A stretch of DNA of 64,000 bases from Tritonibacter multivorans (lineage in GTDB: Bacteria; Pseudomonadota; Alphaproteobacteria; Rhodobacterales; Rhodobacteraceae). Location: positions 1 to 64,000 of the forward strand of contig NZ_CYSD01000032.1 in assembly GCF_001458415.1 (NCBI RefSeq), in the 5' to 3' direction. Under the pieces are notes generated by a model. That model did not search any database. It saw nothing but the letters and a program-made list of their open reading frames with translations, and was not told the origin of the DNA. A program made the position numbers and the translations under genes. Of this stretch, positions 1 to 64,000 are shown piece by piece. Numbering within the stretch: the stretch's first letter is position 1; each line of letters opens with the position of its first letter.

Positions 1-1080
1 GTCGGACCCCGGCGTGCGGCATTCCACCCGCACCCCCTTGGTGCCATCGCCGCACAGGCGGAAGGCGGCGGTGCGATTGTCCACCGACCAGACCACCTGT
101 GTCGGCGCAAAGGTGCCTTTGGCAAAGCGCTTGTAGCTGTTGATATAGGGCGCAAAGAAATAGGTGCAGTCGGGCGCGTATTTCAAAAGCCCGGCCATAT
201 AGTGATCCATCAGCTTGGATTTCCCCAGAGGCGCACTCTCGTCATAAAACGCGTTCTCTCCCTCGGCCCAGAGCGACTGGTGCACATGGGCAGCTGATCC
301 CACACGATCCGCATGCCATTTCGCCAGAAAACTTGCCGCAGCCCCGTGCAGATGGGCGATCTCCTTGATGCCATTCTTTGCCAGCGTGTGGTGATCGGCT
401 GTGGCCAGCGCCCCGGCATATTTGATGTTCAGCTCTTCCTGACCCGCCTCTGCCTCGCCTTTGGAGCCCTCCACCGGAATGCCCATGGCGCGCAGATGGT
501 TGCGGATCGGGCGCATTACGCCCTCTTCTTTGGTGGTCTGGAAGATGTGGTAGTCTTCATTGTAGTTCGAGATCGGCTTGAGGTCGAACCCAGCCCGCGC
601 AATCTCGTCATGGGTGCCCTGAAACAGGAAAAACTCCAGCTCCGTCGCCATCACCGGTGAAAACCCCATGGCCTCGGCGCGGGCAATCTGCCGCTTCAGC
701 ATCTCGCGCGGCGAATGGGGCACGGGCGCGTGGCTGTGGTGATCCAGCACATCACAGAGCACCATCGCCGTGCCCTCAAGCCAGGGCACCGGGCGCAAGG
801 TGGTCAGATCCGGTTTCATCACATAGTCGCCATAACCCGCCTGCCAGCTGCTGGAGGCATAGCCATCCGGCGTCGCCATCTCCAGATCCGTGGCCAGCAG
901 GTAAGTGCAGCAATGGGTCTCCCCCTCCGGGGCATCCAGAAAACTCTCTGCAAAGCTTTCGGCCTGAAACCGCTTCCCCATCAAACGACCCTGCATATCA
1001 ACAAGACACACCAATACGGTGTCAATCAAACCAGATCCAATCTGGCTTTTCAAAATCTCGGGCGTGAGCGATGCGGTCAT
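1..1080 (-). CDS. Glutamine synthetase-like ATP ligase (partial, C-terminus off the left edge)
   Basis: The gene reads leftward from the ATG at 1078-1080 and is cut by the window edge; 360 codons are visible. The protein has the GS N-terminal beta-grasp region and the catalytic fold. Metal-site motif MATELEFFLF lies near residues 144-153, EAEAGQEE near 209-216, GSAAHVHQSL near 261-270, and the RVECRMPGSD arginine motif at the cut end. The family joins ammonia or an amine to the gamma-carboxyl of glutamate with ATP. The sequence resembles the gamma-glutamylpolyamine (PuuA-like) branch more than housekeeping GlnA, but the substrate is not determined. It lies 106 bp downstream of a TRAP binding protein on the same strand and probably belongs to that operon, so it may act on the imported compound. 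Confidence 0.85.
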   Translation of the reverse strand, partial: MTASLTPEILKSQIGSGLIDTVLVCLVDMQGRLMGKRFQAESFAESFLDAPEGETHCCTYLLATDLEMATPDGYASSSWQAGYGDYVMKPDLTTLRPVPWLEGTAMVLCDVLDHHSHAPVPHSPREMLKRQIARAEAMGFSPVMATELEFFLFQGTHDEIARAGFDLKPISNYNEDYHIFQTTKEEGVMRPIRNHLRAMGIPVEGSKGEAEAGQEELNIKYAGALATADHHTLAKNGIKEIAHLHGAAASFLAKWHADRVGSAAHVHQSLWAEGENAFYDESAPLGKSKLMDHYMAGLLKYAPDCTYFFAPYINSYKRFAKGTFAPTQVVWSVDNRTAAFRLCGDGTKGVRVECRTPGSD

Positions 1081-1186
1081 ATTGTGCCTCTAGTGGTGGG
1101 TGATCGGCAGAGACCGCCCCCGAAAGGCCGGCCTGTGTTTTTCGGCCTCACCACGCCAGGGTGCGCAGTGAGGCAGCGGACCCCCC

Positions 1187-2221
1187 TTAGCCGTAGCGGT
1201 AGGGGCGGCCTGCTTTGGCCATGTCGGCGTTGTATTTCTTGAAGATCTCCACAACCTTGGCCTTGGTCGGGCTTTCGGCGGCGATCTCGTCCCAGAACTT
1301 CAATGCCGCTTCTTCGACCTGCGCCCATTCGGCATCGGGGATCGAGGTCAGCTGCATCTTGGTGCCATCCACCCGCAAGGAGGCTTCACCGCCCCAATAC
1401 CACCACTGACGATAGTAGTGAGACTGGTCACAGCAGACACGGAACAGGGTTTGCAGATCTTCAGGCAGTTCGTTCCAGCGGTCCATATTGGCAAAGAATG
1501 ACCCCGCCCAAGCGCCGGAAATATTGTTGGTCAGGAAGTAGTTGGTCACATCGGCCCAGCCAACGGTGTAGTCTTCGGTGATGCCGGACCAGGCGATCCC
1601 GTCAAGTTCGCCGGTTTGCACCGCGACTTCGATGTCTTCCCATGGCAGGGTCACTGGCACCACGCCAAACTGGCTGAGGAAACGGCCCGCAGTTGGGAAG
1701 GTGAAGACGCGTTTGCCTTTCAGGTCCGCAAGGCTGCGGATCGGGTCTTTGGTGGCAAAATGGCAGGGATCCCAGGCACCGGCCGAGATATGTTTGACGC
1801 CAACGGCAGAGTATTCTTCGTCCCAGATCTCGTTCAGGCCGTATTGATTGAACAGCACCGGCACATCGAGCGAGTAGCGCGAGGCAAATGGGAAATAGCC
1901 GCCAAAGACGGTGACATCGGTGGGCGATGCCATCGAGTCATCGTCTGATTGCACCGCGTCAATTGTGCCCTTCTGCATGGCGCGGAACAGCTCTCCGGTG
2001 GGGACCAGCTGGTCGGCGTAGAAGAGTTCGATCTGCATGCGGTCGCCTGCGATCTTGTTGAACATCTCGATCGCCGGATCAATCACATGGGCGGCCAGCG
2101 AGGGCCCCGCATAGGTCTGCATGCGCCATTTGATCGTCCCCGAGGCAAGCGCGGGCGTGGCAAGGGGCGCGGCAGCGGCACCAAGGGCGGTGGTCTTTAG
2201 GAAATTACGTCTAGTCGTCAT
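1187..2221 (-). CDS. TRAP transporter periplasmic substrate-binding protein (DctP family)
   Basis: A 344-residue protein with a Tat signal at the N-terminus (TTRRNFLKTTALG, then an Ala-rich stretch ending ATPALA). The mature part has the DctP fold, with DLKGKRVFTF and the later PWEDIEVAVQTGELDGI segment that shapes the ligand cleft in this family. It would capture an organic acid or related ligand in the periplasm and hand it to the DctQM permease encoded upstream at 2280-4171. The Tat signal implies export after folding. Several WYW-rich segments near the C-terminus suggest a 2-oxoacid or chloroaromatic-type DctP rather than the C4-dicarboxylate type. The ligand cannot be read from the sequence. 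Confidence 0.9.
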   Translation of the reverse strand: MTTRRNFLKTTALGAAAAPLATPALASGTIKWRMQTYAGPSLAAHVIDPAIEMFNKIAGDRMQIELFYADQLVPTGELFRAMQKGTIDAVQSDDDSMASPTDVTVFGGYFPFASRYSLDVPVLFNQYGLNEIWDEEYSAVGVKHISAGAWDPCHFATKDPIRSLADLKGKRVFTFPTAGRFLSQFGVVPVTLPWEDIEVAVQTGELDGIAWSGITEDYTVGWADVTNYFLTNNISGAWAGSFFANMDRWNELPEDLQTLFRVCCDQSHYYRQWWYWGGEASLRVDGTKMQLTSIPDAEWAQVEEAALKFWDEIAAESPTKAKVVEIFKKYNADMAKAGRPYRYG

Positions 2222-2279
2222 TGTCAGACACCTCTCTGTCTTTGCTGAAGTTGGGTCCGTCTTTTCGCGGTCCTTCTGG

Positions 2280-3599
2280 TTATTGTCCGTAGATGGTTTG
2301 CGGCAGCCACAGGGCGATCTGTGGGAAGGCCATGATCAGGGCAAGCGCCACCACCATGATGCCCACAAAGGGAATGATGGAGCGGTAGATGTCGTTCAGG
2401 CTGACCTCGGGCGGGGCCATGGCCCGCATCAGGAAGAGGTTATAGCCAAAAGGCGGCGTCATATAGGCGATCTGCGTGGTGATCGTATACAGCACCCCGT
2501 ACCAGATCAGGTCGAACCCCAGCACTTTGACCAGCGGCACGTAAAGAGGGGCGACAATCACCAGCATGGCGGTATCATCCAGAAACGTGCCCATCAGAAT
2601 GAACGACAGCTGCATCAGGATCAGAATGACCCAAGGGTCCAGCCCCAGTTGGTCGGTGAACAGGTTGTCGATGGCTTTGACTGCCCCAAGCCCATCAAAC
2701 ACCGCGCCAAACCCAAGGGCGGCAAGGATGATCCACATGAACATGCAGGAGATCGCCAGCGTCTGTTTGGTGCAGGTTTCAAAAATCGCCCAGGTCATGC
2801 GGCGCTTGAGGACAGACGCGACAAGCGCAGCCAGCGCCCCAATCGCAGAGCTTTCCACCAGCGAGGTCCAGCCGTTCACAAAGGGCACCATCATCGCGGC
2901 AAAGATCATCAGCGGCAGGGCACCGGCCCACAAAAGGCGCATCTTCTCGGCGCGGGGCACATCGCCTGCGTCTTTCATCGCGGGGCCCAGTTCGGGCTGA
3001 AGGCGGCAGCGCAGCCAGATATAGCATATAAACAGCGCCGCCATCATCAACCCCGGCACAACACCGGCCAGCCAAAGTTGCCCGACGGGTTGGCGGGCGA
3101 TCATTGCATAAAGCACCAGAACCACCGAAGGCGGCACCAGAATGCCAAGGCTGGACCCCGCCTGAATGACCCCGGTCACCATGGTTTTGTCATAGCCGCG
3201 TCGCAAGAGTTCTGGCAGCGCGATGGTGGCCCCAATCGCCATGCCGGCCACGCTCAGCCCGTTCATCGCCGACACCAGCACCATCAGCGCAATTGTCCCA
3301 ATCGCCAGCCCGCCATTCACCGGCCCCATCCAGACATGGAACATGCGGTACAGGTCGTCGGCCAGCCGACTTTCGCTGAGGACATAGCCCATGAAAATGA
3401 ACATTGGCAGGGTCAACAGCGGGTACCATTTCATCAGCTTCATCGCGGCCGAAAACGGAATATCCTGCCCACCTGTGCCCCAGAGCGCCAAGGCGGCAAT
3501 CGCGCCCACCGCGCCAATGGCGCCAAAGACTCGCTGGCCGGTCAGCAGCATGACCATCATGGCCCCAAACATAAAGAGCGCGATATATTCCTGGCTCAT
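2280..3599 (-). CDS. TRAP transporter large permease (DctM family)
   Basis: A 439-residue protein made almost entirely of hydrophobic segments, the usual DctM length and about 12-13 membrane spans. Typical DctM landmarks are visible: the MSQEYIALFMFGAMMV start, LLTLPMFIFMGYVLSES, GIQ-like VIQAGSSLGILVPPSVV, and TPPFGYNLFLMRA near the C-terminus. It forms the sodium-driven translocation channel with the small subunit encoded at 3596-4171. The two genes overlap by four bases, which indicates translational coupling. The binding protein gene follows 58 bases downstream. Confidence 0.93.
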   Translation of the reverse strand: MSQEYIALFMFGAMMVMLLTGQRVFGAIGAVGAIAALALWGTGGQDIPFSAAMKLMKWYPLLTLPMFIFMGYVLSESRLADDLYRMFHVWMGPVNGGLAIGTIALMVLVSAMNGLSVAGMAIGATIALPELLRRGYDKTMVTGVIQAGSSLGILVPPSVVLVLYAMIARQPVGQLWLAGVVPGLMMAALFICYIWLRCRLQPELGPAMKDAGDVPRAEKMRLLWAGALPLMIFAAMMVPFVNGWTSLVESSAIGALAALVASVLKRRMTWAIFETCTKQTLAISCMFMWIILAALGFGAVFDGLGAVKAIDNLFTDQLGLDPWVILILMQLSFILMGTFLDDTAMLVIVAPLYVPLVKVLGFDLIWYGVLYTITTQIAYMTPPFGYNLFLMRAMAPPEVSLNDIYRSIIPFVGIMVVALALIMAFPQIALWLPQTIYGQ

Positions 3600-4171
3600 G
3601 CGGGCACCTCAGCGCCGTTCAGGCGGGCAATGTCTTTGAACAATTCGGAAATGGCCTGCAGCAGCATCAGGAAGAAGCCCACGACCATAATGGTCTTGAT
3701 CGGCCAGATCACCGGCCGCCATGCGGTCGAAGAGCGCTCGGTCCGGCCCACGTCTTCAGCGCCGGTCACAAGCCCGGTGAAAAACGTCACAGGTTCGTCG
3801 CCCCAATAGCCCAGCGAATAGGCCAGTGACCCAAGTCCACCGTAGAACAGCACGCCCAGATAAAAGATCAGAAACAACACGGTACAGGCGTCAAACCAGG
3901 CTTTTTTGCGCAGGCTCCAGTTGTGGTAGAACAGGTCCATGCGCACGTTTGACCCCAGCTGGATCGAATAAGGCCCGCCCAGAATGTAATAGGTCACCAT
4001 CGCAAACTGCGCCATTTCCAGCGTCCAGAGCGACGGCAGGAAAAACGTCTTGGAAATCGACGACCACAAAAGGATCCCCATCATCGCAAACAGGCCCCAC
4101 ATCATGACCCGCCCGATCCTTCGGTTCACCGCATCCACAACGCGCGCATAGCCAAGCATAAAGGCGATCAT
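3596..4171 (-). CDS. TRAP transporter small permease (DctQ family)
   Basis: The reading frame is open further upstream (ATG-equivalent at 4204), but the ATG at 4169-4171 is preferred. It overlaps the stop of the upstream amidohydrolase gene in an ATGA arrangement and begins MIAFMLGYARVVDAVNRRIG, a normal DctQ start. The 191-residue product has four hydrophobic helices and the DctQ segment around ILGGPYSIQLGSNVRMDL. A central stretch between spans 3 and 4 (EDVGRTERSSTAWRPV) is polar. It joins DctM to form the permease. Confidence 0.9.
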   Translation of the reverse strand: MIAFMLGYARVVDAVNRRIGRVMMWGLFAMMGILLWSSISKTFFLPSLWTLEMAQFAMVTYYILGGPYSIQLGSNVRMDLFYHNWSLRKKAWFDACTVLFLIFYLGVLFYGGLGSLAYSLGYWGDEPVTFFTGLVTGAEDVGRTERSSTAWRPVIWPIKTIMVVGFFLMLLQAISELFKDIARLNGAEVPA

Positions 4172-4932
4172 GCCTGCACCTCTTGCAAGGTGCGCAGCAC
4201 CCATGGGGCCAGACGCTCGCCCCAGTCCTGTTGCTGGGCCTCGGTTGCGATCAAATCGTTGCGGATTTCGAGCATGACATTCAAGAGCCCGTTTTTGTGC
4301 CCATGTTCGTCCAGCGTGTGTGCTACGCCGTCCATGGCCGAGTAGGGCTGGTTCAACTGGACATCAAACGCACAGTTTTCCGGTGTCTGCGCCAGCATGG
4401 CCTGTGCGAACTGCGTATCCTTACCGTGCAAAATGCCCAGTTCGACTGTCCGCGGTTCGCCCCGATAGACCGGTGTGAAACTGTGCAGGGTCACCATCAC
4501 CTTCAGATATGCGCGCCGTTCCGTGAGGGTCTGAACAAGCGCGGCATAAAAAGGCGCGTAAACCTGCGCGACCCGCTCTTGACGGTCGACCTTACTGAGG
4601 TTCTGATTGCCCGGAATTTCATGGATTTCCGAACGATCTGGGATAGCGGATGCAGCATCCGGTGGCCGGTTCAGGTCATAGACCAGCCGCGACTGCCCGC
4701 CTGCGATCAAGGGGGCGTTCAGCTGTGCTGCCAAGGCTTTTGCAACCCCCAAGGCGCCGGGATCCCATGCAATATGGCTGACCTTCTGCGCCGCAGTCAG
4801 GCCCAGATCCTGATAGCGGTCGGGGATGAAATTCGACGCATGTTCGCAGACCAGCAGGACCGCTGCGTCGGCAGGGGCTGGTTCGATCACCGGGGCTCCT
4901 GAGTGGGAGCTATGGTTTCTGGCTTGCGTCAT
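4168..4932 (-). CDS. N-formylglutamate amidohydrolase family protein (HutG-like, not in the hut operon)
   Basis: The family removes an N-formyl group, releasing formate, or hydrolyses related N-acyl acidic amino acids. The 254-residue protein carries LLVCEHASNFIPDRY near the N-terminus, the SRLVYDLNRPPDA segment and VMVTLHSFTPVY, all zinc-amidohydrolase family features. The frame can be extended to a TTG at 4968. The ATG at 4930-4932 is preferred because an inverted repeat (4934-4949) sits immediately upstream of it and would otherwise be coding. The gene heads a leftward operon with a TRAP transporter and a GS-like ligase and diverges from an RpiR regulator. It differs from the true hutG at 14747-15544, so it probably handles another N-acylated substrate. 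Confidence 0.85.
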   Translation of the reverse strand: MTQARNHSSHSGAPVIEPAPADAAVLLVCEHASNFIPDRYQDLGLTAAQKVSHIAWDPGALGVAKALAAQLNAPLIAGGQSRLVYDLNRPPDAASAIPDRSEIHEIPGNQNLSKVDRQERVAQVYAPFYAALVQTLTERRAYLKVMVTLHSFTPVYRGEPRTVELGILHGKDTQFAQAMLAQTPENCAFDVQLNQPYSAMDGVAHTLDEHGHKNGLLNVMLEIRNDLIATEAQQQDWGERLAPWVLRTLQEVQA

Positions 4933-4933
4933 G

Positions 4934-4949
4934 TGAAGAATGTTCTTCA
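4934..4949. promoter_or_regulatory. Inverted repeat, candidate RpiR operator
   Basis: Two 7-base arms, TGAAGAA and TTCTTCA, are separated by two bases, forming a near-perfect 16-base palindrome. It lies two bases upstream of the preferred start of the amidohydrolase operon and about 120 bases from the divergent RpiR gene. RpiR proteins bind palindromes, so this is the best candidate site. The assignment is inferred from position and symmetry only. Confidence 0.45.
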
Positions 4950-5071
4950 GCAATTGCGAGTCTGTCAAATGTTTTTCTGAAAGATTTGCTTCTTGCTGTT
5001 TCTAGCTGTACAATTCTGCACAACCGCTATGCGGTCTTTTTCTTTAACCAGGGTTCAGATATCGGAGCCAG

Positions 5072-5929
5072 ATGTCGACGATTGCAGAAAAGCTTAAAGC
5101 ACGAGAACAGGAATTAACCCGCGCCGAACGGCAATTGGCGGCGGCGATCCTTGATAACTATCCCATTCCCGGCCTTGGCAGCATTACAGAGCTGGCCGAG
5201 CTGGCCGCGGTCTCCACACCGACGGTGGCCAGGATGGTGCAAAAGCTGGGTTTTTCCGGGTATCCCGAGTTTCAGCAGGCCTTGCGGGCAGAGCTGTCCG
5301 AGATCATCTCGAACCCCGGTCAGAAACATGCGCAGACCGGCAGCACGCTGCCTGAAACCCATATGCTGACGCGTTTTGCGCGGGCGGCGTTTGAAAATCT
5401 GGAGGCCACGCTGGACGGCGTTGACCCCAGCGAATTCGATCAGCTGTGTGCCGCCCTATCTGATTCAGACCGCAGCGTGCACATCGCGGGTGGGCGGATG
5501 AGCGGGACGCTGGCGCAGAACCTGTTTCTGCATCTGCAAATGATCCGACCCAAGGTCTCAATGATCCCGTCGCAGGCCTCTTGGCCGCATTGGGTGCTAG
5601 ATATGGCAGCGGGCGATCTGCTGGTCCTGTTTGATATCCGCCGCTATGAAAATTCGACGCTTTTGCTGGCGGAAATGGCCCATGAGCGCGGTGTGGAGGT
5701 GGTTTTGTTCACCGACCAGTGGCGCTCTCCGGTGCAGAAGTTTGCAAGTCAGACCTTTGCCGCGCGGATTGGCGTGCCATCGGCCTGGGATTCTGGCCTT
5801 GCGATACTGCTGCTGACCGAAGCGCTGATCGCCAAGATCCAGGAAGATCACTGGGAACAGGTGCAGCAACGCAACGACGCGTTGGAAACCGCGTTTGATC
5901 GCACCCGGTTGTTTCGCAAGTTCACCTAA
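5072..5929 (+). CDS. MurR/RpiR family transcriptional regulator
   Basis: A 285-residue protein. Residues 1-77 form the RpiR helix-turn-helix domain, with the recognition region TELAELAAVSTPTVARMVQKLG. Residues about 125-260 form a SIS sugar-phosphate-type sensing domain (VHIAGGRMSG, LVLFDIRRYENSTLLLAEMA). A GGAG sequence precedes the ATG. It diverges from the amidohydrolase/TRAP/GS-like operon and most likely controls it. RpiR regulators usually sense phosphorylated sugars, but several alphaproteobacterial members control amino-acid or amine catabolism, so the effector is open. Confidence 0.9.
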   Translation: MSTIAEKLKAREQELTRAERQLAAAILDNYPIPGLGSITELAELAAVSTPTVARMVQKLGFSGYPEFQQALRAELSEIISNPGQKHAQTGSTLPETHMLTRFARAAFENLEATLDGVDPSEFDQLCAALSDSDRSVHIAGGRMSGTLAQNLFLHLQMIRPKVSMIPSQASWPHWVLDMAAGDLLVLFDIRRYENSTLLLAEMAHERGVEVVLFTDQWRSPVQKFASQTFAARIGVPSAWDSGLAILLLTEALIAKIQEDHWEQVQQRNDALETAFDRTRLFRKFT

Positions 5930-6016
5930 GCACATCTCGGCTGCTTTGTGGTTGGATGCCAGCCTGTGCTTTGGGTACAACTGCCCCTAAGCGCCACGCA
6001 AACAACGGGGAATCTC

Positions 6017-7180
6017 ATGACGCGGCTTGAGGAGAGTTTTCAGACAGCGCCAACAGCGCGGCTTCTGACACCGGATGCCGCGGGCGCGGCCCTGTTGTGG
6101 AACGCGGTGCAAAACGGCGCGTCCTTGCGGTCCAGCGCGATTTCCGCGACCCCTCTGCAAGCCCTGCCCGGAGATCCTCAGCGGGTGTTCTGCGAAAGCT
6201 CCGGTTCCTCTGGAGCGCCGAAGCTGATCCGCCGCTCCCCGGCGAGCTGGCGGGCAAGCTTTGACATCAACAAGGCGCAGTTCGGGATCGGCCCGGACGA
6301 CGCTTATGCGGTGCTGGGGCATCTGGGCCACTCGCTCAGTTTTTATGCAGCCCTCGAGGCCGTTCATATTGGCGCAGGTCTGGCGTTGCTGGCGGGGCTT
6401 GGTCCCAAAGGTCAGGCCGCAGCGATGCGGGCCCACGGGATCACAACCATTTATGCCACCCCCAGCCAATTGCGGCTGATCACCCGTGTAGAGCCCGCCG
6501 CCTTCCCTGCTGTGCAGCGCATCTTTTTTGGCGGTGGCAAGATGGACCCCACACTGCGTGTTCTACTGGCGGAGCGTTTTCCGACAGCCCAGCTGATGGA
6601 GTTTTTCGGCGCGTCCGAGACAAGCTTTGTCACGCTGTCTGATGATCAGACGCCCGAAGGGTCTGTCGGACGTGCCTATCCCAATGTGAAATTGCGGATC
6701 GGGGACAGCGAGGCGCTCGGTGATACCGGAGAAATCTGGGTCAAGAGTCCCTATCTGTTTGACGGCTACGAGGAAGGCGAAAGCCCCCTGACCGTCTGGC
6801 AGGACGGGTTTTTGTCGATTGGGGAAATGGGGCGTTTGGATGCACAGGGCTATCTGTACCTGCAGGGGCGAAAATCCCGAATGGTGACCGTAGCCGACCA
6901 GAATGTGTTTCCAGAAGCCATTGAAACCGTTTTGGTCGCGCAGCCCGGCGTGGTGGCGACAGCGGTTATTACCCCAAACGACCCGGTGAGAGGGGCGCAG
7001 ATTGTGGCCGCCGTGGTCGGAGACGTCGATGCCTCCGCTCTGCGCAAGGCCTGTCGGGCGGAATTGGGCGAAGCGGCCGTGCCGCGCATAATTTGGCCCC
7101 TGCCCGACTTGCCGATGCTGCCTGCGGGTAAACCGGATTTGCAACACCTCGAAACGCTCTGGCAGGAGCGGAACACGTGA
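6017..7180 (+). CDS. Short AMP-binding acyl-CoA/acid ligase (YhfT-like)
   Basis: The frame is open from 5948, but the ATG at 6017, preceded by GGGGAATCTC, is the likelier start; it gives 387 residues. The adenylation signature ESSGSSGAPK lies at residues 60-69, followed by the acyl-pocket segment (IFFGGGKMD), the FGASETSFVT motif and the C-terminal hinge YLQGRKSRMV. These define an ATP-dependent acid-CoA ligase. Family members normally carry 100 or more residues before the first signature, so this copy lacks most of the N-terminal subdomain. The stop overlaps the thiolase start by four bases. The pair beside bioMNY resembles yhfT-yhfS beside bioY in Bacillus. A role in making a biotin precursor or using biotin-linked acids is inferred. 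Confidence 0.8.
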   Translation: MTRLEESFQTAPTARLLTPDAAGAALLWNAVQNGASLRSSAISATPLQALPGDPQRVFCESSGSSGAPKLIRRSPASWRASFDINKAQFGIGPDDAYAVLGHLGHSLSFYAALEAVHIGAGLALLAGLGPKGQAAAMRAHGITTIYATPSQLRLITRVEPAAFPAVQRIFFGGGKMDPTLRVLLAERFPTAQLMEFFGASETSFVTLSDDQTPEGSVGRAYPNVKLRIGDSEALGDTGEIWVKSPYLFDGYEEGESPLTVWQDGFLSIGEMGRLDAQGYLYLQGRKSRMVTVADQNVFPEAIETVLVAQPGVVATAVITPNDPVRGAQIVAAVVGDVDASALRKACRAELGEAAVPRIIWPLPDLPMLPAGKPDLQHLETLWQERNT

Positions 7181-8286
7181 CGCGCAGCCATATTCTTGCC
7201 GCCTGCCGCAGCCCGATTGCACCGCGCAATGGGGCATTGGCGGCATTGCAACCGCATGACCTGTCGACGCCTGTGATCGGATCGCTGCTGGACCGCGCTG
7301 GGGTTGCGCCGGATCAGGTCGGAGAGCTTATCTTGTCCAATGCGCTTGGCGCGGGGGGCAACCTTGCGCGGATTGCCGCATTGGATGCGGGGCTTGCGCA
7401 GTCTGTTGCGGGCCTTAGTCTGGACCGCCAATGTGCAGGGGGGCTGGATGCGGTTCTTCTGGGCGATGCGATGATCCGGGCCGGGATGCATGATGTCGTT
7501 ATCGCTGGCGGCGTGGAAAGCTATTCGCGCCGTCCGATCCGGCTGCACAATTTCGCCGATGGTCGCCCCCCCGAGGCCTATGATCAGGCGCCGTTTACGC
7601 CTTGGCCCGATCAAGATCCAGATATGGCAGAGGCGGCAGAGGCACTGGCGACAGAACTTGGCATCAGCCGCGTTGCGCAGGATATTTGGGCGCAGCAGAG
7701 CCACCAGAAAGCCTTGGCCGCGCAAGCGGGGCTCGCCGATGAAATCATCCCGGTTGCCGGGTTGGATCACGACAGTTTCACCCGCGCCTTGGGTCCGCGG
7801 CATTGCCGAATGGCCAAATCTGTCTGTGGGTCAATCACGGCAGCAAACATGGCGGTGGCCGCCGATGCCGCGGCTTTTGTTATGATGGTGTCAGAGCGGT
7901 TTTTGCAGACCTGTGACCGTGCATCCGTGGCGGTTGTGGCTGGCAAAACCCTGGGCGCAGATCCCCTGCAGCCGGGGCTGGCGCCGGTTCCTGCCATTCA
8001 CGCCGCGCTTCGAATGGCGGGCCTGTCACCCACAGATTTATCGTTTGCAGAAATAATGGAAGCTTTTGCGGTACAGGCCATCGCCTGTCAGCAGGGGGCC
8101 AAGCTGCCCGCAGAGATCGTAAACCAAAACGGGGGCGCATTGGCGCGCGGGCACCCCATTGGCGCGTCTGGAGCGGTTCTGGCGACACGGCTGTTTCAGG
8201 ACCTGACCACGGCCGGCAGAGGGCGCGGACTGGCCGCCATTGCAGCGGCCGGGGGGCTTGGCAGCGCGCTTGTGCTCGAAATCTGA
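7177..8286 (+). CDS. Thiolase-family protein (YhfS-like), second catalytic cysteine absent
   Basis: A 369-residue thiolase fold translated from an ATG-equivalent GTG overlapping the ligase stop. The nucleophilic cysteine is visible as RQCAGGLDA (C86) and the catalytic histidine as ARGHPIGASG (H326). The usual C-terminal CxGGG motif, which supplies the acid/base cysteine, reads AAAGGLG here, so that cysteine is replaced by alanine near residue 356. Classical reversible acetyl-CoA acetyltransferase activity may therefore be lost or changed. It may act as a condensing or acyl-transfer enzyme with the ligase encoded just upstream. The gene ends five bases from a convergent MOSC gene. Confidence 0.85.
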   Translation: MTRSHILAACRSPIAPRNGALAALQPHDLSTPVIGSLLDRAGVAPDQVGELILSNALGAGGNLARIAALDAGLAQSVAGLSLDRQCAGGLDAVLLGDAMIRAGMHDVVIAGGVESYSRRPIRLHNFADGRPPEAYDQAPFTPWPDQDPDMAEAAEALATELGISRVAQDIWAQQSHQKALAAQAGLADEIIPVAGLDHDSFTRALGPRHCRMAKSVCGSITAANMAVAADAAAFVMMVSERFLQTCDRASVAVVAGKTLGADPLQPGLAPVPAIHAALRMAGLSPTDLSFAEIMEAFAVQAIACQQGAKLPAEIVNQNGGALARGHPIGASGAVLATRLFQDLTTAGRGRGLAAIAAAGGLGSALVLEI

Positions 8287-8290
8287 CGCC

Positions 8291-8869
8291 TCAGGCCTGT
8301 TTGCGAATGCGATCTGTTGCGCGGATTTCGCCGTCCTGCACGACACGGCACAGAATACCGCGCAGACGCAGCGGCCGATAGGGGCGATGGTTCAGCCAAC
8401 GCAGACTCTTGCCGCCATACCGCTCTTTCCATTTGATGCAAGCGGTGTTGAACTTGTCCGACACCTCAATCACCGCGCTGCCAATTTGCAGACGGGTGCC
8501 GACGGGCATGTTGTCTTCGGTGACATCAATGTCAGCAACCATGGTGTCGCCCGGATGGGGCGTGTTCACCCGGTCGCGCCAGCACAGATCCATAATGCGT
8601 TTTGGCAGGATCGACACCTGAATACGCGGATCGCCACTGCCATCGGCCAGCTTGAGCCATGGGGCCACGCCCCAGCGTTCGCCCTCAATCCCGCGTGCGA
8701 CGGACAGTTGAATGCGCTCCGGGAAGCTGCGTTCGCCATAGCCGGGACGAAAACACAGGGTTTCAATCGCCACGTCATCCTTGGGCGCATCCAGAATATA
8801 CGGCAGGGCCGCATCACATTCCGCGCGTGTGGCAAAGGCGCTGACGAAGGCCGCGGTTTCCGTGTTCAT
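8291..8869 (-). CDS. MOSC domain-containing protein
   Basis: A 192-residue protein. The C-terminal half fits the MOSC beta-barrel domain: MPVGTRLQIGSAVIEVS, the conserved cysteine in NTACIKWKERYGG, then RLRGILCRVVQDGEI near the end. MOSC proteins bind sulfur on that cysteine or act with molybdenum cofactor enzymes. There is no beta-barrel extension or ferredoxin domain. The gene lies 123 bases downstream of bioY on the same strand, so it could be read from the bio operon. A link to biotin sulfur chemistry is speculative. Confidence 0.75.
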   Translation of the reverse strand: MNTETAAFVSAFATRAECDAALPYILDAPKDDVAIETLCFRPGYGERSFPERIQLSVARGIEGERWGVAPWLKLADGSGDPRIQVSILPKRIMDLCWRDRVNTPHPGDTMVADIDVTEDNMPVGTRLQIGSAVIEVSDKFNTACIKWKERYGGKSLRWLNHRPYRPLRLRGILCRVVQDGEIRATDRIRKQA

Positions 8870-8992
8870 CTAACGCTCCTTGGTGCAGCCAGACGGCCCG
8901 CGTCGCTTGTCGAGATATTCAAACGCATCAGATCCACCCGAGCCGATGAATTGGTCCGGATGGATCTGTGATTTTCAGGATGGTCCTCGGCC

Positions 8993-9550
8993 TCAGGCCG
9001 CTTTTGCGCGGGACAGAACGCTGGAGGGGCGTGCCTTGTAAAGCGCACCGGTGATCAGACCCGCGAGGACGGCCTTGATCAGGTCACCCGGCATAAAAGG
9101 CGCCATTGCGGTCAGCACGGCTTCGCCCAGACCTGCGGGTTTCATCACCATGTAGTAAGGCACGGCCACCAGATAGAGCGCGCCAATGCCGCCGATCACA
9201 GCTGCGACCCCGGCAACAACACTCACATTGCTGCCGTTCCATTTTTCAACGATCAGGCCGGTCACGAAAGCTGCGATCGGGAAGCCGTAGTAGAAGCCAG
9301 CCCAGGGGGTGGTGAACACGCCCAGACCGCCCCGACCGCCAGCCAGAAGCGGCAGGCCGGCAGCGACCAAAACCACAAACAGCAGCACCGCCAGCGCGCC
9401 GCGTTTTGCACCCAGAACGGTGCCACACAGCATAATGCCAAGGCTCTGTGCGGTGATCGGAATGCCGCTAGCCAATGTTAGTTTGGGCACCAGACCCAGT
9501 GCGGCGATCAGCGCCGTGAACAATGCGATCAGAACTACATTGCGTTCCAT
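8993..9550 (-). CDS. bioY: Biotin transporter substrate-binding subunit BioY
   Basis: A 185-residue integral membrane protein with six hydrophobic segments, the normal BioY length. Family features include the start region LIALFTALIAALGLVP, the ITAQSLGIMLCGTVLGAKRGALAVLLF motif region, and GGRGGLGVF with PTAGFYYGFPIAAF-like spacing (residues about 70-95). BioY is the S-component that binds biotin. The gene follows bioN by two bases. With BioM and BioN it forms an ECF-type importer as described in Rhodobacter capsulatus. Confidence 0.95.
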   Translation of the reverse strand: MERNVVLIALFTALIAALGLVPKLTLASGIPITAQSLGIMLCGTVLGAKRGALAVLLFVVLVAAGLPLLAGGRGGLGVFTTPWAGFYYGFPIAAFVTGLIVEKWNGSNVSVVAGVAAVIGGIGALYLVAVPYYMVMKPAGLGEAVLTAMAPFMPGDLIKAVLAGLITGALYKARPSSVLSRAKAA

Positions 9551-9552
9551 GA

Positions 9553-10167
9553 TTAAGTCTCCTTGTTTTCCAGAAAGCCGCCACGGGCACGCAGAGCGTC
9601 GGCCAGATGTTCGGCATCATCGAGTGCGAGTAGGGTAAATGGGACAACCACGCGCCATCCGGGGCGGCGTGGCGATCGGGCGCGGCAGGCGTCGCTCAGA
9701 CGCTGGCCGTTGTCGATCAATGTGGGCAGGATGCGAATGACCAGCGCGATGGCCAATTCCATGGCGCGGGTGTTCAGGCCCACCCGGCGCAGGGGGGTGG
9801 CCAGCCAACGGATCACGGCAATCATGTCGCTGAGTGCGGTGGTCATGGTGACAAGGTTCGCAAGCCCCACCGTGGTCAACAGGCGCAAAAGGATCTCCGC
9901 GCCTTCGTCGTATGTTGCGGTGACAACATGCCAGACGCCGAGGATGGCGAGAAACGGCCAAAGCACCTTGAGCCGCTCCATCCCGGCGCGGAAGAACCGC
10001 CAGCCCGGCAGTGCATAAAGCCCCAAGCTGGCGGCAAAAGCCGCTGCCATAATCCAGAGGTCGTGGATCAGGAACAGGGCAAAGGTGGCCACGGCAAGCG
10101 CCGCCAGTTTTATCCCTGCAGGCCAGCCATGCGCCCGCGTTCTAACGGGAGAGGTAAGCGATATCAT
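9553..10167 (-). CDS. bioN: Biotin ECF transporter T-component BioN
   Basis: A 204-residue membrane protein with four or five hydrophobic spans. The two coupling motifs of EcfT proteins are present as ACRARSPRR and ALRARGGF in the C-terminal cytosolic part; they dock to the ATPase. The start overlaps the end of bioM by 26 bases and is preceded by GGGAGAAG inside bioM, so the two are translationally coupled. BioN transmits ATP-driven movement to BioY. Confidence 0.93.
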   Translation of the reverse strand: MISLTSPVRTRAHGWPAGIKLAALAVATFALFLIHDLWIMAAAFAASLGLYALPGWRFFRAGMERLKVLWPFLAILGVWHVVTATYDEGAEILLRLLTTVGLANLVTMTTALSDMIAVIRWLATPLRRVGLNTRAMELAIALVIRILPTLIDNGQRLSDACRARSPRRPGWRVVVPFTLLALDDAEHLADALRARGGFLENKET

Positions 10168-10870
10168 CGTCTTCTCCCAAACTGTGCATCGCTGCGAGAT
10201 AGGCGTTCATCACCTCGGGGCGTGACCCCGCCTGGCGAAGGGTGCCCTGGTCGATCCAAACCACGTGGTCGTACCCCTCCAGATCCGCCGGATCATGGGT
10301 AATATGAAGCAGGCTGCCTTCATACAGGCTGAGGTAACGGTTCATCTGTGCCTTGGTTGGAATATCCAGCCCCGCAAAAGGTTCGTCCAAGACCAGAAGC
10401 TTGGGCTTCATTGCGCTGATCGCCATGAGGCACACCAGATGTTTCTGACCCTGAGACAGGGTCGCAATATGGGCCTCTTTCCAATGGCTCAGACCAAACT
10501 GGTCCAGAACGGCCTGCGTTTCCTGGGCTGCGTCGGCTTTGCTCAGGCCCTGCTGCTCCAGCCCAAAGGCGATCTCTTCACCCACGGTCGGAAAAATGAT
10601 CTGATGTTCGGGGTTCTGAAACAGAATGCCGACTTCGCGGATCGCGGCGCGGCGGTCTTTTGCCAGATCATGCCCGTTCACCGTGACGCTGCCAGAGGTT
10701 GGAGCCACCAACCCCGAGACGACGCGGGCAAAGGTGGACTTGCCGGACCCGTTGCGGCCAACGATGCCAACGCGCCGTTCGGCGAGAGACAGGGTCAACC
10801 CGTGCAGGATCTCCTTGCCCTCAATAGCGAACGCCAGATCTTTGATCTCAATTTGGCTTACCGTGGCCAC
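10142..10870 (-). CDS. bioM: Biotin ECF transporter ATPase BioM
   Basis: A 242-residue ABC ATPase. Walker A is GRNGSGKST (about residues 38-46), the Q-loop region reads LFQNPEHQI, the signature is ATLSQGQKH, Walker B is LLVLDEPFAG, and the switch histidine is in LLHITHDP. It is the energising subunit of the biotin importer and the first gene of bioM-bioN-bioY. A BioR-type box lies 59 bases upstream of its start. Confidence 0.95.
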   Translation of the reverse strand: MATVSQIEIKDLAFAIEGKEILHGLTLSLAERRVGIVGRNGSGKSTFARVVSGLVAPTSGSVTVNGHDLAKDRRAAIREVGILFQNPEHQIIFPTVGEEIAFGLEQQGLSKADAAQETQAVLDQFGLSHWKEAHIATLSQGQKHLVCLMAISAMKPKLLVLDEPFAGLDIPTKAQMNRYLSLYEGSLLHITHDPADLEGYDHVVWIDQGTLRQAGSRPEVMNAYLAAMHSLGEDDDIAYLSR

Positions 10871-10928
10871 TGGTTCGTCCCTTCCCCAATGCTCTGCCCG
10901 TAAAGCGCGATTGTCGGGCTATCATAGA

Positions 10929-10938
10929 TTATAGATAA
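10929..10938. promoter_or_regulatory. BioR box upstream of bioMNY
   Basis: The sequence TTATAGATAA matches the alphaproteobacterial BioR consensus TTATMKATAA exactly. It lies 59-68 bases upstream of the bioM start, where a repressor would block transcription. BioR is a GntR-family biotin-responsive repressor; its gene is not in this window. No second copy was seen in front of the ligase/thiolase pair. Confidence 0.8.
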
Positions 10939-10993
10939 TTCCGGGCCACTCATGGACTGCGCCATGCGAAAGTGCAAGAAATTTCCTGTGCGG

Positions 10994-11012
10994 GGGCGTG
11001 CGAAACACGCCC
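10994..11012 (-). terminator. Hairpin downstream of hutC
   Basis: Perfect 7-base arms GGGCGTG and CACGCCC flank a CGAAA loop. It lies 71 bases past the hutC stop and could end leftward transcription before the bioM promoter. There is no clear T-tract, so it would be a weak or Rho-assisted terminator. Confidence 0.45.
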
Positions 11013-11082
11013 GCAAAGGCGTTGGCCTGCGGAAAAGTCGGCAGAGTGGCGCCGGTGATCAAACAAAAATACGAAGATGCGG

Positions 11083-11766
11083 TCAGAGCCGCGTGGTCAT
11101 CTTGTAGCCCGGCGTGAAGTACAGGACCGCATGTGTCACCGGTTCGCCCCGCAGCCAGGTTGTGCGTTGGGTTGCAAAAATCGGGTCACCAACGGATGCA
11201 TCCATGAACCCGGCTGTGTCTTCATCCGCCTTGGTCGCAAAGAAGCTCAGCTCCAGATTGCTAAAGGGGACTTTCTGCACCAGCCAGTCATTGGGGCCGG
11301 AGGCGGTGAAGTCGGCCTCCAGCACCTCGGGCACGCTTTCCACAATGATCCAGCGTTTTTCCAGCTGGAACGGTTCATTGTCGGCAAAATGCATACATTG
11401 CAGATGCAGAACTTCGCGGTCGGGTTTCAGCGCCAGTTTGGCCGTCAGCCAGGAGGGCGCGGGCATAACTTCGCGTTTGACCAGCGAATAGCGGTAGGTT
11501 GCGCCAGCGTCCGTGATCTCGTCGCGCACCAGGGGGATCGCGAACTGGGCCTTTCGGGCGGGGGAATGAAGAACCCGTGTGCCCGCTTTGCGCTTGCGCT
11601 CCAGAAACCCTTCTTCGGCCAGTTCCCGCAGGGCCCGATTAACAGTAGTGCGCGTGCTGGAGAACTCTTCCGCCAGTTCGATTTCACCGGGCAACAGGCT
11701 GTCAGGCCCCCAAATGCGGTTCTGAATGCGATCCAGGACGACCTTTTTGATGTCCCGATAGCTCAT
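11083..11766 (-). CDS. hutC: Histidine utilization repressor HutC (GntR/UTRA)
   Basis: The frame extends upstream to 11880, but the ATG at 11764-11766 follows AAAGGAAAC and gives 227 residues, the usual HutC size. Residues 1-70 form the GntR winged helix (SYRDIKKVVLDRI, LPGEIELAEEF, TTVNRALRELAEEGFL). Residues about 85-225 form the UTRA ligand domain (REVLHLQCMHFADNEPF, RTTWLRGEPVTHAVLYF). HutC represses hut genes until it binds urocanate. It diverges from hutI, with an operator-like palindrome in between. Confidence 0.92.
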   Translation of the reverse strand: MSYRDIKKVVLDRIQNRIWGPDSLLPGEIELAEEFSSTRTTVNRALRELAEEGFLERKRKAGTRVLHSPARKAQFAIPLVRDEITDAGATYRYSLVKREVMPAPSWLTAKLALKPDREVLHLQCMHFADNEPFQLEKRWIIVESVPEVLEADFTASGPNDWLVQKVPFSNLELSFFATKADEDTAGFMDASVGDPIFATQRTTWLRGEPVTHAVLYFTPGYKMTTRL

Positions 11767-11935
11767 GTTTCCTTTGGGTGCTGCCACGATACCGCCAATC
11801 TGAAACGCTGGAATTAGGTCGTTATACATAGACATAATAGGCCGTATTGCAAAGACGCTTGTCGTTTTCGGCCAATCCACGCCAAGATTGAGGCAACCGA
11901 TGGGGGCAGCTTTTGCCTTTGCGCCAGTTTATTCT

Positions 11936-11955
11936 CTTTTTGTGTAGACAAAAAG
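11936..11955. promoter_or_regulatory. HutC operator-like palindrome
   Basis: Arms CTTTTTGT and ACAAAAAG flank GTAG; 18 of 20 positions are symmetrical. The core TGT-N4-ACA agrees with GntR/HutC half-site logic, and known HutC sites contain TTGTnnnnACAA. It sits 51 bases before the hutI start and 170 bases from hutC, so one site could serve both divergent units. Confidence 0.7.
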
Positions 11956-12006
11956 GGGTCAAAACCATACCAATAAATCCAAGACACCAATTGGGAACAG
12001 ATTCTG

Positions 12007-13215
12007 ATGGCTGACACGAAGGTTTTTCGCGGCGCGCAACTGGCGACCTTTGCCTCTGCTGGGGCGCCATACGGGTTGGTTGAAAACGGAGCGATTGCTG
12101 TGTCAGCAGGGGTGATCCGCTGGGTTGGCCCGAAAGCTGAGCTTCCCGTCCAGTTTGACACAGCAGAGGTCGAAGATCTTGGCGGCCGTTTGGTGACACC
12201 CGGCCTGATCGACTGCCACACACATGTGGTCTACGGCGGTGACCGCGCGCAGGAGTTCGAGATGCGCCTGAATGGTGCATCCTACGAGGACATCGCCCGC
12301 GCCGGGGGCGGCATTATCTCAACCGTTAAGGCGACGCGGGATGCCAGCGTTGACGATTTGGTTCAAAGCGCCCTGCCCCGTGTGGATGCGATGATCGCCG
12401 AAGGCGTCTGCTCGATCGAAGTGAAATCCGGCTATGGCCTCGCGCCAGAACCCGAACTGAACATGCTGCGGGCTGCGCGCAGGATCGCCGAATTGCGCCC
12501 GATCCATATCGAAACAACCTATCTGGGCGCACATGCAACGCCGCCGGAATTTCAGGGTCGCGATGCGAACTACATCAGTGACGTGGTGATCCCGACGCTG
12601 CGCACCGCCTTTGACGAAGGTCTTGTCGATTGTGTCGATGGCTTCTGCGAAGGCATTGCCTTCCAGCCGGATCAGATTGCGCGGGTTTTTGAGGCTGCAA
12701 AAACGCTCGGCCTGCCGGTGAAGCTGCATGCGGAACAGCTGAGCAATCTTGGTGGTGCAAAACTGGCGGCCTCTTATGGCGCGCTGTCGGCGGACCATAT
12801 CGAGTATCTGGACGAAGAGGGCGTTGTTGCCATGGCGCAGGCCGGCACCACAGCCGTCATTCTGCCGGGAGCGTATTACACGTTGCGTGAAACCCAGAAG
12901 CCGCCAATTCAGACCCTGCGGGATCACAATACCCCCATGGCACTGGCAACCGATTGCAACCCTGGCTCTTCCCCGCTGACATCGCTGCTGCTGACGATGA
13001 ACATGGGCTGCACCCTGTTCCGCATGACCCCCGAGGAAGCCTTGGCTGGCGTCACCTGCAACGCCGCGCGGGCACTGGGGCTGACAGATCGCGGCACCCT
13101 CGCCGTGGGGCAGCGCGCCGACCTGGCGGTCTGGAATGTCGCCCGCCCAGCCGAACTGGCCTATCGCATCGGGTTTAACCCGCTGCACAAACGCATCTAT
13201 GGAGGTCAAGCGTGA
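12007..13215 (+). CDS. hutI: Imidazolonepropionase
   Basis: A 402-residue amidohydrolase of normal HutI length. Metal ligands are visible in [10 protein letters not shown] (H71, H73), a histidine in KLHAEQLSN, another in SADHIEYL and an aspartate in [10 protein letters not shown]. The enzyme hydrolyses 4-imidazolone-5-propionate to N-formimino-glutamate, step three of histidine breakdown. The gene opens the rightward hut operon and overlaps hutH by four bases. It should be induced by urocanate through HutC. Confidence 0.96.
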
Positions 13216-14747
13216 CACAGCTCACTTTGGTTCCCGGGCAGGTGTCGCTTCCAGACCTGGAACACATCTATTGGAATACAGCATCCGTGCGGTTGGACCA
13301 GATCTGCCGACCTGCGGTGGAGGATGCGGCAAGCCGAATTGCCGTGGCGGCGGCCGGGGATGTCCCGGTCTATGGGGTGAACACGGGCTTTGGCAAACTT
13401 GCCAGCCTCAAGATCGATGCCAGCGATACGGCGGTTTTGCAGCGCAACCTGATCCTCAGCCATTGTTGCGGCGTTGGTGAACCAATGCCGCGCCGGCTGG
13501 TGCGTCTGATGATGTCGCTGAAACTGCTGAGCTTTGGGCGCGGCGCGTCCGGCGTGCGGTGGGCGCTGATCGACCTGTTGCAGGACATGCTGGCCAAGGA
13601 CGTAACCCCGGTGGTGCCCGCCCAAGGGTCTGTCGGGGCGTCGGGCGACCTTGCCCCGCTGGCCCATATGACCGCCGTTTTGATCGGCGAAGGTGAAGCG
13701 ATCTTTCAGGGCGCGTGTCTGCCCGGTGCCGAGGCGCTGGAAAAAGCTGGGCTGCGCCCGATAGAACTCGGCCCCAAAGAGGGGCTGGCCTGCATCAACG
13801 GCACGCAGTTTTCGACGGCTTATGCCTTGGCTGGCCTGTTTGAAGTCTGGCAATCAGCGCAGAATGCACTGGTGATCTCTGCGCTTTCGACCGATGCGAT
13901 CATGGGATCGACGGCGCCAATGCAGCCGGAAATTCACGGCCTGCGCGGCCATCGGGGACAGATTGATGCGGCAAGCGCTATGCGCAGCATTCTCGCCCAG
14001 TCCGAAATCCGCGAAAGCCACCGGAACGGGGACAGTCGCGTTCAGGACCCCTATTGCATCCGCTGCCAGCCACAGGTGACCGGTGCCGCAATGGATGTGC
14101 TGCGACAGGCGGCGCAAACACTGGTGATCGAGGCAAATGCTGCCACCGACAACCCGCTTGTGCTGACAGACAGCGACATGATCGTTTCGGGCGGAAACTT
14201 CCATGCGGAACCTGTGGGCTTCGCCGCCGATATGATTGCCCTCGCCCTGTCGGAAATCGGTGCAATTTCGCAGCGCCGCATTGCCCTGATGGTGGATCCG
14301 ACCCTCAGCCATGACCTGCCGCCTTTCCTGACACCGGATCCCGGACTGAACTCAGGCCTGATGATTGCAGAGGTCACAACCGCCGCTTTGATGAGTGAAA
14401 ACAAACATCTCGCAAACCCCTGTGTGACCGACAGCACGCCAACGTCGGCAAATCAGGAAGATCACGTTTCAATGGCCGCCCACGGTGCGCGCCGTCTGGA
14501 ACGTATGGTGGAAAACCTGAACCATATACTGGGCGTAGAGCTGCTGTGTGCGGCACGCGGGGTGGAATTCCGCGCCCCGCTGAAAACCAGCCCGCCCTTG
14601 CAAAATGCCATTGCCCGACTGCGCGAGGACGTGAGCACACTGGAAGAAGACCGCTACATGGCGCCCGATCTGGCCAAAGCCAAAATGCTGGTGGCATCGG
14701 GTGCGATCCTCACTGCTGTCGGCACCGACCTTCCGGAGATTTTCTGA
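13212..14747 (+). CDS. hutH: Histidine ammonia-lyase
   Basis: A 511-residue lyase. The self-formed MIO cofactor triad Ala-Ser-Gly is in [11 protein letters not shown] (residues 143-145). [10 protein letters not shown] near residue 54 supplies the catalytic tyrosine loop. [12 protein letters not shown] and the C-terminal helical bundle are also typical. It converts histidine to urocanate and ammonia, the first step. It overlaps hutI by four bases and hutG by one (TGATG), so the three are translated in tandem. Confidence 0.97.
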
Positions 14748-15544
14748 TGCAGGTCTTTGATGTCACCCGCGGCGACAGCCCGATTGTTCTGGGGCAACCC
14801 CACGGCGGCACCTTTGTGCCCGAGGACATAGCCCGCCGGTTCAACACCAATGGCGCAGGCCTTGCGGACACAGATTGGCACATCACGCGGCTCTATGAGG
14901 GGCTGTTGCCCGAAGCGACCGTCGTGAAATCCAATGTGCACCGCTATGTGATAGACGCGAACCGCGACCCAGAGGGGGTGTCGCTGTACCCCGGTCAGAA
15001 CACCACAACGCTTGTGCCGCTGACGGATTTCGACGGCCAGACACTCTGGCTGGAGGGTCAAACACCATCCGAAGATGAAATCGAAGCCCGCCGCCTTGCC
15101 TATCACGCGCCCTACCACGCAGCCCTAAAGGCTGAGCTGGACCGCGTGCGCGACAAACACGGCATTGCGATCCTGTTTGATTGCCATTCGATCCGTTCAA
15201 ACATCCCCTTTCTGTTCGAAGGGGAGCTGCCGATTTTCAACACGGGCACCAACAACGGCACCACCTGCGCGCCGGCGTTCGAGCAGGCGGTGCATAGAAT
15301 TGCCGCGACCTCGGGCCTGTCGTCGGTTTTGAACGGCCGGTTCAAAGGCGGCTGGACCACCCGGCACTACGGGCAGCCAGAGACCGGCATCCACGCCATC
15401 CAAATGGAAATTTCCCAGCGGGCCTACATGCAGGAAACACCGCCCTGGGCCTATGACGACACCCGCGCGCGCGCAGCCCGCGTGCACTTGCAGCTGATGC
15501 TGGAAACCCTTTCCGAACATGCCCTGTCGGGCCGCTACCTTTAA
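14747..15544 (+). CDS. hutG: N-formylglutamate deformylase
   Basis: The ATG at 14747 overlaps the hutH stop and gives 265 residues. Motifs include GQPHGGTFVPEDI near residue 16, DANRDPEGVSLYPGQN in the active-site region, ILFDCHSIRSNIP and GGWTTRHYG. The enzyme cleaves N-formylglutamate to glutamate and formate, the last step of the five-step route. It pairs with HutF (17318-18691) rather than with a formiminoglutamase, which is absent. Confidence 0.95.
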   Translation: MQVFDVTRGDSPIVLGQPHGGTFVPEDIARRFNTNGAGLADTDWHITRLYEGLLPEATVVKSNVHRYVIDANRDPEGVSLYPGQNTTTLVPLTDFDGQTLWLEGQTPSEDEIEARRLAYHAPYHAALKAELDRVRDKHGIAILFDCHSIRSNIPFLFEGELPIFNTGTNNGTTCAPAFEQAVHRIAATSGLSSVLNGRFKGGWTTRHYGQPETGIHAIQMEISQRAYMQETPPWAYDDTRARAARVHLQLMLETLSEHALSGRYL

Positions 15545-15559
15545 GTCCTGGAGTGAACA

Positions 15560-17230
15560 ATGAGTGACCCCCGCAAAAACAGCCGCGACATCTTTCCGCC
15601 GACGGGAACCGAGTTGACCGCCAAAAGCTGGTTGACCGAAGCGCCGCTGCGGATGTTGATGAACAACCTGCATCCCGATGTGGCCGAAAACCCGCATGAG
15701 CTGGTGGTTTACGGCGGCATTGGCCGTGCGGCACGGACCTGGAAAGATTTTGATCTGATTGTCGAAAGCCTCAAGGATCTGGAAGCGGATGAAACCCTGA
15801 TCGTGCAGTCCGGCAAGCCGATCTCAATCATCAAAACCCACAAGGATGCGCCGCGGGTTCTGATCGCCAATTCCAACCTTGTGCCGCATTGGGCGAATTG
15901 GGACCACTTCAACGAGCTCGATAAAAAAGGGCTGGCGATGTACGGCCAGATGACCGCAGGTTCGTGGATTTATATTGGCAGCCAGGGCATTGTGCAGGGC
16001 ACCTACGAAACCTTCATGGAAGCAGGTCGTCAGCACTATGGCGGGGATCTGAAAGGCAAATGGATCCTGACCGGCGGCCTTGGCGGTATGGGCGGCGCGC
16101 AGCCCTTGGCAGCGGTGATGGCCGGCGCCTGTTGTCTGGCAGTTGAATGTGACGAACGCTCTGCCGATTTCCGCCTGCGCACACGGTATGTCGACGAGAA
16201 AACCCATTCGATTGATGAGGCGCTCGAGATGATCGCGCGCTGGACCAAAGCCGGCGAGGCCAAATCGGTTGCCCTGATCGGCAATGCGGCGGATGTCTTC
16301 CCCGAGCTTTATAAACGCGGTGTCCGCCCGGATATCGTCACCGACCAGACCTCGGCCCATGATCCGGTCAATGGCTACCTGCCGCAGGGCTGGACCGTGG
16401 CGGAATGGCGCGCCAAGGCGGAAACTGCACCGAAAGAAGTCGAACAGGCCGCGCGTGCCTCGATGAAGGTGCAAGTCGAAGCGATGGTGGCCTTCCACAA
16501 AGATGGCGTGCCAACCGTGGATTATGGCAACAATATCCGCCAGATTGCGCTGGAAGAGGGGCTGGAGGATGCCTTTGCCTTCCCGGGATTTGTTCCCGCT
16601 TACATCCGTCCGCTGTTCTGCAAAGGCATTGGCCCGTTCCGCTGGGCGGCACTGTCGGGCGATCCGGAAGACATTTACAAGACCGACCAAAAGGTCAAAG
16701 AGCTGCTGCCGGACAACAAGCACCTCCACAACTGGCTGGACATGGCCCGCGAACGGATCGAATTTCAGGGTCTGCCTGCGCGGATCTGCTGGGTGGGTCT
16801 TGGCGATCGTCACCGCCTTGGCCTTGCGTTCAACGAGATGGTCAAAAATGGCGAGCTGAAAGCACCCGTTGTCATTGGGCGCGATCACCTGGATTCCGGC
16901 TCTGTTGCGTCGCCCAACCGCGAGACCGAGGCGATGAAAGACGGCTCCGACGCGGTGTCGGATTGGCCGCTTCTGAATGCGCTGATGAACACGGCCTCGG
17001 GCGCGACCTGGGTGTCGCTGCACCACGGTGGCGGCGTTGGCATGGGCTTTTCGCAGCATTCCGGTGTGGTGATCTGTGCCGATGGCACCGACGATGCCGC
17101 CAAACGTCTGGAGCGTGTGTTGTGGAACGACCCGGCCTCTGGTGTCTGGCGCCATGCGGATGCAGGCTACGAGGACGCCAAAGAATGTGCGCGCGTGAAC
17201 GGGTTGCGCCTGCCCGCCATTCTGGGCTGA
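15560..17230 (+). CDS. hutU: Urocanate hydratase
   Basis: A 556-residue protein of typical HutU length. The NAD-binding Rossmann part includes [17 protein letters not shown], and the catalytic-cysteine loop is [17 protein letters not shown] near residue 412. [16 protein letters not shown] close to the C-terminus is a family hallmark. It hydrates urocanate to imidazolonepropionate using NAD+ as electrophile, the second step. It starts 15 bases after hutG behind a TGGAG ribosome site and is followed by a strong hairpin terminator. Confidence 0.97.
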
Positions 17231-17237
17231 GGCCCCC

Positions 17238-17279
17238 CAGAAAGGACACGCCTGTCTCGCAGCAGGCGTGTCCTTTCTG
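17238..17279 (+). terminator. Strong hairpin after hutU
   Basis: A perfect 17-base stem (17238-17254 with 17263-17279) closes an 8-base loop. It begins seven bases after the hutU stop and ends 39 bases before hutF. The stem is flanked by A and T runs (AAAGG and CCTTT) rather than followed by a long T-tract. It should reduce read-through into hutF. Confidence 0.8.
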
Positions 17280-17317
17280 ACGCCCATCGCACAGGGCTCA
17301 GCCCGCGATTTTGAGAA

Positions 17318-18691
17318 ATGAGTAAGAACATGAACATCCACGCGACGCATCTTCTGGTTCGGCAAGAGTGGTTTAAGAACTGCCGGGTGACCTGTCTGGA
17401 CGGTCGGATCACGGCTGTCGAACAGGGCGTAGACCCGGCAGAAGGCGACTACCGCGTGGATACGCTGCTGCCTGCGCTGGCCAACCTGCACAGCCACAGT
17501 TTCCAACGTGCAATGGCCGGGATGACAGAGTTCCGCGCGGCAGGAAAAGAAAGCTTCTGGACCTGGCGGGCGTTGATGTACCGGTTTCTGGATCACCTGA
17601 CCCCAGAACAGTTCGAGGCCATTGCGGCCCTTGTGTTCCTGGAGATGCAGGAAGCAGGCTATGCCGCCGTTGGGGAATTCCACTATGTGCATCATCAGTC
17701 TGACGGCACCCCCTATGGGGCGCTGAGTGAGCTGAGCGATCGCGTCTTTGCCGCTGCGGCGCAGACCGGGATTGGCCTGACCCATCTGCCAGTGCTTTAC
17801 ACTTATGCCGGCGTCAATCAGGAGGCCCTGGCAGGGGGGCAGTTGCGGTTCTCCAACAGTGTGGACCGGTTCTGTGACCTTGTGGATGCCTGCAAAGGGA
17901 CCCTGACCCAGCTGCCTTTTGACGCGCAGGTCGGGATCGCCCCGCATTCGTTGCGCGCAACTTCTCCTTCTGATCTGGCACAGGTGCTGGCGGCCCATCC
18001 CACAGGCCCCGTGCATATTCACATCTCGGAACAGCTGAAAGAAGTGGCCGATGTTCAGGCCAAGCTTGGCGCGCGTCCGGTGGACTGGCTTTTGAACAAT
18101 GCAGAGGTCAATGACCGCTGGTGTCTGATCCACGCCACCCATATGACACAGGCCGAAACAGTGGCCATGGCCCAAAGCGGCGCGGTTGCTGGCCTGTGTC
18201 CAATCACAGAAGCAAACTTGGGTGATGGTCCGTTTAATGGCCCCACCTATCTGGCGCAGGGCGGGGCTTTTGGGGTCGGCTCGGATTCCAATGTCAGGAT
18301 TTCGTTATCCGAAGAGCTGCGGACGCTGGAATATTCTCAGCGGCTGCGTGATTTTGAACGCAATGTCATGGTGGCAACCGAAGGGTCCGTGGGGCAGTCT
18401 TTGTACACAGGGGCGGCGGCGGGCGGTGCGCAGGCGCTGAACCGGGATGCCGGCAGTATCGAGGTCGGCAAACTTGCCGATCTGGTTGCAATCGATACAC
18501 AGCACCCGGCGCTGTGTGCCTTGCGGACAGATCAAATTCTGGATGGCTTGTGTTTTGCAGCCTCTGACGACGTGGTCACCGACACATGGTCCGCGGGTCG
18601 TCATGTCGTCAAAGAAGGGCGCCATATTGCCCGCGATACGGTGCTTGCGCGCTATAGATCCGCAATTTCTGATCTGTTGGACGCGATCTGA
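17318..18691 (+). CDS. hutF: Formimidoylglutamate deiminase
   Basis: A 457-residue amidohydrolase from the first ATG; an internal ATG at 17330 (MNIHATHLL) fits the usual HutF start and may be the true one. Metal motif NLHSHSFQRAMAG, then IAPHSLRA, VHIHISEQ, LIHATHMT and GVGSDSNVRIS are all present. It converts N-formimino-glutamate to N-formylglutamate plus ammonia, the branch step that defines the five-step pathway with HutG. The terminator upstream means it may need its own promoter in the 87-base gap. Confidence 0.95.
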   Translation: MSKNMNIHATHLLVRQEWFKNCRVTCLDGRITAVEQGVDPAEGDYRVDTLLPALANLHSHSFQRAMAGMTEFRAAGKESFWTWRALMYRFLDHLTPEQFEAIAALVFLEMQEAGYAAVGEFHYVHHQSDGTPYGALSELSDRVFAAAAQTGIGLTHLPVLYTYAGVNQEALAGGQLRFSNSVDRFCDLVDACKGTLTQLPFDAQVGIAPHSLRATSPSDLAQVLAAHPTGPVHIHISEQLKEVADVQAKLGARPVDWLLNNAEVNDRWCLIHATHMTQAETVAMAQSGAVAGLCPITEANLGDGPFNGPTYLAQGGAFGVGSDSNVRISLSEELRTLEYSQRLRDFERNVMVATEGSVGQSLYTGAAAGGAQALNRDAGSIEVGKLADLVAIDTQHPALCALRTDQILDGLCFAASDDVVTDTWSAGRHVVKEGRHIARDTVLARYRSAISDLLDAI

Positions 18692-18701
18692 CTCGGGGCG
18701 G

Positions 18702-19259
18702 TTAGTCGCGGGTTTCCATCACAACAATCAACTGGGTTCCCGGCTCCATAGCCTCATAGACATGTGGCCGGTCCGCCGGGTAGCGATAGTAGTCCCCGGC
18801 ATTGAGCATCTCGGTCGCCTCCAGTGGTCCTACGCGGGCCTGACCCACACAGACAACCGCATGTTCAAATGTGCCCGCTGGGTGCGGGGTGGACTTGCGG
18901 GTCGACCCCGGCTCCAGATCCACGCGATACACGTCCCGGCGGGTTCCGGTCGGGCAATTCGCGAGCAGCGTGGTCTGGAAAGTGGCGTGATCCGACCCCA
19001 ACCGCGCCCCTTCGTCAGCCCGGATCAGGCTGACATCCGGTTTGCTGACCTCGAACAAGGTGGAAAAAGTCACATCCAACGTCTCGGCAATGGCCCAGAG
19101 CGTTTCGATGCTTGGGTTTCCTTTGCCGGATTCCAATTGCGACAAGGTCGATTTTGCCAGCCCCGCCCGAGAGGCCAACGCAGATAGGCTCAGGCCTTTG
19201 CGGCTCCGCTCGCGCTGAATGGCATTGGCGATCAGATCATTTGGCGTCATGCTGTCCAT
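18702..19259 (-). CDS. XRE-family regulator with cupin domain
   Basis: A 185-residue protein. Residues 5-65 form an XRE helix-turn-helix (LSLSALASRAGLAKSTLSQLESGKGNPS). Residues about 105-180 form a cupin barrel (HPAGTFEHAVVCVG, RYPADRPHVYEA). Such regulators bind a small ligand in the cupin. It is convergent with hutF and divergent from azlCD, which it most probably controls. The ligand is unknown; an amino acid is a reasonable guess from the neighbour. Confidence 0.88.
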   Translation of the reverse strand: MDSMTPNDLIANAIQRERSRKGLSLSALASRAGLAKSTLSQLESGKGNPSIETLWAIAETLDVTFSTLFEVSKPDVSLIRADEGARLGSDHATFQTTLLANCPTGTRRDVYRVDLEPGSTRKSTPHPAGTFEHAVVCVGQARVGPLEATEMLNAGDYYRYPADRPHVYEAMEPGTQLIVVMETRD

Positions 19260-19284
19260 TATAATGAACCCTTGTGCTTTTTGG

Positions 19285-19301
19285 CGAACATTCTATGTTC
19301 G
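19285..19301. promoter_or_regulatory. Operator-like inverted repeat between XRE regulator and azlC
   Basis: Perfect 7-base arms CGAACAT and ATGTTCG flank TCT. Two ATAATGAAC direct repeats lie on either side (19262-19269 area and 19304-19312). The set fills the 80-base divergent gap and probably binds the XRE-cupin protein. This rests on symmetry and position only. Confidence 0.5.
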
Positions 19302-19339
19302 TCATAATGAACATCGTTCGACATAAAAGGTCAATCCAG

Positions 19340-20038
19340 ATGCAAGCCCCATCCACGACACGGTCCGAGATCCTGCTTGGCGCGCGTGATATGCTGCCCA
19401 TGGCTTTGGCAGCGGCGACCTATGGTGTGGCCTTTGGTCTGCTGGCCTCGCAGTCGGGGTTTTCCTTTTTGCAGTCGCTCTCCATGAGCGCCATGGTGTT
19501 TGGCGGCTCCGCACAGCTTGTGGCTCTGGACCAGCTGACAGCCGGGGCGGGTGTGGCAGCGGCCATTGTGGCAGGTGCTGCCCTGAACATGCGCATTCTG
19601 CTGATCACTGCCAGCATGCGGAGCGCGCTTGTTCAGCGCCCTTGGTGGCAGATTGCCACTGGGGTCTATCTGGCAACCGACGCCTCGGTGGCGCTGATGC
19701 AGACGGCCAAGAACCGTGGGGCATTGGCAAGCTATTGGTATCTCTTAGGCGGTGGCGCGCTTTTGCTGCTGGTGTGGGTGGCCTCGACCAGCATCGGCGC
19801 GGTGCTGTCGCAGGGGATCCCGGATCCCGCGCGCTTTGGACTGGATTTTGCAATTGTCGCGGTCTTCATTGCATTGCTGCCGGGGTTGTGGCGGGGGCGC
19901 AGTGATCTGTTCCCTTGGCTGGTGGCTGCGGGCACCGTTGCCCTCTTTGTCGTTTTGTTCCCGTCACTTGCAGGCTGGGGGCTGTTGCTGGGTGCGATCA
20001 GCGGTGCTGTGGTTGCGGGGCTTTCTCATGACAACTGA
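19340..20038 (+). CDS. azlC: AzlC family branched-chain amino acid exporter, large subunit
   Basis: The ATG at 19340 starts MQAPSTTRSEILLGARD and gives 232 residues; the longer open frame from 19274 would cover the operator region. Seven or so hydrophobic spans and the family segments PMALAAATYGVAFG, SMSAMVFGGSAQLVAL and AALNMRILLITASM are clear. With AzlD it exports branched-chain amino acids or analogues. The 3' end overlaps azlD by 11 bases. Confidence 0.9.
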   Translation: MQAPSTTRSEILLGARDMLPMALAAATYGVAFGLLASQSGFSFLQSLSMSAMVFGGSAQLVALDQLTAGAGVAAAIVAGAALNMRILLITASMRSALVQRPWWQIATGVYLATDASVALMQTAKNRGALASYWYLLGGGALLLLVWVASTSIGAVLSQGIPDPARFGLDFAIVAVFIALLPGLWRGRSDLFPWLVAAGTVALFVVLFPSLAGWGLLLGAISGAVVAGLSHDN

Positions 20039-20324
20039 GATCTGGTGGACCGTTCTGGGGCTGGGTGCGGCCAGCTATGCGATCCGGTTGGGCGGGTTTT
20101 TCCTTGCTCTGCGCTTGCCGCAGTCGGGTGCATGGGCGCGGGGGCTGGACGCCCTGCCCGGCTGTTTGATCATGGCGCTGGTCGCGCTCATGATGATCAA
20201 AGGCGGCGTCATTGAATGGGTCGCGGGTCTCATTGCGCTACTGGTGGCCGCCAAGACGCGCAACCTGCCGATTTCCATGCTGGCAGGCGTGTCCGTCGTC
20301 GCGGGTTTGCGCCTTTTTGTCTAA
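20028..20324 (+). CDS. azlD: AzlD family branched-chain amino acid exporter, small subunit
   Basis: The ATG at 20028 lies inside the end of azlC, giving a 98-residue membrane protein with three or four spans (residues about 8-30, 40-60, 65-95). The YAIRLGGFFLALRLP segment and the LPGCLIMALVALMM segment match AzlD. It works with AzlC. Its stop overlaps the convergent LysR gene by four bases. Confidence 0.9.
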   Translation: MTTEIWWTVLGLGAASYAIRLGGFFLALRLPQSGAWARGLDALPGCLIMALVALMMIKGGVIEWVAGLIALLVAAKTRNLPISMLAGVSVVAGLRLFV

Positions 20325-21235
20325 TCGTCCTGCAAGCGGGCAAAACTTTCTTGCTGCTTGAGACGGCGCGCGACAAAGTCGACAAAGGCCCGCACCCGTG
20401 CCGGCAAATGCCTGTTTTCCAAGAACACCGCGTGGATATCGAGCGTCAGCGTCTCGGCCTGCGGAAACAGGCGCTGCAAACGCCCTGCCTGCACGTCTTC
20501 GGCCACAACATAATCAGGACAAAGGCCAATGCCCTGCGCCGCCAGCGCAAGGTTTCGCACCACTTGCGCCGAATTGACCATAAACGGCCCGTCGACCGGA
20601 ATGCGGCTGGAGTGCCCATCCACAAGAAACGGCCAGGCCGTCGTGGACCGCGAATTGCTATCGCGAATGCATCTGTGATGGCACAACGCCTCGATGGTGT
20701 CAGGGGTTCCGTACTGCGAGAGGTAATCCGTATGGGCCACACACCACAACTGGGTCTGTGCCAACCGCCGCGCAATCATATTCGTCTCGCGCAGGGCGCC
20801 AATGCGAATGGCCAGATCAAACCCCTCTTCCGCCAGATCCACGGGACGGTCGCTGAGATACAGGTCAAACGTCAGATCCGGGTGACCTTTAGCAAAGTCG
20901 AGCAGCAGCGGCTGTAGGTGAAGTTCGCCAAAAGTGGTCGGCGCCGACAGGCGAAGTGTCCCCGTCAGCCCGGCAACATCGGCGCGCACATCGGCTTCCA
21001 GTGTATCAAGATCTTCGATCAGCTGTGCAGCCCGCGCATAGTACAGCTGCCCCGCACTTGTAATACTCAGCTGGCGGGTTGTGCGATGCAACAGCCGCAC
21101 GCCAAGGCGGTCTTCAAGCTGGCCGACATATTTGCTGACCAGTTTGGGCGAAAGATGCATGCGCGCCGCCGCAGCGGTGAAAGACCCCGTCTCAACCGCC
21201 GCCACAAAGGTCTTCATTCCTGTCATCAGATCCAT
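20321..21235 (-). CDS. LysR family transcriptional regulator
   Basis: The frame opens at 21292, but the ATG at 21233-21235 (MDLMTGMKTFVAAVETGSF) matches LysR N-termini and gives 304 residues. The helix-turn-helix covers residues about 5-65 (SFTAAAARMHLSPKLVSKYVGQLEDRLG). The effector domain follows from about residue 95. It diverges from a DoxX/VOC/hydroquinone-reductase operon and is likely its regulator; the N-terminal subtype is the one often seen beside quinone-detoxification genes. Confidence 0.9.
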   Translation of the reverse strand: MDLMTGMKTFVAAVETGSFTAAAARMHLSPKLVSKYVGQLEDRLGVRLLHRTTRQLSITSAGQLYYARAAQLIEDLDTLEADVRADVAGLTGTLRLSAPTTFGELHLQPLLLDFAKGHPDLTFDLYLSDRPVDLAEEGFDLAIRIGALRETNMIARRLAQTQLWCVAHTDYLSQYGTPDTIEALCHHRCIRDSNSRSTTAWPFLVDGHSSRIPVDGPFMVNSAQVVRNLALAAQGIGLCPDYVVAEDVQAGRLQRLFPQAETLTLDIHAVFLENRHLPARVRAFVDFVARRLKQQESFARLQDD

Positions 21236-21377
21236 GCCATTACGAACATCACGGCGAAAGTCATTCGTCAATAGGGCTATTTTTCGCCCCACCCAAAGAT
21301 GCCAAATCTAGCCCAGTCGCGACACACCCCGTCCGGCCGACATCCAAAGTTCATCTCTCAGACGAAGGACATCTCTT

Positions 21378-21806
21378 ATGCTTGATCACAAAACTGCACC
21401 CTATGCTGCTTTGGCCCTTCGTGTGGCCTCTGGCGTGACGTTTATCGCACATGGCCTGCTCAAGGTGCTGGTGTTTACCCCTGCTGGAACGGCGGGTTTC
21501 TTCCAGTCCCTCGGCCTGCCGGGGCCGCTGGCCTATGCCACCATTGCTGCTGAGCTTCTGGGCGGGCTTGCCCTTGTGCTGGGCTTTCAGACACGGCTTG
21601 TCGCCCTCGGCCTTATTCCAATCCTGCTCGGTGCTGTGTTCTTTGCCCATGGTGGCAATGGTTGGGTGTTTTCCAACGAAGGTGGGGGATGGGAATTCCC
21701 GATGTTCTGGGCGGTGACAAATCTGGTCATCGCGGGGCTGGGCAGCGGGGCCTTTGCGCTGGATCTGTCCTCTTGGGCCAAATCGAAAAATCTGGCGGCA
21801 TCCTAA
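21378..21806 (+). CDS. DoxX family membrane protein
   Basis: A 142-residue protein with four hydrophobic spans and the DoxX signature LRVASGVTFIAHGLLK near the start, then AAELLGGLALVLGF and NEGGGWEFPMFW. DoxX proteins are linked to quinone or thiol redox homeostasis, but no clear reaction is known. It heads an apparent operon with a VOC protein and a GST-type reductase. It lies 143 bases from the divergent LysR start. Confidence 0.88.
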   Translation: MLDHKTAPYAALALRVASGVTFIAHGLLKVLVFTPAGTAGFFQSLGLPGPLAYATIAAELLGGLALVLGFQTRLVALGLIPILLGAVFFAHGGNGWVFSNEGGGWEFPMFWAVTNLVIAGLGSGAFALDLSSWAKSKNLAAS

Positions 21807-21866
21807 TTCAAACCGAGGCGCAGGCCCGACTGCCTGCGCTTGCTCCACCAACCAAAGGACAGGCCG

Positions 21867-22670
21867 ATGACCTCATCAAGCCCTTTAGCTTTTGACCTTT
21901 CTGCCGCGCCGATTTCCGTCGCGCATGTCACGCTTCTGGTTCGGGATCTGGATCGCATGACCCGCTTTTACAGGGATCTCCTTGGGCTGACAGTGCTGTC
22001 ACAAACCGCCACGCAAACCAGTCTGGGCCTAGACACTGCATTTCTGACCCTCTCCGCCCCCGGTGGGCTGGATGCAAACAGCGGCCAGTTTGCCGGGCTC
22101 TACCACACCGCGTTTCTGCTGCCCGCGCGCGCAGATCTGGGGGCCTGGCTGGATCATGTTCAGGCCAAAGGCATTCGCCTTCAGGGGGCCGCCGATCACG
22201 GGGTGTCAGAGGCCATCTATCTGGCTGATCCTGAAGGCAATGGCATCGAAGTCTACGCAGATCGCCCCACGGACCAATGGTACGATGATCAGGGCAATCT
22301 TCAGCTCACCACCGAACCATTGTCGGCGCATACATTGCCGCAAGGCCGCTGGAGCGCAGCCCCGCCGGGCACCCGCATCGGACATGTGCACCTGCAGACC
22401 ACGGACCTTGCAGCGGCAGAGACCTTCTGGAGCGACGCAGGCTTCACCGCTATGGCGCGCGCGCCGGGGGGCATCTTCTGGGGGGCGGGTGGATACCACC
22501 ATCAGCTGGCCACCAATGTCTGGTCACGCGGCCGCAAAACGGCCCGCCACGATGGGATCGCGGGGCTTTCAGATATCACACTCTACGCGCCAGACGTGGC
22601 AGCCACGCAGGCGCAAACGCGCACCGCACCCTCGGGTGTGCGGGTCACCTTCACTACGGAAAAGGTTTGA
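21867..22670 (+). CDS. VOC superfamily protein, CatE-type ring-cleavage dioxygenase
   Basis: The ATG at 21867 gives 267 residues with two VOC repeats: residues about 16-130 and 155-255. Candidate metal ligands are H20 in VAHVTLLVRD, the histidine in GLYHTAFLLP and the glutamate in GNGIEVYADR. The layout resembles CatE-type catechol 2,3-dioxygenases that act on quinol or catechol rings. It follows DoxX by 60 bases and precedes the hydroquinone reductase by four. Together they suggest detoxification or ring cleavage of hydroquinones. Confidence 0.8.
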   Translation: MTSSSPLAFDLSAAPISVAHVTLLVRDLDRMTRFYRDLLGLTVLSQTATQTSLGLDTAFLTLSAPGGLDANSGQFAGLYHTAFLLPARADLGAWLDHVQAKGIRLQGAADHGVSEAIYLADPEGNGIEVYADRPTDQWYDDQGNLQLTTEPLSAHTLPQGRWSAAPPGTRIGHVHLQTTDLAAAETFWSDAGFTAMARAPGGIFWGAGGYHHQLATNVWSRGRKTARHDGIAGLSDITLYAPDVAATQAQTRTAPSGVRVTFTTEKV

Positions 22671-22674
22671 AATC

Positions 22675-23664
22675 ATGTTGGTCAACGGCAAATGGACAAG
22701 CGATTGGCACCCGGTTCAAGCACAGGATGGCGCGGGACGGTTTGTCCGGCAAACCTCCAGCTTTCGCAATTGGGTCACGCCCGATGGCGCGGCGGGCCCA
22801 ACCGGTGAGGCAGGCTTCAAAGCAGAGACCGGGCGCTACCACCTTTATGTTGCGCTGATCTGCCCCTGGGCGTCCCGAGCCCTGATCGCACGGAAGTTAA
22901 AAGGGTTGGAAGACGTCATCACCGTCAGCGTGGTGGAGCCGTTTCTGACCGATCAGGGATGGAAGTTCGGAGATTTCGATGGCGCGGATGCAGATCCGCT
23001 GTTCGCAGCCGACTATATGCACCAGATCTACACCAAAGCGGACCCGCAGTTCACTGGCCGTGCCACGGTGCCTGTCCTGTGGGACAAAAAACAAAACGTT
23101 ATGGTCAACAACGAAAGCGCCGATATCCTGCGGATGCTCAACACTGGTTTTGGGGATCTGGCCCGCTCTGACTTTGATCTGTACCCCACACATTTGGCCG
23201 CTGAAATCGATGCGCTGGCCCCCTGGATGTACAACGAATTGAACAATGGCGTGTACAAAGCAGGCTTTGCCTCCTCGCAGGCGGCCTATGAGGAAGCCGC
23301 CACAGGCGTCTTTGCCGCGCTCGATGTGCTGGACACGCGGCTCTCCGATGGGCGCGCATTCTTGCTGGGCGATCAGCTGACCGAAGCCGATATTCGCCTC
23401 TTTGTCACAAGCTTGCGCTTTGACGCGGCCTATCACGGGCTGTTCAAAACCAATTGGAAGCGCATTGCGGACTACGCCCATGTGCAAAAGCACCTAGAGC
23501 GCATGCTGCGCGTGCCGGGCCTCGCGGACACGGTGAACCTGACGCATGTCCTTTCAGGCTATTACTCAATCAAAGCGCTCAATCCGTCCGGTATCATTCC
23601 GCGCGCCCCGTCACATGTCGCACAGCTTGTCGAGCAGGTCCGCGCCACAGGTCGCGCAGCCTGA
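22675..23664 (+). CDS. Glutathionyl-hydroquinone reductase (omega/xi-class GST)
   Basis: The ATG at 22675 gives 329 residues, the normal length for this class. The catalytic cysteine sits in YVALICPWASRAL (C63). NNESADILRML is the glutathione-binding ESxD region, and the C-terminal helical domain contains EADIRLFVTSLRFDAAYHG. The enzyme uses glutathione to reduce glutathionyl-hydroquinones back to hydroquinones. It completes a three-gene operon with DoxX and a VOC dioxygenase-type protein. Confidence 0.92.
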   Translation: MLVNGKWTSDWHPVQAQDGAGRFVRQTSSFRNWVTPDGAAGPTGEAGFKAETGRYHLYVALICPWASRALIARKLKGLEDVITVSVVEPFLTDQGWKFGDFDGADADPLFAADYMHQIYTKADPQFTGRATVPVLWDKKQNVMVNNESADILRMLNTGFGDLARSDFDLYPTHLAAEIDALAPWMYNELNNGVYKAGFASSQAAYEEAATGVFAALDVLDTRLSDGRAFLLGDQLTEADIRLFVTSLRFDAAYHGLFKTNWKRIADYAHVQKHLERMLRVPGLADTVNLTHVLSGYYSIKALNPSGIIPRAPSHVAQLVEQVRATGRAA

Positions 23665-23671
23665 GATCACA

Positions 23672-24679
23672 TCAATCCTGCAAGATGGCATTTGTCCATT
23701 CGGACAGAAACGCCCGCTTTTTCAGTTGATCGAGGAACACCATAAGGCCGGGGCCGATCCGAATACGGTTCAGGGAGGTTTCGATTTGCTCCAGCTCTGC
23801 CGCCACCCCATCCGTCGGGGCCGCATGGGCCTGCACCAGCAAATGGTCGACAAATTCGCGGGCAAGATCCGGCGAGGCCGCCGCCTTTGGGATCAGCACG
23901 GTGCGCAGCATCACGGTGGTGAAATCCGTGGGCAGGACGATGGAAAACGCGTCCTGCCCCACGCGGTTCATCGCGTAGCTCCCAAGCACGTTATACGCGA
24001 TCAGCAGCTCTCCGCTGGCGACCGCATCGATCATGTCAGACGAACAGCAGTACAGCCGCGCGTCCAGCGCCCCCATGACTTCGGTCAGGCGCCAATAGGT
24101 CTCTGACGCCCGCGTGTCCTGTGTCGCAAACAGATAGCCCAGCCCCGAGGCACGGACGTCATAGGTTCCGACCCGACCCCGAAAACGGTCCGGGTGGTTG
24201 CGCAATAAATCAATGAGGTCGTGACGATCCTTGGGCACCGGAAGGTCCGCGAACCCGGCATTGGAAATCACGATTGCGGCGGGTTCCTGCGTGAAGGCAA
24301 AGAGCATGTCATTCCAAACCGCCCAGGCAGGCACCGATAGGGTCGCGCTGGAAGAATGCCGCAGTGCCATGCCATCATTGGCCAGTTTTGTCTGCAGGTC
24401 CATGGCACTGGAAATCGCAAGATCAAAGGTTTCGTTCTCGTCCTGAAGCGCGCGCATCAACTCCGCAGAGCTGACAACCACATATTCGATCTCTGTGTCT
24501 GGATGGGCCGTTAGAAAGGGGTCTACCATGGGTTCAAAAAACGCGATGTCAGCGGTGGAGATAATGCGCAGCCTCTCGGCACCGCCTTCGACGCCAAAGC
24601 GGGTCTGGTCTTCGATCTCGAAGGCCGCACTGATCTGGGCAAAGGCCGTCAGGACAAGGGAAAAAAGAAGGAAACGCAT
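23672..24679 (-). CDS. Orphan periplasmic substrate-binding protein encoded with tctDE
   Basis: A 335-residue protein with a Sec signal peptide (residues 1-18, ending SAAFE). The rest is a type 2 periplasmic binding fold of the iron/phosphonate-like class (LRIISTADIAFFEPMVDPF, FDLAISSAMDLQTKL, VASGELLIAYNVLGSYAM). No ABC permease or ATPase is nearby. The gene overlaps the 3' end of the sensor kinase by 31 bases and is the last of tctD-tctE-SBP. It probably delivers ligand information to the kinase rather than to a transporter. Confidence 0.85.
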   Translation of the reverse strand: MRFLLFSLVLTAFAQISAAFEIEDQTRFGVEGGAERLRIISTADIAFFEPMVDPFLTAHPDTEIEYVVVSSAELMRALQDENETFDLAISSAMDLQTKLANDGMALRHSSSATLSVPAWAVWNDMLFAFTQEPAAIVISNAGFADLPVPKDRHDLIDLLRNHPDRFRGRVGTYDVRASGLGYLFATQDTRASETYWRLTEVMGALDARLYCCSSDMIDAVASGELLIAYNVLGSYAMNRVGQDAFSIVLPTDFTTVMLRTVLIPKAAASPDLAREFVDHLLVQAHAAPTDGVAAELEQIETSLNRIRIGPGLMVFLDQLKKRAFLSEWTNAILQD

Positions 24680-26025
24680 CCGCCTGCTCCTGCAATATTG
24701 GTGATGTTCAAATCGCCGCCATGCGCGTCGATCACTTCTTTGGCGATGGTCAGCCCAAGGCCGGATCCAATGACATCTCCTGCATTGCCGCCCCGGGCAA
24801 AACGGCCTGTCAGTGTCTCCATTTCATCCTCTGGAAATCCAGGCCCAGTATCGCTGACGGACAGAACAGCGCCGCCCGCGCGGGCCTTGACCACAATATC
24901 AACCTGCGCACCGTCTGGTGCGTATTTGATTGCATTGTCCAGCACATTCAGCAGCGCGTTTTGCAGCAAAATCGGGTCCCCCTTCAGAACCCAGGGTTCC
25001 AGTACCGAGGTCATCAGATGGATGTTTTTCAGCTCGGACACAGGACGCTGCCGCTCCACTGTTTCCGCGACCAGCTGTGGCAGATCCACGTCTTGCTCTG
25101 ACAGGTGATCCAGTCGAAAGGTCACCATCGCATGGTCCAACAGCTGACCCGCCGTGCGCGAGCTGTCATCGATGGCATGGATCATCTCGGACAGGGCGTC
25201 GCGCGTGGCCGGATCTTGCACGCGGCGCCGGGCGACTTCGGCTTTGGTGCGCACAATGGCGAGCGGCGTGCGCACCCGATGGGCGGCTTCCGCGATAAAG
25301 TCCTCGGAGCGGGACAGGGATTTCTTCAGTCGTTTCATCAAGGAATTCAACGACGTGACAAGCGGCACCATTTCTTTTGGCACCGGTGCCGCCACGGGGC
25401 GCAGGTCTTTGGGGCCGCGGCGCGACACGGACACCGTCAGCCGATCCAGCGGGCGAATGGTGCTGCGTGCCACCACAATGGCCAACAGAACCGACGACAA
25501 AAAGAAGCCAAACCCGATCCCCATTGAGGTCCGCGAAATGCGGGCCAGCGCCTGTGTCTGCCCCATCCGCGTTTGCGCGACAGACACCTGCAACACCCGC
25601 TGCCCCATATCGGTGGCAACCGACCGTTGCACAGAGGCAATGCGCACCTCATCGCCCAGAAACGCCGCCGAGAAAAACCCATGCGTGCCCGCCTTGCCGC
25701 CGGTTGCCCGCGGCAGATCCCGGTAGCCGCTCAGAAACTCCTCCTCGAGCCGAATGGCATAAAAGACCCGTTCATGTACCACTCCGTCCAGCATGGACAG
25801 CGCCGAATAGGGCAGATCAAGACTGATCTCCCCCGCCACAAAACGGGCGCTGTCCAAGATAGAGCGAGCAGAGGCCTCTAGCACATTGTCCTGGCTTTGC
25901 TGCGCCACCTGGCTGGCAACCGACATGACGACAAAATAGACCGCAACCGCCAGAACCGCGGCGCTGGCCAGCAGCGACATCAGCAGCCTGCGCCGGATTG
26001 AGCCTCTGGACACCGAAGGTCTCAT
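24649..26025 (-). CDS. Sensor histidine kinase, TctE-like
   Basis: A 458-residue inner-membrane kinase. Span one covers residues about 14-36 and span two about 168-187, with a periplasmic sensing part between. A HAMP-like segment precedes the phospho-acceptor H249 in EAAHRVRTPL. N-box is ALLNVLDNAIKYAP, G-box SDTGPGFPEDE and SGLGLTIAKEV. It faces tctCBA across the regulator and most probably controls it. The start overlaps the end of the response regulator by four bases. Confidence 0.92.
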   Translation of the reverse strand: MRPSVSRGSIRRRLLMSLLASAAVLAVAVYFVVMSVASQVAQQSQDNVLEASARSILDSARFVAGEISLDLPYSALSMLDGVVHERVFYAIRLEEEFLSGYRDLPRATGGKAGTHGFFSAAFLGDEVRIASVQRSVATDMGQRVLQVSVAQTRMGQTQALARISRTSMGIGFGFFLSSVLLAIVVARSTIRPLDRLTVSVSRRGPKDLRPVAAPVPKEMVPLVTSLNSLMKRLKKSLSRSEDFIAEAAHRVRTPLAIVRTKAEVARRRVQDPATRDALSEMIHAIDDSSRTAGQLLDHAMVTFRLDHLSEQDVDLPQLVAETVERQRPVSELKNIHLMTSVLEPWVLKGDPILLQNALLNVLDNAIKYAPDGAQVDIVVKARAGGAVLSVSDTGPGFPEDEMETLTGRFARGGNAGDVIGSGLGLTIAKEVIDAHGGDLNITNIAGAGGCVSFFFPLS

Positions 26026-26687
26026 GCAATTTCCAGCTTGTAACCAAGCCCGCGCAGCGTGGTGATCCGCACCGAAGATCCTTGCAGATGCCGACGCAGC
26101 CGCCCGACATAAACCTCAATTGCATTTTCTGAAATGTCGTCTTCGTGGAAGATCAGCCGCTCTACCAACGCGGATTTTGAAAAAATCTGCCCCGGTGATT
26201 TGGCAAAAATTTCGAACAACCGCAGCTCGCGGGTGCGCAATTGGATGTCCCGATCGCCGTTTGTCAGAACCCCCGAATGCGAATCAAATCCAAGATTTCC
26301 CAGCGAAATCTGGTTCTGTGCTTCACCGCCACGGCGGCGAAGAACGGCCCGACAGCGGGCTTCCAGCTCGGCAAAATCGATGGGCTTCACCATGTAATCA
26401 TCCGCGCCCAGATCCAAAATCCCGACCCGGTCAGAGACCTCGGAGCGCGCGGTGAGAACGATCACCGGCGTGCGCATTTTGGCCTGTCGATGGCGCGACA
26501 GGAAGGATCTTCCGTCACCATCTGGAAGATTAATATCCAATAAAATCAAATCGTAACCTGAAACGGCGGCAAAATCCCACGCGGTCTGAAGATCGGCGGC
26601 ATGATCCACGACATGCCCGTCCAGACCCAGACGATCCATGACCGCCTCGGCGAGTTTTTGATTGTCCTCAATTAATAAGAACCGCAT
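26022..26687 (-). CDS. Response regulator, TctD-like (OmpR/PhoB class)
   Basis: The open frame extends to 26855, but the ATG at 26685-26687 begins MRFLLIEDNQKLAEAV and gives 221 residues. The receiver has D51 in LILLDINLPDG and the lysine in DDYMVKPID. A winged-helix effector covers about residues 125-218 (QLRTRELRLFEIFAKSPGQIF). It is divergent from tctC with a 119-base gap and would activate the transporter when the ligand is present. Confidence 0.93.
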   Translation of the reverse strand: MRFLLIEDNQKLAEAVMDRLGLDGHVVDHAADLQTAWDFAAVSGYDLILLDINLPDGDGRSFLSRHRQAKMRTPVIVLTARSEVSDRVGILDLGADDYMVKPIDFAELEARCRAVLRRRGGEAQNQISLGNLGFDSHSGVLTNGDRDIQLRTRELRLFEIFAKSPGQIFSKSALVERLIFHEDDISENAIEVYVGRLRRHLQGSSVRITTLRGLGYKLEIA

Positions 26688-26806
26688 GTGTGTCGCCCAC
26701 CTCCCTTTGGTGTTTTCCCTGCGTGTCAGCTTTGTGTCAGGTTTTCTCTCCACCCTTGCCCGACAAGAGCGGCGAAGGCTGCTGTTGTCAAATGGGAGGA
26801 AACCAC

Positions 26807-27787
26807 ATGACTTTCGAACTGGGCCGTCGCGCCCTGCTGGCCGCGGCTGCGGCATTCACCCTGTCCGGCCCGGCGTTTGCTGATGGCCATAAGGTCGTAG
26901 ACAGCATCCACTTTCTGATCCCCGGCGGCGCTGGTGGTGGCTGGGATGGCACCGCACGCGGCACCGGAGAGGCGCTCACTGGCGCGGGTCTGGTCGGCAC
27001 CGCATCTTACGAAAACATGTCCGGCGGCGGCGGTGGCAAGGCCATTGGCTATATGATTGAAAACGCCGACAGCCAGCATGGCACACTCATGGTCAATTCG
27101 ACCCCGATTGTGATCCGTTCCCTGACCGGTGTGTTCCCGCATAATTTCCGCGACCTGACGCTGGTGGCGGGCACCATTGGGGACTATGCGGCGCTGGTGG
27201 TGAACAAGGACAGCCCAATCAATTCGATGGCCGACCTGATGACCGCCTATGACGCAGACCCGTCCGGCACCGCGGTTGGCGGCGGCTCTGTCCCCGGTGG
27301 CATGGACCATCTGGTCGCCGCCATGGTGATGGAAGCGGCGGGCAAAGACCCGCTGGACCTGAAATACATTCCTTATGACGCAGGTGGCAAAGCCATGGCA
27401 GCCCTGTTGTCCGGCGAGATCAAAGCGCTGTCTACAGGTTTCTCGGAAGCGGTCGCCCTGGCGGAAGCCGGCGAGGTGAAAATCATTGGTGTGACCTCTG
27501 ACGAACGCGTCGGTGCCTACGGGGACGCGGCGACCATGAAGGAACAGGGGATCGACACCACCTTTGTGAACTGGCGCGGCTTCTTTGCGGCTCCCGGCCT
27601 GCCCGAGGACAAGCTGGCCATGTACCAGGCTGCCATAACCAAAATGTATGACACGCCCGAATGGGAAGCCGTGCGCGCGCGCAATGGCTGGGTCAACATC
27701 CACAATTCGGGCGATGACTTCAAAACCTTCCTCGAAGGCCAGGAACAGGTCATCGGCGATCTGATGAAGAAGCTCGGCTTCCTGTGA
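26807..27787 (+). CDS. tctC: Tripartite tricarboxylate transporter binding protein TctC
   Basis: The ATG at 26807 follows GGGAGGAAACC and gives 326 residues. The signal has an RR pair and a hydrophobic core ending GPAFADG. The mature protein has the Bug/TctC fold with the conserved first ligand loop HFLIPGGAGGGWDGTAR, then VGGGSVPGGMDHL. It binds citrate or another carboxylate in the periplasm and feeds TctAB. The order tctC-tctB-tctA and the divergent tctDE fit a ligand-induced uptake system. Confidence 0.92.
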   Translation: MTFELGRRALLAAAAAFTLSGPAFADGHKVVDSIHFLIPGGAGGGWDGTARGTGEALTGAGLVGTASYENMSGGGGGKAIGYMIENADSQHGTLMVNSTPIVIRSLTGVFPHNFRDLTLVAGTIGDYAALVVNKDSPINSMADLMTAYDADPSGTAVGGGSVPGGMDHLVAAMVMEAAGKDPLDLKYIPYDAGGKAMAALLSGEIKALSTGFSEAVALAEAGEVKIIGVTSDERVGAYGDAATMKEQGIDTTFVNWRGFFAAPGLPEDKLAMYQAAITKMYDTPEWEAVRARNGWVNIHNSGDDFKTFLEGQEQVIGDLMKKLGFL

Positions 27788-27815
27788 AACCAACAAAAAC
27801 AACATCAAAACACGC

Positions 27816-27841
27816 GCACCCGACCCGATGTGGTCGGGTGC
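27816..27841 (+). promoter_or_regulatory. Hairpin in the tctC-tctB gap
   Basis: A perfect 10-base stem (GCACCCGACC with GGTCGGGTGC) closes a 6-base loop, 28 bases after tctC and 21 before tctB. There is no T-tract. Such a structure inside a transporter operon usually protects or partly terminates the upstream message, giving excess binding protein over permease. Confidence 0.6.
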
Positions 27842-27862
27842 ACTTCATCAAGGGAGGGGATC

Positions 27863-28345
27863 ATGGCACTCGATCGTTGGGTCGCATTTGTCATTCTTTG
27901 TGCAGCCCTGGCCTATGGCTATGCTGCCTTTTTCACAATGGACGCGAGCCTGCCGCCGTTCATGAAACGCAACCCGATCTGGCCCAGCACCTTCCCCAAG
28001 GTTCTCTGTGTCATGGCCGTGATCACGTCGCTGTTTATCTTGCTTGGGTTTGAAAAAGCCGCCGAGACGGGCAAAAAACCCGACATCGATTACCGCCGTC
28101 TGGGCGACTATCATCTGGTGCATGCGCTGCTGTTGATAGGTCTGATGGTGGCCTATGCGCTGTGCCTGCGGCCGCTTGGGTTCCTGTTTTCCACCTTTGC
28201 CTTTCTGGCCATCGGTGCCTTTGTTCTGGGCGAGCGCAAGTTTCACATCCTGATCCCCGTGGCCGCACTGGCCAGCGGCACCGTCTGGTATCTGGTCGAT
28301 CAGGTGCTGGGGATCTTCCTGCGCCCCTGGCCAATGTTTTTCTGA
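27863..28345 (+). CDS. tctB: Tripartite tricarboxylate transporter small permease TctB
   Basis: The ATG at 27863 follows GGGAGGGGATC and gives 160 residues, the usual size. Four hydrophobic segments lie near residues 5-25, 42-60, 90-110 and 125-150. The segment KRNPIWPSTFPKVL is typical of TctB. It pairs with TctA. Confidence 0.88.
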   Translation: MALDRWVAFVILCAALAYGYAAFFTMDASLPPFMKRNPIWPSTFPKVLCVMAVITSLFILLGFEKAAETGKKPDIDYRRLGDYHLVHALLLIGLMVAYALCLRPLGFLFSTFAFLAIGAFVLGERKFHILIPVAALASGTVWYLVDQVLGIFLRPWPMFF

Positions 28346-28357
28346 GGAGGGGAACCC

Positions 28358-29872
28358 ATGCTAGAAGGTTTGATGATTGGCCTAGGGGCCGCCTTTTCGA
28401 TCCAGAATTTGCTCATGGTGGTCGCCGGATGCCTGATCGGCACCTTTATCGGCATGCTGCCGGGTCTGGGGCCGATGTCCATTATTGCCATTATGATCCC
28501 CGTTGCGATCACCATTGGCGATCCCTCTGCCGCGCTGATCCTGCTGGCCGGGGTCTACTATGGCGCGATTTTTGGCGGCTCGACCTCGTCGATCCTGCTG
28601 AATGCGCCGGGGGTTGCGGGCACCGTTGCCACCAGTTTTGACGGCTATCCAATGGCCCGAAAAGGACAGGCGGGCAAGGCGCTGACCGTGGCCGCGATTG
28701 CGTCATTTGGCGGCGGCACCATTGGGGCCGTTCTGCTGATGGTCTTTGCGCCCATGCTGTCGACGGTTGCGCTGCTGTTCCATTCGGCAGAGTATTTTGC
28801 GCTCATGGTGGTCGGGCTGTCGGCGATTGCAGCTTTTGCCGGCACCGGCAATGTCGCCAAGGCCACGCTGATGACCCTTGTTGGGTTGATCATGGCCACG
28901 GTGGGCGAAGGTGCGCTGTTCAATATGCCCCGCTTCACCATGGGGCTGATGGATCTGCAATCGGGCTTCAGCTTTATCACACTTGCGATGGCGATGTTTG
29001 CCCTGCCCGAAGCGCTGTTCCTGGTGCTGAACCCGGCCCGCGCGGCGCAAGGGGACAGCGGCAAGATCGAAAACCTGCGCATCACCCGCGAAGAGGGGCG
29101 CAAGATCGCGCCGGTCATCGGGCGCCAGTCGCTGCAGGGCTTCTTTATCGGAGTTCTGCCGGGCGCCGGCGCAACCATTGCCTCGTTCCTTGGCTATGCG
29201 GTAGAGCGCAATATCGCCAGCAAGGAAGATCAGGCAGAATTCGGGCAAGGCTCTATCAAGGGGCTTGCAGCGCCGGAAAGCGCCAATAACGCCGCCTGTA
29301 CCGGATCTTTTGTGCCGCTTCTGACGCTTGGCATTCCGGGGTCTGGCACCACAGCAATCCTGCTGGGCGCGCTGATTGCGCTGAACGTCACTCCCGGCCC
29401 ACGGTTGATGATCGACAATCCGCAGATCTTTTGGGCAGTGATCATTTCGATGTATATCGGCAATCTGGTTCTGCTGATCCTGAACCTGCCGCTGATCCCC
29501 TATATCGCCAAAGTGCTGACGATCCCGCGCAACTATCTGATCCCGTTCATTCTGTTCTTCACACTGATGGGCAGTTACATCGGACAAAACAATGCGACAG
29601 AGCTGTTGATCCTTGTTGGCATGGGGCTTGCAGCAACCGTGCTGAAGTTCGCGGACTATCCGCTGGCGCCCCTGCTGATCGGCTTCATCCTTGGCGGCAT
29701 GCTGGAGGACAATTTCTCGCGTTCCATGCAGCTTTATGATGGCATCAGCTTTATTGTCGACCGGCCCATGACGCTTGGCCTGCTGGTTACAGCCGTATTG
29801 CTGGTGGTGATCCCCAGCTACCGCGCGCGCCGTGCAAAGGCCCGCCGGGATGGGGTGGCCGAAGGCGACTGA
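28358..29872 (+). CDS. tctA: Tripartite tricarboxylate transporter large permease TctA
   Basis: A 504-residue membrane protein with about 12 spans. Conserved loops GTFIGMLPGLGPMS, YYGAIFGGSTSSILLNAPG, GVLPGAGATIASFLGYA and LTLGIPGSGTTAILLGAL match TctA. It translocates the carboxylate delivered by TctC. A bidirectional hairpin follows, separating it from the convergent MocR gene. Confidence 0.95.
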   Translation: MLEGLMIGLGAAFSIQNLLMVVAGCLIGTFIGMLPGLGPMSIIAIMIPVAITIGDPSAALILLAGVYYGAIFGGSTSSILLNAPGVAGTVATSFDGYPMARKGQAGKALTVAAIASFGGGTIGAVLLMVFAPMLSTVALLFHSAEYFALMVVGLSAIAAFAGTGNVAKATLMTLVGLIMATVGEGALFNMPRFTMGLMDLQSGFSFITLAMAMFALPEALFLVLNPARAAQGDSGKIENLRITREEGRKIAPVIGRQSLQGFFIGVLPGAGATIASFLGYAVERNIASKEDQAEFGQGSIKGLAAPESANNAACTGSFVPLLTLGIPGSGTTAILLGALIALNVTPGPRLMIDNPQIFWAVIISMYIGNLVLLILNLPLIPYIAKVLTIPRNYLIPFILFFTLMGSYIGQNNATELLILVGMGLAATVLKFADYPLAPLLIGFILGGMLEDNFSRSMQLYDGISFIVDRPMTLGLLVTAVLLVVIPSYRARRAKARRDGVAEGD

Positions 29873-29882
29873 TCCAAGAAAC

Positions 29883-29911
29883 GCTGGCCCCCATGCAACA
29901 TGGGGGCCAGC
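29883..29911. terminator. Bidirectional hairpin terminator between tctA and the MocR gene
   Basis: A perfect 13-base stem (29883-29895 with 29899-29911) closes a three-base CAA loop. It lies 10 bases after tctA and 20 bases after the stop of the convergent regulator, so it can serve both. Confidence 0.75.
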
Positions 29912-29931
29912 AATATGGTGACAGGGGCCTG

Positions 29932-31299
29932 TCAGGCTTTGGACAATTGCCAGATCTGATTGTTCAGATGGGTCAGGGTTTGCGGCAGGTTTTCGCGCAG
30001 AAGCCGCCCGCCAAGGCAAATCCGAACAAAACGGTCCTGCTGCCCTGATGTGCGGAACGCGCTTTCTGGCGAAATGCCGATTTCCTGATTGGCCATATTC
30101 GCCATCAAGGTGCCGCAGGTCACATTCTCGGGCAGGCGCAGCCAAATGTTGAACGCATGCGGATTGGAAATGAACTCTGCTTCGGTGACCGTTTCGCGGG
30201 CAATCTGCTGACGCAGCGCGGTTTCATTGCGGATGAAGCGGCGGATCTGATCAGCGGTTCCATCCAGAACCCAGCGCGTCGCCAGCGCCATTGAGACCGG
30301 CGAGGCCATAACAGACACCGCGCGAATGCCGTTTTCCATCGCAAAACCCGCGCGCGCATTGGGCGCAATCGCATAGGCCAACCGCAACCCGGCCCCAATA
30401 CATTTGGCCAGACCCCCGATGTACCAGGTCAGATCCGGCGCATATGCGGCCATCGGCGGCGGCGCGTCCGGCAGGACAAACCCATAGGCATCATCTTCGA
30501 TCAACGGCAGGTCGTGACGTTTCATCACCGTGGTGATGTCCAGCCGACGGTCTTGCGGGACAATCATTGTGGTCGGGTTGTGCAGGGTTGGATTGAGGTA
30601 GAGCGCTTTGGGCTGATGAGCCTGAATAGCGGCCTCCAGCGCATCCGGCAGAATGCCGTTTTCATCCATTGGCAGACCGACCAGCCGGAGCCCAAGTTGC
30701 GCGGCGATTTTCTTGAAGCCGGCATAGGTGATGTCTTCGCACAGAATACAGTCGCCGGGCCGCGCCAGAACCGTCAGAATTGCCAGCATTGTTGCATGGG
30801 CTCCGGGCGTGACGGCGATCCGGTCCAGATTGGGGACAAGCCCCCGCATCGACAACCAGATGGACGCCGCTTCTTTGTCAATCTCGCCGCCGATTGGGTT
30901 TTGATAGCGCAGCAAATGCACCAAATCATTCGACACCGCCGACAGACCCGCGCGCATCCGTTCCAAGAGTTCGGGATCTGTGGGCTCGGGGGGGGCATTC
31001 ATGGTCAGGTCATGGGCCATCGCCCGGCGCTGATCGCTGGTGTCGCTGAAGCTCTGCTGTGGCAGGATAAAAGTACCGCGTCCCACATGGGTTTCGATCA
31101 GACCACGGCTAAGCGCCTCATTATACCCACGCGAAACGGTGGTGAAATCGACCCCGATCATATCCGCCAGTTTCCGCTGCGGGGGCAGCTGGTCCCCCGG
31201 TAACAGAACACGGTCTTTCATGTCCTGTGCGATGCAATCCGCAATCGCCAGATATCTGGGTTTTCGCGACTGTTCGATTCTCTGAGGCCAGTTTTCCAT
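29932..31299 (-). CDS. MocR family regulator (GntR domain fused to an aminotransferase fold)
   Basis: The open frame reaches 31455, but the ATG at 31297-31299 (MENWPQRIEQSRKPRYLAI) gives 455 residues and leaves the operator region non-coding. Residues about 15-80 form the GntR winged helix (LPPQRKLADMIGVDFTTVSRGYNEAL). The rest is a fold-type I aminotransferase domain with VTPGAHATMLAIL and the likely PLP lysine in GGLAKCIGAGLRLAY. It diverges from the Nit1C-type operon with a 267-base repeat-rich gap and is the likely regulator. PLP or a PLP-amino acid adduct may be the effector, as known for MocR proteins. Confidence 0.9.
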   Translation of the reverse strand: MENWPQRIEQSRKPRYLAIADCIAQDMKDRVLLPGDQLPPQRKLADMIGVDFTTVSRGYNEALSRGLIETHVGRGTFILPQQSFSDTSDQRRAMAHDLTMNAPPEPTDPELLERMRAGLSAVSNDLVHLLRYQNPIGGEIDKEAASIWLSMRGLVPNLDRIAVTPGAHATMLAILTVLARPGDCILCEDITYAGFKKIAAQLGLRLVGLPMDENGILPDALEAAIQAHQPKALYLNPTLHNPTTMIVPQDRRLDITTVMKRHDLPLIEDDAYGFVLPDAPPPMAAYAPDLTWYIGGLAKCIGAGLRLAYAIAPNARAGFAMENGIRAVSVMASPVSMALATRWVLDGTADQIRRFIRNETALRQQIARETVTEAEFISNPHAFNIWLRLPENVTCGTLMANMANQEIGISPESAFRTSGQQDRFVRICLGGRLLRENLPQTLTHLNNQIWQLSKA

Positions 31300-31334
31300 C
31301 GAATCCCCGTCTTGCGGTTGGAGGTCATTGCATA

Positions 31335-31499
31335 ATTGTATGCATGATATACAGACAATAACGCGCAGCTCTCGTCGACGAAATTCTCGTAAAATATCGA
31401 GGAATATCCCGATTTTCCCTGATTCAGTCCGCTTTTGCTCAGAATGCAGGCACATTCATACAATCAATACAATTATATTGATTGCAATATTGTATGCAT
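31335..31499. promoter_or_regulatory. Candidate MocR operator region with repeated ATTGTAT/ATACAAT boxes
   Basis: The 11-base word ATTGTATGCAT occurs at 31335-31345 and again at 31489-31499. ATACAAT occurs at 31458-31464 and 31467-31473. Nested inverted repeats include CATACAAT (31457-31464) with ATTGTATG (31489-31496), and CAATCAAT (31461-31468) with ATTGATTG (31477-31484). Multiple direct and inverted half-sites between divergent genes are typical of MocR operators. The stretch is AT-rich against its surroundings and also holds both promoters. Confidence 0.6.
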
Positions 31500-31566
31500 C
31501 AATGGAGGTCACGGCGGCCGCGCGTCTAGCAATGGGTAGCACCAACGCAAACGACAGGAGAGCGCA

Positions 31567-32049
31567 ATGCCAGACGTGACAACCCCCGCCCACAAAGACG
31601 GTGATTTCTTCGTCAACTACGAGGAAAAAGTCTTTGAAGACGTGCAAGCCGAAGAGGGTCAGAAAGCCCTCGTGACCTTCCATACAGTTGCCTTTGAAGG
31701 CTCTATCGGGCTGGTGAATATCCTCCAAGCCATCCGCCTGCAGCGCAAAGGCTTTGAAACCTCTGTGCTGCTTTATGGACCCGGCGTGTCTCTGGGGGTG
31801 CAGCGGGGCTTCCCGACGCTGGGCGACGAAGCGTTCCCGGGCGCGCAGAACTATGCCGCCAATCTGACAAAGTTCATGAAGGAAGGCGGCAAGGTCTATG
31901 CCTGCCGCTTTGCCCTGCAAATGCTGATGGGCCACGGCGAACCTTCGCTGCTGCCGGGCATCACACCGATCGCCCCGCAGGACGTTCTGGACCTGAAGCT
32001 GCTGCACGTGCGCGACAATGCGGTGATCGTCGACACCTGGACGCTGTAA
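31567..32049 (+). CDS. MSMEG_0572/Sll0783-type protein of the Nit1C cluster (DsrE-like fold)
   Basis: A 160-residue protein opening the cluster. The sequence fits the family seen beside Nit1 nitrilases, with a DsrE-like alternating pattern ([20 protein letters not shown], then [15 protein letters not shown], then [14 protein letters not shown]). One cysteine (YACRFA) sits where DsrE-like proteins place a sulfur carrier residue. No enzymatic activity is established for the family. The Synechocystis member was found as a nitrogen-starvation-responsive protein. Position at the head of the operon argues for a role in the same pathway as the nitrilase. Confidence 0.85.
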
Positions 32050-32112
32050 CTCCAGCCCCACCGGGGCGGCAATGTTGCTGTCCCGGCGGTTCCTTTTATT
32101 CCCCAAAAGCCA

Positions 32113-32134
32113 GAGGCGGCAACGGCGCCGCCTC
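32113..32134 (+). promoter_or_regulatory. Hairpin between the first cluster gene and the nitrilase
   Basis: Eight-base arms GAGGCGGC and GCCGCCTC flank a six-base loop in the 106-base gap. It lies 14 bases before the AAAGGAG ribosome site of the nitrilase. It may tune relative expression of the first gene; no T-tract follows. Confidence 0.4.
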
Positions 32135-32155
32135 CCCCTTGCAAAGGAGTTTCGC

Positions 32156-33136
32156 ATGGCCAATCGCACCATCCGAGCCGCCGCAGTCCAGATTGCACCA
32201 GATTTAACAGGCCGCGCGGGCACCATCGAACGGGTTCTGAACGCAATCGCCGAAGCCGCCGAAAAAGGCGCAGAGCTGATCGTTTTCCCGGAGACCTTTG
32301 TCCCCTACTACCCGTATTTCTCCTTTGTATTGCCGCCGATCCAACAGGGGCCTGAACATCTGCGCCTTTATGAGGAGGCCGTTGTGGTGCCATCGCCTGA
32401 AACTCAGGCCGTAGCCGATGCGGCCCGCAAGCGTGGCGTGGTGGTGGTGCTGGGCGTGAATGAACGCGACAAGGGGTCGCTGTTCAACACGCAGCTGATT
32501 TTTGACGCTGACGGCACTCTGGCGCTGAAGCGGCGCAAAATTACCCCGACCTATCACGAACGCATGGTCTGGGGCCAAGGCGATGGCGCAGGGCTGCGCG
32601 TGGTCGAGACCAAAGTTGGCCGGGTTGGCGCGCTGGCCTGCTGGGAGCATTACAACCCGCTGGCGCGCTATGCGCTGATGTCCCAGCACGAAGAAATCCA
32701 TGTCGGCCATTTCCCCGGCAGCCTTGTGGGGCCGGTGTTTGCCGAACAGATCGAAGTCACCATGCGCCATCACGCGCTGGAAGCCGGGGCCTTTGTGGTC
32801 AATTCCACTGGTTGGCTGACCGAAGACCAGATCAGCTCTGTGACCGAAGACCCGAAGTTGCAAAAGGGTCTGCGCGATGGCTGCATGACCTGCATTATTT
32901 CGCCCGAAGGCCGCCATGTGGTGCCGCCGCTGACCGCAGGCGAAGGCATCCTGATCGCGGATCTCGACATGGCCCTTGTCACCAAACGCAAACGGATGAT
33001 GGACAGCGTCGGCCACTATGCGCGGCCCGAGCTGCTGCATCTGGTCCATGACGCCCGCCCGACCCAGCCGGTGCGGCGCATCGAAGAGGAACAGGATCTG
33101 ACCACATCGCAAGAACAGGAGGCCGAAGATGTCTGA
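32156..33136 (+). CDS. Nit6803-type nitrilase
   Basis: The ATG at 32156 follows AAAGGAGTTTCGC and gives 326 residues. The catalytic Glu-Lys-Cys set is visible: E46 in [13 protein letters not shown]128 in [20 protein letters not shown]162 in [12 protein letters not shown]. The C-proximal ACWEHYNPL and GQGDG loop match aliphatic nitrilases of the Synechocystis Nit6803 type. It hydrolyses a nitrile to acid plus ammonia. It overlaps the next gene by eight bases. Its cluster partners suggest that the physiological nitrile is made or modified by the radical SAM, flavin and GNAT enzymes. Confidence 0.93.
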
Positions 33137-34229
33137 CGCTGCGCTGATCAACGAACTGCAAACCCACGGCATGCGGATGATCGACCCCTCTGTCGGTCTG
33201 CAAAGCCGCCGTGGTGGCGCTGGCCCGACCGACCACAAGGCCGTCACCATTGGCGACACGACGGTCATGATCCCGGTCCACACGGCCCCGGCCTTCGACA
33301 GCCCCTATGTGGTGCAGGCCCCGAACGCCGAGGGCATCGCAGAGGTGACCAAGGCGGGCGTTTCTCTGGGCGAGGTAAAGTTCCCCTCCCGTCCCAAGTT
33401 CTACGATCTGAAAACCGCGGATGGGATTGCGTACAGCAAGATCGCAACGCTGCATTCCAAGGATGTTCTGGCCACCACGGTGCTGCAGGACTGCATCCGC
33501 TATGCCAGCCGCAAGAAAACCTGCCAGTTCTGCTCTATCGGGCAATCCCTGGCTGCGGGGCGCACGATTGCGCATAAAACCCCGGCCCAACTGGCCGAGG
33601 TCGCCAAGGCCGCCGTCGACCTGGACGGGGTCAAACATATGGTCATGACCACCGGCACGCCCAGGGGCGCAGACCGCGGCGCGCAGGTGATGGTCGACAG
33701 TGCGCAGGCGATCAAGGCTGCTGTGGACCTCCCCATTCAGGGCCAATGTGAACCGCCCGAAGATGACATCTGGCACGCGCGGATGTTTGAGGCCGGGATT
33801 GATAACCTCGGCATGCATCTCGAGGCCGTCACCCCCGAGGTCCGCGCCCGCGTCATGCCCGGCAAGGCACAGGTGAGCCTTGAGAAGTATTTCGACAGTT
33901 TCAAAGCAGCCGTGCGGGTCTTTGGCCGGGGTCAGGTTTCAACCTATATTCTTGCCGGTCTCGGCGACACGCCCGAGGCGATCCTCGCCACCTCGCAAGA
34001 GCTTTGCAAAATCGGGGTCTACCCGTTTGTGGTGCCGTTCGTACCCGTCTCTGGCACCCCGATGGAAGGGCACCCGGCCCCAACGGCAGACTTCATGTCG
34101 GGCATTCTCAAGCCGCTCTCCGGGATGATCCTGCGCGCCGGGATGAGTGCCGAAAGTGCCAAGGCCGGCTGCGCCAAATGCGGGGCGTGTTCCGCCCTGT
34201 CCACCTATGAAAAGCTGCGTGCGTCATGA
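33129..34229 (+). CDS. MSMEG_0568-type radical SAM protein
   Basis: A 366-residue protein. The likely cluster cysteines are C122, C132 and C135, a C-x9-C-x2-C arrangement instead of the classical C-x3-C-x2-C. A second cysteine set, C348, C351 and C354 (GCAKCGACS), near the C-terminus could hold an auxiliary iron-sulfur centre. The family resembles cofactor-building radical SAM enzymes of the BioB type in its barrel ([25 protein letters not shown]). Its reaction is not assigned. Start overlaps the nitrilase and stop overlaps the GNAT gene by four bases, which binds it tightly to the operon. Confidence 0.9.
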
Positions 34230-34774
34230 GTTTCCAGCGCGCGCAGGCCTTTCTATCGCCCGACTACATCATTCGCGCAGCCGCGCAGCCTTGGGAACTG
34301 GCTGGTGTCCGGGCCCTTCGGCATCAGGTCTTTGTCGAGGAACAGGGCATCTTTGACAGGGATGACCGCGACGACATTGATGACATTGCCATGCCGCTGG
34401 CCGCGATCAGCACTTTTGCGGCAGAGGCCGATCAGGTGGTCGGCACCGTGCGCATTCATCAAGAGGCACCTCGGATCTGGCGCGGCTCTCGGCTGGCGGT
34501 TGCGCAAAGCCACCGCCGTTTGGGGCGGCTTGGCGCAGAGCTGATCCGCCTTGCGGTCTGCACCGCGCACGGGCGCGGCTGCGACCGATTTATGGCCCAT
34601 GTGCAGATCCAGAACGTGCCGCTGTTCAAACGCCTGCGATGGCACCCCCTGCGCGAGGTCGAATTGCACGGGGTCCTGCATATGGAAATGCAGGCGGATC
34701 TGTCCTTTTACCCGCCCATCCCCGACCCATTCGCTGGCTGGAAAGCGCTTTCACCGAAACGGAGGTCCGTATGA
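34226..34774 (+). CDS. GNAT N-acetyltransferase-like protein of the Nit1C cluster (Sll0786 type)
   Basis: A 182-residue GNAT fold with VRALRHQVFVEEQGIF near residue 27, the acetyl-CoA-binding region SRLAVAQSHRRLGRLGAELIRLAV and LFKRLRWHPLREVELHG. In mycobacteria the homologous protein is fused to the AIR-synthase-like partner; here the two are separate genes overlapping in an ATGA. It likely acylates an amine in the pathway. Confidence 0.85.
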   Translation: MSFQRAQAFLSPDYIIRAAAQPWELAGVRALRHQVFVEEQGIFDRDDRDDIDDIAMPLAAISTFAAEADQVVGTVRIHQEAPRIWRGSRLAVAQSHRRLGRLGAELIRLAVCTAHGRGCDRFMAHVQIQNVPLFKRLRWHPLREVELHGVLHMEMQADLSFYPPIPDPFAGWKALSPKRRSV

Positions 34775-35757
34775 TACAGCCGCCACTGCCCATTCGAAAA
34801 ATCGCACGCGACCTGCGGGATCACCCCTCCATTCGCAGCAAGCTCGACATTGCGCAAAGCACGCACACGCTGGGCCTGACCGCCGACAGTGCGGGTACTC
34901 CGGGTGACGATTGCGCCGTGCTGCCCGCTGCTGACGGGTTTGATCTGTTTGCCTGCGAAGGTTTCATCAACGCCTTTGTCAAAACCGACCCTTGGTTTGC
35001 CGGCTGGTGCGGGGTGATGGTGAATATCTCGGACATTCTGTCGATGGGCGGGCGCCCGCGCGCTGTCACCAATGCCATCTGGGCCCCCAACGCTGAACAG
35101 GCCCAGCCGGTTCTGGCGGGTATGAAGGCGGCCTCGCAGGCTTACGGGGTTCCGGTGGTCGGCGGGCACACCAATCTGCACACCGATGACCTGCAACTGT
35201 CTGTGTCCATCCTTGGCCATGCGCAGCAGCTGATCACCAGCTTTGATGCCGCGCCCGGCGACGTTTTGATCTGCGCGATTGATCTACAGGGCAGCTACCG
35301 CGAACCCTTTGATAATTGGAACGCGGCCTTGACTTCGCCGCCGGAAAAACTGCGTGCCACAATGGAAATCCTGCCCACTCTGGCCGAAGATGGGCTGGTC
35401 ACAGCGGGCAAAGACATCAGCCAGGGCGGCATTGTCGGCACCGCCCTGATGCTGGCCGAAGCCTCTGGCGTTGCGATTGACATCCAGCTCGAAGCGTTGC
35501 CGCGCCCTGCTGGTGTCGACATTGAACGCTGGCTGCGGACCTTTCCCAGCTTTGGCTTTCTGGTGTCGGCACGCCCGGACCATGCCCCTGCGATCTGCGC
35601 CGAGTTTGCCAAATTCGGCATTGCCGCGGCGGCCTGCGGTGATGTGCGCGACGGCAGCACTGTGGACCTGCAGGCGCGCGATGGGCGCGCGGCCTTCTGG
35701 GATTACCAACGCAGCCCCTATCTGAACCTTTCGGCAAAAGAGGCCAGCCATGCCTGA
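34771..35757 (+). CDS. AIR synthase-like protein (Sll0787 family)
   Basis: The ATG at 34771 overlaps the GNAT stop, and a GGAGG site lies seven bases before it; 328 residues. The PurM/ThiL-type ATP-binding half is visible (DDCAVLPAADGFDLFACEGF, GVMVNISDILSMGGRPRAV) as is the second half (GGHTNLH, GKDISQGGIVGTALMLAEASG). Family members bind ATP and phosphorylate or activate a carbonyl-type substrate. It is distinct from housekeeping purM by context. It overlaps the next gene by eight bases. Confidence 0.87.
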   Translation: MIQPPLPIRKIARDLRDHPSIRSKLDIAQSTHTLGLTADSAGTPGDDCAVLPAADGFDLFACEGFINAFVKTDPWFAGWCGVMVNISDILSMGGRPRAVTNAIWAPNAEQAQPVLAGMKAASQAYGVPVVGGHTNLHTDDLQLSVSILGHAQQLITSFDAAPGDVLICAIDLQGSYREPFDNWNAALTSPPEKLRATMEILPTLAEDGLVTAGKDISQGGIVGTALMLAEASGVAIDIQLEALPRPAGVDIERWLRTFPSFGFLVSARPDHAPAICAEFAKFGIAAAACGDVRDGSTVDLQARDGRAAFWDYQRSPYLNLSAKEASHA

Positions 35758-36028
35758 AACCCGTTTCACCCTGCGCTGGCCCGACGGCCAGATCGACGAA
35801 TGCTACTCTCCCTCGACCGTAGTGCTGGAGTTTCTCAAGGCTGACACCACCTACCCGCTGGAGGAATTCCTCGACCGCTGCCGCGAGGCACTGGAACAGG
35901 CCAGCCGGCGCGTCGAAGCCAAATTCGGCTTCCGCTGCACCAGCGCCGACGCGCAACTCTCTGCAATCGAACGCAAAGCCAGCACATTCACGGCAACCGA
36001 AACCGTGACCTGTCTTTCGATCTCCTAA
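35750..36028 (+). CDS. MSMEG_0570-type small protein of the Nit1C cluster
   Basis: A 92-residue protein with no signal or membrane span. It begins MPETRFTLRWPDGQ and carries a conserved-looking middle (CYSPSTVVLEFLKADTTYPLEEFL). The family is known only from this cluster and has no assigned activity. Its size and acidic, single-domain character would suit a carrier or accessory subunit, but that is inference. Confidence 0.85.
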   Translation: MPETRFTLRWPDGQIDECYSPSTVVLEFLKADTTYPLEEFLDRCREALEQASRRVEAKFGFRCTSADAQLSAIERKASTFTATETVTCLSIS

Positions 36029-36038
36029 GGAGCCCCTC

Positions 36039-37295
36039 ATGACCCACCGTGAACATAAATCCGTTGTCATTGTTGGCGGCGGGCAGGCTGGCCTGTCCGT
36101 AAGCTATTATCTGTGCCGGGAAGGGCTGGACCACGTCATTCTGGAACGCCACCAAAAGTTCCATTCCTGGCGCAGCAACCGCTGGGACACCTTCTGTCTG
36201 GTCACCCCCAACTGGCAATGCCGCCTGCCGGACTTTCCCTATCAAGGCACCGATCCCGAAGGCTTTATGGTCAAGGACGAGATCACCGATTACCTCGACG
36301 CCTTTGCTGAAACTTTTGACCCGCCCGTGATCGAGAATTGCGAGGTCACCAAGATCACCCAGCGCCCCGGTGGTGGCTATTTTGTGGACAGCAGTCAGGG
36401 CGATTTTTCGGCAGATCAGGTGGTGATTGCCACCGGGGGCTATGACAATCCGATTGTGCCGCCCTATGCCAAGACCCTTGATCCATCAATTCAGCAGATG
36501 CATTCGGTCGATTACCGCCGCCCTGCGCAAATGCCGGAAGGGGGCACGTTGGTTGTGGGGACTGGCCAGTCCGGCGTGCAGCTGATGGAGGATCTGCACC
36601 TTGAAGGGCGCGATGTGCATCTGGCCGTTGGCCCGGCGCCGCGATCGCCGCGCATGTATCGCGGCCGGGACGCGACCGACTGGCTGTACGAGATGGGACA
36701 TTACCACATGACCATCGACAAGCACCCCAACCCCGAACATGCGGTCTCCAAGACCAATCACTATATGACCGGCCGCGACGGTGGGCACGAAATCGACCTG
36801 CGCAAATTCGCGCGGGAGGGGGTGTCGCTCTATGGCTCTGTCAGCGGCATGGACGGCAGCCGCATCCAGTTTCTGCCAGATCTGGAGGCCAATCTTGACG
36901 ACGCCGACCAGAGCTATGTCCGGATCCGGGAGGCGGTCGACAGCTACATCGACAAAAACAACATTGACGCGCCGACCGAGCCCGCCTTTGAAAAGGTCTG
37001 GCGACCAGAGCAGGAGATCACGGAAATCGACTGCAAGAAGGAAGGGATTACGTCCATTCTTTGGGCGATTGGATTTCGCCCTGACTATCACTGGATCGAC
37101 GTTGATGTGTTTGATGCGCGGGGGCGCCCGGTCTACCGGCGTGGTGTCTGCAAGACGGAAGGGTTCTATTTTATCGGGCTGGGTTGGCTCAACACATGGG
37201 GTTCTGGCCGGTTTCTCGGTATTGACGAAGACTCCCGCTATTTGGTGCAGCAGATTGCCGCCAAAGCCAAATCCACCCTGCAGGTTGCCTCATGA
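36039..37295 (+). CDS. MSMEG_0569-type flavin-dependent oxidoreductase
   Basis: A 418-residue FAD protein. The dinucleotide motif VVIVGGGQAGLSVSYYL is at residues about 8-24, and a second, NADPH-type motif VVGTGQSGVQL sits near residue 171. The segment RSNRWDTFCLVTPNWQ resembles flavin monooxygenases of the CzcO/Trk type. It could hydroxylate nitrogen, for example on the way to or from an oxime, but no substrate is known. It lies 10 bases after the MSMEG_0570-type gene and overlaps the last cluster gene by four. Confidence 0.9.
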   Translation: MTHREHKSVVIVGGGQAGLSVSYYLCREGLDHVILERHQKFHSWRSNRWDTFCLVTPNWQCRLPDFPYQGTDPEGFMVKDEITDYLDAFAETFDPPVIENCEVTKITQRPGGGYFVDSSQGDFSADQVVIATGGYDNPIVPPYAKTLDPSIQQMHSVDYRRPAQMPEGGTLVVGTGQSGVQLMEDLHLEGRDVHLAVGPAPRSPRMYRGRDATDWLYEMGHYHMTIDKHPNPEHAVSKTNHYMTGRDGGHEIDLRKFAREGVSLYGSVSGMDGSRIQFLPDLEANLDDADQSYVRIREAVDSYIDKNNIDAPTEPAFEKVWRPEQEITEIDCKKEGITSILWAIGFRPDYHWIDVDVFDARGRPVYRRGVCKTEGFYFIGLGWLNTWGSGRFLGIDEDSRYLVQQIAAKAKSTLQVAS

Positions 37296-38104
37296 ACATC
37301 GCGCCCCGCACCGCCTGCCTGCCCCATGAACGCTTGGGGCAGATGACCCTCGGCATGGCCCAGCTGGCCCCACGCGGCCTGTCCGAAGACTGGTGGCTCA
37401 AGCATCTGGGCGATGTGCACTGGCAGCTGATTGCCGAGGCGGTGGGCCAAAACACAACCGTGTTTCGGGACCGGCAGGGGCGGCAGCTCTATGCGGCGTT
37501 CTGCGCAACCGAGTTCGCCCAATCCCACCCTGACCGGGTTGGATTGGGTCAAAACCTCGACATCCGGTCCACACTGTGGTCCGTGGGGCACAGCCGCATT
37601 CAATCCAACCACCGCATTCTGGCGGAAGGGGTCGAGGTTGCGCAGGTCCGGTTGGTTTCTACTTTTGTGGCCCATATGAAAGCCAATGTGAACGCCAGCG
37701 TCAGCCGGGCCACACCCTATCTGGTGCCTGTACTGGATCCTGCGCCAGACGATTTTGCCCGCCAGGCAGGCCAGCTGGCGAAGAGCGAAAAACAAACACG
37801 CCATACCGGCGCAGATCACGTGGCACTGTCCACGACGGTTGGCGCGGATTTCAATGCGGTCGGGCTGTTGTATTTCCCAAGCTTCACCCGCCTGCTGGAA
37901 CAGGCCGAAGTCGCCTTCGCCGATGGCACCCCGTGGCGTCCGGTCAAAAGGCGCTTGGTGCTTTACTTTGGGAACATCGAAATGGGGGACAGTGTCCTGG
38001 GTGTTCAACCCTTTGACATGGAAGGGCAAATGTCACTTCAGCACATCTGTGCATCAACCGGCCAAAAGCGCGCCATCGCCTTTGGCCAAACCAGTCGCCA
38101 TTGA
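37292..38104 (+). CDS. LnmK-like acyltransferase/decarboxylase-type protein (Pnap_2097 family)
   Basis: A 270-residue protein ending the operon. Features are the N-terminal RLGQMTLGMAQLAPRGLSE-type start, EDWWLKHLGDVHWQLIAEA, and a second half with DFNAVGLLYFPSFTRLLEQAE, a hot-dog-like thioesterase pattern. LnmK acts as a bifunctional acyltransferase/decarboxylase in leinamycin biosynthesis. The presence of such a protein suggests that an acyl thioester takes part in the pathway. The activity here is not known. Confidence 0.8.
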   Translation: MNIAPRTACLPHERLGQMTLGMAQLAPRGLSEDWWLKHLGDVHWQLIAEAVGQNTTVFRDRQGRQLYAAFCATEFAQSHPDRVGLGQNLDIRSTLWSVGHSRIQSNHRILAEGVEVAQVRLVSTFVAHMKANVNASVSRATPYLVPVLDPAPDDFARQAGQLAKSEKQTRHTGADHVALSTTVGADFNAVGLLYFPSFTRLLEQAEVAFADGTPWRPVKRRLVLYFGNIEMGDSVLGVQPFDMEGQMSLQHICASTGQKRAIAFGQTSRH

Positions 38105-38157
38105 CCAAACCTGCGCAAATGCGCCAAGCGGGGGGCTGGCGTTCCCCCCCTAACCCA

Positions 38158-38319
38158 TCAGCTTTTCTTCTTTTCAGCCGCAGCCTTAAGCCGCGCAATC
38201 AACTCCGCTTTGGTCTCGTTTTGACCAAACGGGCTTTTGTCCGAACCCTTTGCATTATGCTCACTGTGGCGCGGCTTGTTCTTGCCGACCTTCGCGTTCC
38301 CCGATTTTTTGTAGTCCAT
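38158..38319 (-). CDS. Small highly charged hypothetical protein
   Basis: The start at 38317-38319 gives 53 residues, MDYKKSGNAKVGKNKPRHSE and so on, with a lysine-rich helix AELIARLKAAAEKKK at the end. A longer frame reaches 38493 but has an unlikely proline- and cysteine-rich N-terminus. No function is recognised. It looks like an abundant basic cytosolic protein. It is convergent with the Nit1C operon and divergent from nadM. Confidence 0.65.
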   Translation of the reverse strand: MDYKKSGNAKVGKNKPRHSEHNAKGSDKSPFGQNETKAELIARLKAAAEKKKS

Positions 38320-38437
38320 CGTGAGGCTCTCTTTCTGCGTTCGCTTCAGCTGTCTCCCCTTAGGGGGTCGCGGCCGGAATGTAAAACACTGCTGCGGTCG
38401 CCATACGTGACAGGCTGCGGGCATCGCCCCAACCCAT

Positions 38438-38466
38438 TTGACAAACAGCCGCCCCGGATCTAGAAA
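38438..38466 (+). promoter_or_regulatory. Candidate sigma-70-type promoter of the nadM-nadV unit
   Basis: TTGACA at 38438-38443, a 17-base spacer and TAGAAA at 38461-38466. A small inverted repeat CCGGAT/ATCCGG overlaps the second box. It lies about 50 bases before the start of nadM. Confidence 0.55.
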
Positions 38467-38472
38467 TCCGGC

Positions 38473-38491
38473 GTGCAAGGAAGTCTTGCAC
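38473..38491. promoter_or_regulatory. Inverted repeat between promoter and nadM start
   Basis: Perfect 7-base arms GTGCAAG and CTTGCAC flank GAAGT. It lies just after the predicted start of transcription, where a repressor would act. It does not match the NrtR or NiaR consensus that I know, so the binding protein is unknown. Confidence 0.45.
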
Positions 38492-38518
38492 ATATATTAC
38501 TATCGCGGAGGTCGCGCT

Positions 38519-39625
38519 ATGTCACAGGTCACGCTTTCAGTGATCATTGGACGGTTTCAGCCTTTTCACAAAGGCCACCGGAAACTGTTCGAACATGCTT
38601 CACACATCTCAGATCAAACCCTCGTCCTTATTGGGTCCTCTTTCCGGCCGCGGTCAGAAAAGAATGCTTTCAAATGGACAGAGCGGGCAGATTTCATTGC
38701 CAATGCGATGAAAGCGTCCGGCAGCACGGCGCAGATCACCTGTTTGCCGCTGATCGACACGCTTTATGACGACAAGACCTGGGCGGGAAATGTGCGCACG
38801 GCGATTGATCTGCACTTGCGCACACAAGGCATTGCACGCGCGGATGCAAACATTGTGCTTGTTGGCCATGACAAGGATGAAAGCAGCCGCTATCTGCGCT
38901 GGTTCCCCGAATTCAAAGCCGCCGCCGTAGAGGCCGAACACAATGCCGGCACCGTGTTGAATGCAACCGATATGCGGGCGGGGTTCTTCCTCGACAAAAC
39001 GCCTGTGGCAAAGCTGCGGGACGTGTTTGGCACTGTGGAAACGGATCAGGTTGTCGCATGGATGGACAGCCACCCCGACGCGGTGGCGCAGATCCGGGCC
39101 GAAGCTGCCTATAATCAGTCCTACCGGGAAAACTACCAAAAGGCGGTGTCCGCCTTTGGCTATGAAATCCCCGCGGACTGTGCCGATGCGGTGGTGGTCC
39201 AGAACGGCCATATTCTTTTGGTCGAACGCGCCAATGCGCCGGGGCGTGGGCTGTTTGCCCTGCCGGGTGGGCACCTCCAGAAGGAAACCGCACGGGACGC
39301 AGCCATTCGCGAATTGATTGAGGAAACCCGCCTCAATATCCCACGCAAGCTGCTGGAAGGCCGGATCGCGGCCCGTCAGGTGTTTGACCACCCAGAGCGG
39401 TCGGAACGCGGATGGGTGCGCACAGAGGCGTTCAAATTCGAACTGATCGACGGCAAGGCTCAGGAAAAGGTCAAAGGGTCCGATGACGCCAAACGCGCCT
39501 TCTGGATGCCGATCAACCAGCTGACCCCGGATGTCATGTTCGAAGATCACTTCGACATTATTCAGGCCTTGGTTCCCAATGTGCCCTTTGCCTATTCCTC
39601 GGTTCTGATGAGCCGTATGCACTGA
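38519..39625 (+). CDS. nadM: Bifunctional NMN adenylyltransferase / Nudix hydrolase
   Basis: The ATG at 38519 follows GGAGGTCGCGCT and gives 368 residues. Residues about 1-185 form a nucleotidyltransferase domain with GRFQPFHKGH (residues 11-20). Residues about 200-360 form a Nudix domain with the box GGHLQKE-x7-RELIEET. The combination matches the Synechocystis Slr0787-type enzyme: it makes NAD from NMN and ATP, and the Nudix part cleaves ADP-ribose. With nadV it forms a complete nicotinamide to NMN to NAD route. Confidence 0.95.
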   Translation: MSQVTLSVIIGRFQPFHKGHRKLFEHASHISDQTLVLIGSSFRPRSEKNAFKWTERADFIANAMKASGSTAQITCLPLIDTLYDDKTWAGNVRTAIDLHLRTQGIARADANIVLVGHDKDESSRYLRWFPEFKAAAVEAEHNAGTVLNATDMRAGFFLDKTPVAKLRDVFGTVETDQVVAWMDSHPDAVAQIRAEAAYNQSYRENYQKAVSAFGYEIPADCADAVVVQNGHILLVERANAPGRGLFALPGGHLQKETARDAAIRELIEETRLNIPRKLLEGRIAARQVFDHPERSERGWVRTEAFKFELIDGKAQEKVKGSDDAKRAFWMPINQLTPDVMFEDHFDIIQALVPNVPFAYSSVLMSRMH

Positions 39626-39737
39626 ATTCACTGGCCCCGCGCGGGTCATGAATGATCGTGGCCCGCAGGGGCCATGATCCAGCCCACCGGGAGGTCCGGT
39701 GCGGCGTTACATATCCGATCCAAGGAGGACTGGAACC

Positions 39738-41162
39738 ATGATGTTGCACACATCCAATTTTGCCGAGGCGATCGACGCAGGAAATTTCCTGCTCGACACG
39801 GACAGCTATAAATACAGCCACCCCCAACAGTTTCCCAAAGGCACCGAACGGGTCTTTGCCTATATCGAACCACGGCGTGCGGATGGGGTCATTGACGAGC
39901 TGGTGTTCTTTGGCCTTCAGGCCGAGCTGATGCAGCTTTCGGGGCAGGTCATCACACAAGCAATGCTGGATGAAGCGGCCCCGTTTATCCAAGCCCACGG
40001 TCTGTCGCTCTATACAGAGATGTTTCAACACATCATCGACGCCCATGACGGGCGCCTGCCGGTGCAGATCGACGCCCTGCCCGAAGGTACAATCGCCCCG
40101 GTTTCAGTGCCGCAGGTCAGAATTGTGAACACAGACCCCAAATGCTGGGCCTTGCCGGGTTTTCTGGAAACGCGGCTTCTGCGGGCGGTGTGGTATCCCA
40201 GTACGGTTGCCACCCTGTCAAACTACGTGATGCGCCAGATCCGGTCGCGGTTGATGGAAACCGACGGCAGCGATGACGGGCTTGCTTTCAAACTGCATGA
40301 CTTTGGGGCGCGTGGTGCCACCAGCGCACAGAGTGCCGCCCTTGGCGGGGCGGCCCATTTGGTGAATTCCATGGGCACCGACACAATGGGCGCGTTGGTT
40401 CTGGCCCGGAATGTCTATGGTGCTGAGATGGCAGGGTTTTCGATCCCGGCAACTGAACACAGCACCGTGACCTCTTTTGGTCCAACCGGGGAGCTGGCCT
40501 TTATGCGGCAGTTCCTCGCGGACAACCCAAATGGGATCATTGCCTGTGTGTCGGACAGCTATGACCTGATGCGCGCGGTGCGGGAGTATTGGGGCACCGA
40601 GCTGCGGGATGCAGTGCTGGCCCGCGATGGTGTGCTGGTTGTGCGCCCCGACAGCGGTGATCCCGTGGACATCGTCCCCGCCGTGATCGAGGCCCTGATG
40701 GAAAAGTTCGGATACTCTGAAACGCCCAAAGGGTTCCGCATTCTGCCGGATCAGCTGCGCGTCATCCAAGGGGACGGCGTCAACAAGACCTCGATTGTGG
40801 AAATCATGGACCGCATGATCGAACGGGGTCTTGCGATTGGAAACATCGCCTTTGGCATGGGCGCGGGCCTGTTGCAGAAACTGGATCGCGACACGTTTTC
40901 CTATTCCATGAAAACCTCGGCCATTTGCGTCAGGGGCATATGGCGCGATGTCTTCAAAGACCCGGTCACCGCACAGGGCAGCAAGACGTCCAAGAAGGGC
41001 CGTCTGGGGGTGATGGAAACGGACAGCGGCCGATTTGTGGTCCGTCCGCAGGACAATATTCCGCCCGGCCATGATGCGCTGAAACCGGTGTTTGTGGATG
41101 GTGCGCTCACCCTGCGCCACAGTTTCGCAGACATCCGTAAACGCGTCGGCCTGATCCGTTAG
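39738..41162 (+). CDS. nadV: Nicotinamide phosphoribosyltransferase
   Basis: The ATG at 39738 follows AAGGAGGACTGG and gives 474 residues, the normal NadV/NAMPT length. Visible are LLDTDSYKYSHPQQFP near the start, the HDFGARGATSAQSAALGG region, RPDSGDPVDIV and the GVNKTSI loop. It makes NMN from nicotinamide and PRPP, so nicotinamide is salvaged without deamidation. It follows nadM by 112 bases, a gap that holds imperfect GGCCC/GGGCC stem-loops. Confidence 0.95.
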   Translation: MMLHTSNFAEAIDAGNFLLDTDSYKYSHPQQFPKGTERVFAYIEPRRADGVIDELVFFGLQAELMQLSGQVITQAMLDEAAPFIQAHGLSLYTEMFQHIIDAHDGRLPVQIDALPEGTIAPVSVPQVRIVNTDPKCWALPGFLETRLLRAVWYPSTVATLSNYVMRQIRSRLMETDGSDDGLAFKLHDFGARGATSAQSAALGGAAHLVNSMGTDTMGALVLARNVYGAEMAGFSIPATEHSTVTSFGPTGELAFMRQFLADNPNGIIACVSDSYDLMRAVREYWGTELRDAVLARDGVLVVRPDSGDPVDIVPAVIEALMEKFGYSETPKGFRILPDQLRVIQGDGVNKTSIVEIMDRMIERGLAIGNIAFGMGAGLLQKLDRDTFSYSMKTSAICVRGIWRDVFKDPVTAQGSKTSKKGRLGVMETDSGRFVVRPQDNIPPGHDALKPVFVDGALTLRHSFADIRKRVGLIR

Positions 41163-41171
41163 GCCCAACAC

Positions 41172-41200
41172 GAAACCGCATTGCCCCGCACTGCGGTTTC
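41172..41200 (+). terminator. Hairpin after nadV
   Basis: Nine-base arms GAAACCGCA and TGCGGTTTC flank an 11-base loop, nine bases after the nadV stop. It probably ends the nadM-nadV transcript. Confidence 0.6.
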
Positions 41201-41529
41201 ACCGCTGACTGGCCCTGCGCAACCACAGGGCTGTGCCAACATGCGGCATGAAGGCCGCGGGTTTCCCATCCCGCCGTACATCGGTTTCACAATTGGACAA
41301 CCAGCGATACTTTTACGACGCGCCATACTCAGTACAAAGATGTCTTTGCTGGGGACGCCGCATATTATTACGTATATCCGGTGGCTTATCTCCCCCAGAT
41401 GGCAACTTTTGCCGATCAGGCGCTCCAAATACCTTCCCGTTTTCCAAAGTTCTATCCGGCCCGATTGGACAGAGTTCCCATTGTGCCTTACTTTTAATCA
41501 AGAGTGTGAGGTAATCAGGAGAAGCTGAG
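41201..41529. other. Intergenic stretch with a start-less open frame
   Basis: No recognised gene. One frame is open for 82 codons (41252-41497) and ends in a tyrosine-rich, coding-like stretch (for example VFAGDAAYYYVYPVAYLPQM) before the stop at 41495-41497, but it has no start codon. A neighbouring frame begins with ATG at 41248 (MKAAGFPSRRTSVS) and shares the same style until about 41325, where a one-base shift would join them. It may be a decayed gene fragment or chance. Confidence 0.3.
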
Positions 41530-41823
41530 ATGTGCCAAGTTTTTGCAGGCCAACAACCGGAACGCTACGCAAGCAAAACGCGCCGATTGCGCTTGAACGG
41601 ACAAAGCACCAGCATTCGCCTCGAAAACGCCTTTTGGGAAATCATCGACGAGATTGCAAAACGCGATGGGGTGTCGACGCCCTCGTTTCTGTCGACCCTG
41701 CATGCAGAGGTCCTGGAACTGCACGGGGAGCCCGAGAACTTTACCTCCCTCCTGCGCTGTGCCTGTCTGAAGTTTATGGAGCGGTCCGCGGATCAAGATT
41801 CTGTCTCGATCGCTGCGGAATAG
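41530..41823 (+). CDS. Ribbon-helix-helix domain protein
   Basis: A 97-residue protein with a likely RHH_4-type fold: KTRRLRLNGQSTSIRLENAFWEIIDEIA followed by RDGVSTPSFLSTLHAEV. Such proteins are frequent in Rhodobacteraceae and are thought to bind DNA, but the sites are unknown. It stands alone 140 bases before a VOC/GMC operon, and a palindrome lies between them. Confidence 0.75.
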   Translation: MCQVFAGQQPERYASKTRRLRLNGQSTSIRLENAFWEIIDEIAKRDGVSTPSFLSTLHAEVLELHGEPENFTSLLRCACLKFMERSADQDSVSIAAE

Positions 41824-41843
41824 CGGCCTTCGCCCGCGTCCCA

Positions 41844-41883
41844 GGCGCATCCCAACCACGGCGCATCCCAACCACGGCGCATC
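41844..41883. repeat. Tandem 16-base repeat, 2.5 copies
   Basis: The unit GGCGCATCCCAACCAC occurs at 41844-41859 and 41860-41875, then its first eight bases at 41876-41883. It ends directly at the palindrome that follows. Slippage could change copy number and so the spacing of that site from upstream sequence. Confidence 0.85.
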
Positions 41884-41901
41884 GTAGTATCGGCATACTA
41901 C
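41884..41901. promoter_or_regulatory. Palindrome upstream of the VOC/GMC operon
   Basis: Arms GTAGTAT and ATACTAC, seven bases each, flank CGGC. It lies 61 bases before the GTG start of the VOC gene, a good operator position. The regulator is unknown; the adjacent RHH protein is a candidate. Confidence 0.5.
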
Positions 41902-41962
41902 CTTGCCCAAAGAACCAAGGCCTAAGCTGAACCCAGAACGAAGATTTTCTGGGAGGAATAGC

Positions 41963-42358
41963 GTGGCAAAGGCAATTCACTCAATGATCCGCGTCCTGGA
42001 CGAGGCGCGATCGCTTGCGTTCTACGAGACGGCCTTTGGCCTGACCATCGCAGACCGGCTCGATTTTGAAAATTTCTCGCTCATTTACCTCAGCAATCCT
42101 GACTCCGAATTTGAGCTGGAATTGACGGTCAACAAAGGCACCACAGAGGCCTACGACCTCGGCACAGGATACGGACATTTTGCGGTCTCGGTGGAGGACC
42201 TGGCCGCAGAACATGCCCGTTTTGAAGCCGAAGGGCTAAACCCCAGAAAACTGGTGGAGTTTGCCCCAGATGGTGACCTGATCGCGCGGTTCTTTTTTGT
42301 CGCGGATCCAGATGGTTATGAGATCGAGGTGCTCGAACGAGGTGGACGTTTCAAGTAA
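41963..42358 (+). CDS. Glyoxalase/VOC family protein, GTG start
   Basis: A GTG start preceded by GGGAGGAATA gives 131 residues; an upstream ATG at 41903 would overlap the palindrome region. The single VOC domain resembles lactoylglutathione lyase: AIHSMIRVLDEARSLAFYETAFG, GTGYGHFAVSV and DPDGYEIEVLE with its terminal glutamate ligand. It lies 17 bases before a Tat-exported subunit gene and likely belongs to the GMC dehydrogenase operon. The substrate is unknown. Confidence 0.8.
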   Translation: MAKAIHSMIRVLDEARSLAFYETAFGLTIADRLDFENFSLIYLSNPDSEFELELTVNKGTTEAYDLGTGYGHFAVSVEDLAAEHARFEAEGLNPRKLVEFAPDGDLIARFFFVADPDGYEIEVLERGGRFK

Positions 42359-42375
42359 CTAAGGGAGGAGAAAGA

Positions 42376-42894
42376 ATGACACAGACATTAAAAGGTCTGT
42401 CGCGGCGTGCGTTGCTTCAGCGGGCCACAGCCGCCAGCGCAACATTCGTGGTCGGAACCGGGTTTCTGGCCGCACCGGACGCCGCATGGGCCATTGAAAC
42501 CACGGCCCTAAAGCCGGAAACCATGGCGACGCTGGTGCAAATGGCGCGGGACATTTACCCGCATGACCAGATTGGCGACGAACATTATGTGACCGCTGTC
42601 AAAGGCTATGACACCACAGAGGCCGCCGAAGGGATCGAGGCCGGGATTGCCAAGCTCAATGCCGCGGCGCAGGCCGCAGGCCATGACAGTTATCTAGGCA
42701 TGGGATGGGAACGCGACCGCGTCGATGTGCTGCGCGGCATGGAAGACGACCCCTTTTTCCAGCAGATCCGGGGCGGTCTTGTCACTGGGCTTTACAACAA
42801 CAAAGCGGTTTGGCCGATCTTTGGCTACGAAGGCGAAAGCTTTTCCAAAGGCGGCTACATCGACCGCGGTTTCAACGACATCAACTGGATCTGA
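42376..42894 (+). CDS. Tat-exported small subunit of a GMC-type dehydrogenase
   Basis: A 172-residue protein with a Tat-like signal (LSRRALLQRATAAS, cleavage near ATF/DAAWAIE). The mature part resembles the gluconate 2-dehydrogenase subunit 3 family (MATLVQMARDIYPHDQIGDEHY). It would be exported with the cytoplasm-folded GMC subunit, which has no signal of its own, as a hitchhiker complex. It starts after a GGGAGGAGA site. Confidence 0.8.
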   Translation: MTQTLKGLSRRALLQRATAASATFVVGTGFLAAPDAAWAIETTALKPETMATLVQMARDIYPHDQIGDEHYVTAVKGYDTTEAAEGIEAGIAKLNAAAQAAGHDSYLGMGWERDRVDVLRGMEDDPFFQQIRGGLVTGLYNNKAVWPIFGYEGESFSKGGYIDRGFNDINWI

Positions 42895-42906
42895 AGGAGC
42901 GAAGTC

Positions 42907-44478
42907 ATGTCTGCACCATTTGACCTGAACGACGACTCCGTGGTGGTCGTCATCGGAACCGGCGCCGGCGGCGGCGTTGTGGCAAGCGAGCTTGCCAAGA
43001 AAGGCGTCAGCGTTGTGGCGCTAGAAGCGGGCGGGCGGCATCTGCCCGAGGATTTTGTCAATGACGAATGGGACAGCTTTGGCCAGCTGGCCTGGCTCGA
43101 TGCCCGCACCACATCGGGCGACTGGCGTGTGGCCAAGGATTTCAGCGGCCTGCCTGCCTGGATTGTGAAATCTGTCGGTGGCACCACGCAGCACTGGGCC
43201 GGCGCATCCCTGCGCTTTCAGGACCATGAGTGGAAGGCGCTCAGCACCTATGGCGCGGTGGAAGGCGCCACCCTTCTGGACTGGCCGATTGACGCAGCTG
43301 AGATGGCACCGTGGTACGCAAAGGCCGAAGACAAACTGCAAGTCACCCGCACCAATGGCCGTCCAGGCCTGCCGGGCAACAACAACTATTCCGTCTTTGA
43401 AGCCGGTGCGAAGGCGATGGGGTACAGCGACGTTCACACCGGCCGGATGGCGATCGCCTCGGACGAGGGCTCCGACCGGATCACCTGTCAGCAGACGGGG
43501 TTCTGTTTCCAAGGCTGCAAATGGGGCGCGAAATGGTCTGCGGGCTATCACGAGATCCCCGAAGGCGAAGCAACCGGCAATCTCGAGGTGCGCCCGCAGG
43601 CCCATGTGGCGCGGATCCTGCACAATGATGCTGGCAAGGTCACGGGCGTCGAATATTTTGACGCGGACGGCAATTTGCAGATGCAGAAAGCGCGTCTGGT
43701 CTGTCTGGCGGGGAATTCCTTTGAAAGCCCGCGTCTGCTGCTGAACTCGGCGTCCTCAATGTTCCCGAATGGGCTTGCCAACTCTGCCGATCACGTCGGA
43801 CGTCACTACATGCGGCACATGACCGGATCGGTCTATGCGGTGTTCGACCAGCCGGTGAAGTTCTGGCGCGGCACAACGATGGCCGGAATTATCACCGATG
43901 AATCCCGCCACGACCCGTCGCGCGGTTTCGTCGGGGGTTACGAGATGGAGACGCTGGCGCTTGGCCTGCCCTTCATGGCGGCCTTCCTGGATCCGGGCGC
44001 TTGGGGGCGCGAATTCACCTCAGCGCTGGATCAATATGAGAACATGGCCGGCATGTGGCTGGTGGGCGAAGACATGCCGCAGGCAACCAACCGTGTCACG
44101 CTCAACACGGATGTTCAGGACCAATGGGGCCTGCCGGTGCCCAATGTGCATTTTGATGATCATCCCAATGACATTGCCATGCGCAACCATGCTTATGCGC
44201 AGGGGCAGGCGATCTATGACGCGGTGGGGGCGACGCGCACCTTCCCAACGCCGCCATATCCGTCGACCCACAACCTTGGCACCAACCGGATGTCAGAAAA
44301 CCCCGAAGATGGTGTTGTGAACAAATGGGGTCAGACCCATGACATTGCGAACCTGTTCATCTCGGATGGGTCGCAGTTCACCACCGGTGCGGCAGAGAAC
44401 CCCACTCTGACCATTGTCGCGCTGGCCATTCGCCAAGCCGACCACATCGCAGGCGAAATGGCCGCAGGCAATCTCTGA
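42907..44478 (+). CDS. GMC family oxidoreductase
   Basis: A 523-residue flavoprotein. The FAD-binding motif VVVIGTGAGGGVVASELAKK is at residues about 13-32. The C-terminal GMC half has THNLGTNRMSENPEDG and ENPTLTIVALAIR, the catalytic-region pattern of the periplasmic gluconate/alcohol dehydrogenase type. An internal CQQTGFCFQGCKWGAKW stretch has three cysteines. It probably oxidises a sugar or alcohol, passing electrons to a cytochrome not encoded here. A hairpin terminator follows. Confidence 0.9.
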   Translation: MSAPFDLNDDSVVVVIGTGAGGGVVASELAKKGVSVVALEAGGRHLPEDFVNDEWDSFGQLAWLDARTTSGDWRVAKDFSGLPAWIVKSVGGTTQHWAGASLRFQDHEWKALSTYGAVEGATLLDWPIDAAEMAPWYAKAEDKLQVTRTNGRPGLPGNNNYSVFEAGAKAMGYSDVHTGRMAIASDEGSDRITCQQTGFCFQGCKWGAKWSAGYHEIPEGEATGNLEVRPQAHVARILHNDAGKVTGVEYFDADGNLQMQKARLVCLAGNSFESPRLLLNSASSMFPNGLANSADHVGRHYMRHMTGSVYAVFDQPVKFWRGTTMAGIITDESRHDPSRGFVGGYEMETLALGLPFMAAFLDPGAWGREFTSALDQYENMAGMWLVGEDMPQATNRVTLNTDVQDQWGLPVPNVHFDDHPNDIAMRNHAYAQGQAIYDAVGATRTFPTPPYPSTHNLGTNRMSENPEDGVVNKWGQTHDIANLFISDGSQFTTGAAENPTLTIVALAIRQADHIAGEMAAGNL

Positions 44479-44485
44479 ACCACCC

Positions 44486-44511
44486 TCCTGCGCCTGTTTT
44501 CGGGCGCAGGA
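44486..44511 (+). terminator. Hairpin after the GMC gene
   Basis: Nine-base arms TCCTGCGCC and GGCGCAGGA flank a T-containing loop, eight bases after the stop. It probably ends the VOC/GMC operon. Confidence 0.65.
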
Positions 44512-44617
44512 CATCTCCTACCAACGCCGTACGGCTCAAATCGAAGCCGACCTACCCCTGAAAGAAGGGCTTCGGGTCAAAAATTGATTTCAGATCCACT
44601 ACATAGGTCATCCCTAC

Positions 44618-45049
44618 TCATTGCTCCCTTACCTCTCGGGGCAGCAAGTGCGCCACAGCATCCCGCTTCGCGCCGGGCGTCACCACTTTCGCGAGGCGAC
44701 ATCCTTCAACATCGCATTCATCATTGTTCTCGAACCAATGGCGCACAATGGCTCATTCCAGCATTTGCTCCGCCAATAACTTCTTCAGCTTCGCATTCTC
44801 GTCCTCAAGCGTCTTGAGCTTTCGGGCATCCGACACTGCGAGGCCACCATACTTCGCTTTCCACTTGTAGAATGTCGCCGAGCTGATCCCATGCTCACGG
44901 CACACATCTGCTGTCGCCACGCCGCTCTCCTGCTGCTTCAGGATCGCAATGATCTGCTCATCGTTAAAACGTGATCTCTTCATTCTGTTCGTCTCCTTCG
45001 TTAGGAAGAACTCTACCCAAAATCGGAGGAGAAAACGGGGCTCAGGTCA
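44618..45049 (-). mobile_element. Decayed IS3-family insertion sequence
   Basis: The right end reads, on the minus strand from 45049, TGACCTGAGCCCCG, an IS3-type terminal repeat. Inside is the 5' part of orfA, a later orfA tail (MLKDVASRKW then stop at 44680-44682), and the start of orfB (VTPGAKRDAVAHL from 44683, stopping at 44618-44620). The rest of orfB and a clear left end are missing; the left boundary is approximate. The element is not able to transpose by itself. Confidence 0.8.
44753..44983 (-). pseudogene. IS3-family OrfA, interrupted
   Basis: The 76 readable residues form the Tnp_1 helix-turn-helix and leucine-zipper part of OrfA (MKRSRFNDEQIIAILKQQ, then DVCREHGISSATFYKWK, then LKKLLAEQMLE). 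The expected continuation MLKDVASRKW appears about 40 bases later, so roughly 37-40 extra bases between 44712 and 44756 break the frame. A programmed frameshift to a full OrfB is impossible because OrfB is truncated. Confidence 0.85.
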
Positions 45050-45211
45050 ATGTTGGAAGGCGAGGTCAATTACCGCCATGGCGCGGAGATCTATGCGCTC
45101 CGACCCGGCGACACGCTGTTCTTTGATGCCGACGCGCCGCATGGGCCGGAAGATCTGGTCAAACTCCCGGCCCGCTACCTTTCCGTCATCAGCTACCCGC
45201 AAAACTCCTGA
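45050..45211 (+). pseudogene. C-terminal fragment of a cupin-type regulator cut by the IS
   Basis: Reading right from the IS end, 53 codons encode the end of a cupin barrel: LEGEVNYRHGAEIYALRPGD and DAPHGPEDL, followed by a C-terminal strand and stop at 45209-45211. This is the usual tail of an XRE-cupin regulator. No matching N-terminal part was found left of the IS, so the insertion was followed by deletion. The ATG beside the IS end is probably accidental. Confidence 0.7.
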
Positions 45212-45238
45212 ACGGCGTCCCTGCGACAGGATTTGCTG

Positions 45239-46105
45239 TCAATCCCGCGTCACACCCAAAACGCGCTGCCAGGTGTGCTCTGCTTCAAACCCAAGCAACC
45301 GCTTGGCTTTTTCACTGCTCAAAGGGGAGTCATGGCCGCCAAACTCCGGCGCGATCTCTGCGGTCGGGAAATGCGTCGCAAGAAGCTCCCGGCTTGGCTG
45401 TGACATCAGCGTGTCGGGCGCAGCAACGGTAAACACCTCGGCGCCATCCAGATCCGCCTCCAGCGACAAACGCACCACCCGCGCCGCGTCTCGGCTGTCG
45501 ATATAGCTCCACAGATTGAACCGGCGGCTGCCTGTATCCGCCCAATATCCCGGAATTTTCTGAAAGCTGGCCTCCGCCGTCTCGTCATCATAAAGCACAT
45601 TGGACAAACGCAGCCCAACAATAGTCATCCCATACAGCGCGGCCATCTGTTCAGCGAGATCCTCAGAGATCACCTTGGACAGTGCATAGCCGTTCTGAGG
45701 CTGTTTGATGCTGGCCTCGGTCAGGGGGATGGACTGTGGTGCGCTCGTTTCAAAAGGAAAGCCAAAGATCGTCTCGGACGACGCCCAGACCACCCGCTTG
45801 ATCCCGCGCGCCTGCGCCGCGTTGAACACATTAAACAGCGCAAGGGTGTTGTTCTCAAACCGGTCCGCGGCCCCAAAGTGATCATTGTCCGGGTTTGGGT
45901 TGCCGCCAAAATGCACAACCGCATCAATCCCTTCGAGCGCCTTAAAAACGGCCCTGTAGTCGGTTAGGTCAACCTCAACAAACGGGCAGAGCGTTTCTTT
46001 TGGTGCCCGAATATCCAAATTGACGCACGCATAATTATTGGCAATGAGGTCCAGAATGACCGCATGCCCACCCCCGCCGCTGCCACCGGTTACTGCAATT
46101 TTCAT
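45239..46105 (-). CDS. NAD-dependent epimerase/dehydratase (SDR family)
   Basis: The ATG at 46103-46105 gives 288 residues (a longer frame starts at 46156). The nucleotide motif is KIAVTGGSGGGGHAV, the Tyr-Lys pair is YALSKVISEDLAEQ (YxxxK) and a serine precedes it in VVWASSETIFGFP. The layout matches extended SDRs acting on sugar acids, for example uronate dehydrogenases, or on nucleotide sugars. It is convergent with the truncated cupin fragment. The substrate cannot be read. Confidence 0.82.
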   Translation of the reverse strand: MKIAVTGGSGGGGHAVILDLIANNYACVNLDIRAPKETLCPFVEVDLTDYRAVFKALEGIDAVVHFGGNPNPDNDHFGAADRFENNTLALFNVFNAAQARGIKRVVWASSETIFGFPFETSAPQSIPLTEASIKQPQNGYALSKVISEDLAEQMAALYGMTIVGLRLSNVLYDDETAEASFQKIPGYWADTGSRRFNLWSYIDSRDAARVVRLSLEADLDGAEVFTVAAPDTLMSQPSRELLATHFPTAEIAPEFGGHDSPLSSEKAKRLLGFEAEHTWQRVLGVTRD

Positions 46106-46419
46106 GGTATCAAAGCTCTCATCTTCCGGGCCTTTTACTTGGCGCTCTAAACGCACGGCCGCATGGCCGACCCTGTCGCCAATATAAAGATAAAGGGGCC
46201 AGAACCCAGATCGCCAACCCGCAGGAAAGCGCCGATCCAGTCGCCTTTTGATGTAAACACCTCAGACGCGTCACGCACAGCCACAGCGACACTTGTGTCG
46301 GGTATCGCGCCTGCAGGCCCTCAGGGGCGCTCTGTTTGACGGTGCATTCGCAGGGACATGGTCGATACGATTGATTATAGTCGCTCCAGCCAACACCTAA
46401 ACCGAAGATGCGGGGGATC
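46106..46419. other. Intergenic region before copC
   Basis: About 314 bases between divergent genes. I see no open frame or RNA I can support. It should carry the promoters of the epimerase-like gene and of copCD; no metal-responsive operator was recognised. Confidence 0.5.
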
Positions 46420-46778
46420 ATGACCTTGAAAAAATTGCCTTTCTCGCCGTCTGTGCAACGCTTGTCTCGGGTGTCTCATCTGGTGTCTTCGCGCATGCCC
46501 GTGTCGACAGTTCGGTGCCCGCACAGAAAGCCGTGATCGCCGAAGCCCCAGCTGAGGTCAGCTTCACGTTTACCAATGAAATTCGCCTGACGCGGGTCGA
46601 CATGACCCACGCAGATGCAGCGGCGGTGCCGCTCGATCTTGGTGGCCAAAACAGCTTTGCCCGCAGTTTTTCGCTGCCGCTGCACAACATGGGTCCGGGG
46701 ACCTATCACATTGAATGGCGCGGGTTGGCCAAAGACGGTCATGCCATGCGAGGCGACCTCGTCTTTACGGTCAAGTGA
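46420..46778 (+). pseudogene. copC: CopC-like copper-binding protein with an apparent A-tract frameshift
   Basis: CopC is a periplasmic copper-binding beta-barrel. From the GTG-equivalent at 46515 the frame is a good CopC (EVSFTFTNEIRLTRVDMTHA, GTYHIEWRGLAKDGHAMRG). The signal peptide lies upstream in the same frame (IAFLAVCATLVSGVSSG) but has no start codon. An ATG at 46420 with a plausible ribosome site, in the other frame, reads MTLKK and then meets a run of six A at 46429-46434. One additional A would join MTLKK to the signal and give 119 residues. This may be a sequence error, a slippery site or a real mutation. copD follows in the normal place. Confidence 0.7.
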
Positions 46779-46780
46779 AC

Positions 46781-47695
46781 ATGCCCGACATCTGGGGGCT
46801 GGCGGCGATACTGGCAAAATTCGTTCTTTATGTTGCGGCGTTTGGGACGGCGGGCCTTGTGATCGTCCGGATTGTGTTTGCCGCCGCAACTGCGCCTCTG
46901 GCCAAACGCATTCAAAAGCAAACGCTTGGTTTGGCCGTGCTGACGCTGTTGGCCTCGGTTTTGGGCTTTGCGCTGCGCGGGGCGGCGCTGACCGGTGGGG
47001 CAGATGGGATGACAGACCCTGAAATGCTGGCCCTGTTGTGGCAAACACCTGTCGGAGAGGCCCTTGCGCTGCGGCTGTGGGGGGCGGCTCTGATTGTGGC
47101 CGGCCTCTGCATCCCCCGCAAAGGCCAAAGCACCGCCCAATGGATCGCCCAGGGGATCGCCCAATGGATAGCACAGGGGATCGTTCTGGCCGGTGCCCTG
47201 CTTGTCTTGGGGTCGTTTACGCAGATCGGTCATATACGTGGTCTTGATCAGGTCGGCGCGTCCATTCTCTTGTGGCTGCATCTCATCGGCATTGCCCTCT
47301 GGATCGGTGTTCTGCCGCCACTGCATTATCTGTCCCGCAAACCGGAACACCTTGGTGAAGCTGCCCATCTTGGGCACCGTTTTGGTCAGATTGCCGTGAT
47401 TGCTGTACCAGCTCTGCTTATGGCAGGGCTGGTGATGGGATGGATGCTGATCGGCAGCCTCGCAGGTTTGATCCAAACCACCTATGGCGCTGTCCTGCTG
47501 ATCAAGGTCGCCCTCGTCGCGGTGCTGCTGGGGCTGGCCGCCGCCAACAAACTCCGCTTTGTACCGGCTATGCTCGGGGGCGATACGGGCGCCGCAGGTC
47601 ATCTGGCGCGGTCCATCGAGATCGAAACAGCGGTTGTTCTGCTGGTTCTGGCCATCACAGCCACGCTAACCAGTGTTCTCAGTTTGCCCGGGTGA
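46781..47695 (+). CDS. copD: CopD family copper import/resistance membrane protein
   Basis: The ATG at 46781, two bases after the copC stop, gives 304 residues with about eight hydrophobic spans. The CopD pattern LHLIGIALWIGVLPPLHYL (histidine and tryptophan in the span) and GRFGQIAVIAVPALLMAGL-type region are clear. It works with CopC in moving copper across the inner membrane. It contains a short in-frame tandem duplication (47138-47185). Confidence 0.88.
   Translation: MPDIWGLAAILAKFVLYVAAFGTAGLVIVRIVFAAATAPLAKRIQKQTLGLAVLTLLASVLGFALRGAALTGGADGMTDPEMLALLWQTPVGEALALRLWGAALIVAGLCIPRKGQSTAQWIAQGIAQWIAQGIVLAGALLVLGSFTQIGHIRGLDQVGASILLWLHLIGIALWIGVLPPLHYLSRKPEHLGEAAHLGHRFGQIAVIAVPALLMAGLVMGWMLIGSLAGLIQTTYGAVLLIKVALVAVLLGLAAANKLRFVPAMLGGDTGAAGHLARSIEIETAVVLLVLAITATLTSVLSLPG
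47138..47185 (+). repeat. In-frame tandem duplication in copD
   Basis: Two 24-base units encode QWIAQGIA and QWIAQGIV. The first is at 47138-47161, the second at 47162-47185, with three or four base differences. It adds eight residues in a loop or at the edge of a membrane span. Confidence 0.85.
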
Positions 47696-48246
47696 GGCCA
47701 CGCGCGCATTTGCGGCGGCAGCGACGGCCCGGTTGCCTCGCTGGCTCTGTGTCCTTAGCGGATATTTGCAGCCCCTCCAGACCGTATCCCCCAAGATCTG
47801 CTTAATCTCTACGCATCGCCACGCCGCCTTTTGGCCAGTGATCTTTTTCCCAGAACCACCATTTGCTCTTTATTTCATAAGCTTACGCAAACCCTCAGAC
47901 CGCCGTGCCCCGCAGCGTCAGCTGACCGGGTGCATTTTGCCACTCTTGCGCGTTGACAGATTATGTATGCACAAAATAGCATTATATCAGTCGTAAAGGG
48001 GTGATCAGAACAATCCGCTCGGACACATGCTGCCATTTCAGCCCCTTGTGACGGGGGCTCAGGCGGCCTTTCTGCGGGCTGTCATGGCCATACAACAGGA
48101 AGCGGTTTCAACGCTTCATCCGGCCCAAAGATACTCCGATGCGCGTTGAAAACGATGGGGGCATCGCCACGCGCCAAATGCGCACAAGACGCATGGGCTG
48201 GCCGTGGGTCAAAGCCCTCATCCGCATCCAGCAAGGGAGAGACTGC
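47696..48246. other. Intergenic region between copD and the second TRAP operon
   Basis: About 550 bases without a supported gene. TTGACA at 47953-47958 with TAGCAT 18 bases later could be a promoter for the TRAP operon, leaving a leader of about 260 bases. An upstream extension of the binding-protein frame to 48139 is possible but lacks a signal peptide. Confidence 0.4.
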
Positions 48247-49332
48247 ATGGATAGACGTAACTTCATGAAGGCCGGGGTGTTGGGCGCTGCTGCGACACCT
48301 CTTGCGACACCCGCAATTGCACAGGACGTGCAGCAATGGAAACTGGTGACCGCCTGGCCCAAAAATCTTCCGGGGCCCGGTGTTGCCGCACAGATGCTGG
48401 CCGACCGGATCACCGCCCTTTCTGGGGGGCGCATTGAGGTGAAACTCTATGCGGCGGGTGAACTGGTGCCCGGTCGCGGCGTATTTGACGCGGTGAGCGA
48501 AGGCACCGCAGAGCTTTACCATGCGGTGCCCGCCTATTGGGGCTCGAAATCGAAAGGCATCTTGTTGTTTGGCTCGCAACCCTTTGGCCTTGGGGCCGCC
48601 GAACAGATCGGCTGGATGTACCATGGCGGGGGGCAGGCGCTGTATGATGAAATGTACGGACGTTTTGGCATCAAGCCCTTCCTGTGCGGCAACTCTGGCC
48701 CGCAGTGGGGCGGCTGGTTCCGCAGTGAAATCAACTCGGTCGAGGATCTGAAGGGGCTGAAATTCCGCACCGCAGGTCTGGCTTCCGAGATGTGCTCCAA
48801 ACTGGGCATGGCGGTCGAGGCCATGAGCGGCCCGGCCATGTTCCAAGCGCTGCAAACCGGCGCGCTGGATGCGGGCGAATTCATCGGCCCCTGGACCGAC
48901 AGTGCGCTTGGCCTCCAGCAAGTGGCCAAGAACTACTACTGGCCCGGCGTCGGAGAGCCGTCTTCGGCCGAAGAATGCGGCGTCAACGCCAATGTGTTCA
49001 ACGCCCTGCCCGATGATCTGAAACAGGCAGTGGCTTTGGCGTGTGAGAGCCTCTACAACCCGGTTTGGACGGAATACACCACCAAACACGCCGCCTCATT
49101 GAAGAAACTGGTGGCAGAAGACGGCGTTCAGGTCAGAATGTTCCCGCAAGAGGTCATCGATGCAATGGGTGCAGCCGCCGCCGAGGTGATCGAGGACCTC
49201 CGCAATGACGAAGATGCTCTGGTCAAACAGATCACCGAAAGCTTCGTCGCCTATCGTGACAGCGTGGGGGGCTATATGACCTATGCGGACAATGGTCAGA
49301 TGAACGCGCGGGCTCAGGTTCTGGGCTACTGA
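48247..49332 (+). CDS. TRAP transporter periplasmic substrate-binding protein (TakP-like)
   Basis: The ATG at 48247 gives 361 residues. A Tat signal is present (DRRNFMKAGVLG, then ATPAIAQD). The mature part has WKLVTAWPKNLPGPG at the start and GLKFRTAGLASEMCSKLG with FQALQTGALDAGEFIGPW in the ligand region. This is the 2-oxoacid/TakP subgroup of DctP proteins, so a 2-oxo acid or a related monocarboxylate is a plausible ligand. It is the first gene of a three-gene TRAP operon. Confidence 0.9.
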   Translation: MDRRNFMKAGVLGAAATPLATPAIAQDVQQWKLVTAWPKNLPGPGVAAQMLADRITALSGGRIEVKLYAAGELVPGRGVFDAVSEGTAELYHAVPAYWGSKSKGILLFGSQPFGLGAAEQIGWMYHGGGQALYDEMYGRFGIKPFLCGNSGPQWGGWFRSEINSVEDLKGLKFRTAGLASEMCSKLGMAVEAMSGPAMFQALQTGALDAGEFIGPWTDSALGLQQVAKNYYWPGVGEPSSAEECGVNANVFNALPDDLKQAVALACESLYNPVWTEYTTKHAASLKKLVAEDGVQVRMFPQEVIDAMGAAAAEVIEDLRNDEDALVKQITESFVAYRDSVGGYMTYADNGQMNARAQVLGY

Positions 49333-49388
49333 ACCTCACTGGGCGCGCGGATCTTTTCGCGCGCCTGACAGGAGGCCGAGAACGGGCA

Positions 49389-49886
49389 ATGACTCACATT
49401 TTGAACTTCGTTGACGCCATTAACCGCGGCGTTGCCAACGTGCTGCGGTGGTTTGTCGTGGCAATGGTGCTTGTGCAATTTGCAATTGTGATCGGCCGCT
49501 ATGTCTTTGGAGTGAATTCCATCTGGGTGCAGGAAAGCGTCCTTTACCTGCATGCGGGGCTGTTCATGCTGGCTGCGGGCTACACCCTGCTGATCGACAA
49601 ACATGTCCGTGTCGACATTTTCTATGCCAAGGTCCAACCCGAGATACGGCGGCGGATCGACATCTTTGGGCATTTGTTCCTGCTCTTCCCGTCGATGCTT
49701 GCGCTGCTGTGGTGGTCCTGGCCATCAGTGCGCAATTCCTGGAAGATCCTCGAAGGTCCCATGTCGGTTGGCGGAATAGAAGCGGTTTTCCTGCTGAAAT
49801 CTCTTATCCCAGCATTTTGCAGTCTCCTGCTGCTCCAGTCTTTTGCGAGCCTGCTGCGGCTTTTCACCCACAAGGATGAGGCATGA
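49389..49886 (+). CDS. TRAP transporter small permease (DctQ family)
   Basis: A 165-residue protein with four membrane spans and the DctQ segments NSIWVQESVLYLHAGLFML and HVRVDIFYAKVQPEIRRRID. It follows the binding protein by 56 bases and overlaps dctM by four. It forms the permease with the large subunit. Confidence 0.93.
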   Translation: MTHILNFVDAINRGVANVLRWFVVAMVLVQFAIVIGRYVFGVNSIWVQESVLYLHAGLFMLAAGYTLLIDKHVRVDIFYAKVQPEIRRRIDIFGHLFLLFPSMLALLWWSWPSVRNSWKILEGPMSVGGIEAVFLLKSLIPAFCSLLLLQSFASLLRLFTHKDEA

Positions 49887-51433
49887 TCGAATACCTGGAT
49901 GTGCTGATGTTCGCCGCGCTGATTGCCGCGGTCCTGTCTGGCTTTCCCGTGGCGTTCAGCATCGCCGGCGTCGCCGTGCTGTTTGCCTATTTCGGCTGGG
50001 CCATGGGCGCGATGGATATTTCGCTGCTTGGGGCCTTTGGCCAACGGGTGTTTGGCCTGATCTCGAACCAGGTGCTGATCGCCATTCCGCTTTTTGTCCT
50101 TATGGGGGCCCTGCTGGAGAAAAGCCGTATCGCAGAAGAGCTGCTGGTGACCATGGCGCGGGCCTTCGGCCAGTTGCGCGGCGGGCTTGGGATTGCTGTG
50201 ATCCTGGTGGGCACCTTGCTGGCGGCTTCCACCGGTATTGTCGGTGCAACCGTTGTGGCAATGGGCATGATTGCCCTGCCAACTATGCTGCGGGCCGGAT
50301 ATGATCCCAAAGTTGCGTCCGGGATTGTCTGCACCGCTGGCACGCTGGGCCAGATCATCCCCCCGTCCACATTGCTGATTATCCTGGCCGACGTCATGTC
50401 CAACGCCTACCAGCAGGCGCAATATGAACAGGGCAAATTCTCCGTCGAGGCGCTCTCGGTCGGGCAGTTCTTTGCCGCCGCGCTGATCCCCGGCTTGGTT
50501 CTGGTGTCGCTTTACCTGACCTATGTGCTGGCCCGCGGCGTCCTGCGTCCGCAGGACATGCCCCCCGCAGACCAACGCGACGGCAGGCCCTCACTCACAG
50601 AAGTGCTCAGCGCCATCGCGCCGCCAGTTTTGCTGATCTTTGCGGTGCTTGGCTCCATCCTCGGCGGTCTTGCCACCCCGACAGAGGCGGCCTCGGTCGG
50701 CGCCATTGGGGCGCTTTTGATGACCGGTGTCAAACTCGGCCGCTATACCGGCATGATCTGCGCGGCCGCCATTGCCTTGCTGGTGCTGGCCGTTGCGGCT
50801 GGGGTCGCGCCCGTGCGTCTCCAGCGTGACGACCTGTCTGCTGGCGCTCAAATCCTGGGTGCGGTTTACATCGGCCTGGCGCTTGTGGGGCTGGTCGGCA
50901 TCCTCGCCGCGCTGCGCAGCGCGCTGTCGCATAAGGTCCTGCACGACGCCGCCACCTCCACGCTGACCATGACCGCCATGATCTTTGCAACAATCCTGGC
51001 CGCAGGCATGTTCAGTCTGGTCTTTATCGGCCTCGGCGGAGAGGAGCGCGTCGCCCATTGGCTCGAGAACCTGCCCGGCGGGGCCACGGGCGCCCTGCTG
51101 GTGACCATGCTCATCGTCTTTGTGTTGGGCTTCTTCCTCGATTTCGTAGAGATTTCGGTGATCGTTCTGCCGCTGGTCGCGCCAACACTGATCCTCCTGG
51201 GGCATGACCCGATCTGGCTGGGCATCCTGTTGGCGATCAACCTGCAAACCTCCTTTCTGACCCCGCCCTTTGGCTTTTCGCTGTTCTACTTGCGCGGCGC
51301 AGCCCCGGCCGAGGTCACCACCGGCCACATCTATCGCGGCGTGACCCCCTTTATCGGCCTTCAGGCGATCGGCGTCTTGGCGGTATGGTTCTGGCCCGCC
51401 TTGGCAACATGGCTGCCAGCCGCAATGTTCTAA
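49883..51433 (+). CDS. TRAP transporter large permease (DctM family), enlarged
   Basis: A 516-residue protein preceded by AAGGATGAGGC. DctM features: IPLFVLMGALLEKSRIAEELL, GIVGATVVAMGMIALP, GTLGQIIPPSTLLI and LTPPFGFSLFYLRGAAP. It is 70-80 residues longer than a usual DctM. The extra part, near residues 282-350, holds two additional hydrophobic spans (MICAAAIALLVLAVAAG and LGAVYIGLALVGLVGIL). Such enlarged DctM proteins occur in the mannitol/chloroaromatic-type TRAP group. Confidence 0.92.
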   Translation: MIEYLDVLMFAALIAAVLSGFPVAFSIAGVAVLFAYFGWAMGAMDISLLGAFGQRVFGLISNQVLIAIPLFVLMGALLEKSRIAEELLVTMARAFGQLRGGLGIAVILVGTLLAASTGIVGATVVAMGMIALPTMLRAGYDPKVASGIVCTAGTLGQIIPPSTLLIILADVMSNAYQQAQYEQGKFSVEALSVGQFFAAALIPGLVLVSLYLTYVLARGVLRPQDMPPADQRDGRPSLTEVLSAIAPPVLLIFAVLGSILGGLATPTEAASVGAIGALLMTGVKLGRYTGMICAAAIALLVLAVAAGVAPVRLQRDDLSAGAQILGAVYIGLALVGLVGILAALRSALSHKVLHDAATSTLTMTAMIFATILAAGMFSLVFIGLGGEERVAHWLENLPGGATGALLVTMLIVFVLGFFLDFVEISVIVLPLVAPTLILLGHDPIWLGILLAINLQTSFLTPPFGFSLFYLRGAAPAEVTTGHIYRGVTPFIGLQAIGVLAVWFWPALATWLPAAMF

Positions 51434-51618
51434 AGCCAGCGCGCGGCCCTTGGCATGCGCCCTGCGCCACGCCCGGACAATCAACGACACGCAGACCATC
51501 GCAAAAGCGTTCACCCCAATGGCAAGACCAGCACAAGCCGCTGCAAAAATTAACGATCTGGAAAGACTCGTGATATATGTGTAAATAATTAGGGAATTTA
51601 TCAGTATAGCGACCTTAC

Positions 51619-51849
51619 ATGCCCAATCTGCCAACTCTCTTGCCAACCCTTTCAGCCTTCGCTGCGCTGGCAACCTATTTGGCAGCAGGTGAACTGTCTT
51701 GGTGGATGCTGGTCGCGGTTTTGGCAACGCCGCTCCTGATTGTAGCAGGTCTGGCCATTTACCACCTCGCCCTCGCGCTCAACAGCGATGAGGGCAAGCC
51801 AACGGGTGAACACACAAACCGAAAAAGTCTTTCGCGATTTGGCCCTTAG
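51619..51849 (+). CDS. Small membrane protein, hypothetical
   Basis: A 76-residue frame with two hydrophobic stretches (LPTLSAFAALATYLAAG and WWMLVAVLATPLLIVAGLAI). Its end overlaps the convergent sugar transferase by four bases. No family is recognised. Codon use looks coding, but the upstream sequence has no convincing ribosome site. Confidence 0.4.
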   Translation: MPNLPTLLPTLSAFAALATYLAAGELSWWMLVAVLATPLLIVAGLAIYHLALALNSDEGKPTGEHTNRKSLSRFGP

Positions 51850-52532
51850 TAGGCGCCCTCTCGCTTGGTGACCACTTTCAGCGTCTTCAAGATGATTTTC
51901 AGATCTTGAGGAAAAGACCATGTGTCGATGTAAGTACGATCAATCGACACCCGCTCGTCAAAGCTCATGTTGTTTCGACCTGACACTTGCCACAAACCCG
52001 TAATCCCAGGGCGGACCGACGCGTAGCGCGGCTTAACGCTGCCGTAATCCTCGAATTCGTCCCGCGTCACGGGACGTGGCCCGACCACACTCATGTCTCC
52101 GAGCAACACATTAAAGAACTGTGGCAACTCATCGAGGCTTGTTGAACGCAAAAATGTGCCGATCACGGGGACAATGCGCGGATCATTCCGCAATTTGCGA
52201 TCTCTGAGGAACTCTGCTCGGGCCTCCGGATCATTTGCGATCAGGTCTTGAAGCCGCTTGTCCGCATCCACAACCATGGTTCTGAACTTGATGCATCCAA
52301 ATGGTTTCTCTCCATGGCCAATTCGCTGATGCACAAAGAAAACCGGGCCACGCCCCACAATTTTCAAGAGAAAACATATAACAATCATAAGGGGAGAAAG
52401 TGAAATCAACGCAAAGCTGGAAAACGCAATGTCGAACACACGTTTTAGAACCCCACCAACCGGCATGGCAAACCCATGCTCGTCGGTACACGCGCCGCTA
52501 TTGACGGCTTTCACATTAGTGTCAAATCCCAT
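51846..52532 (-). CDS. Undecaprenyl-phosphate sugar-1-phosphate transferase (short PglC/WcaJ-tail type)
   Basis: The ATG at 52530-52532 after AAAGGTGAATTC gives 228 residues (longer frame from 52610). One N-terminal membrane anchor (FDIAFSSFALISLSPLMIVI) is followed by the catalytic domain: CIKFRTMVVDADKRL, SLDELPQFFNVLLGDMS and VVGPRPV. The enzyme puts the first sugar phosphate on the lipid carrier to start a polysaccharide repeat unit. It faces away from the tyrosine kinase gene across a 770-base AT-rich gap. Confidence 0.93.
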   Translation of the reverse strand: MGFDTNVKAVNSGACTDEHGFAMPVGGVLKRVFDIAFSSFALISLSPLMIVICFLLKIVGRGPVFFVHQRIGHGEKPFGCIKFRTMVVDADKRLQDLIANDPEARAEFLRDRKLRNDPRIVPVIGTFLRSTSLDELPQFFNVLLGDMSVVGPRPVTRDEFEDYGSVKPRYASVRPGITGLWQVSGRNNMSFDERVSIDRTYIDTWSFPQDLKIILKTLKVVTKREGAY

Positions 52533-53303
52533 AATGAATTCACCTTTTATCACGCACGACGCATCGCAAAAGTACCGCAATAAGACTGAAGTTAACCCGA
52601 GATTAGGCACAATTGAGGCCCAACAGACTGGCTACAAACAACATTCAATCTTTACCTGCACACACCTCTAGTTGCACTTCGCGACATTCAACGATTAAAG
52701 TTTGAGCAATATCTGTGAAATCATTAATAGGATGATTCCCATGAGATGAAAATTTATTTTGGCAAATTTACGATAATTTAAACCGGCTTTTGGACCTTCC
52801 CAAGCCGCACTCGCGCTGCGAAAACACACACAAACACACAACAAGATCCTGAACTATAAGACATAATTACACCCACACGGCGTACCCAAGACAAATAAAG
52901 CGCCTACATTCCTGTGGTGAAACATTAAGCGTGCGTCCTTTAACAGTAGCCATCACAAAACTATTAACGTTTCACATCTAACCCAAGTCGGCGCAAAAAC
53001 ACCCCAACCGTCGCAAAATACCAATACCGACCCGAGATCCGAAAACTAAACCCAAGATTGCGTCTAGATGTGCCGCCATCACGCCGGGCACCAACCTATG
53101 GGATCACATCAGACCAAGTCGCCCCTGCCAAAGATGCACAGAAAGTGATCACACCTGCGAACGAAAGTGAGATTTCGATGGAAATGAATCGTCAAATGGC
53201 AGTAGTTTCAAAGAGTGAATTTTAGACGCGCCCTTCAATACCCTCATAGGACGTATTGAATTGTAACACTTTTAAGTGGCACCCCCGTTTGGAGGACCTA
53301 GTT
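52533..53303. other. AT-rich intergenic region between sugar transferase and tyrosine kinase
   Basis: About 770 bases with no supported gene. It is visibly richer in A and T than its surroundings and includes an ACACAC-type tract near 52828-52845. It must hold the divergent promoters of two polysaccharide units. I see no repeat or palindrome that stands out. Confidence 0.6.
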
Positions 53304-55553
53304 TTGAATAATTTAACGTCCAAACAGTTGGGGTCCACAACCGGCTACGCGCCCTCCTCTTCCGGCGCGCGCGACTCGGTGGACTATATCGATATTCACC
53401 GTGTTCTGCGTGGGCTCAGACGACGGATTTGGCTGCTGATTTTCGTGGCCATAGCGGCTGCGGGCGCATTTGCAGGGATCGCTTCGCTTCAGGAACCTCA
53501 ATACGAATCCAGCGCAACGCTTATGCTGGACCCGCGCGAACAGCGCGCGTTGGGAAACCAAACCCAAGTGGTTCAGCACCTCAAGCTTACCAGTCCAATC
53601 GTCGACAGTGAGGTTGCTGTCCTCAGAGGGCAAAGCTTGCAAATGCGGGCTTTGGAACTGGTGCTTGGCGACCCGGAATTGGCGCGCCGCTATTATGCCA
53701 TAGACCCGGCCCTGCAACCCCCTGGGCTTGTGGACCGACTGCAATCCATCGCAAGCAGCGCCTTGTCCCAACTATTTGGCTCCGCCGCAACCGCAGGACC
53801 GGAACCGATCGCTGAACCAAGGGACGAAAGCGCGGATTTGGATGGCAGGAAGAAACGGATCCTAGGGGTTCTTCGAAAGGGGCTCTCGGTGCATCGCATC
53901 GGAGAATCCTATGCGATCAACCTCCGCCAAGAGACGGCAGACCCCGAACTGTCAGCGACCTTCGCAAATGCGCTTGCAGCCGTCTACATCCAGGAACAGG
54001 TCGAAAATCGCCGCAAAACGATGGAAGAAGTCACCGGATGGTTGCAGGTTCAAGTGGATGCAAGCGGACGCGAACTGGAACGGGCAGAGGAGGCGGTGCG
54101 CGATTTTCGAGTTGCGGACTCTTGGAATTCCAAGGACGTCCTGCGCCAACAGCTTGATGAAATGAAAGTCCAGATTGCCGAGACCCGGGCGGATCAGGTG
54201 ACCAAGCGGGCCTGGTTGCAGACCGTTGCAAGCCTCGCAGACGAAAACGAAATCATGGTTATCGCCCAGCAGCAGGGGTCGTCGTTGCTGCAGCAATTGC
54301 ACAATGAGTTGGAGGCGCTTTTGCGCGAAGATGTGCGCCTGTCCTCCAGCCTGAGCGCCGACCACCCGGACCGCAGAAATCTGGCTGTCGAGATGGCCCG
54401 CCTGCGCGCAAATATCGACGATGCGGTTTTGTCCTACTCAGCGGGACTACAGAGCGAAGTTGAAGTGCTGCATTTGCGCGAAAAAGACCTCGAAGTTGAA
54501 ATCGCAGCTATGGATCACAAGCTCGAGCAGCTGGAATTGACCGATATCAGCTTTCGACAGCTTGAACGCAAAGCGGATGCGGCACGGATCAGCTATGAAA
54601 ACCTTCTTGCCCGATTGGGAGAAGCCCGCGCTCAGGTGACGTTTGAACGCGCCGAGGCAAAGGTGATTGATCCTGCAGAAATCTCACTGGTGCCATCGTC
54701 GCCAAAAGTGAAACTGATGGCCGCCTTTGGGGCCGCGCTCGGGTTGTCTGCGACCCTGATTTTCATTGTTCTGCGTGAATTTGTCAGCGCAGGGTTCACT
54801 CAGGCCAATGAATTGGAAAACCACTTCGCACTTCCTGTTTTGGGCAGCATCCCTCATGTCCGCATGAAGAAGCCCTTTGCTGTGATCGCAAAAATGAACA
54901 TGGACCGCTTTTCACCTTTGGCGGAACGGGTGCGCCAAATTTCTGCGATCCTGGGTCAAAAAAACAAATCAGGTGACACCCTCACCATGGTGGTGATGTC
55001 GTCCCTTCCAGACGAAGGCAAGACCACAACAGCCATGGCAATGGCTTATACCTATGCAAGCTTCGACAAGCGCACGGTCCTTGTTGATCTGGACACACGT
55101 TGCGCAGAGGCCATGCCCGCGCTGACACAGGGGACGGGCCCGGATCTGTCCAGCTGGCTGGAAAAAGGCGGTGACCCGAGCGCCTGCACCTACCCGTCCC
55201 AGCAAGGCGACTTCTGGGTGATTGGCAATCGCAATGGCGCTGGCAATATGGTGCCACCGCCCAGCCGCGATGAAATCCGCGCCCTTCTCACAGAGCTATC
55301 AAAGAATTTCGACGTCATCGTTGTCGACGCGCCACCGCTTTTGGTTCTGTCGGACGGGCTCGCCATTGCCAAGGAAGTGGATCACATCCTGATGAACGTC
55401 CGCTACCGCAAGACGGCCAAACAAAGCGTCGCGACGGCTCTGGCCCTTCTGGAGAAGGTTGGCGAACGCCCCACGGGGCTCATTATGACCATGACGGATG
55501 CGAAGTCAGAGCCGCAAGCCTATGGCTATGGCTACAGCTACGGATATTCCTAG
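53304..55553 (+). CDS. Polysaccharide co-polymerase / tyrosine autokinase (Wzc/ExoP-like)
   Basis: A TTG start at 53304, eight bases after GGAGG, is preferred over the upstream ATG at 53256; it gives 749 residues. The N-terminal part holds a Wzz-type domain with one span (WLLIFVAIAAAGAFAGIASL) and long coiled-coil helices. The second span is near residue 455. The kinase domain has Walker A SSLPDEGKTTTA, A-prime VLVDLDTRCA and Walker B VIVVDAPPLLVLSD. A tyrosine-rich tail (YGYGYSYGYS) is the autophosphorylation site. It controls chain length and export. Confidence 0.93.
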   Translation: MNNLTSKQLGSTTGYAPSSSGARDSVDYIDIHRVLRGLRRRIWLLIFVAIAAAGAFAGIASLQEPQYESSATLMLDPREQRALGNQTQVVQHLKLTSPIVDSEVAVLRGQSLQMRALELVLGDPELARRYYAIDPALQPPGLVDRLQSIASSALSQLFGSAATAGPEPIAEPRDESADLDGRKKRILGVLRKGLSVHRIGESYAINLRQETADPELSATFANALAAVYIQEQVENRRKTMEEVTGWLQVQVDASGRELERAEEAVRDFRVADSWNSKDVLRQQLDEMKVQIAETRADQVTKRAWLQTVASLADENEIMVIAQQQGSSLLQQLHNELEALLREDVRLSSSLSADHPDRRNLAVEMARLRANIDDAVLSYSAGLQSEVEVLHLREKDLEVEIAAMDHKLEQLELTDISFRQLERKADAARISYENLLARLGEARAQVTFERAEAKVIDPAEISLVPSSPKVKLMAAFGAALGLSATLIFIVLREFVSAGFTQANELENHFALPVLGSIPHVRMKKPFAVIAKMNMDRFSPLAERVRQISAILGQKNKSGDTLTMVVMSSLPDEGKTTTAMAMAYTYASFDKRTVLVDLDTRCAEAMPALTQGTGPDLSSWLEKGGDPSACTYPSQQGDFWVIGNRNGAGNMVPPPSRDEIRALLTELSKNFDVIVVDAPPLLVLSDGLAIAKEVDHILMNVRYRKTAKQSVATALALLEKVGERPTGLIMTMTDAKSEPQAYGYGYSYGYS

Positions 55554-55586
55554 ACCCCACGGACCCTTGTTTGATGAGTTTTTGAA

Positions 55587-56495
55587 ATGACCTCAGTTGC
55601 ATTGATCATTTGCTCCGTCGGTCGCCCAGACTGCCTGCGCGACCTTTTGCCATGGATTGCACGGCAAACATGCGCGCCTGACCGGGTGCTGTTTGTTGTC
55701 ACCAAACCAGAGGACCTTCCCCCCGAAGACACCTTGCTGGAACATCTTCCGGACGCCGAAATTCTCTATTCACCTAAGGGTTTGCCACGACAGCGCAACT
55801 GCGGGCTTGAGGCCGTCTTGGACACCACGGACATCGTGGTCTTCATTGACGATGACTATCTGCCTGCAGGCCATGCACTGGCGGGGATCGTCAGCGCGTT
55901 TGAAAGCTTCCCACAGGCAAATGGGATCACCGGATTGCTGCTGGCGGATGGTATTCACTCACAAGGGCTCTCGGTTCCCGAGGCTGCAGCCCTTCTTGCG
56001 GAGCACGAAAAGGCCACGCAACAAGAACAAGCCGATTTTGAGGTGCTCGAACACAATTTGGTGGGGCTCTACGGTTGCAATATGGCCTATCGCACCCGTG
56101 CGATTGGGACCCTGCGCTTTGACGAAAGCCTCCCGCTCTATGGCTGGCAAGAAGATGTGGACTTCGCCGCCCGCCTGCCAGGCGAAAAGCTACGGACCAA
56201 TGCGTTTTCTGGTGTGCATTGCGGCACGAAAGCCGGGCGCGAAACCAGCGGACATATGCTGGGATACAGTCAGGTTGTGAACCCAATCTACCTGAGCCGC
56301 AAAGGCTCGCTGCCCTGGCGGTTCTCTGCTCGTTTGGTGCTGCGAAATGTTCTGGCCAACCACGTGAAAATGTGGCGGCCAGAACCTTGGATTGACCGCG
56401 CGCAGCGCGCCCGAGGAAATTGGATCGCTGTGCGCGATATTCTCCTTGGGCGCGCCACCCCAATGCGCATTCTAGAAATGGCGAAACAGGGGTAA
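55587..56495 (+). CDS. Glycosyltransferase family 2-like protein
   Basis: A 302-residue GT-A fold. Features are LIICSVGRPDCLRDLLPWI at the N-terminus, the acidic motif VFIDDDYLPAG (DxD-like) near residue 88 and NMAYRTRAIG with WQEDVDFAARL, the acceptor and base region. No membrane span is evident. It follows the kinase gene by 33 bases and probably adds a sugar to the polysaccharide repeat. Confidence 0.88.
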   Translation: MTSVALIICSVGRPDCLRDLLPWIARQTCAPDRVLFVVTKPEDLPPEDTLLEHLPDAEILYSPKGLPRQRNCGLEAVLDTTDIVVFIDDDYLPAGHALAGIVSAFESFPQANGITGLLLADGIHSQGLSVPEAAALLAEHEKATQQEQADFEVLEHNLVGLYGCNMAYRTRAIGTLRFDESLPLYGWQEDVDFAARLPGEKLRTNAFSGVHCGTKAGRETSGHMLGYSQVVNPIYLSRKGSLPWRFSARLVLRNVLANHVKMWRPEPWIDRAQRARGNWIAVRDILLGRATPMRILEMAKQG

Positions 56496-56505
56496 GCGGC
56501 TGGCG

Positions 56506-59331
56506 TCAGTTAAAGAGCGTGATGTCAGACAGCGTTTCAATTTCGGTCTGCGCAAGGAACGCAAAACGATCAAGGGTTCCATCGCCCAGGTCGATGCTGA
56601 GGTAGCTGCCATTCTTGACCTCCTCAAAGGTCAGAGCCGACGCGTCATAGCCGCCAAGATCGAGAACCAGACTGTCGGCCTGTTCGTCAAAATTAACGAT
56701 GCGATCAATCACCCCTGTTTCATAAATCAGGTGCAGCTCATCTTCGCTGTCGTCATGCAACACATAACGATCAGCACCCGCGCCCCCATCAAGCACATTG
56801 GACGTCCCCTTTGACACAAGGATGTCGTCGCCCTCTCCGCCAATCAGCGTGTCCTCTTGGGTACCTGCGACCAGCCTGTCATTGCCAATGCCGCCCTCAA
56901 GAAGGTTATACCCCGACCCGCCATTCAACAGGTCCGCGCCGTCGCCGCCAAACAGCGAGTCGTTGCCGTTGTCGCCAAACAGTTTGTCGTCGCCTTCGCC
57001 CCCATAGATGGCATCATTCCCATCGTCGCCGCGCAGGGTGTCATTGCCAGCCAGCCCTTCAAGGGTGTCATCGAAATTGCCACCAACCAGTTTGTCCGCG
57101 CCTTGGCCACCAACAAATTGCGCGCCGCCCGTCGCGGGGGGCTCTGTCGGCTCTGGCTCAACCGGTTCGGGATCCGGCTCTGTCGGCTCTGGGTCGGTCG
57201 GTTCTGGCTCTGTCGGCTCCGGTTCCGTTGGGTCAGGCTCAACCGGCTCAGGATCAGTTGGTTCGGGATCAGTCGGCTCCGGCTCGACAGGCGCGTCTGG
57301 CTGTGAGGGTGCCTCAGCAAGCAGATCGTCCCAGCTCAGGTTCGCATCCGTAAATTCAAACCACTCAACGTCCAAGGCCGAGATCAGGCCACCCCCGTTT
57401 TGCCCCAGCCAGGCAAATTGCAGCAGGCCGGTGCTCAGGAATTGAATGCCGCTTACGCCCGCGAAGGCCCCATCCAGCACAACACGGTCTTCCCCGGCCC
57501 CGCCGATCAGAACGTCATCGCCGCCGGTTGCCAGCAAGACATCGTCGCCTCTGCCACCGTGCAGCTCGTTGTTGGCCGCCGATCCCGCCAACATATCATT
57601 CCCGTCGCCCCCAAAGGCGTTCTCGATACTGCCATCCGCAATGATCAGAGTTTCGTCGCCAATACTGCTTTGCTGCTGACCAGAGAGATCGACGCGCACA
57701 TCCGCTGTCACCATTGCCAAATTCAGTGTATCGACGCCGCCATCGCTGTCGCTGACAGTCCGTCGCTGATCGCGCTCCTCTTCGGAATAGAGATCCGACA
57801 AGAAACTGTCGCTGTAGAAATAGCTGTCGTCTACTTCAGGGTCATTGCCATAAGCGGTAAAGGTCAACGACTTGAGATCCGCGGTCATGGGACCACTTTC
57901 ATCGCGCAGCAATGCATTTGGGTTTCGGTTGATAATATCCACCGTCCAAATTCCCTGCGCGTTCTCGCCCATGATCGCACGGGTCGAGAAGGGGAAATTC
58001 GCAATCGAGCCACCGAAACCTTCGGCTTCAAAGTCATAGACGAGCTGGCTCACTGTGCCTTCCGGGCTGGTCAGGTACACTTCCAGATCATTGGAATGAT
58101 ACCAGCTCAAACGCAGTTCCAGCTGTGCGGCCTCCATTTCAATGTTTTCTTTGAACTCGAACTGCACTTGCAGCTGATCGGTTTCTCCGGCGGTCAATGT
58201 CAGATCGCTGAACGAAACCTTCTCGGTCCCCACGGCAAGGTTGTCCGTTGTTTGCTGCTTGTCCCAGGTTTCCGCAAGCCGCACGGCATCATGGACATTT
58301 AGATAGCCATAGCCAAAGGAGTCTGAGAAGTGCATCCCCCCGCCATTGAAGTTGCCCGCGCTGTTTATCACCCAACCCATGCCAAAATCATGGGCCGCCA
58401 TCCCCAGCTTGTCGGCACGCGCCGAGAGGGCAAAGATCTCCTGTACGTCGCGAAAACCAAGCGCCGGGTTTGCCTCCAGGACCAGCGCCGCCGCAGCAGA
58501 CACCATAGGTGCCGAAAATGAGGTGCCGGTGAAGCGATCGTAGCTGCCCTTTTTTGCAGACGACGACAAAATATCTTCGCCAGCCGCTGTCAGCAGCAAG
58601 TTCGCACCCAGCGAGGAAAAATCAGAGGCGTTGCCGTCAATGTCGACGGAGCCAACCGTAATGGCATAGGGCGAGTTCTGGAAACCGTGATAGTTTGAGG
58701 ACTCTGTGGCGCCCTCGTTACCTGCCGCGAAAACAACAATTGTCCCCAGCCCGTCGCGGCCCTCGCTGACCGCATGGAAAAGACTGTCGTGTTCGTCGTT
58801 GCCGGGTCTCAGCACATCGGAAAAGGGATCGGTGAAATTCCAGCTGTTGTTGAGGACATCGACCTGATCGGCCATATAGAACCCGCGCGTCACAATAGAG
58901 CGCACATCCTCGGCAGAAAGGTCCATGGCATAGCTGGTGATTGTCGCCCCATGCGCGATCCCCATGGTGTCAAAGCCATTGTCTTTTTCAGCGGCGATCA
59001 CACCTGCCACCGCAGTACCATGGTTGGACAAATAGGTATAAGTTTCCCAGTCGAGGTCTTCCTCGCCAGTGGCTAGGTCAATATCCAGACTGCTGTCATA
59101 ATTGGCGATCAGATCGCGGTGGGTGCTTTGGATAAACGTATCCATCACACCAACCGTCACACCTTCGCCACTGTAATCTTCCCAGACGCTTTCAACGTCT
59201 ATCGACATGGTAGAGAGCGACGGGCGGTCATAGAACCAAGCGCCTGAAGTATTCGGGTCTTTCGTGCCGGCCAACTCGATCTGTAGGAAGGACCCTACAG
59301 GATCATCAGGAAGGAGCGTTTTATCGGACAT
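56506..59331 (-). CDS. Secreted subtilisin-like protease with RTX repeats
   Basis: A 941-residue protein. Residues about 45-330 form an S8 peptidase domain: D64 (VGVMDTF), H104 (LSNHGTAVAG) and S271 (TGTSFSAP); N205 in AAGNEGA is the oxyanion residue. Residues about 370-495 form a P/Homo-B domain. Glycine- and aspartate-rich RTX nonapeptides occur at about 573-615 and 740-855 (GGDGNDMLAG, GGEGDDKLFG and others). A Pro-Glu-Thr linker separates them (678-733). There is no N-terminal signal, so type I secretion by a C-terminal signal is expected; no transporter is in the window. It lies between polysaccharide genes on the opposite strand. Confidence 0.93.
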   Translation of the reverse strand: MSDKTLLPDDPVGSFLQIELAGTKDPNTSGAWFYDRPSLSTMSIDVESVWEDYSGEGVTVGVMDTFIQSTHRDLIANYDSSLDIDLATGEEDLDWETYTYLSNHGTAVAGVIAAEKDNGFDTMGIAHGATITSYAMDLSAEDVRSIVTRGFYMADQVDVLNNSWNFTDPFSDVLRPGNDEHDSLFHAVSEGRDGLGTIVVFAAGNEGATESSNYHGFQNSPYAITVGSVDIDGNASDFSSLGANLLLTAAGEDILSSSAKKGSYDRFTGTSFSAPMVSAAAALVLEANPALGFRDVQEIFALSARADKLGMAAHDFGMGWVINSAGNFNGGGMHFSDSFGYGYLNVHDAVRLAETWDKQQTTDNLAVGTEKVSFSDLTLTAGETDQLQVQFEFKENIEMEAAQLELRLSWYHSNDLEVYLTSPEGTVSQLVYDFEAEGFGGSIANFPFSTRAIMGENAQGIWTVDIINRNPNALLRDESGPMTADLKSLTFTAYGNDPEVDDSYFYSDSFLSDLYSEEERDQRRTVSDSDGGVDTLNLAMVTADVRVDLSGQQQSSIGDETLIIADGSIENAFGGDGNDMLAGSAANNELHGGRGDDVLLATGGDDVLIGGAGEDRVVLDGAFAGVSGIQFLSTGLLQFAWLGQNGGGLISALDVEWFEFTDANLSWDDLLAEAPSQPDAPVEPEPTDPEPTDPEPVEPDPTEPEPTEPEPTDPEPTEPDPEPVEPEPTEPPATGGAQFVGGQGADKLVGGNFDDTLEGLAGNDTLRGDDGNDAIYGGEGDDKLFGDNGNDSLFGGDGADLLNGGSGYNLLEGGIGNDRLVAGTQEDTLIGGEGDDILVSKGTSNVLDGGAGADRYVLHDDSEDELHLIYETGVIDRIVNFDEQADSLVLDLGGYDASALTFEEVKNGSYLSIDLGDGTLDRFAFLAQTEIETLSDITLFN
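57130..57290 (-). repeat. Pro-Glu-Thr/Asp repeat linker in the protease gene
   Basis: About 50 codons encode a PEPTDPEP- or PEPTEP-type repeat. At DNA level it is a degenerate array of six-base units (GGTTCG-, GGCTCC- or GGCTCT-like on the plus strand). The linker should be extended and acidic. Length variation between strains is likely. Confidence 0.85.
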
Positions 59332-59713
59332 CGTTCACCTCAGAAATCAACCAAAGAGTGTCTCCAGCCAAGGAAGGACACTAAAGATGCGGCTATACGA
59401 CTTCTGATTTGTGGCAGGATTGTGGTAGGTTTGCACCCCATTTCCTCAAGGAAACGGAGGCCTCCCCTTTTTCATTTATTTACAATAACTTAACTCATAA
59501 CTTCGAGCCGAGTTTAATCGCCTCATTCGGCCAAAAATTATAGGCATTTACGGCATAAATTTAACCCATCTTTAAAACAGCTTAACAACTTGCATATATA
59601 CGCCACCGATGGAATTTGTGGCAAATTCACAACCTTCGATTGCTCATCGTTTTTTCGCCAAACCGGTCTGGAAACAGGCCTCAACACGGGGAACATGTGC
59701 TGTTCTGGGGGCG
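59332..59713. other. Intergenic region between protease and glycosyltransferase genes
   Basis: About 380 AT-rich bases holding the protease promoter and the 3' side of a leftward glycosyltransferase gene. It contains a CtrA-like box at 59561-59575. A 71-codon frame at 59609-59824 overlaps the glycosyltransferase gene and looks like chance. Confidence 0.55.
59561..59575. promoter_or_regulatory. CtrA-type box
   Basis: TTAACCCATCTTTAA fits the full consensus TTAA-N7-TTAA of the alphaproteobacterial cell-cycle/motility regulator CtrA. It lies about 230 bases before the protease start. AT-rich intergenic DNA can produce such matches by chance. Confidence 0.4.
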
Positions 59714-60847
59714 CTAAGCGGTGATTTTTTCAAGACTGCGCCGAATGCCGTCCTGAAAATGCGACTCGCTGAACTTCCTTGCTTGGGCAACGCAATCCTG
59801 CGCGCCATTCTCTCCCAGACCTGAGGCCTCAAAACGCTCCACACAATCGATCAGCGCGTCGACGGTCTGCTCCTCAAAGAACAGGCCCGTCTTTGCATCG
59901 ATCACCGTATCCAGGATACCTCCGCTGCCATAAGCAAGCACAGGACGGCCGGCTGCCATGGCCTCCACGGGTACGATTCCAAAGTCTTCTTCGCCCGGAA
60001 AAATCAACGCTTTGCAGCGGGCCATTTTTTCGCACAGCACGTCCCAGGATGCCTTGCCCAGAAAACGCGTATTTGGGCCTGCCAGCGGGCGCAAACGCTC
60101 GACTTCAGAACTTGGCCCACCAATAATTTCGAGCTTCCTGCCCAGCTTCGCAAACGCCTCGATCGCAAGATCTGGCCGTTTATACGGGGCAAGCTCGCCA
60201 ACCCACAAATAATAGTCCCCAATATCGTCCGCCTCTGCTGGCGTGAACTGGTCAATGGCGACCGGCGGATGCACAACATCAGCCCCTCTGCGCCAGTATT
60301 TTTCGATCCGTTTTGCGACGAAATTTGAATTGGCAACAAATCCATCCACGCGGGCCGCGCTTGTCACGTCCCATTGGCGAAGCCGATGTGTCAGTTGCGG
60401 CATCATTAGCTTGGTCAGATGCCCCGCCCCTCCGCGATACACATGGTATTGATCCCAAAGATACCGCATGGGGGAATGGCAGTAGCAAAGATGCGGTGCG
60501 TTTGGGGGCGCAATAATGCCTTTGGCAGGCCCCGCCTCAGAAGAGATCACAAGATCATATTCCGACAGATCCAGCTCCTCCAGGGCCCGTGGCATCAGGG
60601 GCAGATACTTTTGATACATGCGCTTGGCAAAGGGCAGACGGCCAATGCGGCTCTCGACGATTTTATGTTTTGTCAATGTGGCCGACAGATTGCTCGGATC
60701 GACCACATGGGTATAGATGTCCGCGTTGGGAAACATCCGGCACAGGCTTTCCAGCACCTTCTCGCCGCCGCGCATCCCGACAAGCCAATAGTGAATAAGG
60801 GCCACGCGTCGCGTGTCTGTTGTTGCACTGTCGCCGATGTCTTTCAC
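59714..60847 (-). CDS. Glycosyltransferase family 4-like protein
   Basis: A 377-residue GT-B enzyme. The N-terminal part starts VALIHYWLVGMRGGEKVLESL, with the acceptor half to about residue 190. The donor half carries YYLWVGELAPYKRPDLAIEAF, then FPGEEDFGIVPVEAMAAGRPV with the E-x7-E motif. It adds a sugar from a nucleotide donor, likely GDP-mannose given the downstream manC gene. Start and the preceding gene overlap by four bases. Confidence 0.92.
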   Translation of the reverse strand: MKDIGDSATTDTRRVALIHYWLVGMRGGEKVLESLCRMFPNADIYTHVVDPSNLSATLTKHKIVESRIGRLPFAKRMYQKYLPLMPRALEELDLSEYDLVISSEAGPAKGIIAPPNAPHLCYCHSPMRYLWDQYHVYRGGAGHLTKLMMPQLTHRLRQWDVTSAARVDGFVANSNFVAKRIEKYWRRGADVVHPPVAIDQFTPAEADDIGDYYLWVGELAPYKRPDLAIEAFAKLGRKLEIIGGPSSEVERLRPLAGPNTRFLGKASWDVLCEKMARCKALIFPGEEDFGIVPVEAMAAGRPVLAYGSGGILDTVIDAKTGLFFEEQTVDALIDCVERFEASGLGENGAQDCVAQARKFSESHFQDGIRRSLEKITA

Positions 60848-62007
60848 GAAAGTCTTCCCTTTGCTTGCTCCGCCCCAGTGCGCGACTGCTCAAAGGCAGC
60901 CTCGACAGCAGAAGCGGACTGAGTTTTGCGATGAAACCAAACCTCGAGATGCCCCAGAACACTCTGTGCGGCAGCTTCCCATGTCTGGGTGGCCGCCCGC
61001 GCTTGTCCGGCTTCCTCAAGATGATGTCGCAGTTCTGGTTCGGCGCGCAGCCGCAATAGCGCGTCGCTCCACACCGCAGGGCGATCGACCGGCAGCACAA
61101 TCCCTGCGTTTCCAACCACCTCGGGCAGCGCCCCCCGTTTGGCAACAATCGGAACAGACCCCGCCTGCATCGCCTCCAACGCCGGAAGCCCAAACCCTTC
61201 CTCAAGCGAAGGCACAAGAGTTGCCAACGCGTTTTCATAAAGCCCGGCACGCTCGGCGTCGCTCACCCGCCCCGCAAAAACTATATTCTTTGGCAACACA
61301 AAGCCTGCCTGCTCAAAATCCTCCCGAGTGGTATTGCCGAACAAGACCAATGGGACCTCAGAAAGCGTTTGCTGCGCAAAGACCTTGAACAAAAAGTCCA
61401 TGTTCTTATGCGGCATCAGGTTACCGACCCCGAGAGCATAGTCCTTGCAGCTCAGCCCCAGCCGGCGCGGGAAATCCCGGTCAATCTTTGCCGGCAGGGG
61501 TGAAATACCGTTGCAGGCGACGCCGTATTGATCTTTGTCACCAACCTTCTGCGCAAGCAGCTGATCCCGTGAATACACCGACGGGGTAAGGATAAAATTC
61601 CCCACTGCCGCCGCCCGATGCAACAGCAGCCGTCGCCACAGAACCGTTGCCCGTGAATAGCTCTGTGGCGTGGTGTAAACATGGGCGTCGTGCAGCAGCG
61701 TTACATACCCCCGGCCCAAGACCGGAACCGTGTTGAAAAAACCCGCCACGACCCCTTTGCCGGACAGCTTGGGCAGCTCTGTCTGCTCCCAGCGGATGCC
61801 GTCATGGCGTCCCAGAACCTGATAGGCGACGCCAAGGCCCGCCGCCGCCTGCATCTGCGCAGAAGGCACAACCAGACGAACGTCCCAATCGCTCTCTGCC
61901 CGGCACAGGGCCAAGGACAGATCGCGCGCAACCATATTCACGGCCGTGGGCGCTCCACCCAGAAAGCGGCCGTTGATGTAAAGACGTCGCATGGTCCGAA
62001 ATGTCAT
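60844..62007 (-). CDS. Glycosyltransferase family 4-like protein
   Basis: A 387-residue GT-B enzyme, distinct from its neighbour. It begins RRLYINGRFLGGAPTAVNMVA. The donor part shows ALGVGNLMPHKNMDFLFKVF and SLEEGFGLPALEAMQAGSVPIVAK with the E-x7-E motif. The start at 62007 is favoured over an ATG at 61992 because an AAGG-type site precedes it. It lies six bases after the GDP-mannose pyrophosphorylase gene. Confidence 0.92.
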   Translation of the reverse strand: MTFRTMRRLYINGRFLGGAPTAVNMVARDLSLALCRAESDWDVRLVVPSAQMQAAAGLGVAYQVLGRHDGIRWEQTELPKLSGKGVVAGFFNTVPVLGRGYVTLLHDAHVYTTPQSYSRATVLWRRLLLHRAAAVGNFILTPSVYSRDQLLAQKVGDKDQYGVACNGISPLPAKIDRDFPRRLGLSCKDYALGVGNLMPHKNMDFLFKVFAQQTLSEVPLVLFGNTTREDFEQAGFVLPKNIVFAGRVSDAERAGLYENALATLVPSLEEGFGLPALEAMQAGSVPIVAKRGALPEVVGNAGIVLPVDRPAVWSDALLRLRAEPELRHHLEEAGQARAATQTWEAAAQSVLGHLEVWFHRKTQSASAVEAAFEQSRTGAEQAKGRLS

Positions 62008-62012
62008 TCCAG

Positions 62013-63476
62013 CTACACCTTGTCGCGGGCATACACATCTTCGTAGCGAATGATGTCATCTTCCCCCACATAGGTTCCGGTTTGCACTTCGATCAGAACC
62101 ATGGGCACTTTGCCGGGGTTTTCCATTCTGTGCACCGCACCCAAAGGGACATAGATGCTTTCGTTCTCCGTCACGAGTTTGACCTCATCATCCACGGTGA
62201 CCTGCGCGGTGCCTTCCACAACAATCCAATGTTCAGATCGGTGAAAGTGGCTTTGCAGGCTGAGGGATGCACCGGGGTGGACCAGAATGCGTTTCACCTG
62301 AAAGCGATCCCCCACCACAAGGCTTTCGAACCAGCCCCAGGGGCGGTGATCCTTTGGAAACTCGGTGGCCTGTTTGATTTTACGTTCCTTCAACTCGGTA
62401 ACCGCAAGCTTCACATCCTGCGCCCGGTCTTTGGAGGCGACGAGAACGGCATCATTCATGGCAACCGCGATCACATCCGTCAGGCCGATGCCAACAACTT
62501 CAAGCGCCTCGCTGTCAGAGCGCAGCATTGTGTTTTCGCAATCAATCGCAGTCGCCCGCGCAGAGGTCACCACGCCGTTGCTGTCCGCCTCGCCGTCGCG
62601 TGTTGCTTCGCGCAAAATGGCATTCCAATCGCCAAGGTCATTCCAATGAGTCTTGAGTGGAACAACCGCCAAAGAGGACCATTTTTCCATCACGGCATAG
62701 TCGATAGAAATGTTCTCGGCCTGCGCCCAAGGCTCTGGGGCAAGACGCAGAAAACCAAGATCCGCTTGCGCTTCTGTGACGGCTTGTTGCACCGGCTCAA
62801 TCATAGCACCCGCACAGGTTTCAAAGGCTGCGATGATGTCTTTCACCTTGAACAGGAAGATCCCTGCGTTCCACAGATAGTTGTCCTGCATCAGCATCTT
62901 GCTTGCTGCTTCCGCATTCGGCTTTTCGACAAATCGTTTCAGGGCCAGCGCCGCGTTGGCCTCTTTGGCCGTGTCGACTTCAAGGTAACCATAGCCGGTT
63001 TCCGGACGGTCTGGTTCAACCCCGAACGTAACAAGCGTTCCGCCATCCAGTGCGCCGAGGCCCTTTGCAACCGCCTCGTTGAAACAGGAAACATCCGGCA
63101 GTTTATGGTCCGACGGCGCGACCAGCATGATTGCATCGGGATCTTTTGCGTGCAGGAACAGCGCGGCCGCAAGGACAGCCGGTGCCGTGTTGCGTCCTTC
63201 GGGTTCTACGAGGACAGCTTCGGCCTCGATGCCGATCGCATCCAGCTGCTGGGTGACGATAAAACGGAAATCACAGTTCGAAACCACCAGCGGAGGCTTG
63301 TACTGCGCGGCCTGAGACATGCGCAATAATGTGGATTGGAACAAAGATTCGCTGCCAGACAGCTGGGCAAATTGTTTTGGATAGCTCTCTCTGGAAACGG
63401 GCCAAAGCCGGGTGCCAGACCCGCCACAAAGAATCACCGGATAAACAGACGCAGTCGAAAACGATTTTTCATGCAC
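62013..63476 (-). CDS. manC: Mannose-1-phosphate guanylyltransferase / mannose-6-phosphate isomerase
   Basis: A 487-residue bifunctional enzyme. The nucleotidyltransferase part has ILCGGSGTRLWPVSRESYPKQ near residue 16 and FVEKPNAEAA. The C-terminal cupin-type isomerase has RPWGWFESL, HFHRSEHWIVVEGTA and the YVPLGAVHRMENPG metal-site pattern. It makes GDP-mannose from fructose-6-phosphate through mannose-6-phosphate and mannose-1-phosphate (with a separate phosphomannomutase). It heads the leftward operon with two glycosyltransferases and so supplies their donor. Confidence 0.95.
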   Translation of the reverse strand: MHEKSFSTASVYPVILCGGSGTRLWPVSRESYPKQFAQLSGSESLFQSTLLRMSQAAQYKPPLVVSNCDFRFIVTQQLDAIGIEAEAVLVEPEGRNTAPAVLAAALFLHAKDPDAIMLVAPSDHKLPDVSCFNEAVAKGLGALDGGTLVTFGVEPDRPETGYGYLEVDTAKEANAALALKRFVEKPNAEAASKMLMQDNYLWNAGIFLFKVKDIIAAFETCAGAMIEPVQQAVTEAQADLGFLRLAPEPWAQAENISIDYAVMEKWSSLAVVPLKTHWNDLGDWNAILREATRDGEADSNGVVTSARATAIDCENTMLRSDSEALEVVGIGLTDVIAVAMNDAVLVASKDRAQDVKLAVTELKERKIKQATEFPKDHRPWGWFESLVVGDRFQVKRILVHPGASLSLQSHFHRSEHWIVVEGTAQVTVDDEVKLVTENESIYVPLGAVHRMENPGKVPMVLIEVQTGTYVGEDDIIRYEDVYARDKV

Positions 63477-63891
63477 GTGAAAAATCCCCCTTTTACCGTA
63501 AAAACAAAAGACACTTCGATTCTTTTAATTTAATTATACCAACATCAGATCACAAAACTTTCTGCGGCTGCAAATATTTTATGGACATCCAAAAACACCC
63601 AAACCGCAAACGCCCTTTTAGATTGCAAAACACGCACGCGCGGCTCAGTTGGCGCGCAGCTTGAGGTTACAGTGTTTTGACCGCTTCGTGCTGAAAGACT
63701 ATGTTTTGCACAGACGCGCGCCGTCACAACGTCCGGCAAGCGCTTTTGATTTGACTCCTTAAGTTGCGCTCATGTTATGGTTGTCTAAAATTCTACTGAC
63801 GCACGATACGCAACTTTCAACGCCCCTTCAGCCAGAGTGGACAGGGTATTTTTAATGGTGTTTTCATTTCCCATGTCAGGTGGTTTCCAAA
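63477..63891. other. Intergenic region with divergent promoters
   Basis: About 415 AT-rich bases between the leftward manC operon and a rightward glycosyltransferase. No open frame or RNA is supported. Direct TTAA-rich runs near 63525-63535 probably mark a promoter, but no exact site can be named. Confidence 0.5.
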
Positions 63892-64000
63892 ATGGAAGTT
63901 TCAGTTAATGCACGTTTTTTATCGCGACCGCTGACGGGTGTTGATCGCGTCGCAGTGGAACTGACAGCGGCACTTTCCGAACTCTTCGAACGTGACGGCA
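63892..64000 (+). CDS. Glycosyltransferase family 4-like protein (partial, C-terminus off the right edge)
   Basis: The ATG at 63892 opens 36 codons to the window end: MEVSVNARFLSRPLTGVDRV and on. The NARFLSRPLTGVDR pattern is the usual start of GT4 enzymes of polysaccharide loci. The ribosome site is weak, so the start is tentative. It continues the polysaccharide region. Confidence 0.6.
   Translation, partial: MEVSVNARFLSRPLTGVDRVAVELTAALSELFERDG

Follow-up and report, generated by a model that had tools for sequence, protein, structure and literature searches.

The region 29932-38104 of Tritonibacter multivorans, part of a 64,000-nucleotide stretch of DNA (the window) analysed here, carries a variant of the Nit1C gene cluster and no new system, which confirms an earlier observation made from the letters alone. 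Eight genes on the + strand (31567-38104) represent the seven Nit1C families and one LnmK-like family, all above their curated NCBIfam cut-offs, and a divergent MocR gene (29932-31299) lies opposite this nitB-lnmK operon. The locus is a complete Nit1C cluster, paired with a MocR and extended by an LnmK-like gene; we tentatively read its MocR as a pyridoxal phosphate (PLP) switch that would be opened by cyanide or by a cyanide-derived compound. The features are listed below, each family score being followed by its cut-off.

29932-31299, - strand: nit-MocR, GntR-type HTH and Aminotran_1_2 aminotransferase-like domain
31335-31345, + strand: distal operator-like box, ATTGTATGCAT
31454-31464, - strand: inverted operator-like box, ATTCATACAAT as read on the + strand
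31489-31499, + strand: proximal operator-like box, ATTGTATGCAT
31567-32049, + strand: nitB, DsrE/YchN-like (TIGR04044, 271.6 vs 109.85); C113 in 97/97 rows
32050-32155, + strand: nitB-nitC spacer with two predicted hairpins
32156-33136, + strand: nitC, Nit6803-type nitrilase (TIGR04048, 549.3 vs 502.6); E46, K128 and C162 conserved
33129-34229, + strand: nitD, radical SAM (TIGR04043, 578 vs 303.7)
34226-34774, + strand: nitE, GNAT (TIGR04045, 217 vs 68.45)
34771-35757, + strand: nitF, AIR-synthase/ThiL-like (TIGR04049, 435 vs 321.3)
35750-36028, + strand: nitG (TIGR04042, 114.2 vs 79.85); C63 in 98/98 rows
36039-37295, + strand: nitH, flavin oxidoreductase, monooxygenase-like (TIGR04046, 628.8 vs 498.35)
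37292-38104, + strand: LnmK-like gene, candidate acyltransferase/decarboxylase (TIGR04099, 195.5 vs 125; TIGR04098, 177.4 vs 100)

Nit1C was defined in 2005 by Podar, without an experimental function, as a cluster of seven genes (PMC1199592); neither a role in cyanide or nitrile assimilation nor a particular regulator type belongs to that definition. The seven families are present and clustered here in the order B-C-D-E-F-G-H, the LnmK-like gene following nitH. The sequence-only reading had placed eight such ORFs on one strand at this position, and family searches bear it out, returning the seven Nit1C families and an LnmK-like one instead of unrelated families. A chance resemblance was rejected since each member exceeds its NCBIfam cut-off. 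The four- to eight-base overlaps of that reading hold at only five of the seven junctions (NitC/D 8 bases, D/E 4, E/F 4, F/G 8, H/LnmK 4), because NitB/C and NitG/H are spaced apart, by 106 and 10 bases respectively. The nitC start is probably at 32156, with AAAGGAG right upstream, and that of nitF probably at 34771. NitC is a single match in its own genome at the search threshold, and NitD the single protein above its cut-off.

All seven families occur in 97 of the 101 distinct loci, every locus having been retrieved through NitC, NitD or the LnmK-like gene. Distinct loci are counted by unique NitD sequences (112 loci yielding 101, the T. multivorans window excluded), and the samples by class, family and phylum are selections instead of complete counts. 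This constancy bears on the reading of Nit1C as plain nitrogen scavenging from cyanide or nitriles, in which NitB and NitD-NitH would shield NitC, help to assemble it, or produce a carrier ketone, with the LnmK-like protein as an accessory. Cyanide assimilation and induction of the cluster are reported in Pseudomonas (PMC11049912, PMC8567248), and picocyanobacterial copies are reported to be commoner in low-nitrogen waters (PMC10119275), both in its favor. Plain scavenging leaves unexplained, however, why the radical SAM, GNAT and AIRS-type proteins are retained with NitC, and it appears unlikely.

NitC is, as had been noted from the sequence, the member with the clearest reaction class: its TIGR04048 score and its best PDB match, 3WUY (E 1.3e-145, labelled “Nitrilase”), which we take to be Nit6803, identify the Nit6803 or subfamily 1 type nitrilase that belongs to Nit1C. 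The radical SAM superfamily membership of NitD is supported by PF04055 (44.9 bits vs a cut-off of 29.5). The canonical cysteine motif of this superfamily is CX3CX2C, whereas NitD displays CX9CX2C (C122, C132, C135, each in 102/102 rows) and scores 178.7 against the variant model NF045502 (cut-off 125). It also harbors C207 and C348/C351/C354, a second cysteine set being conserved in the family, and a PDB search with its profile gave no match at E ≤ 0.01. The idea that NitF is a genuine selenophosphate synthetase was rejected, since it scores 62.6 bits with its best SelD model, whose cut-off is 125. The confident model of NitG has no Foldseek match at E ≤ 0.001 (best 0.43), a result that does not by itself establish a new fold. 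Highly conserved cysteines are found in the family alignments of NitB, NitG and NitH.

The last gene of the operon belongs to the LnmK family by the cut-offs of both TIGR04098 and TIGR04099. Its product matches the profile of LnmK of the leinamycin pathway (PDB IDs 4HZN, 4HZO, 4HZP, 6X7L) with an E-value of 4.3e-14, shares with it the stretch DxN(G/A)xGLLYF, and aligns its conserved Y67 with a tyrosine of LnmK. It is a candidate acyltransferase/decarboxylase, and residue conservation is the evidence that bears on a possible methylmalonyl-CoA activity of the kind known for the LnmK family. Unlike that of LnmK, its gene sits in a Nit1C operon. The linkage to Nit1C is observed in 75 of 80 loci (80 of 84 confirmed), a count made with a query alignment of 11 rows, all Nit1C-linked, that did not include the unlinked homologue L062. 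No report of LnmK together with a nitrilase was found in the literature.

Several of these features favor a different reading, in which the operon serves the biosynthesis of a small metabolite of redox or sulfur-bearing type, with a nitrile as intermediate and cyanide use as a side activity of NitC; acyl decoration would come from the LnmK-like protein and NitE, and glycosyl decoration, at other loci, from GT4-type enzymes. Of the 98 distinct loci that could be scored, 18 have an insert between nitF and nitG, the four inserts checked all being GT4-type glycosyltransferases. The LnmK-like gene with its tyrosine at the LnmK position, the second cysteine set of NitD and the conserved cysteines of NitB, NitG and NitH point the same way. 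So do the phenotypes reported outside Pseudomonas: deletion of the related Mycobacterium smegmatis cluster leads to peroxide sensitivity and a lower NADPH/NADP ratio (PMC6039565), and the Synechocystis sll0783 mutant has a lower NADPH/NADP ratio and less PHB (PMC3901256). Against biosynthesis as the only role, Nit1C is reported to be essential for growth of Pseudomonas on cyanide (PMC11049912), and the regulator context described below points to cyanide. Besides, the 25 groups listed after clustering the neighbours of 80 loci, read by eye, include no constant extra operon partner, be it a transporter or a carrier protein. A biosynthetic route, inside which the sequence-only reading had a nitrile made and consumed, is possible; biosynthesis with cyanide use as a side activity is rather doubtful. 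To note, DUF983 is one of these 25 groups, at 12 loci.

The MocR ORF is 507 residues long and extends to 31455; the family alignment begins at residue 56, and the start is probably M53 (31299) rather than the first codon of the ORF. The protein has the traits of the MocR subfamily, a GntR HTH and an aminotransferase-like domain with a conserved K351 (507-residue numbering), the candidate PLP lysine, kept in at least 97% of 98 rows. A divergent MocR is found in 98 of the 101 distinct Nit1C loci, mostly alphaproteobacterial, and in a phylum sample at 15 of 16 NitD loci, the exception (L190) having a PAS/sigma-54 regulator. In a tree, a single branch (93/69, 95% of bootstrap trees) splits 51 nit-MocRs from 29 others. 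In a larger tree, 14 EhuR-like proteins form a separate group (93/95), two nit-type MocRs lacking Nit genes nearby (L273, L277) fall inside the nit group, support is weak (63/77) for the branch that groups cyd-linked MocRs with the nit side, and the two cyo-linked MocRs belong to a separate group of eight attached on the EhuR side. The nearest equivalog is the ectoine regulator EhuR, with 403.5 bits for the T. multivorans protein and 354-452 bits for eight other nit-MocRs, all below the NF052286 cut-off of 480; these scores and the separate group in the tree led us to reject its identification as EhuR.

The ATTGTATGNAT box occurs three times in the 4.17 Mb genome, always in the MocR-nitB intergenic region, as compared to zero for a reversed-pattern control. 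A wider regulon in this genome was rejected for the exact box, there being no other occurrence with zero mismatches allowed. The claim that the cluster has its own MocR regulator is upheld, and more strongly than a reading of the letters could have shown: the protein has its own clade, operator-like boxes and one target in the genome. Among 86 dereplicated alphaproteobacterial regions (L054-L079, L080-L159 and the T. multivorans window), the operator core is present in 76 and missing from 10, with 169 matches versus 4.15 on average, and never more than 7, over 20 shuffles. Among the remaining 13 loci, 12 of them scorable, it is found in four, and in none of the five outside the class; the core is not general across Nit1C loci. 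The gene families, the operon layout, the Nit1C-tied MocR clade and the genome-unique box are established by sequence comparison.

The neighbourhoods of related MocRs point to cyanide. Twenty-two loci were fetched, the 20 top-ranked non-Nit1C matches plus L232 and L233; two of them (L273, L277) carry nit-type MocRs. Genes of cyd or cyo oxidases lie within 4 kb of the MocR in five of the 22, as compared to none of 20 EhuR-like controls, and DUF983 in 13 of 22 as compared to one of 20. At L111, not counted, Nit1C-LnmK is followed by cydB, cydA, a nitrilase and a second MocR. No cyd or cyo genes lie within 4 kb of the MocR among 110 nit loci (duplicates included), and 14 less closely related MocR loci, all belonging to one other family, had no oxidase, DUF983 or nitrilase match. 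The DUF983 matches of L270 and control L301, both counted, lie in an ORF overlapping the MocR ORF, and the L301 MocR may belong with the nit-like group because it scores 346 bits. Uncounted too are weak cyd matches 6 kb from the MocR of L276, and partial cyd genes at the end of Nit1C locus L157. An oxidase link was rejected for the single DUF983 gene of T. multivorans, with no oxidase gene within 1.5 kb on either side (3.3 kb in all).

Two described regulators belong, like nit-MocR, to the MocR subfamily and are linked to cyanide-responsive genes, oxidase genes included. Pseudomonas aeruginosa MpaR is reported to drive cyanide-dependent expression, its authors proposing a PLP-cyanide adduct (PMC10790758), and in CECT5344 the cio cluster, which includes nit4, is reported from unpublished data to become constitutive on loss of the MocR BN5_1899 (PMC8567248). 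Their target genes nevertheless differ, as does the MpaR motif ATCTGAT from the T. multivorans box. Nit-MocR might instead sense an amino compound (amino acid, diamine or amino-nitrile), as EhuR- or GabR-type proteins do: its effector may be of this kind because EhuR is the nearest named equivalog, and the sub-cut-off matches of the eight other nit-MocRs and the kept PLP lysine agree with it. The separate EhuR-like group and the 20 EhuR-like loci devoid of oxidase neighbours argue against amino-compound sensing, which seems somewhat unlikely. The literature yielded five papers pairing MocR with nitrilase, and none linking it to pyridoxal, a regulon and nitrilase together.

The closest known systems are the Nit1C clusters of Pseudomonas pseudoalcaligenes/oleovorans CECT5344 and P. 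fluorescens NCIMB 11764, with the seven families in the order B-C-D-E-F-G-H and, in CECT5344, a divergent regulator gene as well. The published Pseudomonas regulator is the sigma-54-dependent Fis-type NitA, whereas T. multivorans has a MocR, together with the LnmK-like gene after nitH and the operator-like boxes. The M. smegmatis gpr cluster (MSMEG_0565-0572), reported to be under GlnR control (PMC6039565), and the Synechocystis sll0783 operon, reported to be induced by nitrogen starvation (PMC3901256), contain proteins that name the NCBIfam families; the parts of the literature available to us name no LnmK-like gene in them, unlike the T. multivorans cluster. The rank of best under-described candidate that the locus had been given is not supported, to the extent that descriptions of Nit1C go back to 2005 and that phenotypes of related clusters are known from Pseudomonas, Synechocystis and M. 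smegmatis. The prevalence of the divergent MocR, the operator-like boxes and the linkage of the LnmK-like gene go beyond the Nit1C literature available to us.

In the preferred reading, that of a cyanide-opened PLP switch, PLP-bound MocR on the three boxes would hold both divergent promoters low, until reaction of the PLP with cyanide, or with a cyanide-derived amine or nitrile, lifts the repression. 2-Hydroxynitriles formed from cyanide would then be hydrolysed by NitC, yielding an acid and ammonia, a reaction reported in Pseudomonas. NitB may carry sulfur on C113 or be a stoichiometric partner, while NitD, NitE, NitF and NitH may alter a companion molecule by radical chemistry, acyl transfer, activation with ATP and oxygenation. 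The LnmK-like enzyme could provide or trim an acyl group for this branch, perhaps for NitE. A bolder version is improbable: a dedicated MocR clade would sense cyanide directly, as a PLP adduct, govern Nit1C in most sampled Pseudomonadota loci and share common descent with regulators of cyanide-tolerant oxidases, the operon turning cyanide or a nitrile into a sulfur or redox metabolite that is acylated (by the LnmK-like protein and NitE) and, in certain lineages, glycosylated as well. If true, such a cyanide-derived metabolite would join the cyanide-growth and NADPH/peroxide phenotypes.

Nit1C has been known since 2005 and is tied to cyanide use, yet it is poorly understood, and the literature available to us holds no worked-out pathway. 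Any pathway proposed for alphaproteobacterial Nit1C must account for the further type of reaction that the LnmK-like gene brings in. With its own PLP-binding switch and an extra acyl-transfer-type gene, this form makes inducer and product easier to test. The boxes unique to the operon offer a simple reporter for the inducing molecule, which would point to the pathway substrate, and nit-MocR may be a second PLP-based cyanide switch besides MpaR.

The Nit1C cluster in this genome (4.17 Mb, 45 contigs) is real, and the sequence-only reading identified it correctly: the eight operon genes belong to the seven Nit1C families and the LnmK-like family, one curated family each and all above cut-off, and the MocR regulator assigned to the cluster is indeed encoded divergently beside it. 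As a system Nit1C is already known, and the description of it as under-described is not retained. Four points are new relative to the open-licence PMC papers searched: a clade of nit-MocRs, the boxes that go with it, relatives of it linked to oxidases, and an LnmK-like gene that joins the cluster as a linked ninth member. The features are the following:

29932-31299, divergent from the operon: MocR gene, ORF open to 31455
31335 (+), 31454 (-) and 31489 (+): operator-like boxes (sequence motif)
31567-38104, + strand: Nit1C and LnmK-like operon, eight genes

The MocR start is placed at 31299 rather than 31455 because residue 56 is the first one covered by the family alignment, and a start at 31455 would put the distal box within the gene. 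The four- to eight-base overlaps first described within the operon hold for five junctions (4 or 8 bases), the other two being gaps of 10 and 106 bases. In homologous loci, duplicates included, nitC/nitD is tight in 110/112, nitD/nitE in 107/111 and nitE/nitF in 109/111, while nitB and nitC are spaced, mostly by 40-119 bases. The nitB-nitC spacer of the window (32050-32155) is predicted to form two strong hairpins, with stem sequences that differ among relatives. Over 100 such spacers, window and duplicates included, folding relative to shuffles gives a mean z of -2.24, with 56/100 below -2 and the window at -2.68; these hairpins may raise the NitB level or stabilise the nitB message. An insertion of ~1 kb between nitF and nitG occurs in L178, L182, L183, L187 and 14 further loci; it encodes a GT4-type glycosyltransferase in the four loci checked by Pfam, the remainder being judged by gap size only. 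ORFs read by eye flank the cluster: a putative TctCBA-like transporter set upstream of MocR (26690-29872) and putative NadM/Nudix-like and nicotinamide-phosphoribosyltransferase-like genes downstream of the operon (38438-41162).

Nit1C occurrence is patchy, as seen from the low counts at three taxonomic depths. NitD exceeds the cut-off in 17 genomes (own genome included) of a draw of 345 from the Rhodobacteraceae, the single same-genus genome of that draw having none, and in 16 of 398 genomes drawn from the phylum; in the class draw of 289, 9 genomes pass it for NitC and 3 for the LnmK-like family. Such a distribution is expected of a mobile unit or of one that is frequently lost.

The regulator accompanies the cluster closely. 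When each NitD sequence is counted once, 98 of 101 Nit1C loci have a MocR match above 200 bits, always divergent. The three others are L148, on a short contig, L157, and L190, whose regulator is a PAS/sigma-54 protein like that of published Pseudomonas clusters. In the phylum sample, MocR is present at 15/16 NitD loci, five of the 15 lying outside the Alphaproteobacteria. In a tree of 51 nit-MocRs and 29 others, all nit-MocRs fall on one side of one branch (93/69; 95% of bootstrap trees). A larger tree with more relatives places the nit-type MocRs of L273 (8261-9664) and L277 (8610-10157) inside the group; no Nit genes were found within 18 kb of either, and each has a DUF983 gene close by.

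The pattern ATTGTATGNAT occurs at 31335, 31454 and 31489 and nowhere else in the genome, its reversed-pattern control giving 0 occurrences. Of 86 dereplicated MocR-nitB intergenic regions, 76 contain its core TTGTATG, 66 of them two or more times, with 169 matches in total versus a mean of 4.15 and a maximum of 7 in 20 dinucleotide shuffles. The ten regions without it (L054-L058, L135, L147, L149, L152, L153) are alphaproteobacterial, from outside the Rhodobacteraceae. Among 12 further scorable loci, the core is found in the intergenic region of 4/7 of the same class and of 0/5 outside it, the latter being L181 and L186-L189, phylum-sample loci that have Nit1C and a divergent MocR. The predicted operator box is thus not general across the nit-MocR clade but confined to part of it, and the MocRs further removed must rely on a different sequence. 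Motifs of MocR proteins usually comprise two to four boxes, direct and inverted, that carry a TGT or TGG group (PMC5320631). For the clusters known at the time, Podar 2005 (PMC1199592) reported no upstream binding site that was conserved.

Linkage of the LnmK-like gene was scored in a species-genome collection, using an alignment of 11 linked sequences as query. In 75 of the 80 loci listed out of 84 confirmed, three or more Nit genes precede an LnmK-like ORF on its own strand, the query itself stemming from linked loci; 72 of these 75 have a divergent MocR. Among the loci without this link, L118, L124 and L156 start at the edge of a contig, and L158 (Pararhodobacter marinus), where MocR stands next to partial matches to NitB and LnmK, has the look of a degraded cluster. 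At L102 (Mangrovicoccus sp. HB161399), no Nit genes were found despite full flanks; its LnmK-like gene (9944-10738) is alone, the other copy (L136) being within a full Nit1C operon. The gene is not universal in Nit1C: it is next to nitH in 12/17 NitD-bearing genomes of the family sample, own genome included, with G498, whose contigs break off in the cluster or less than 2 kb from it, scored as lacking it, and none was found at the six loci of the phylum sample that lie outside the class. TIGR04099 is also present without Nit1C nearby (L062).

Figures for residue conservation refer to non-redundant rows, of which there are 86-102 per gene. NitC conserves E46, K128 and C162, in keeping with the nitrilase triad. 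NitD has CX9CX2C and C207 in 102/102 rows and C348, C351 and C354 in 101/102; these additional cysteines make a second iron-sulfur cluster likely. No PDB match was found for NitD at E 0.01. NitB conserves C113 (97/97); its model, of low confidence, is similar to DsrE/YchN folds, and in a weak sequence match to 3mc3 (E 0.08) the two cysteines are aligned with each other. NitG conserves C63 (98/98), and its confident model (pLDDT 93.6) found no good match in a PDB search. The nearest PDB relative of NitF is thiamine-monophosphate kinase, those of NitH being flavin monooxygenases. In the LnmK-like protein, Y67 (at least 97% of 86 rows) aligns by profile with tyrosine 62 of chain 6x7l, as counted from the alignment; Tyr62 is catalytic in LnmK.

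Relatives of the regulator may bear on its effector. At L111 (Tropicimonas sp. IMCC34043), cydB, cydA, a second nitrilase and a second MocR with TTGTATG sites upstream lie directly behind Nit1C-LnmK on the opposite strand (11075-15893). Among 22 related-MocR loci found with this second MocR as query, oxidase genes (cyd in three loci, cyo in two) lie within 4 kb of MocR in 5/22, against 0/20 EhuR-like control loci, and DUF983 in 13/22 against 1/20. A third set, 14 MocR loci of greater distance, yielded neither. A weak branch (63/77) has the cyd-linked MocRs of L111, L265, L266 and L268 on its nit side, the two cyo-linked ones being elsewhere in the tree. At none of the 110 nit loci do cyd or cyo genes lie that close to MocR (4 kb); DUF983 is within 1 kb of nit-MocR in 9/101 distinct loci (L063, L101, L105, L106, L112, L178 and others are examples of such neighbours) and behind the operon in 7/101, and it is a tenth gene after the LnmK-like gene in L067, L115, L123 and others.

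Published work describes cyanide growth, NADPH and PHB, and peroxide phenotypes for related clusters (PMC11049912, PMC3901256, PMC6039565). Reporter activity of MpaR requires its predicted PLP lysine and, to be full, endogenous cyanide, its authors proposing PLP-cyanide as ligand (PMC10790758), and in a MocR mutant of CECT5344 the cio cluster with nit4 is constitutive, cited there as unpublished data (PMC8567248). Both regulators are likened to nit-MocR by published function. Together with the oxidase and DUF983 neighbours of the related MocRs, they lead us to infer that the effector of nit-MocR would be of the cyanide type.
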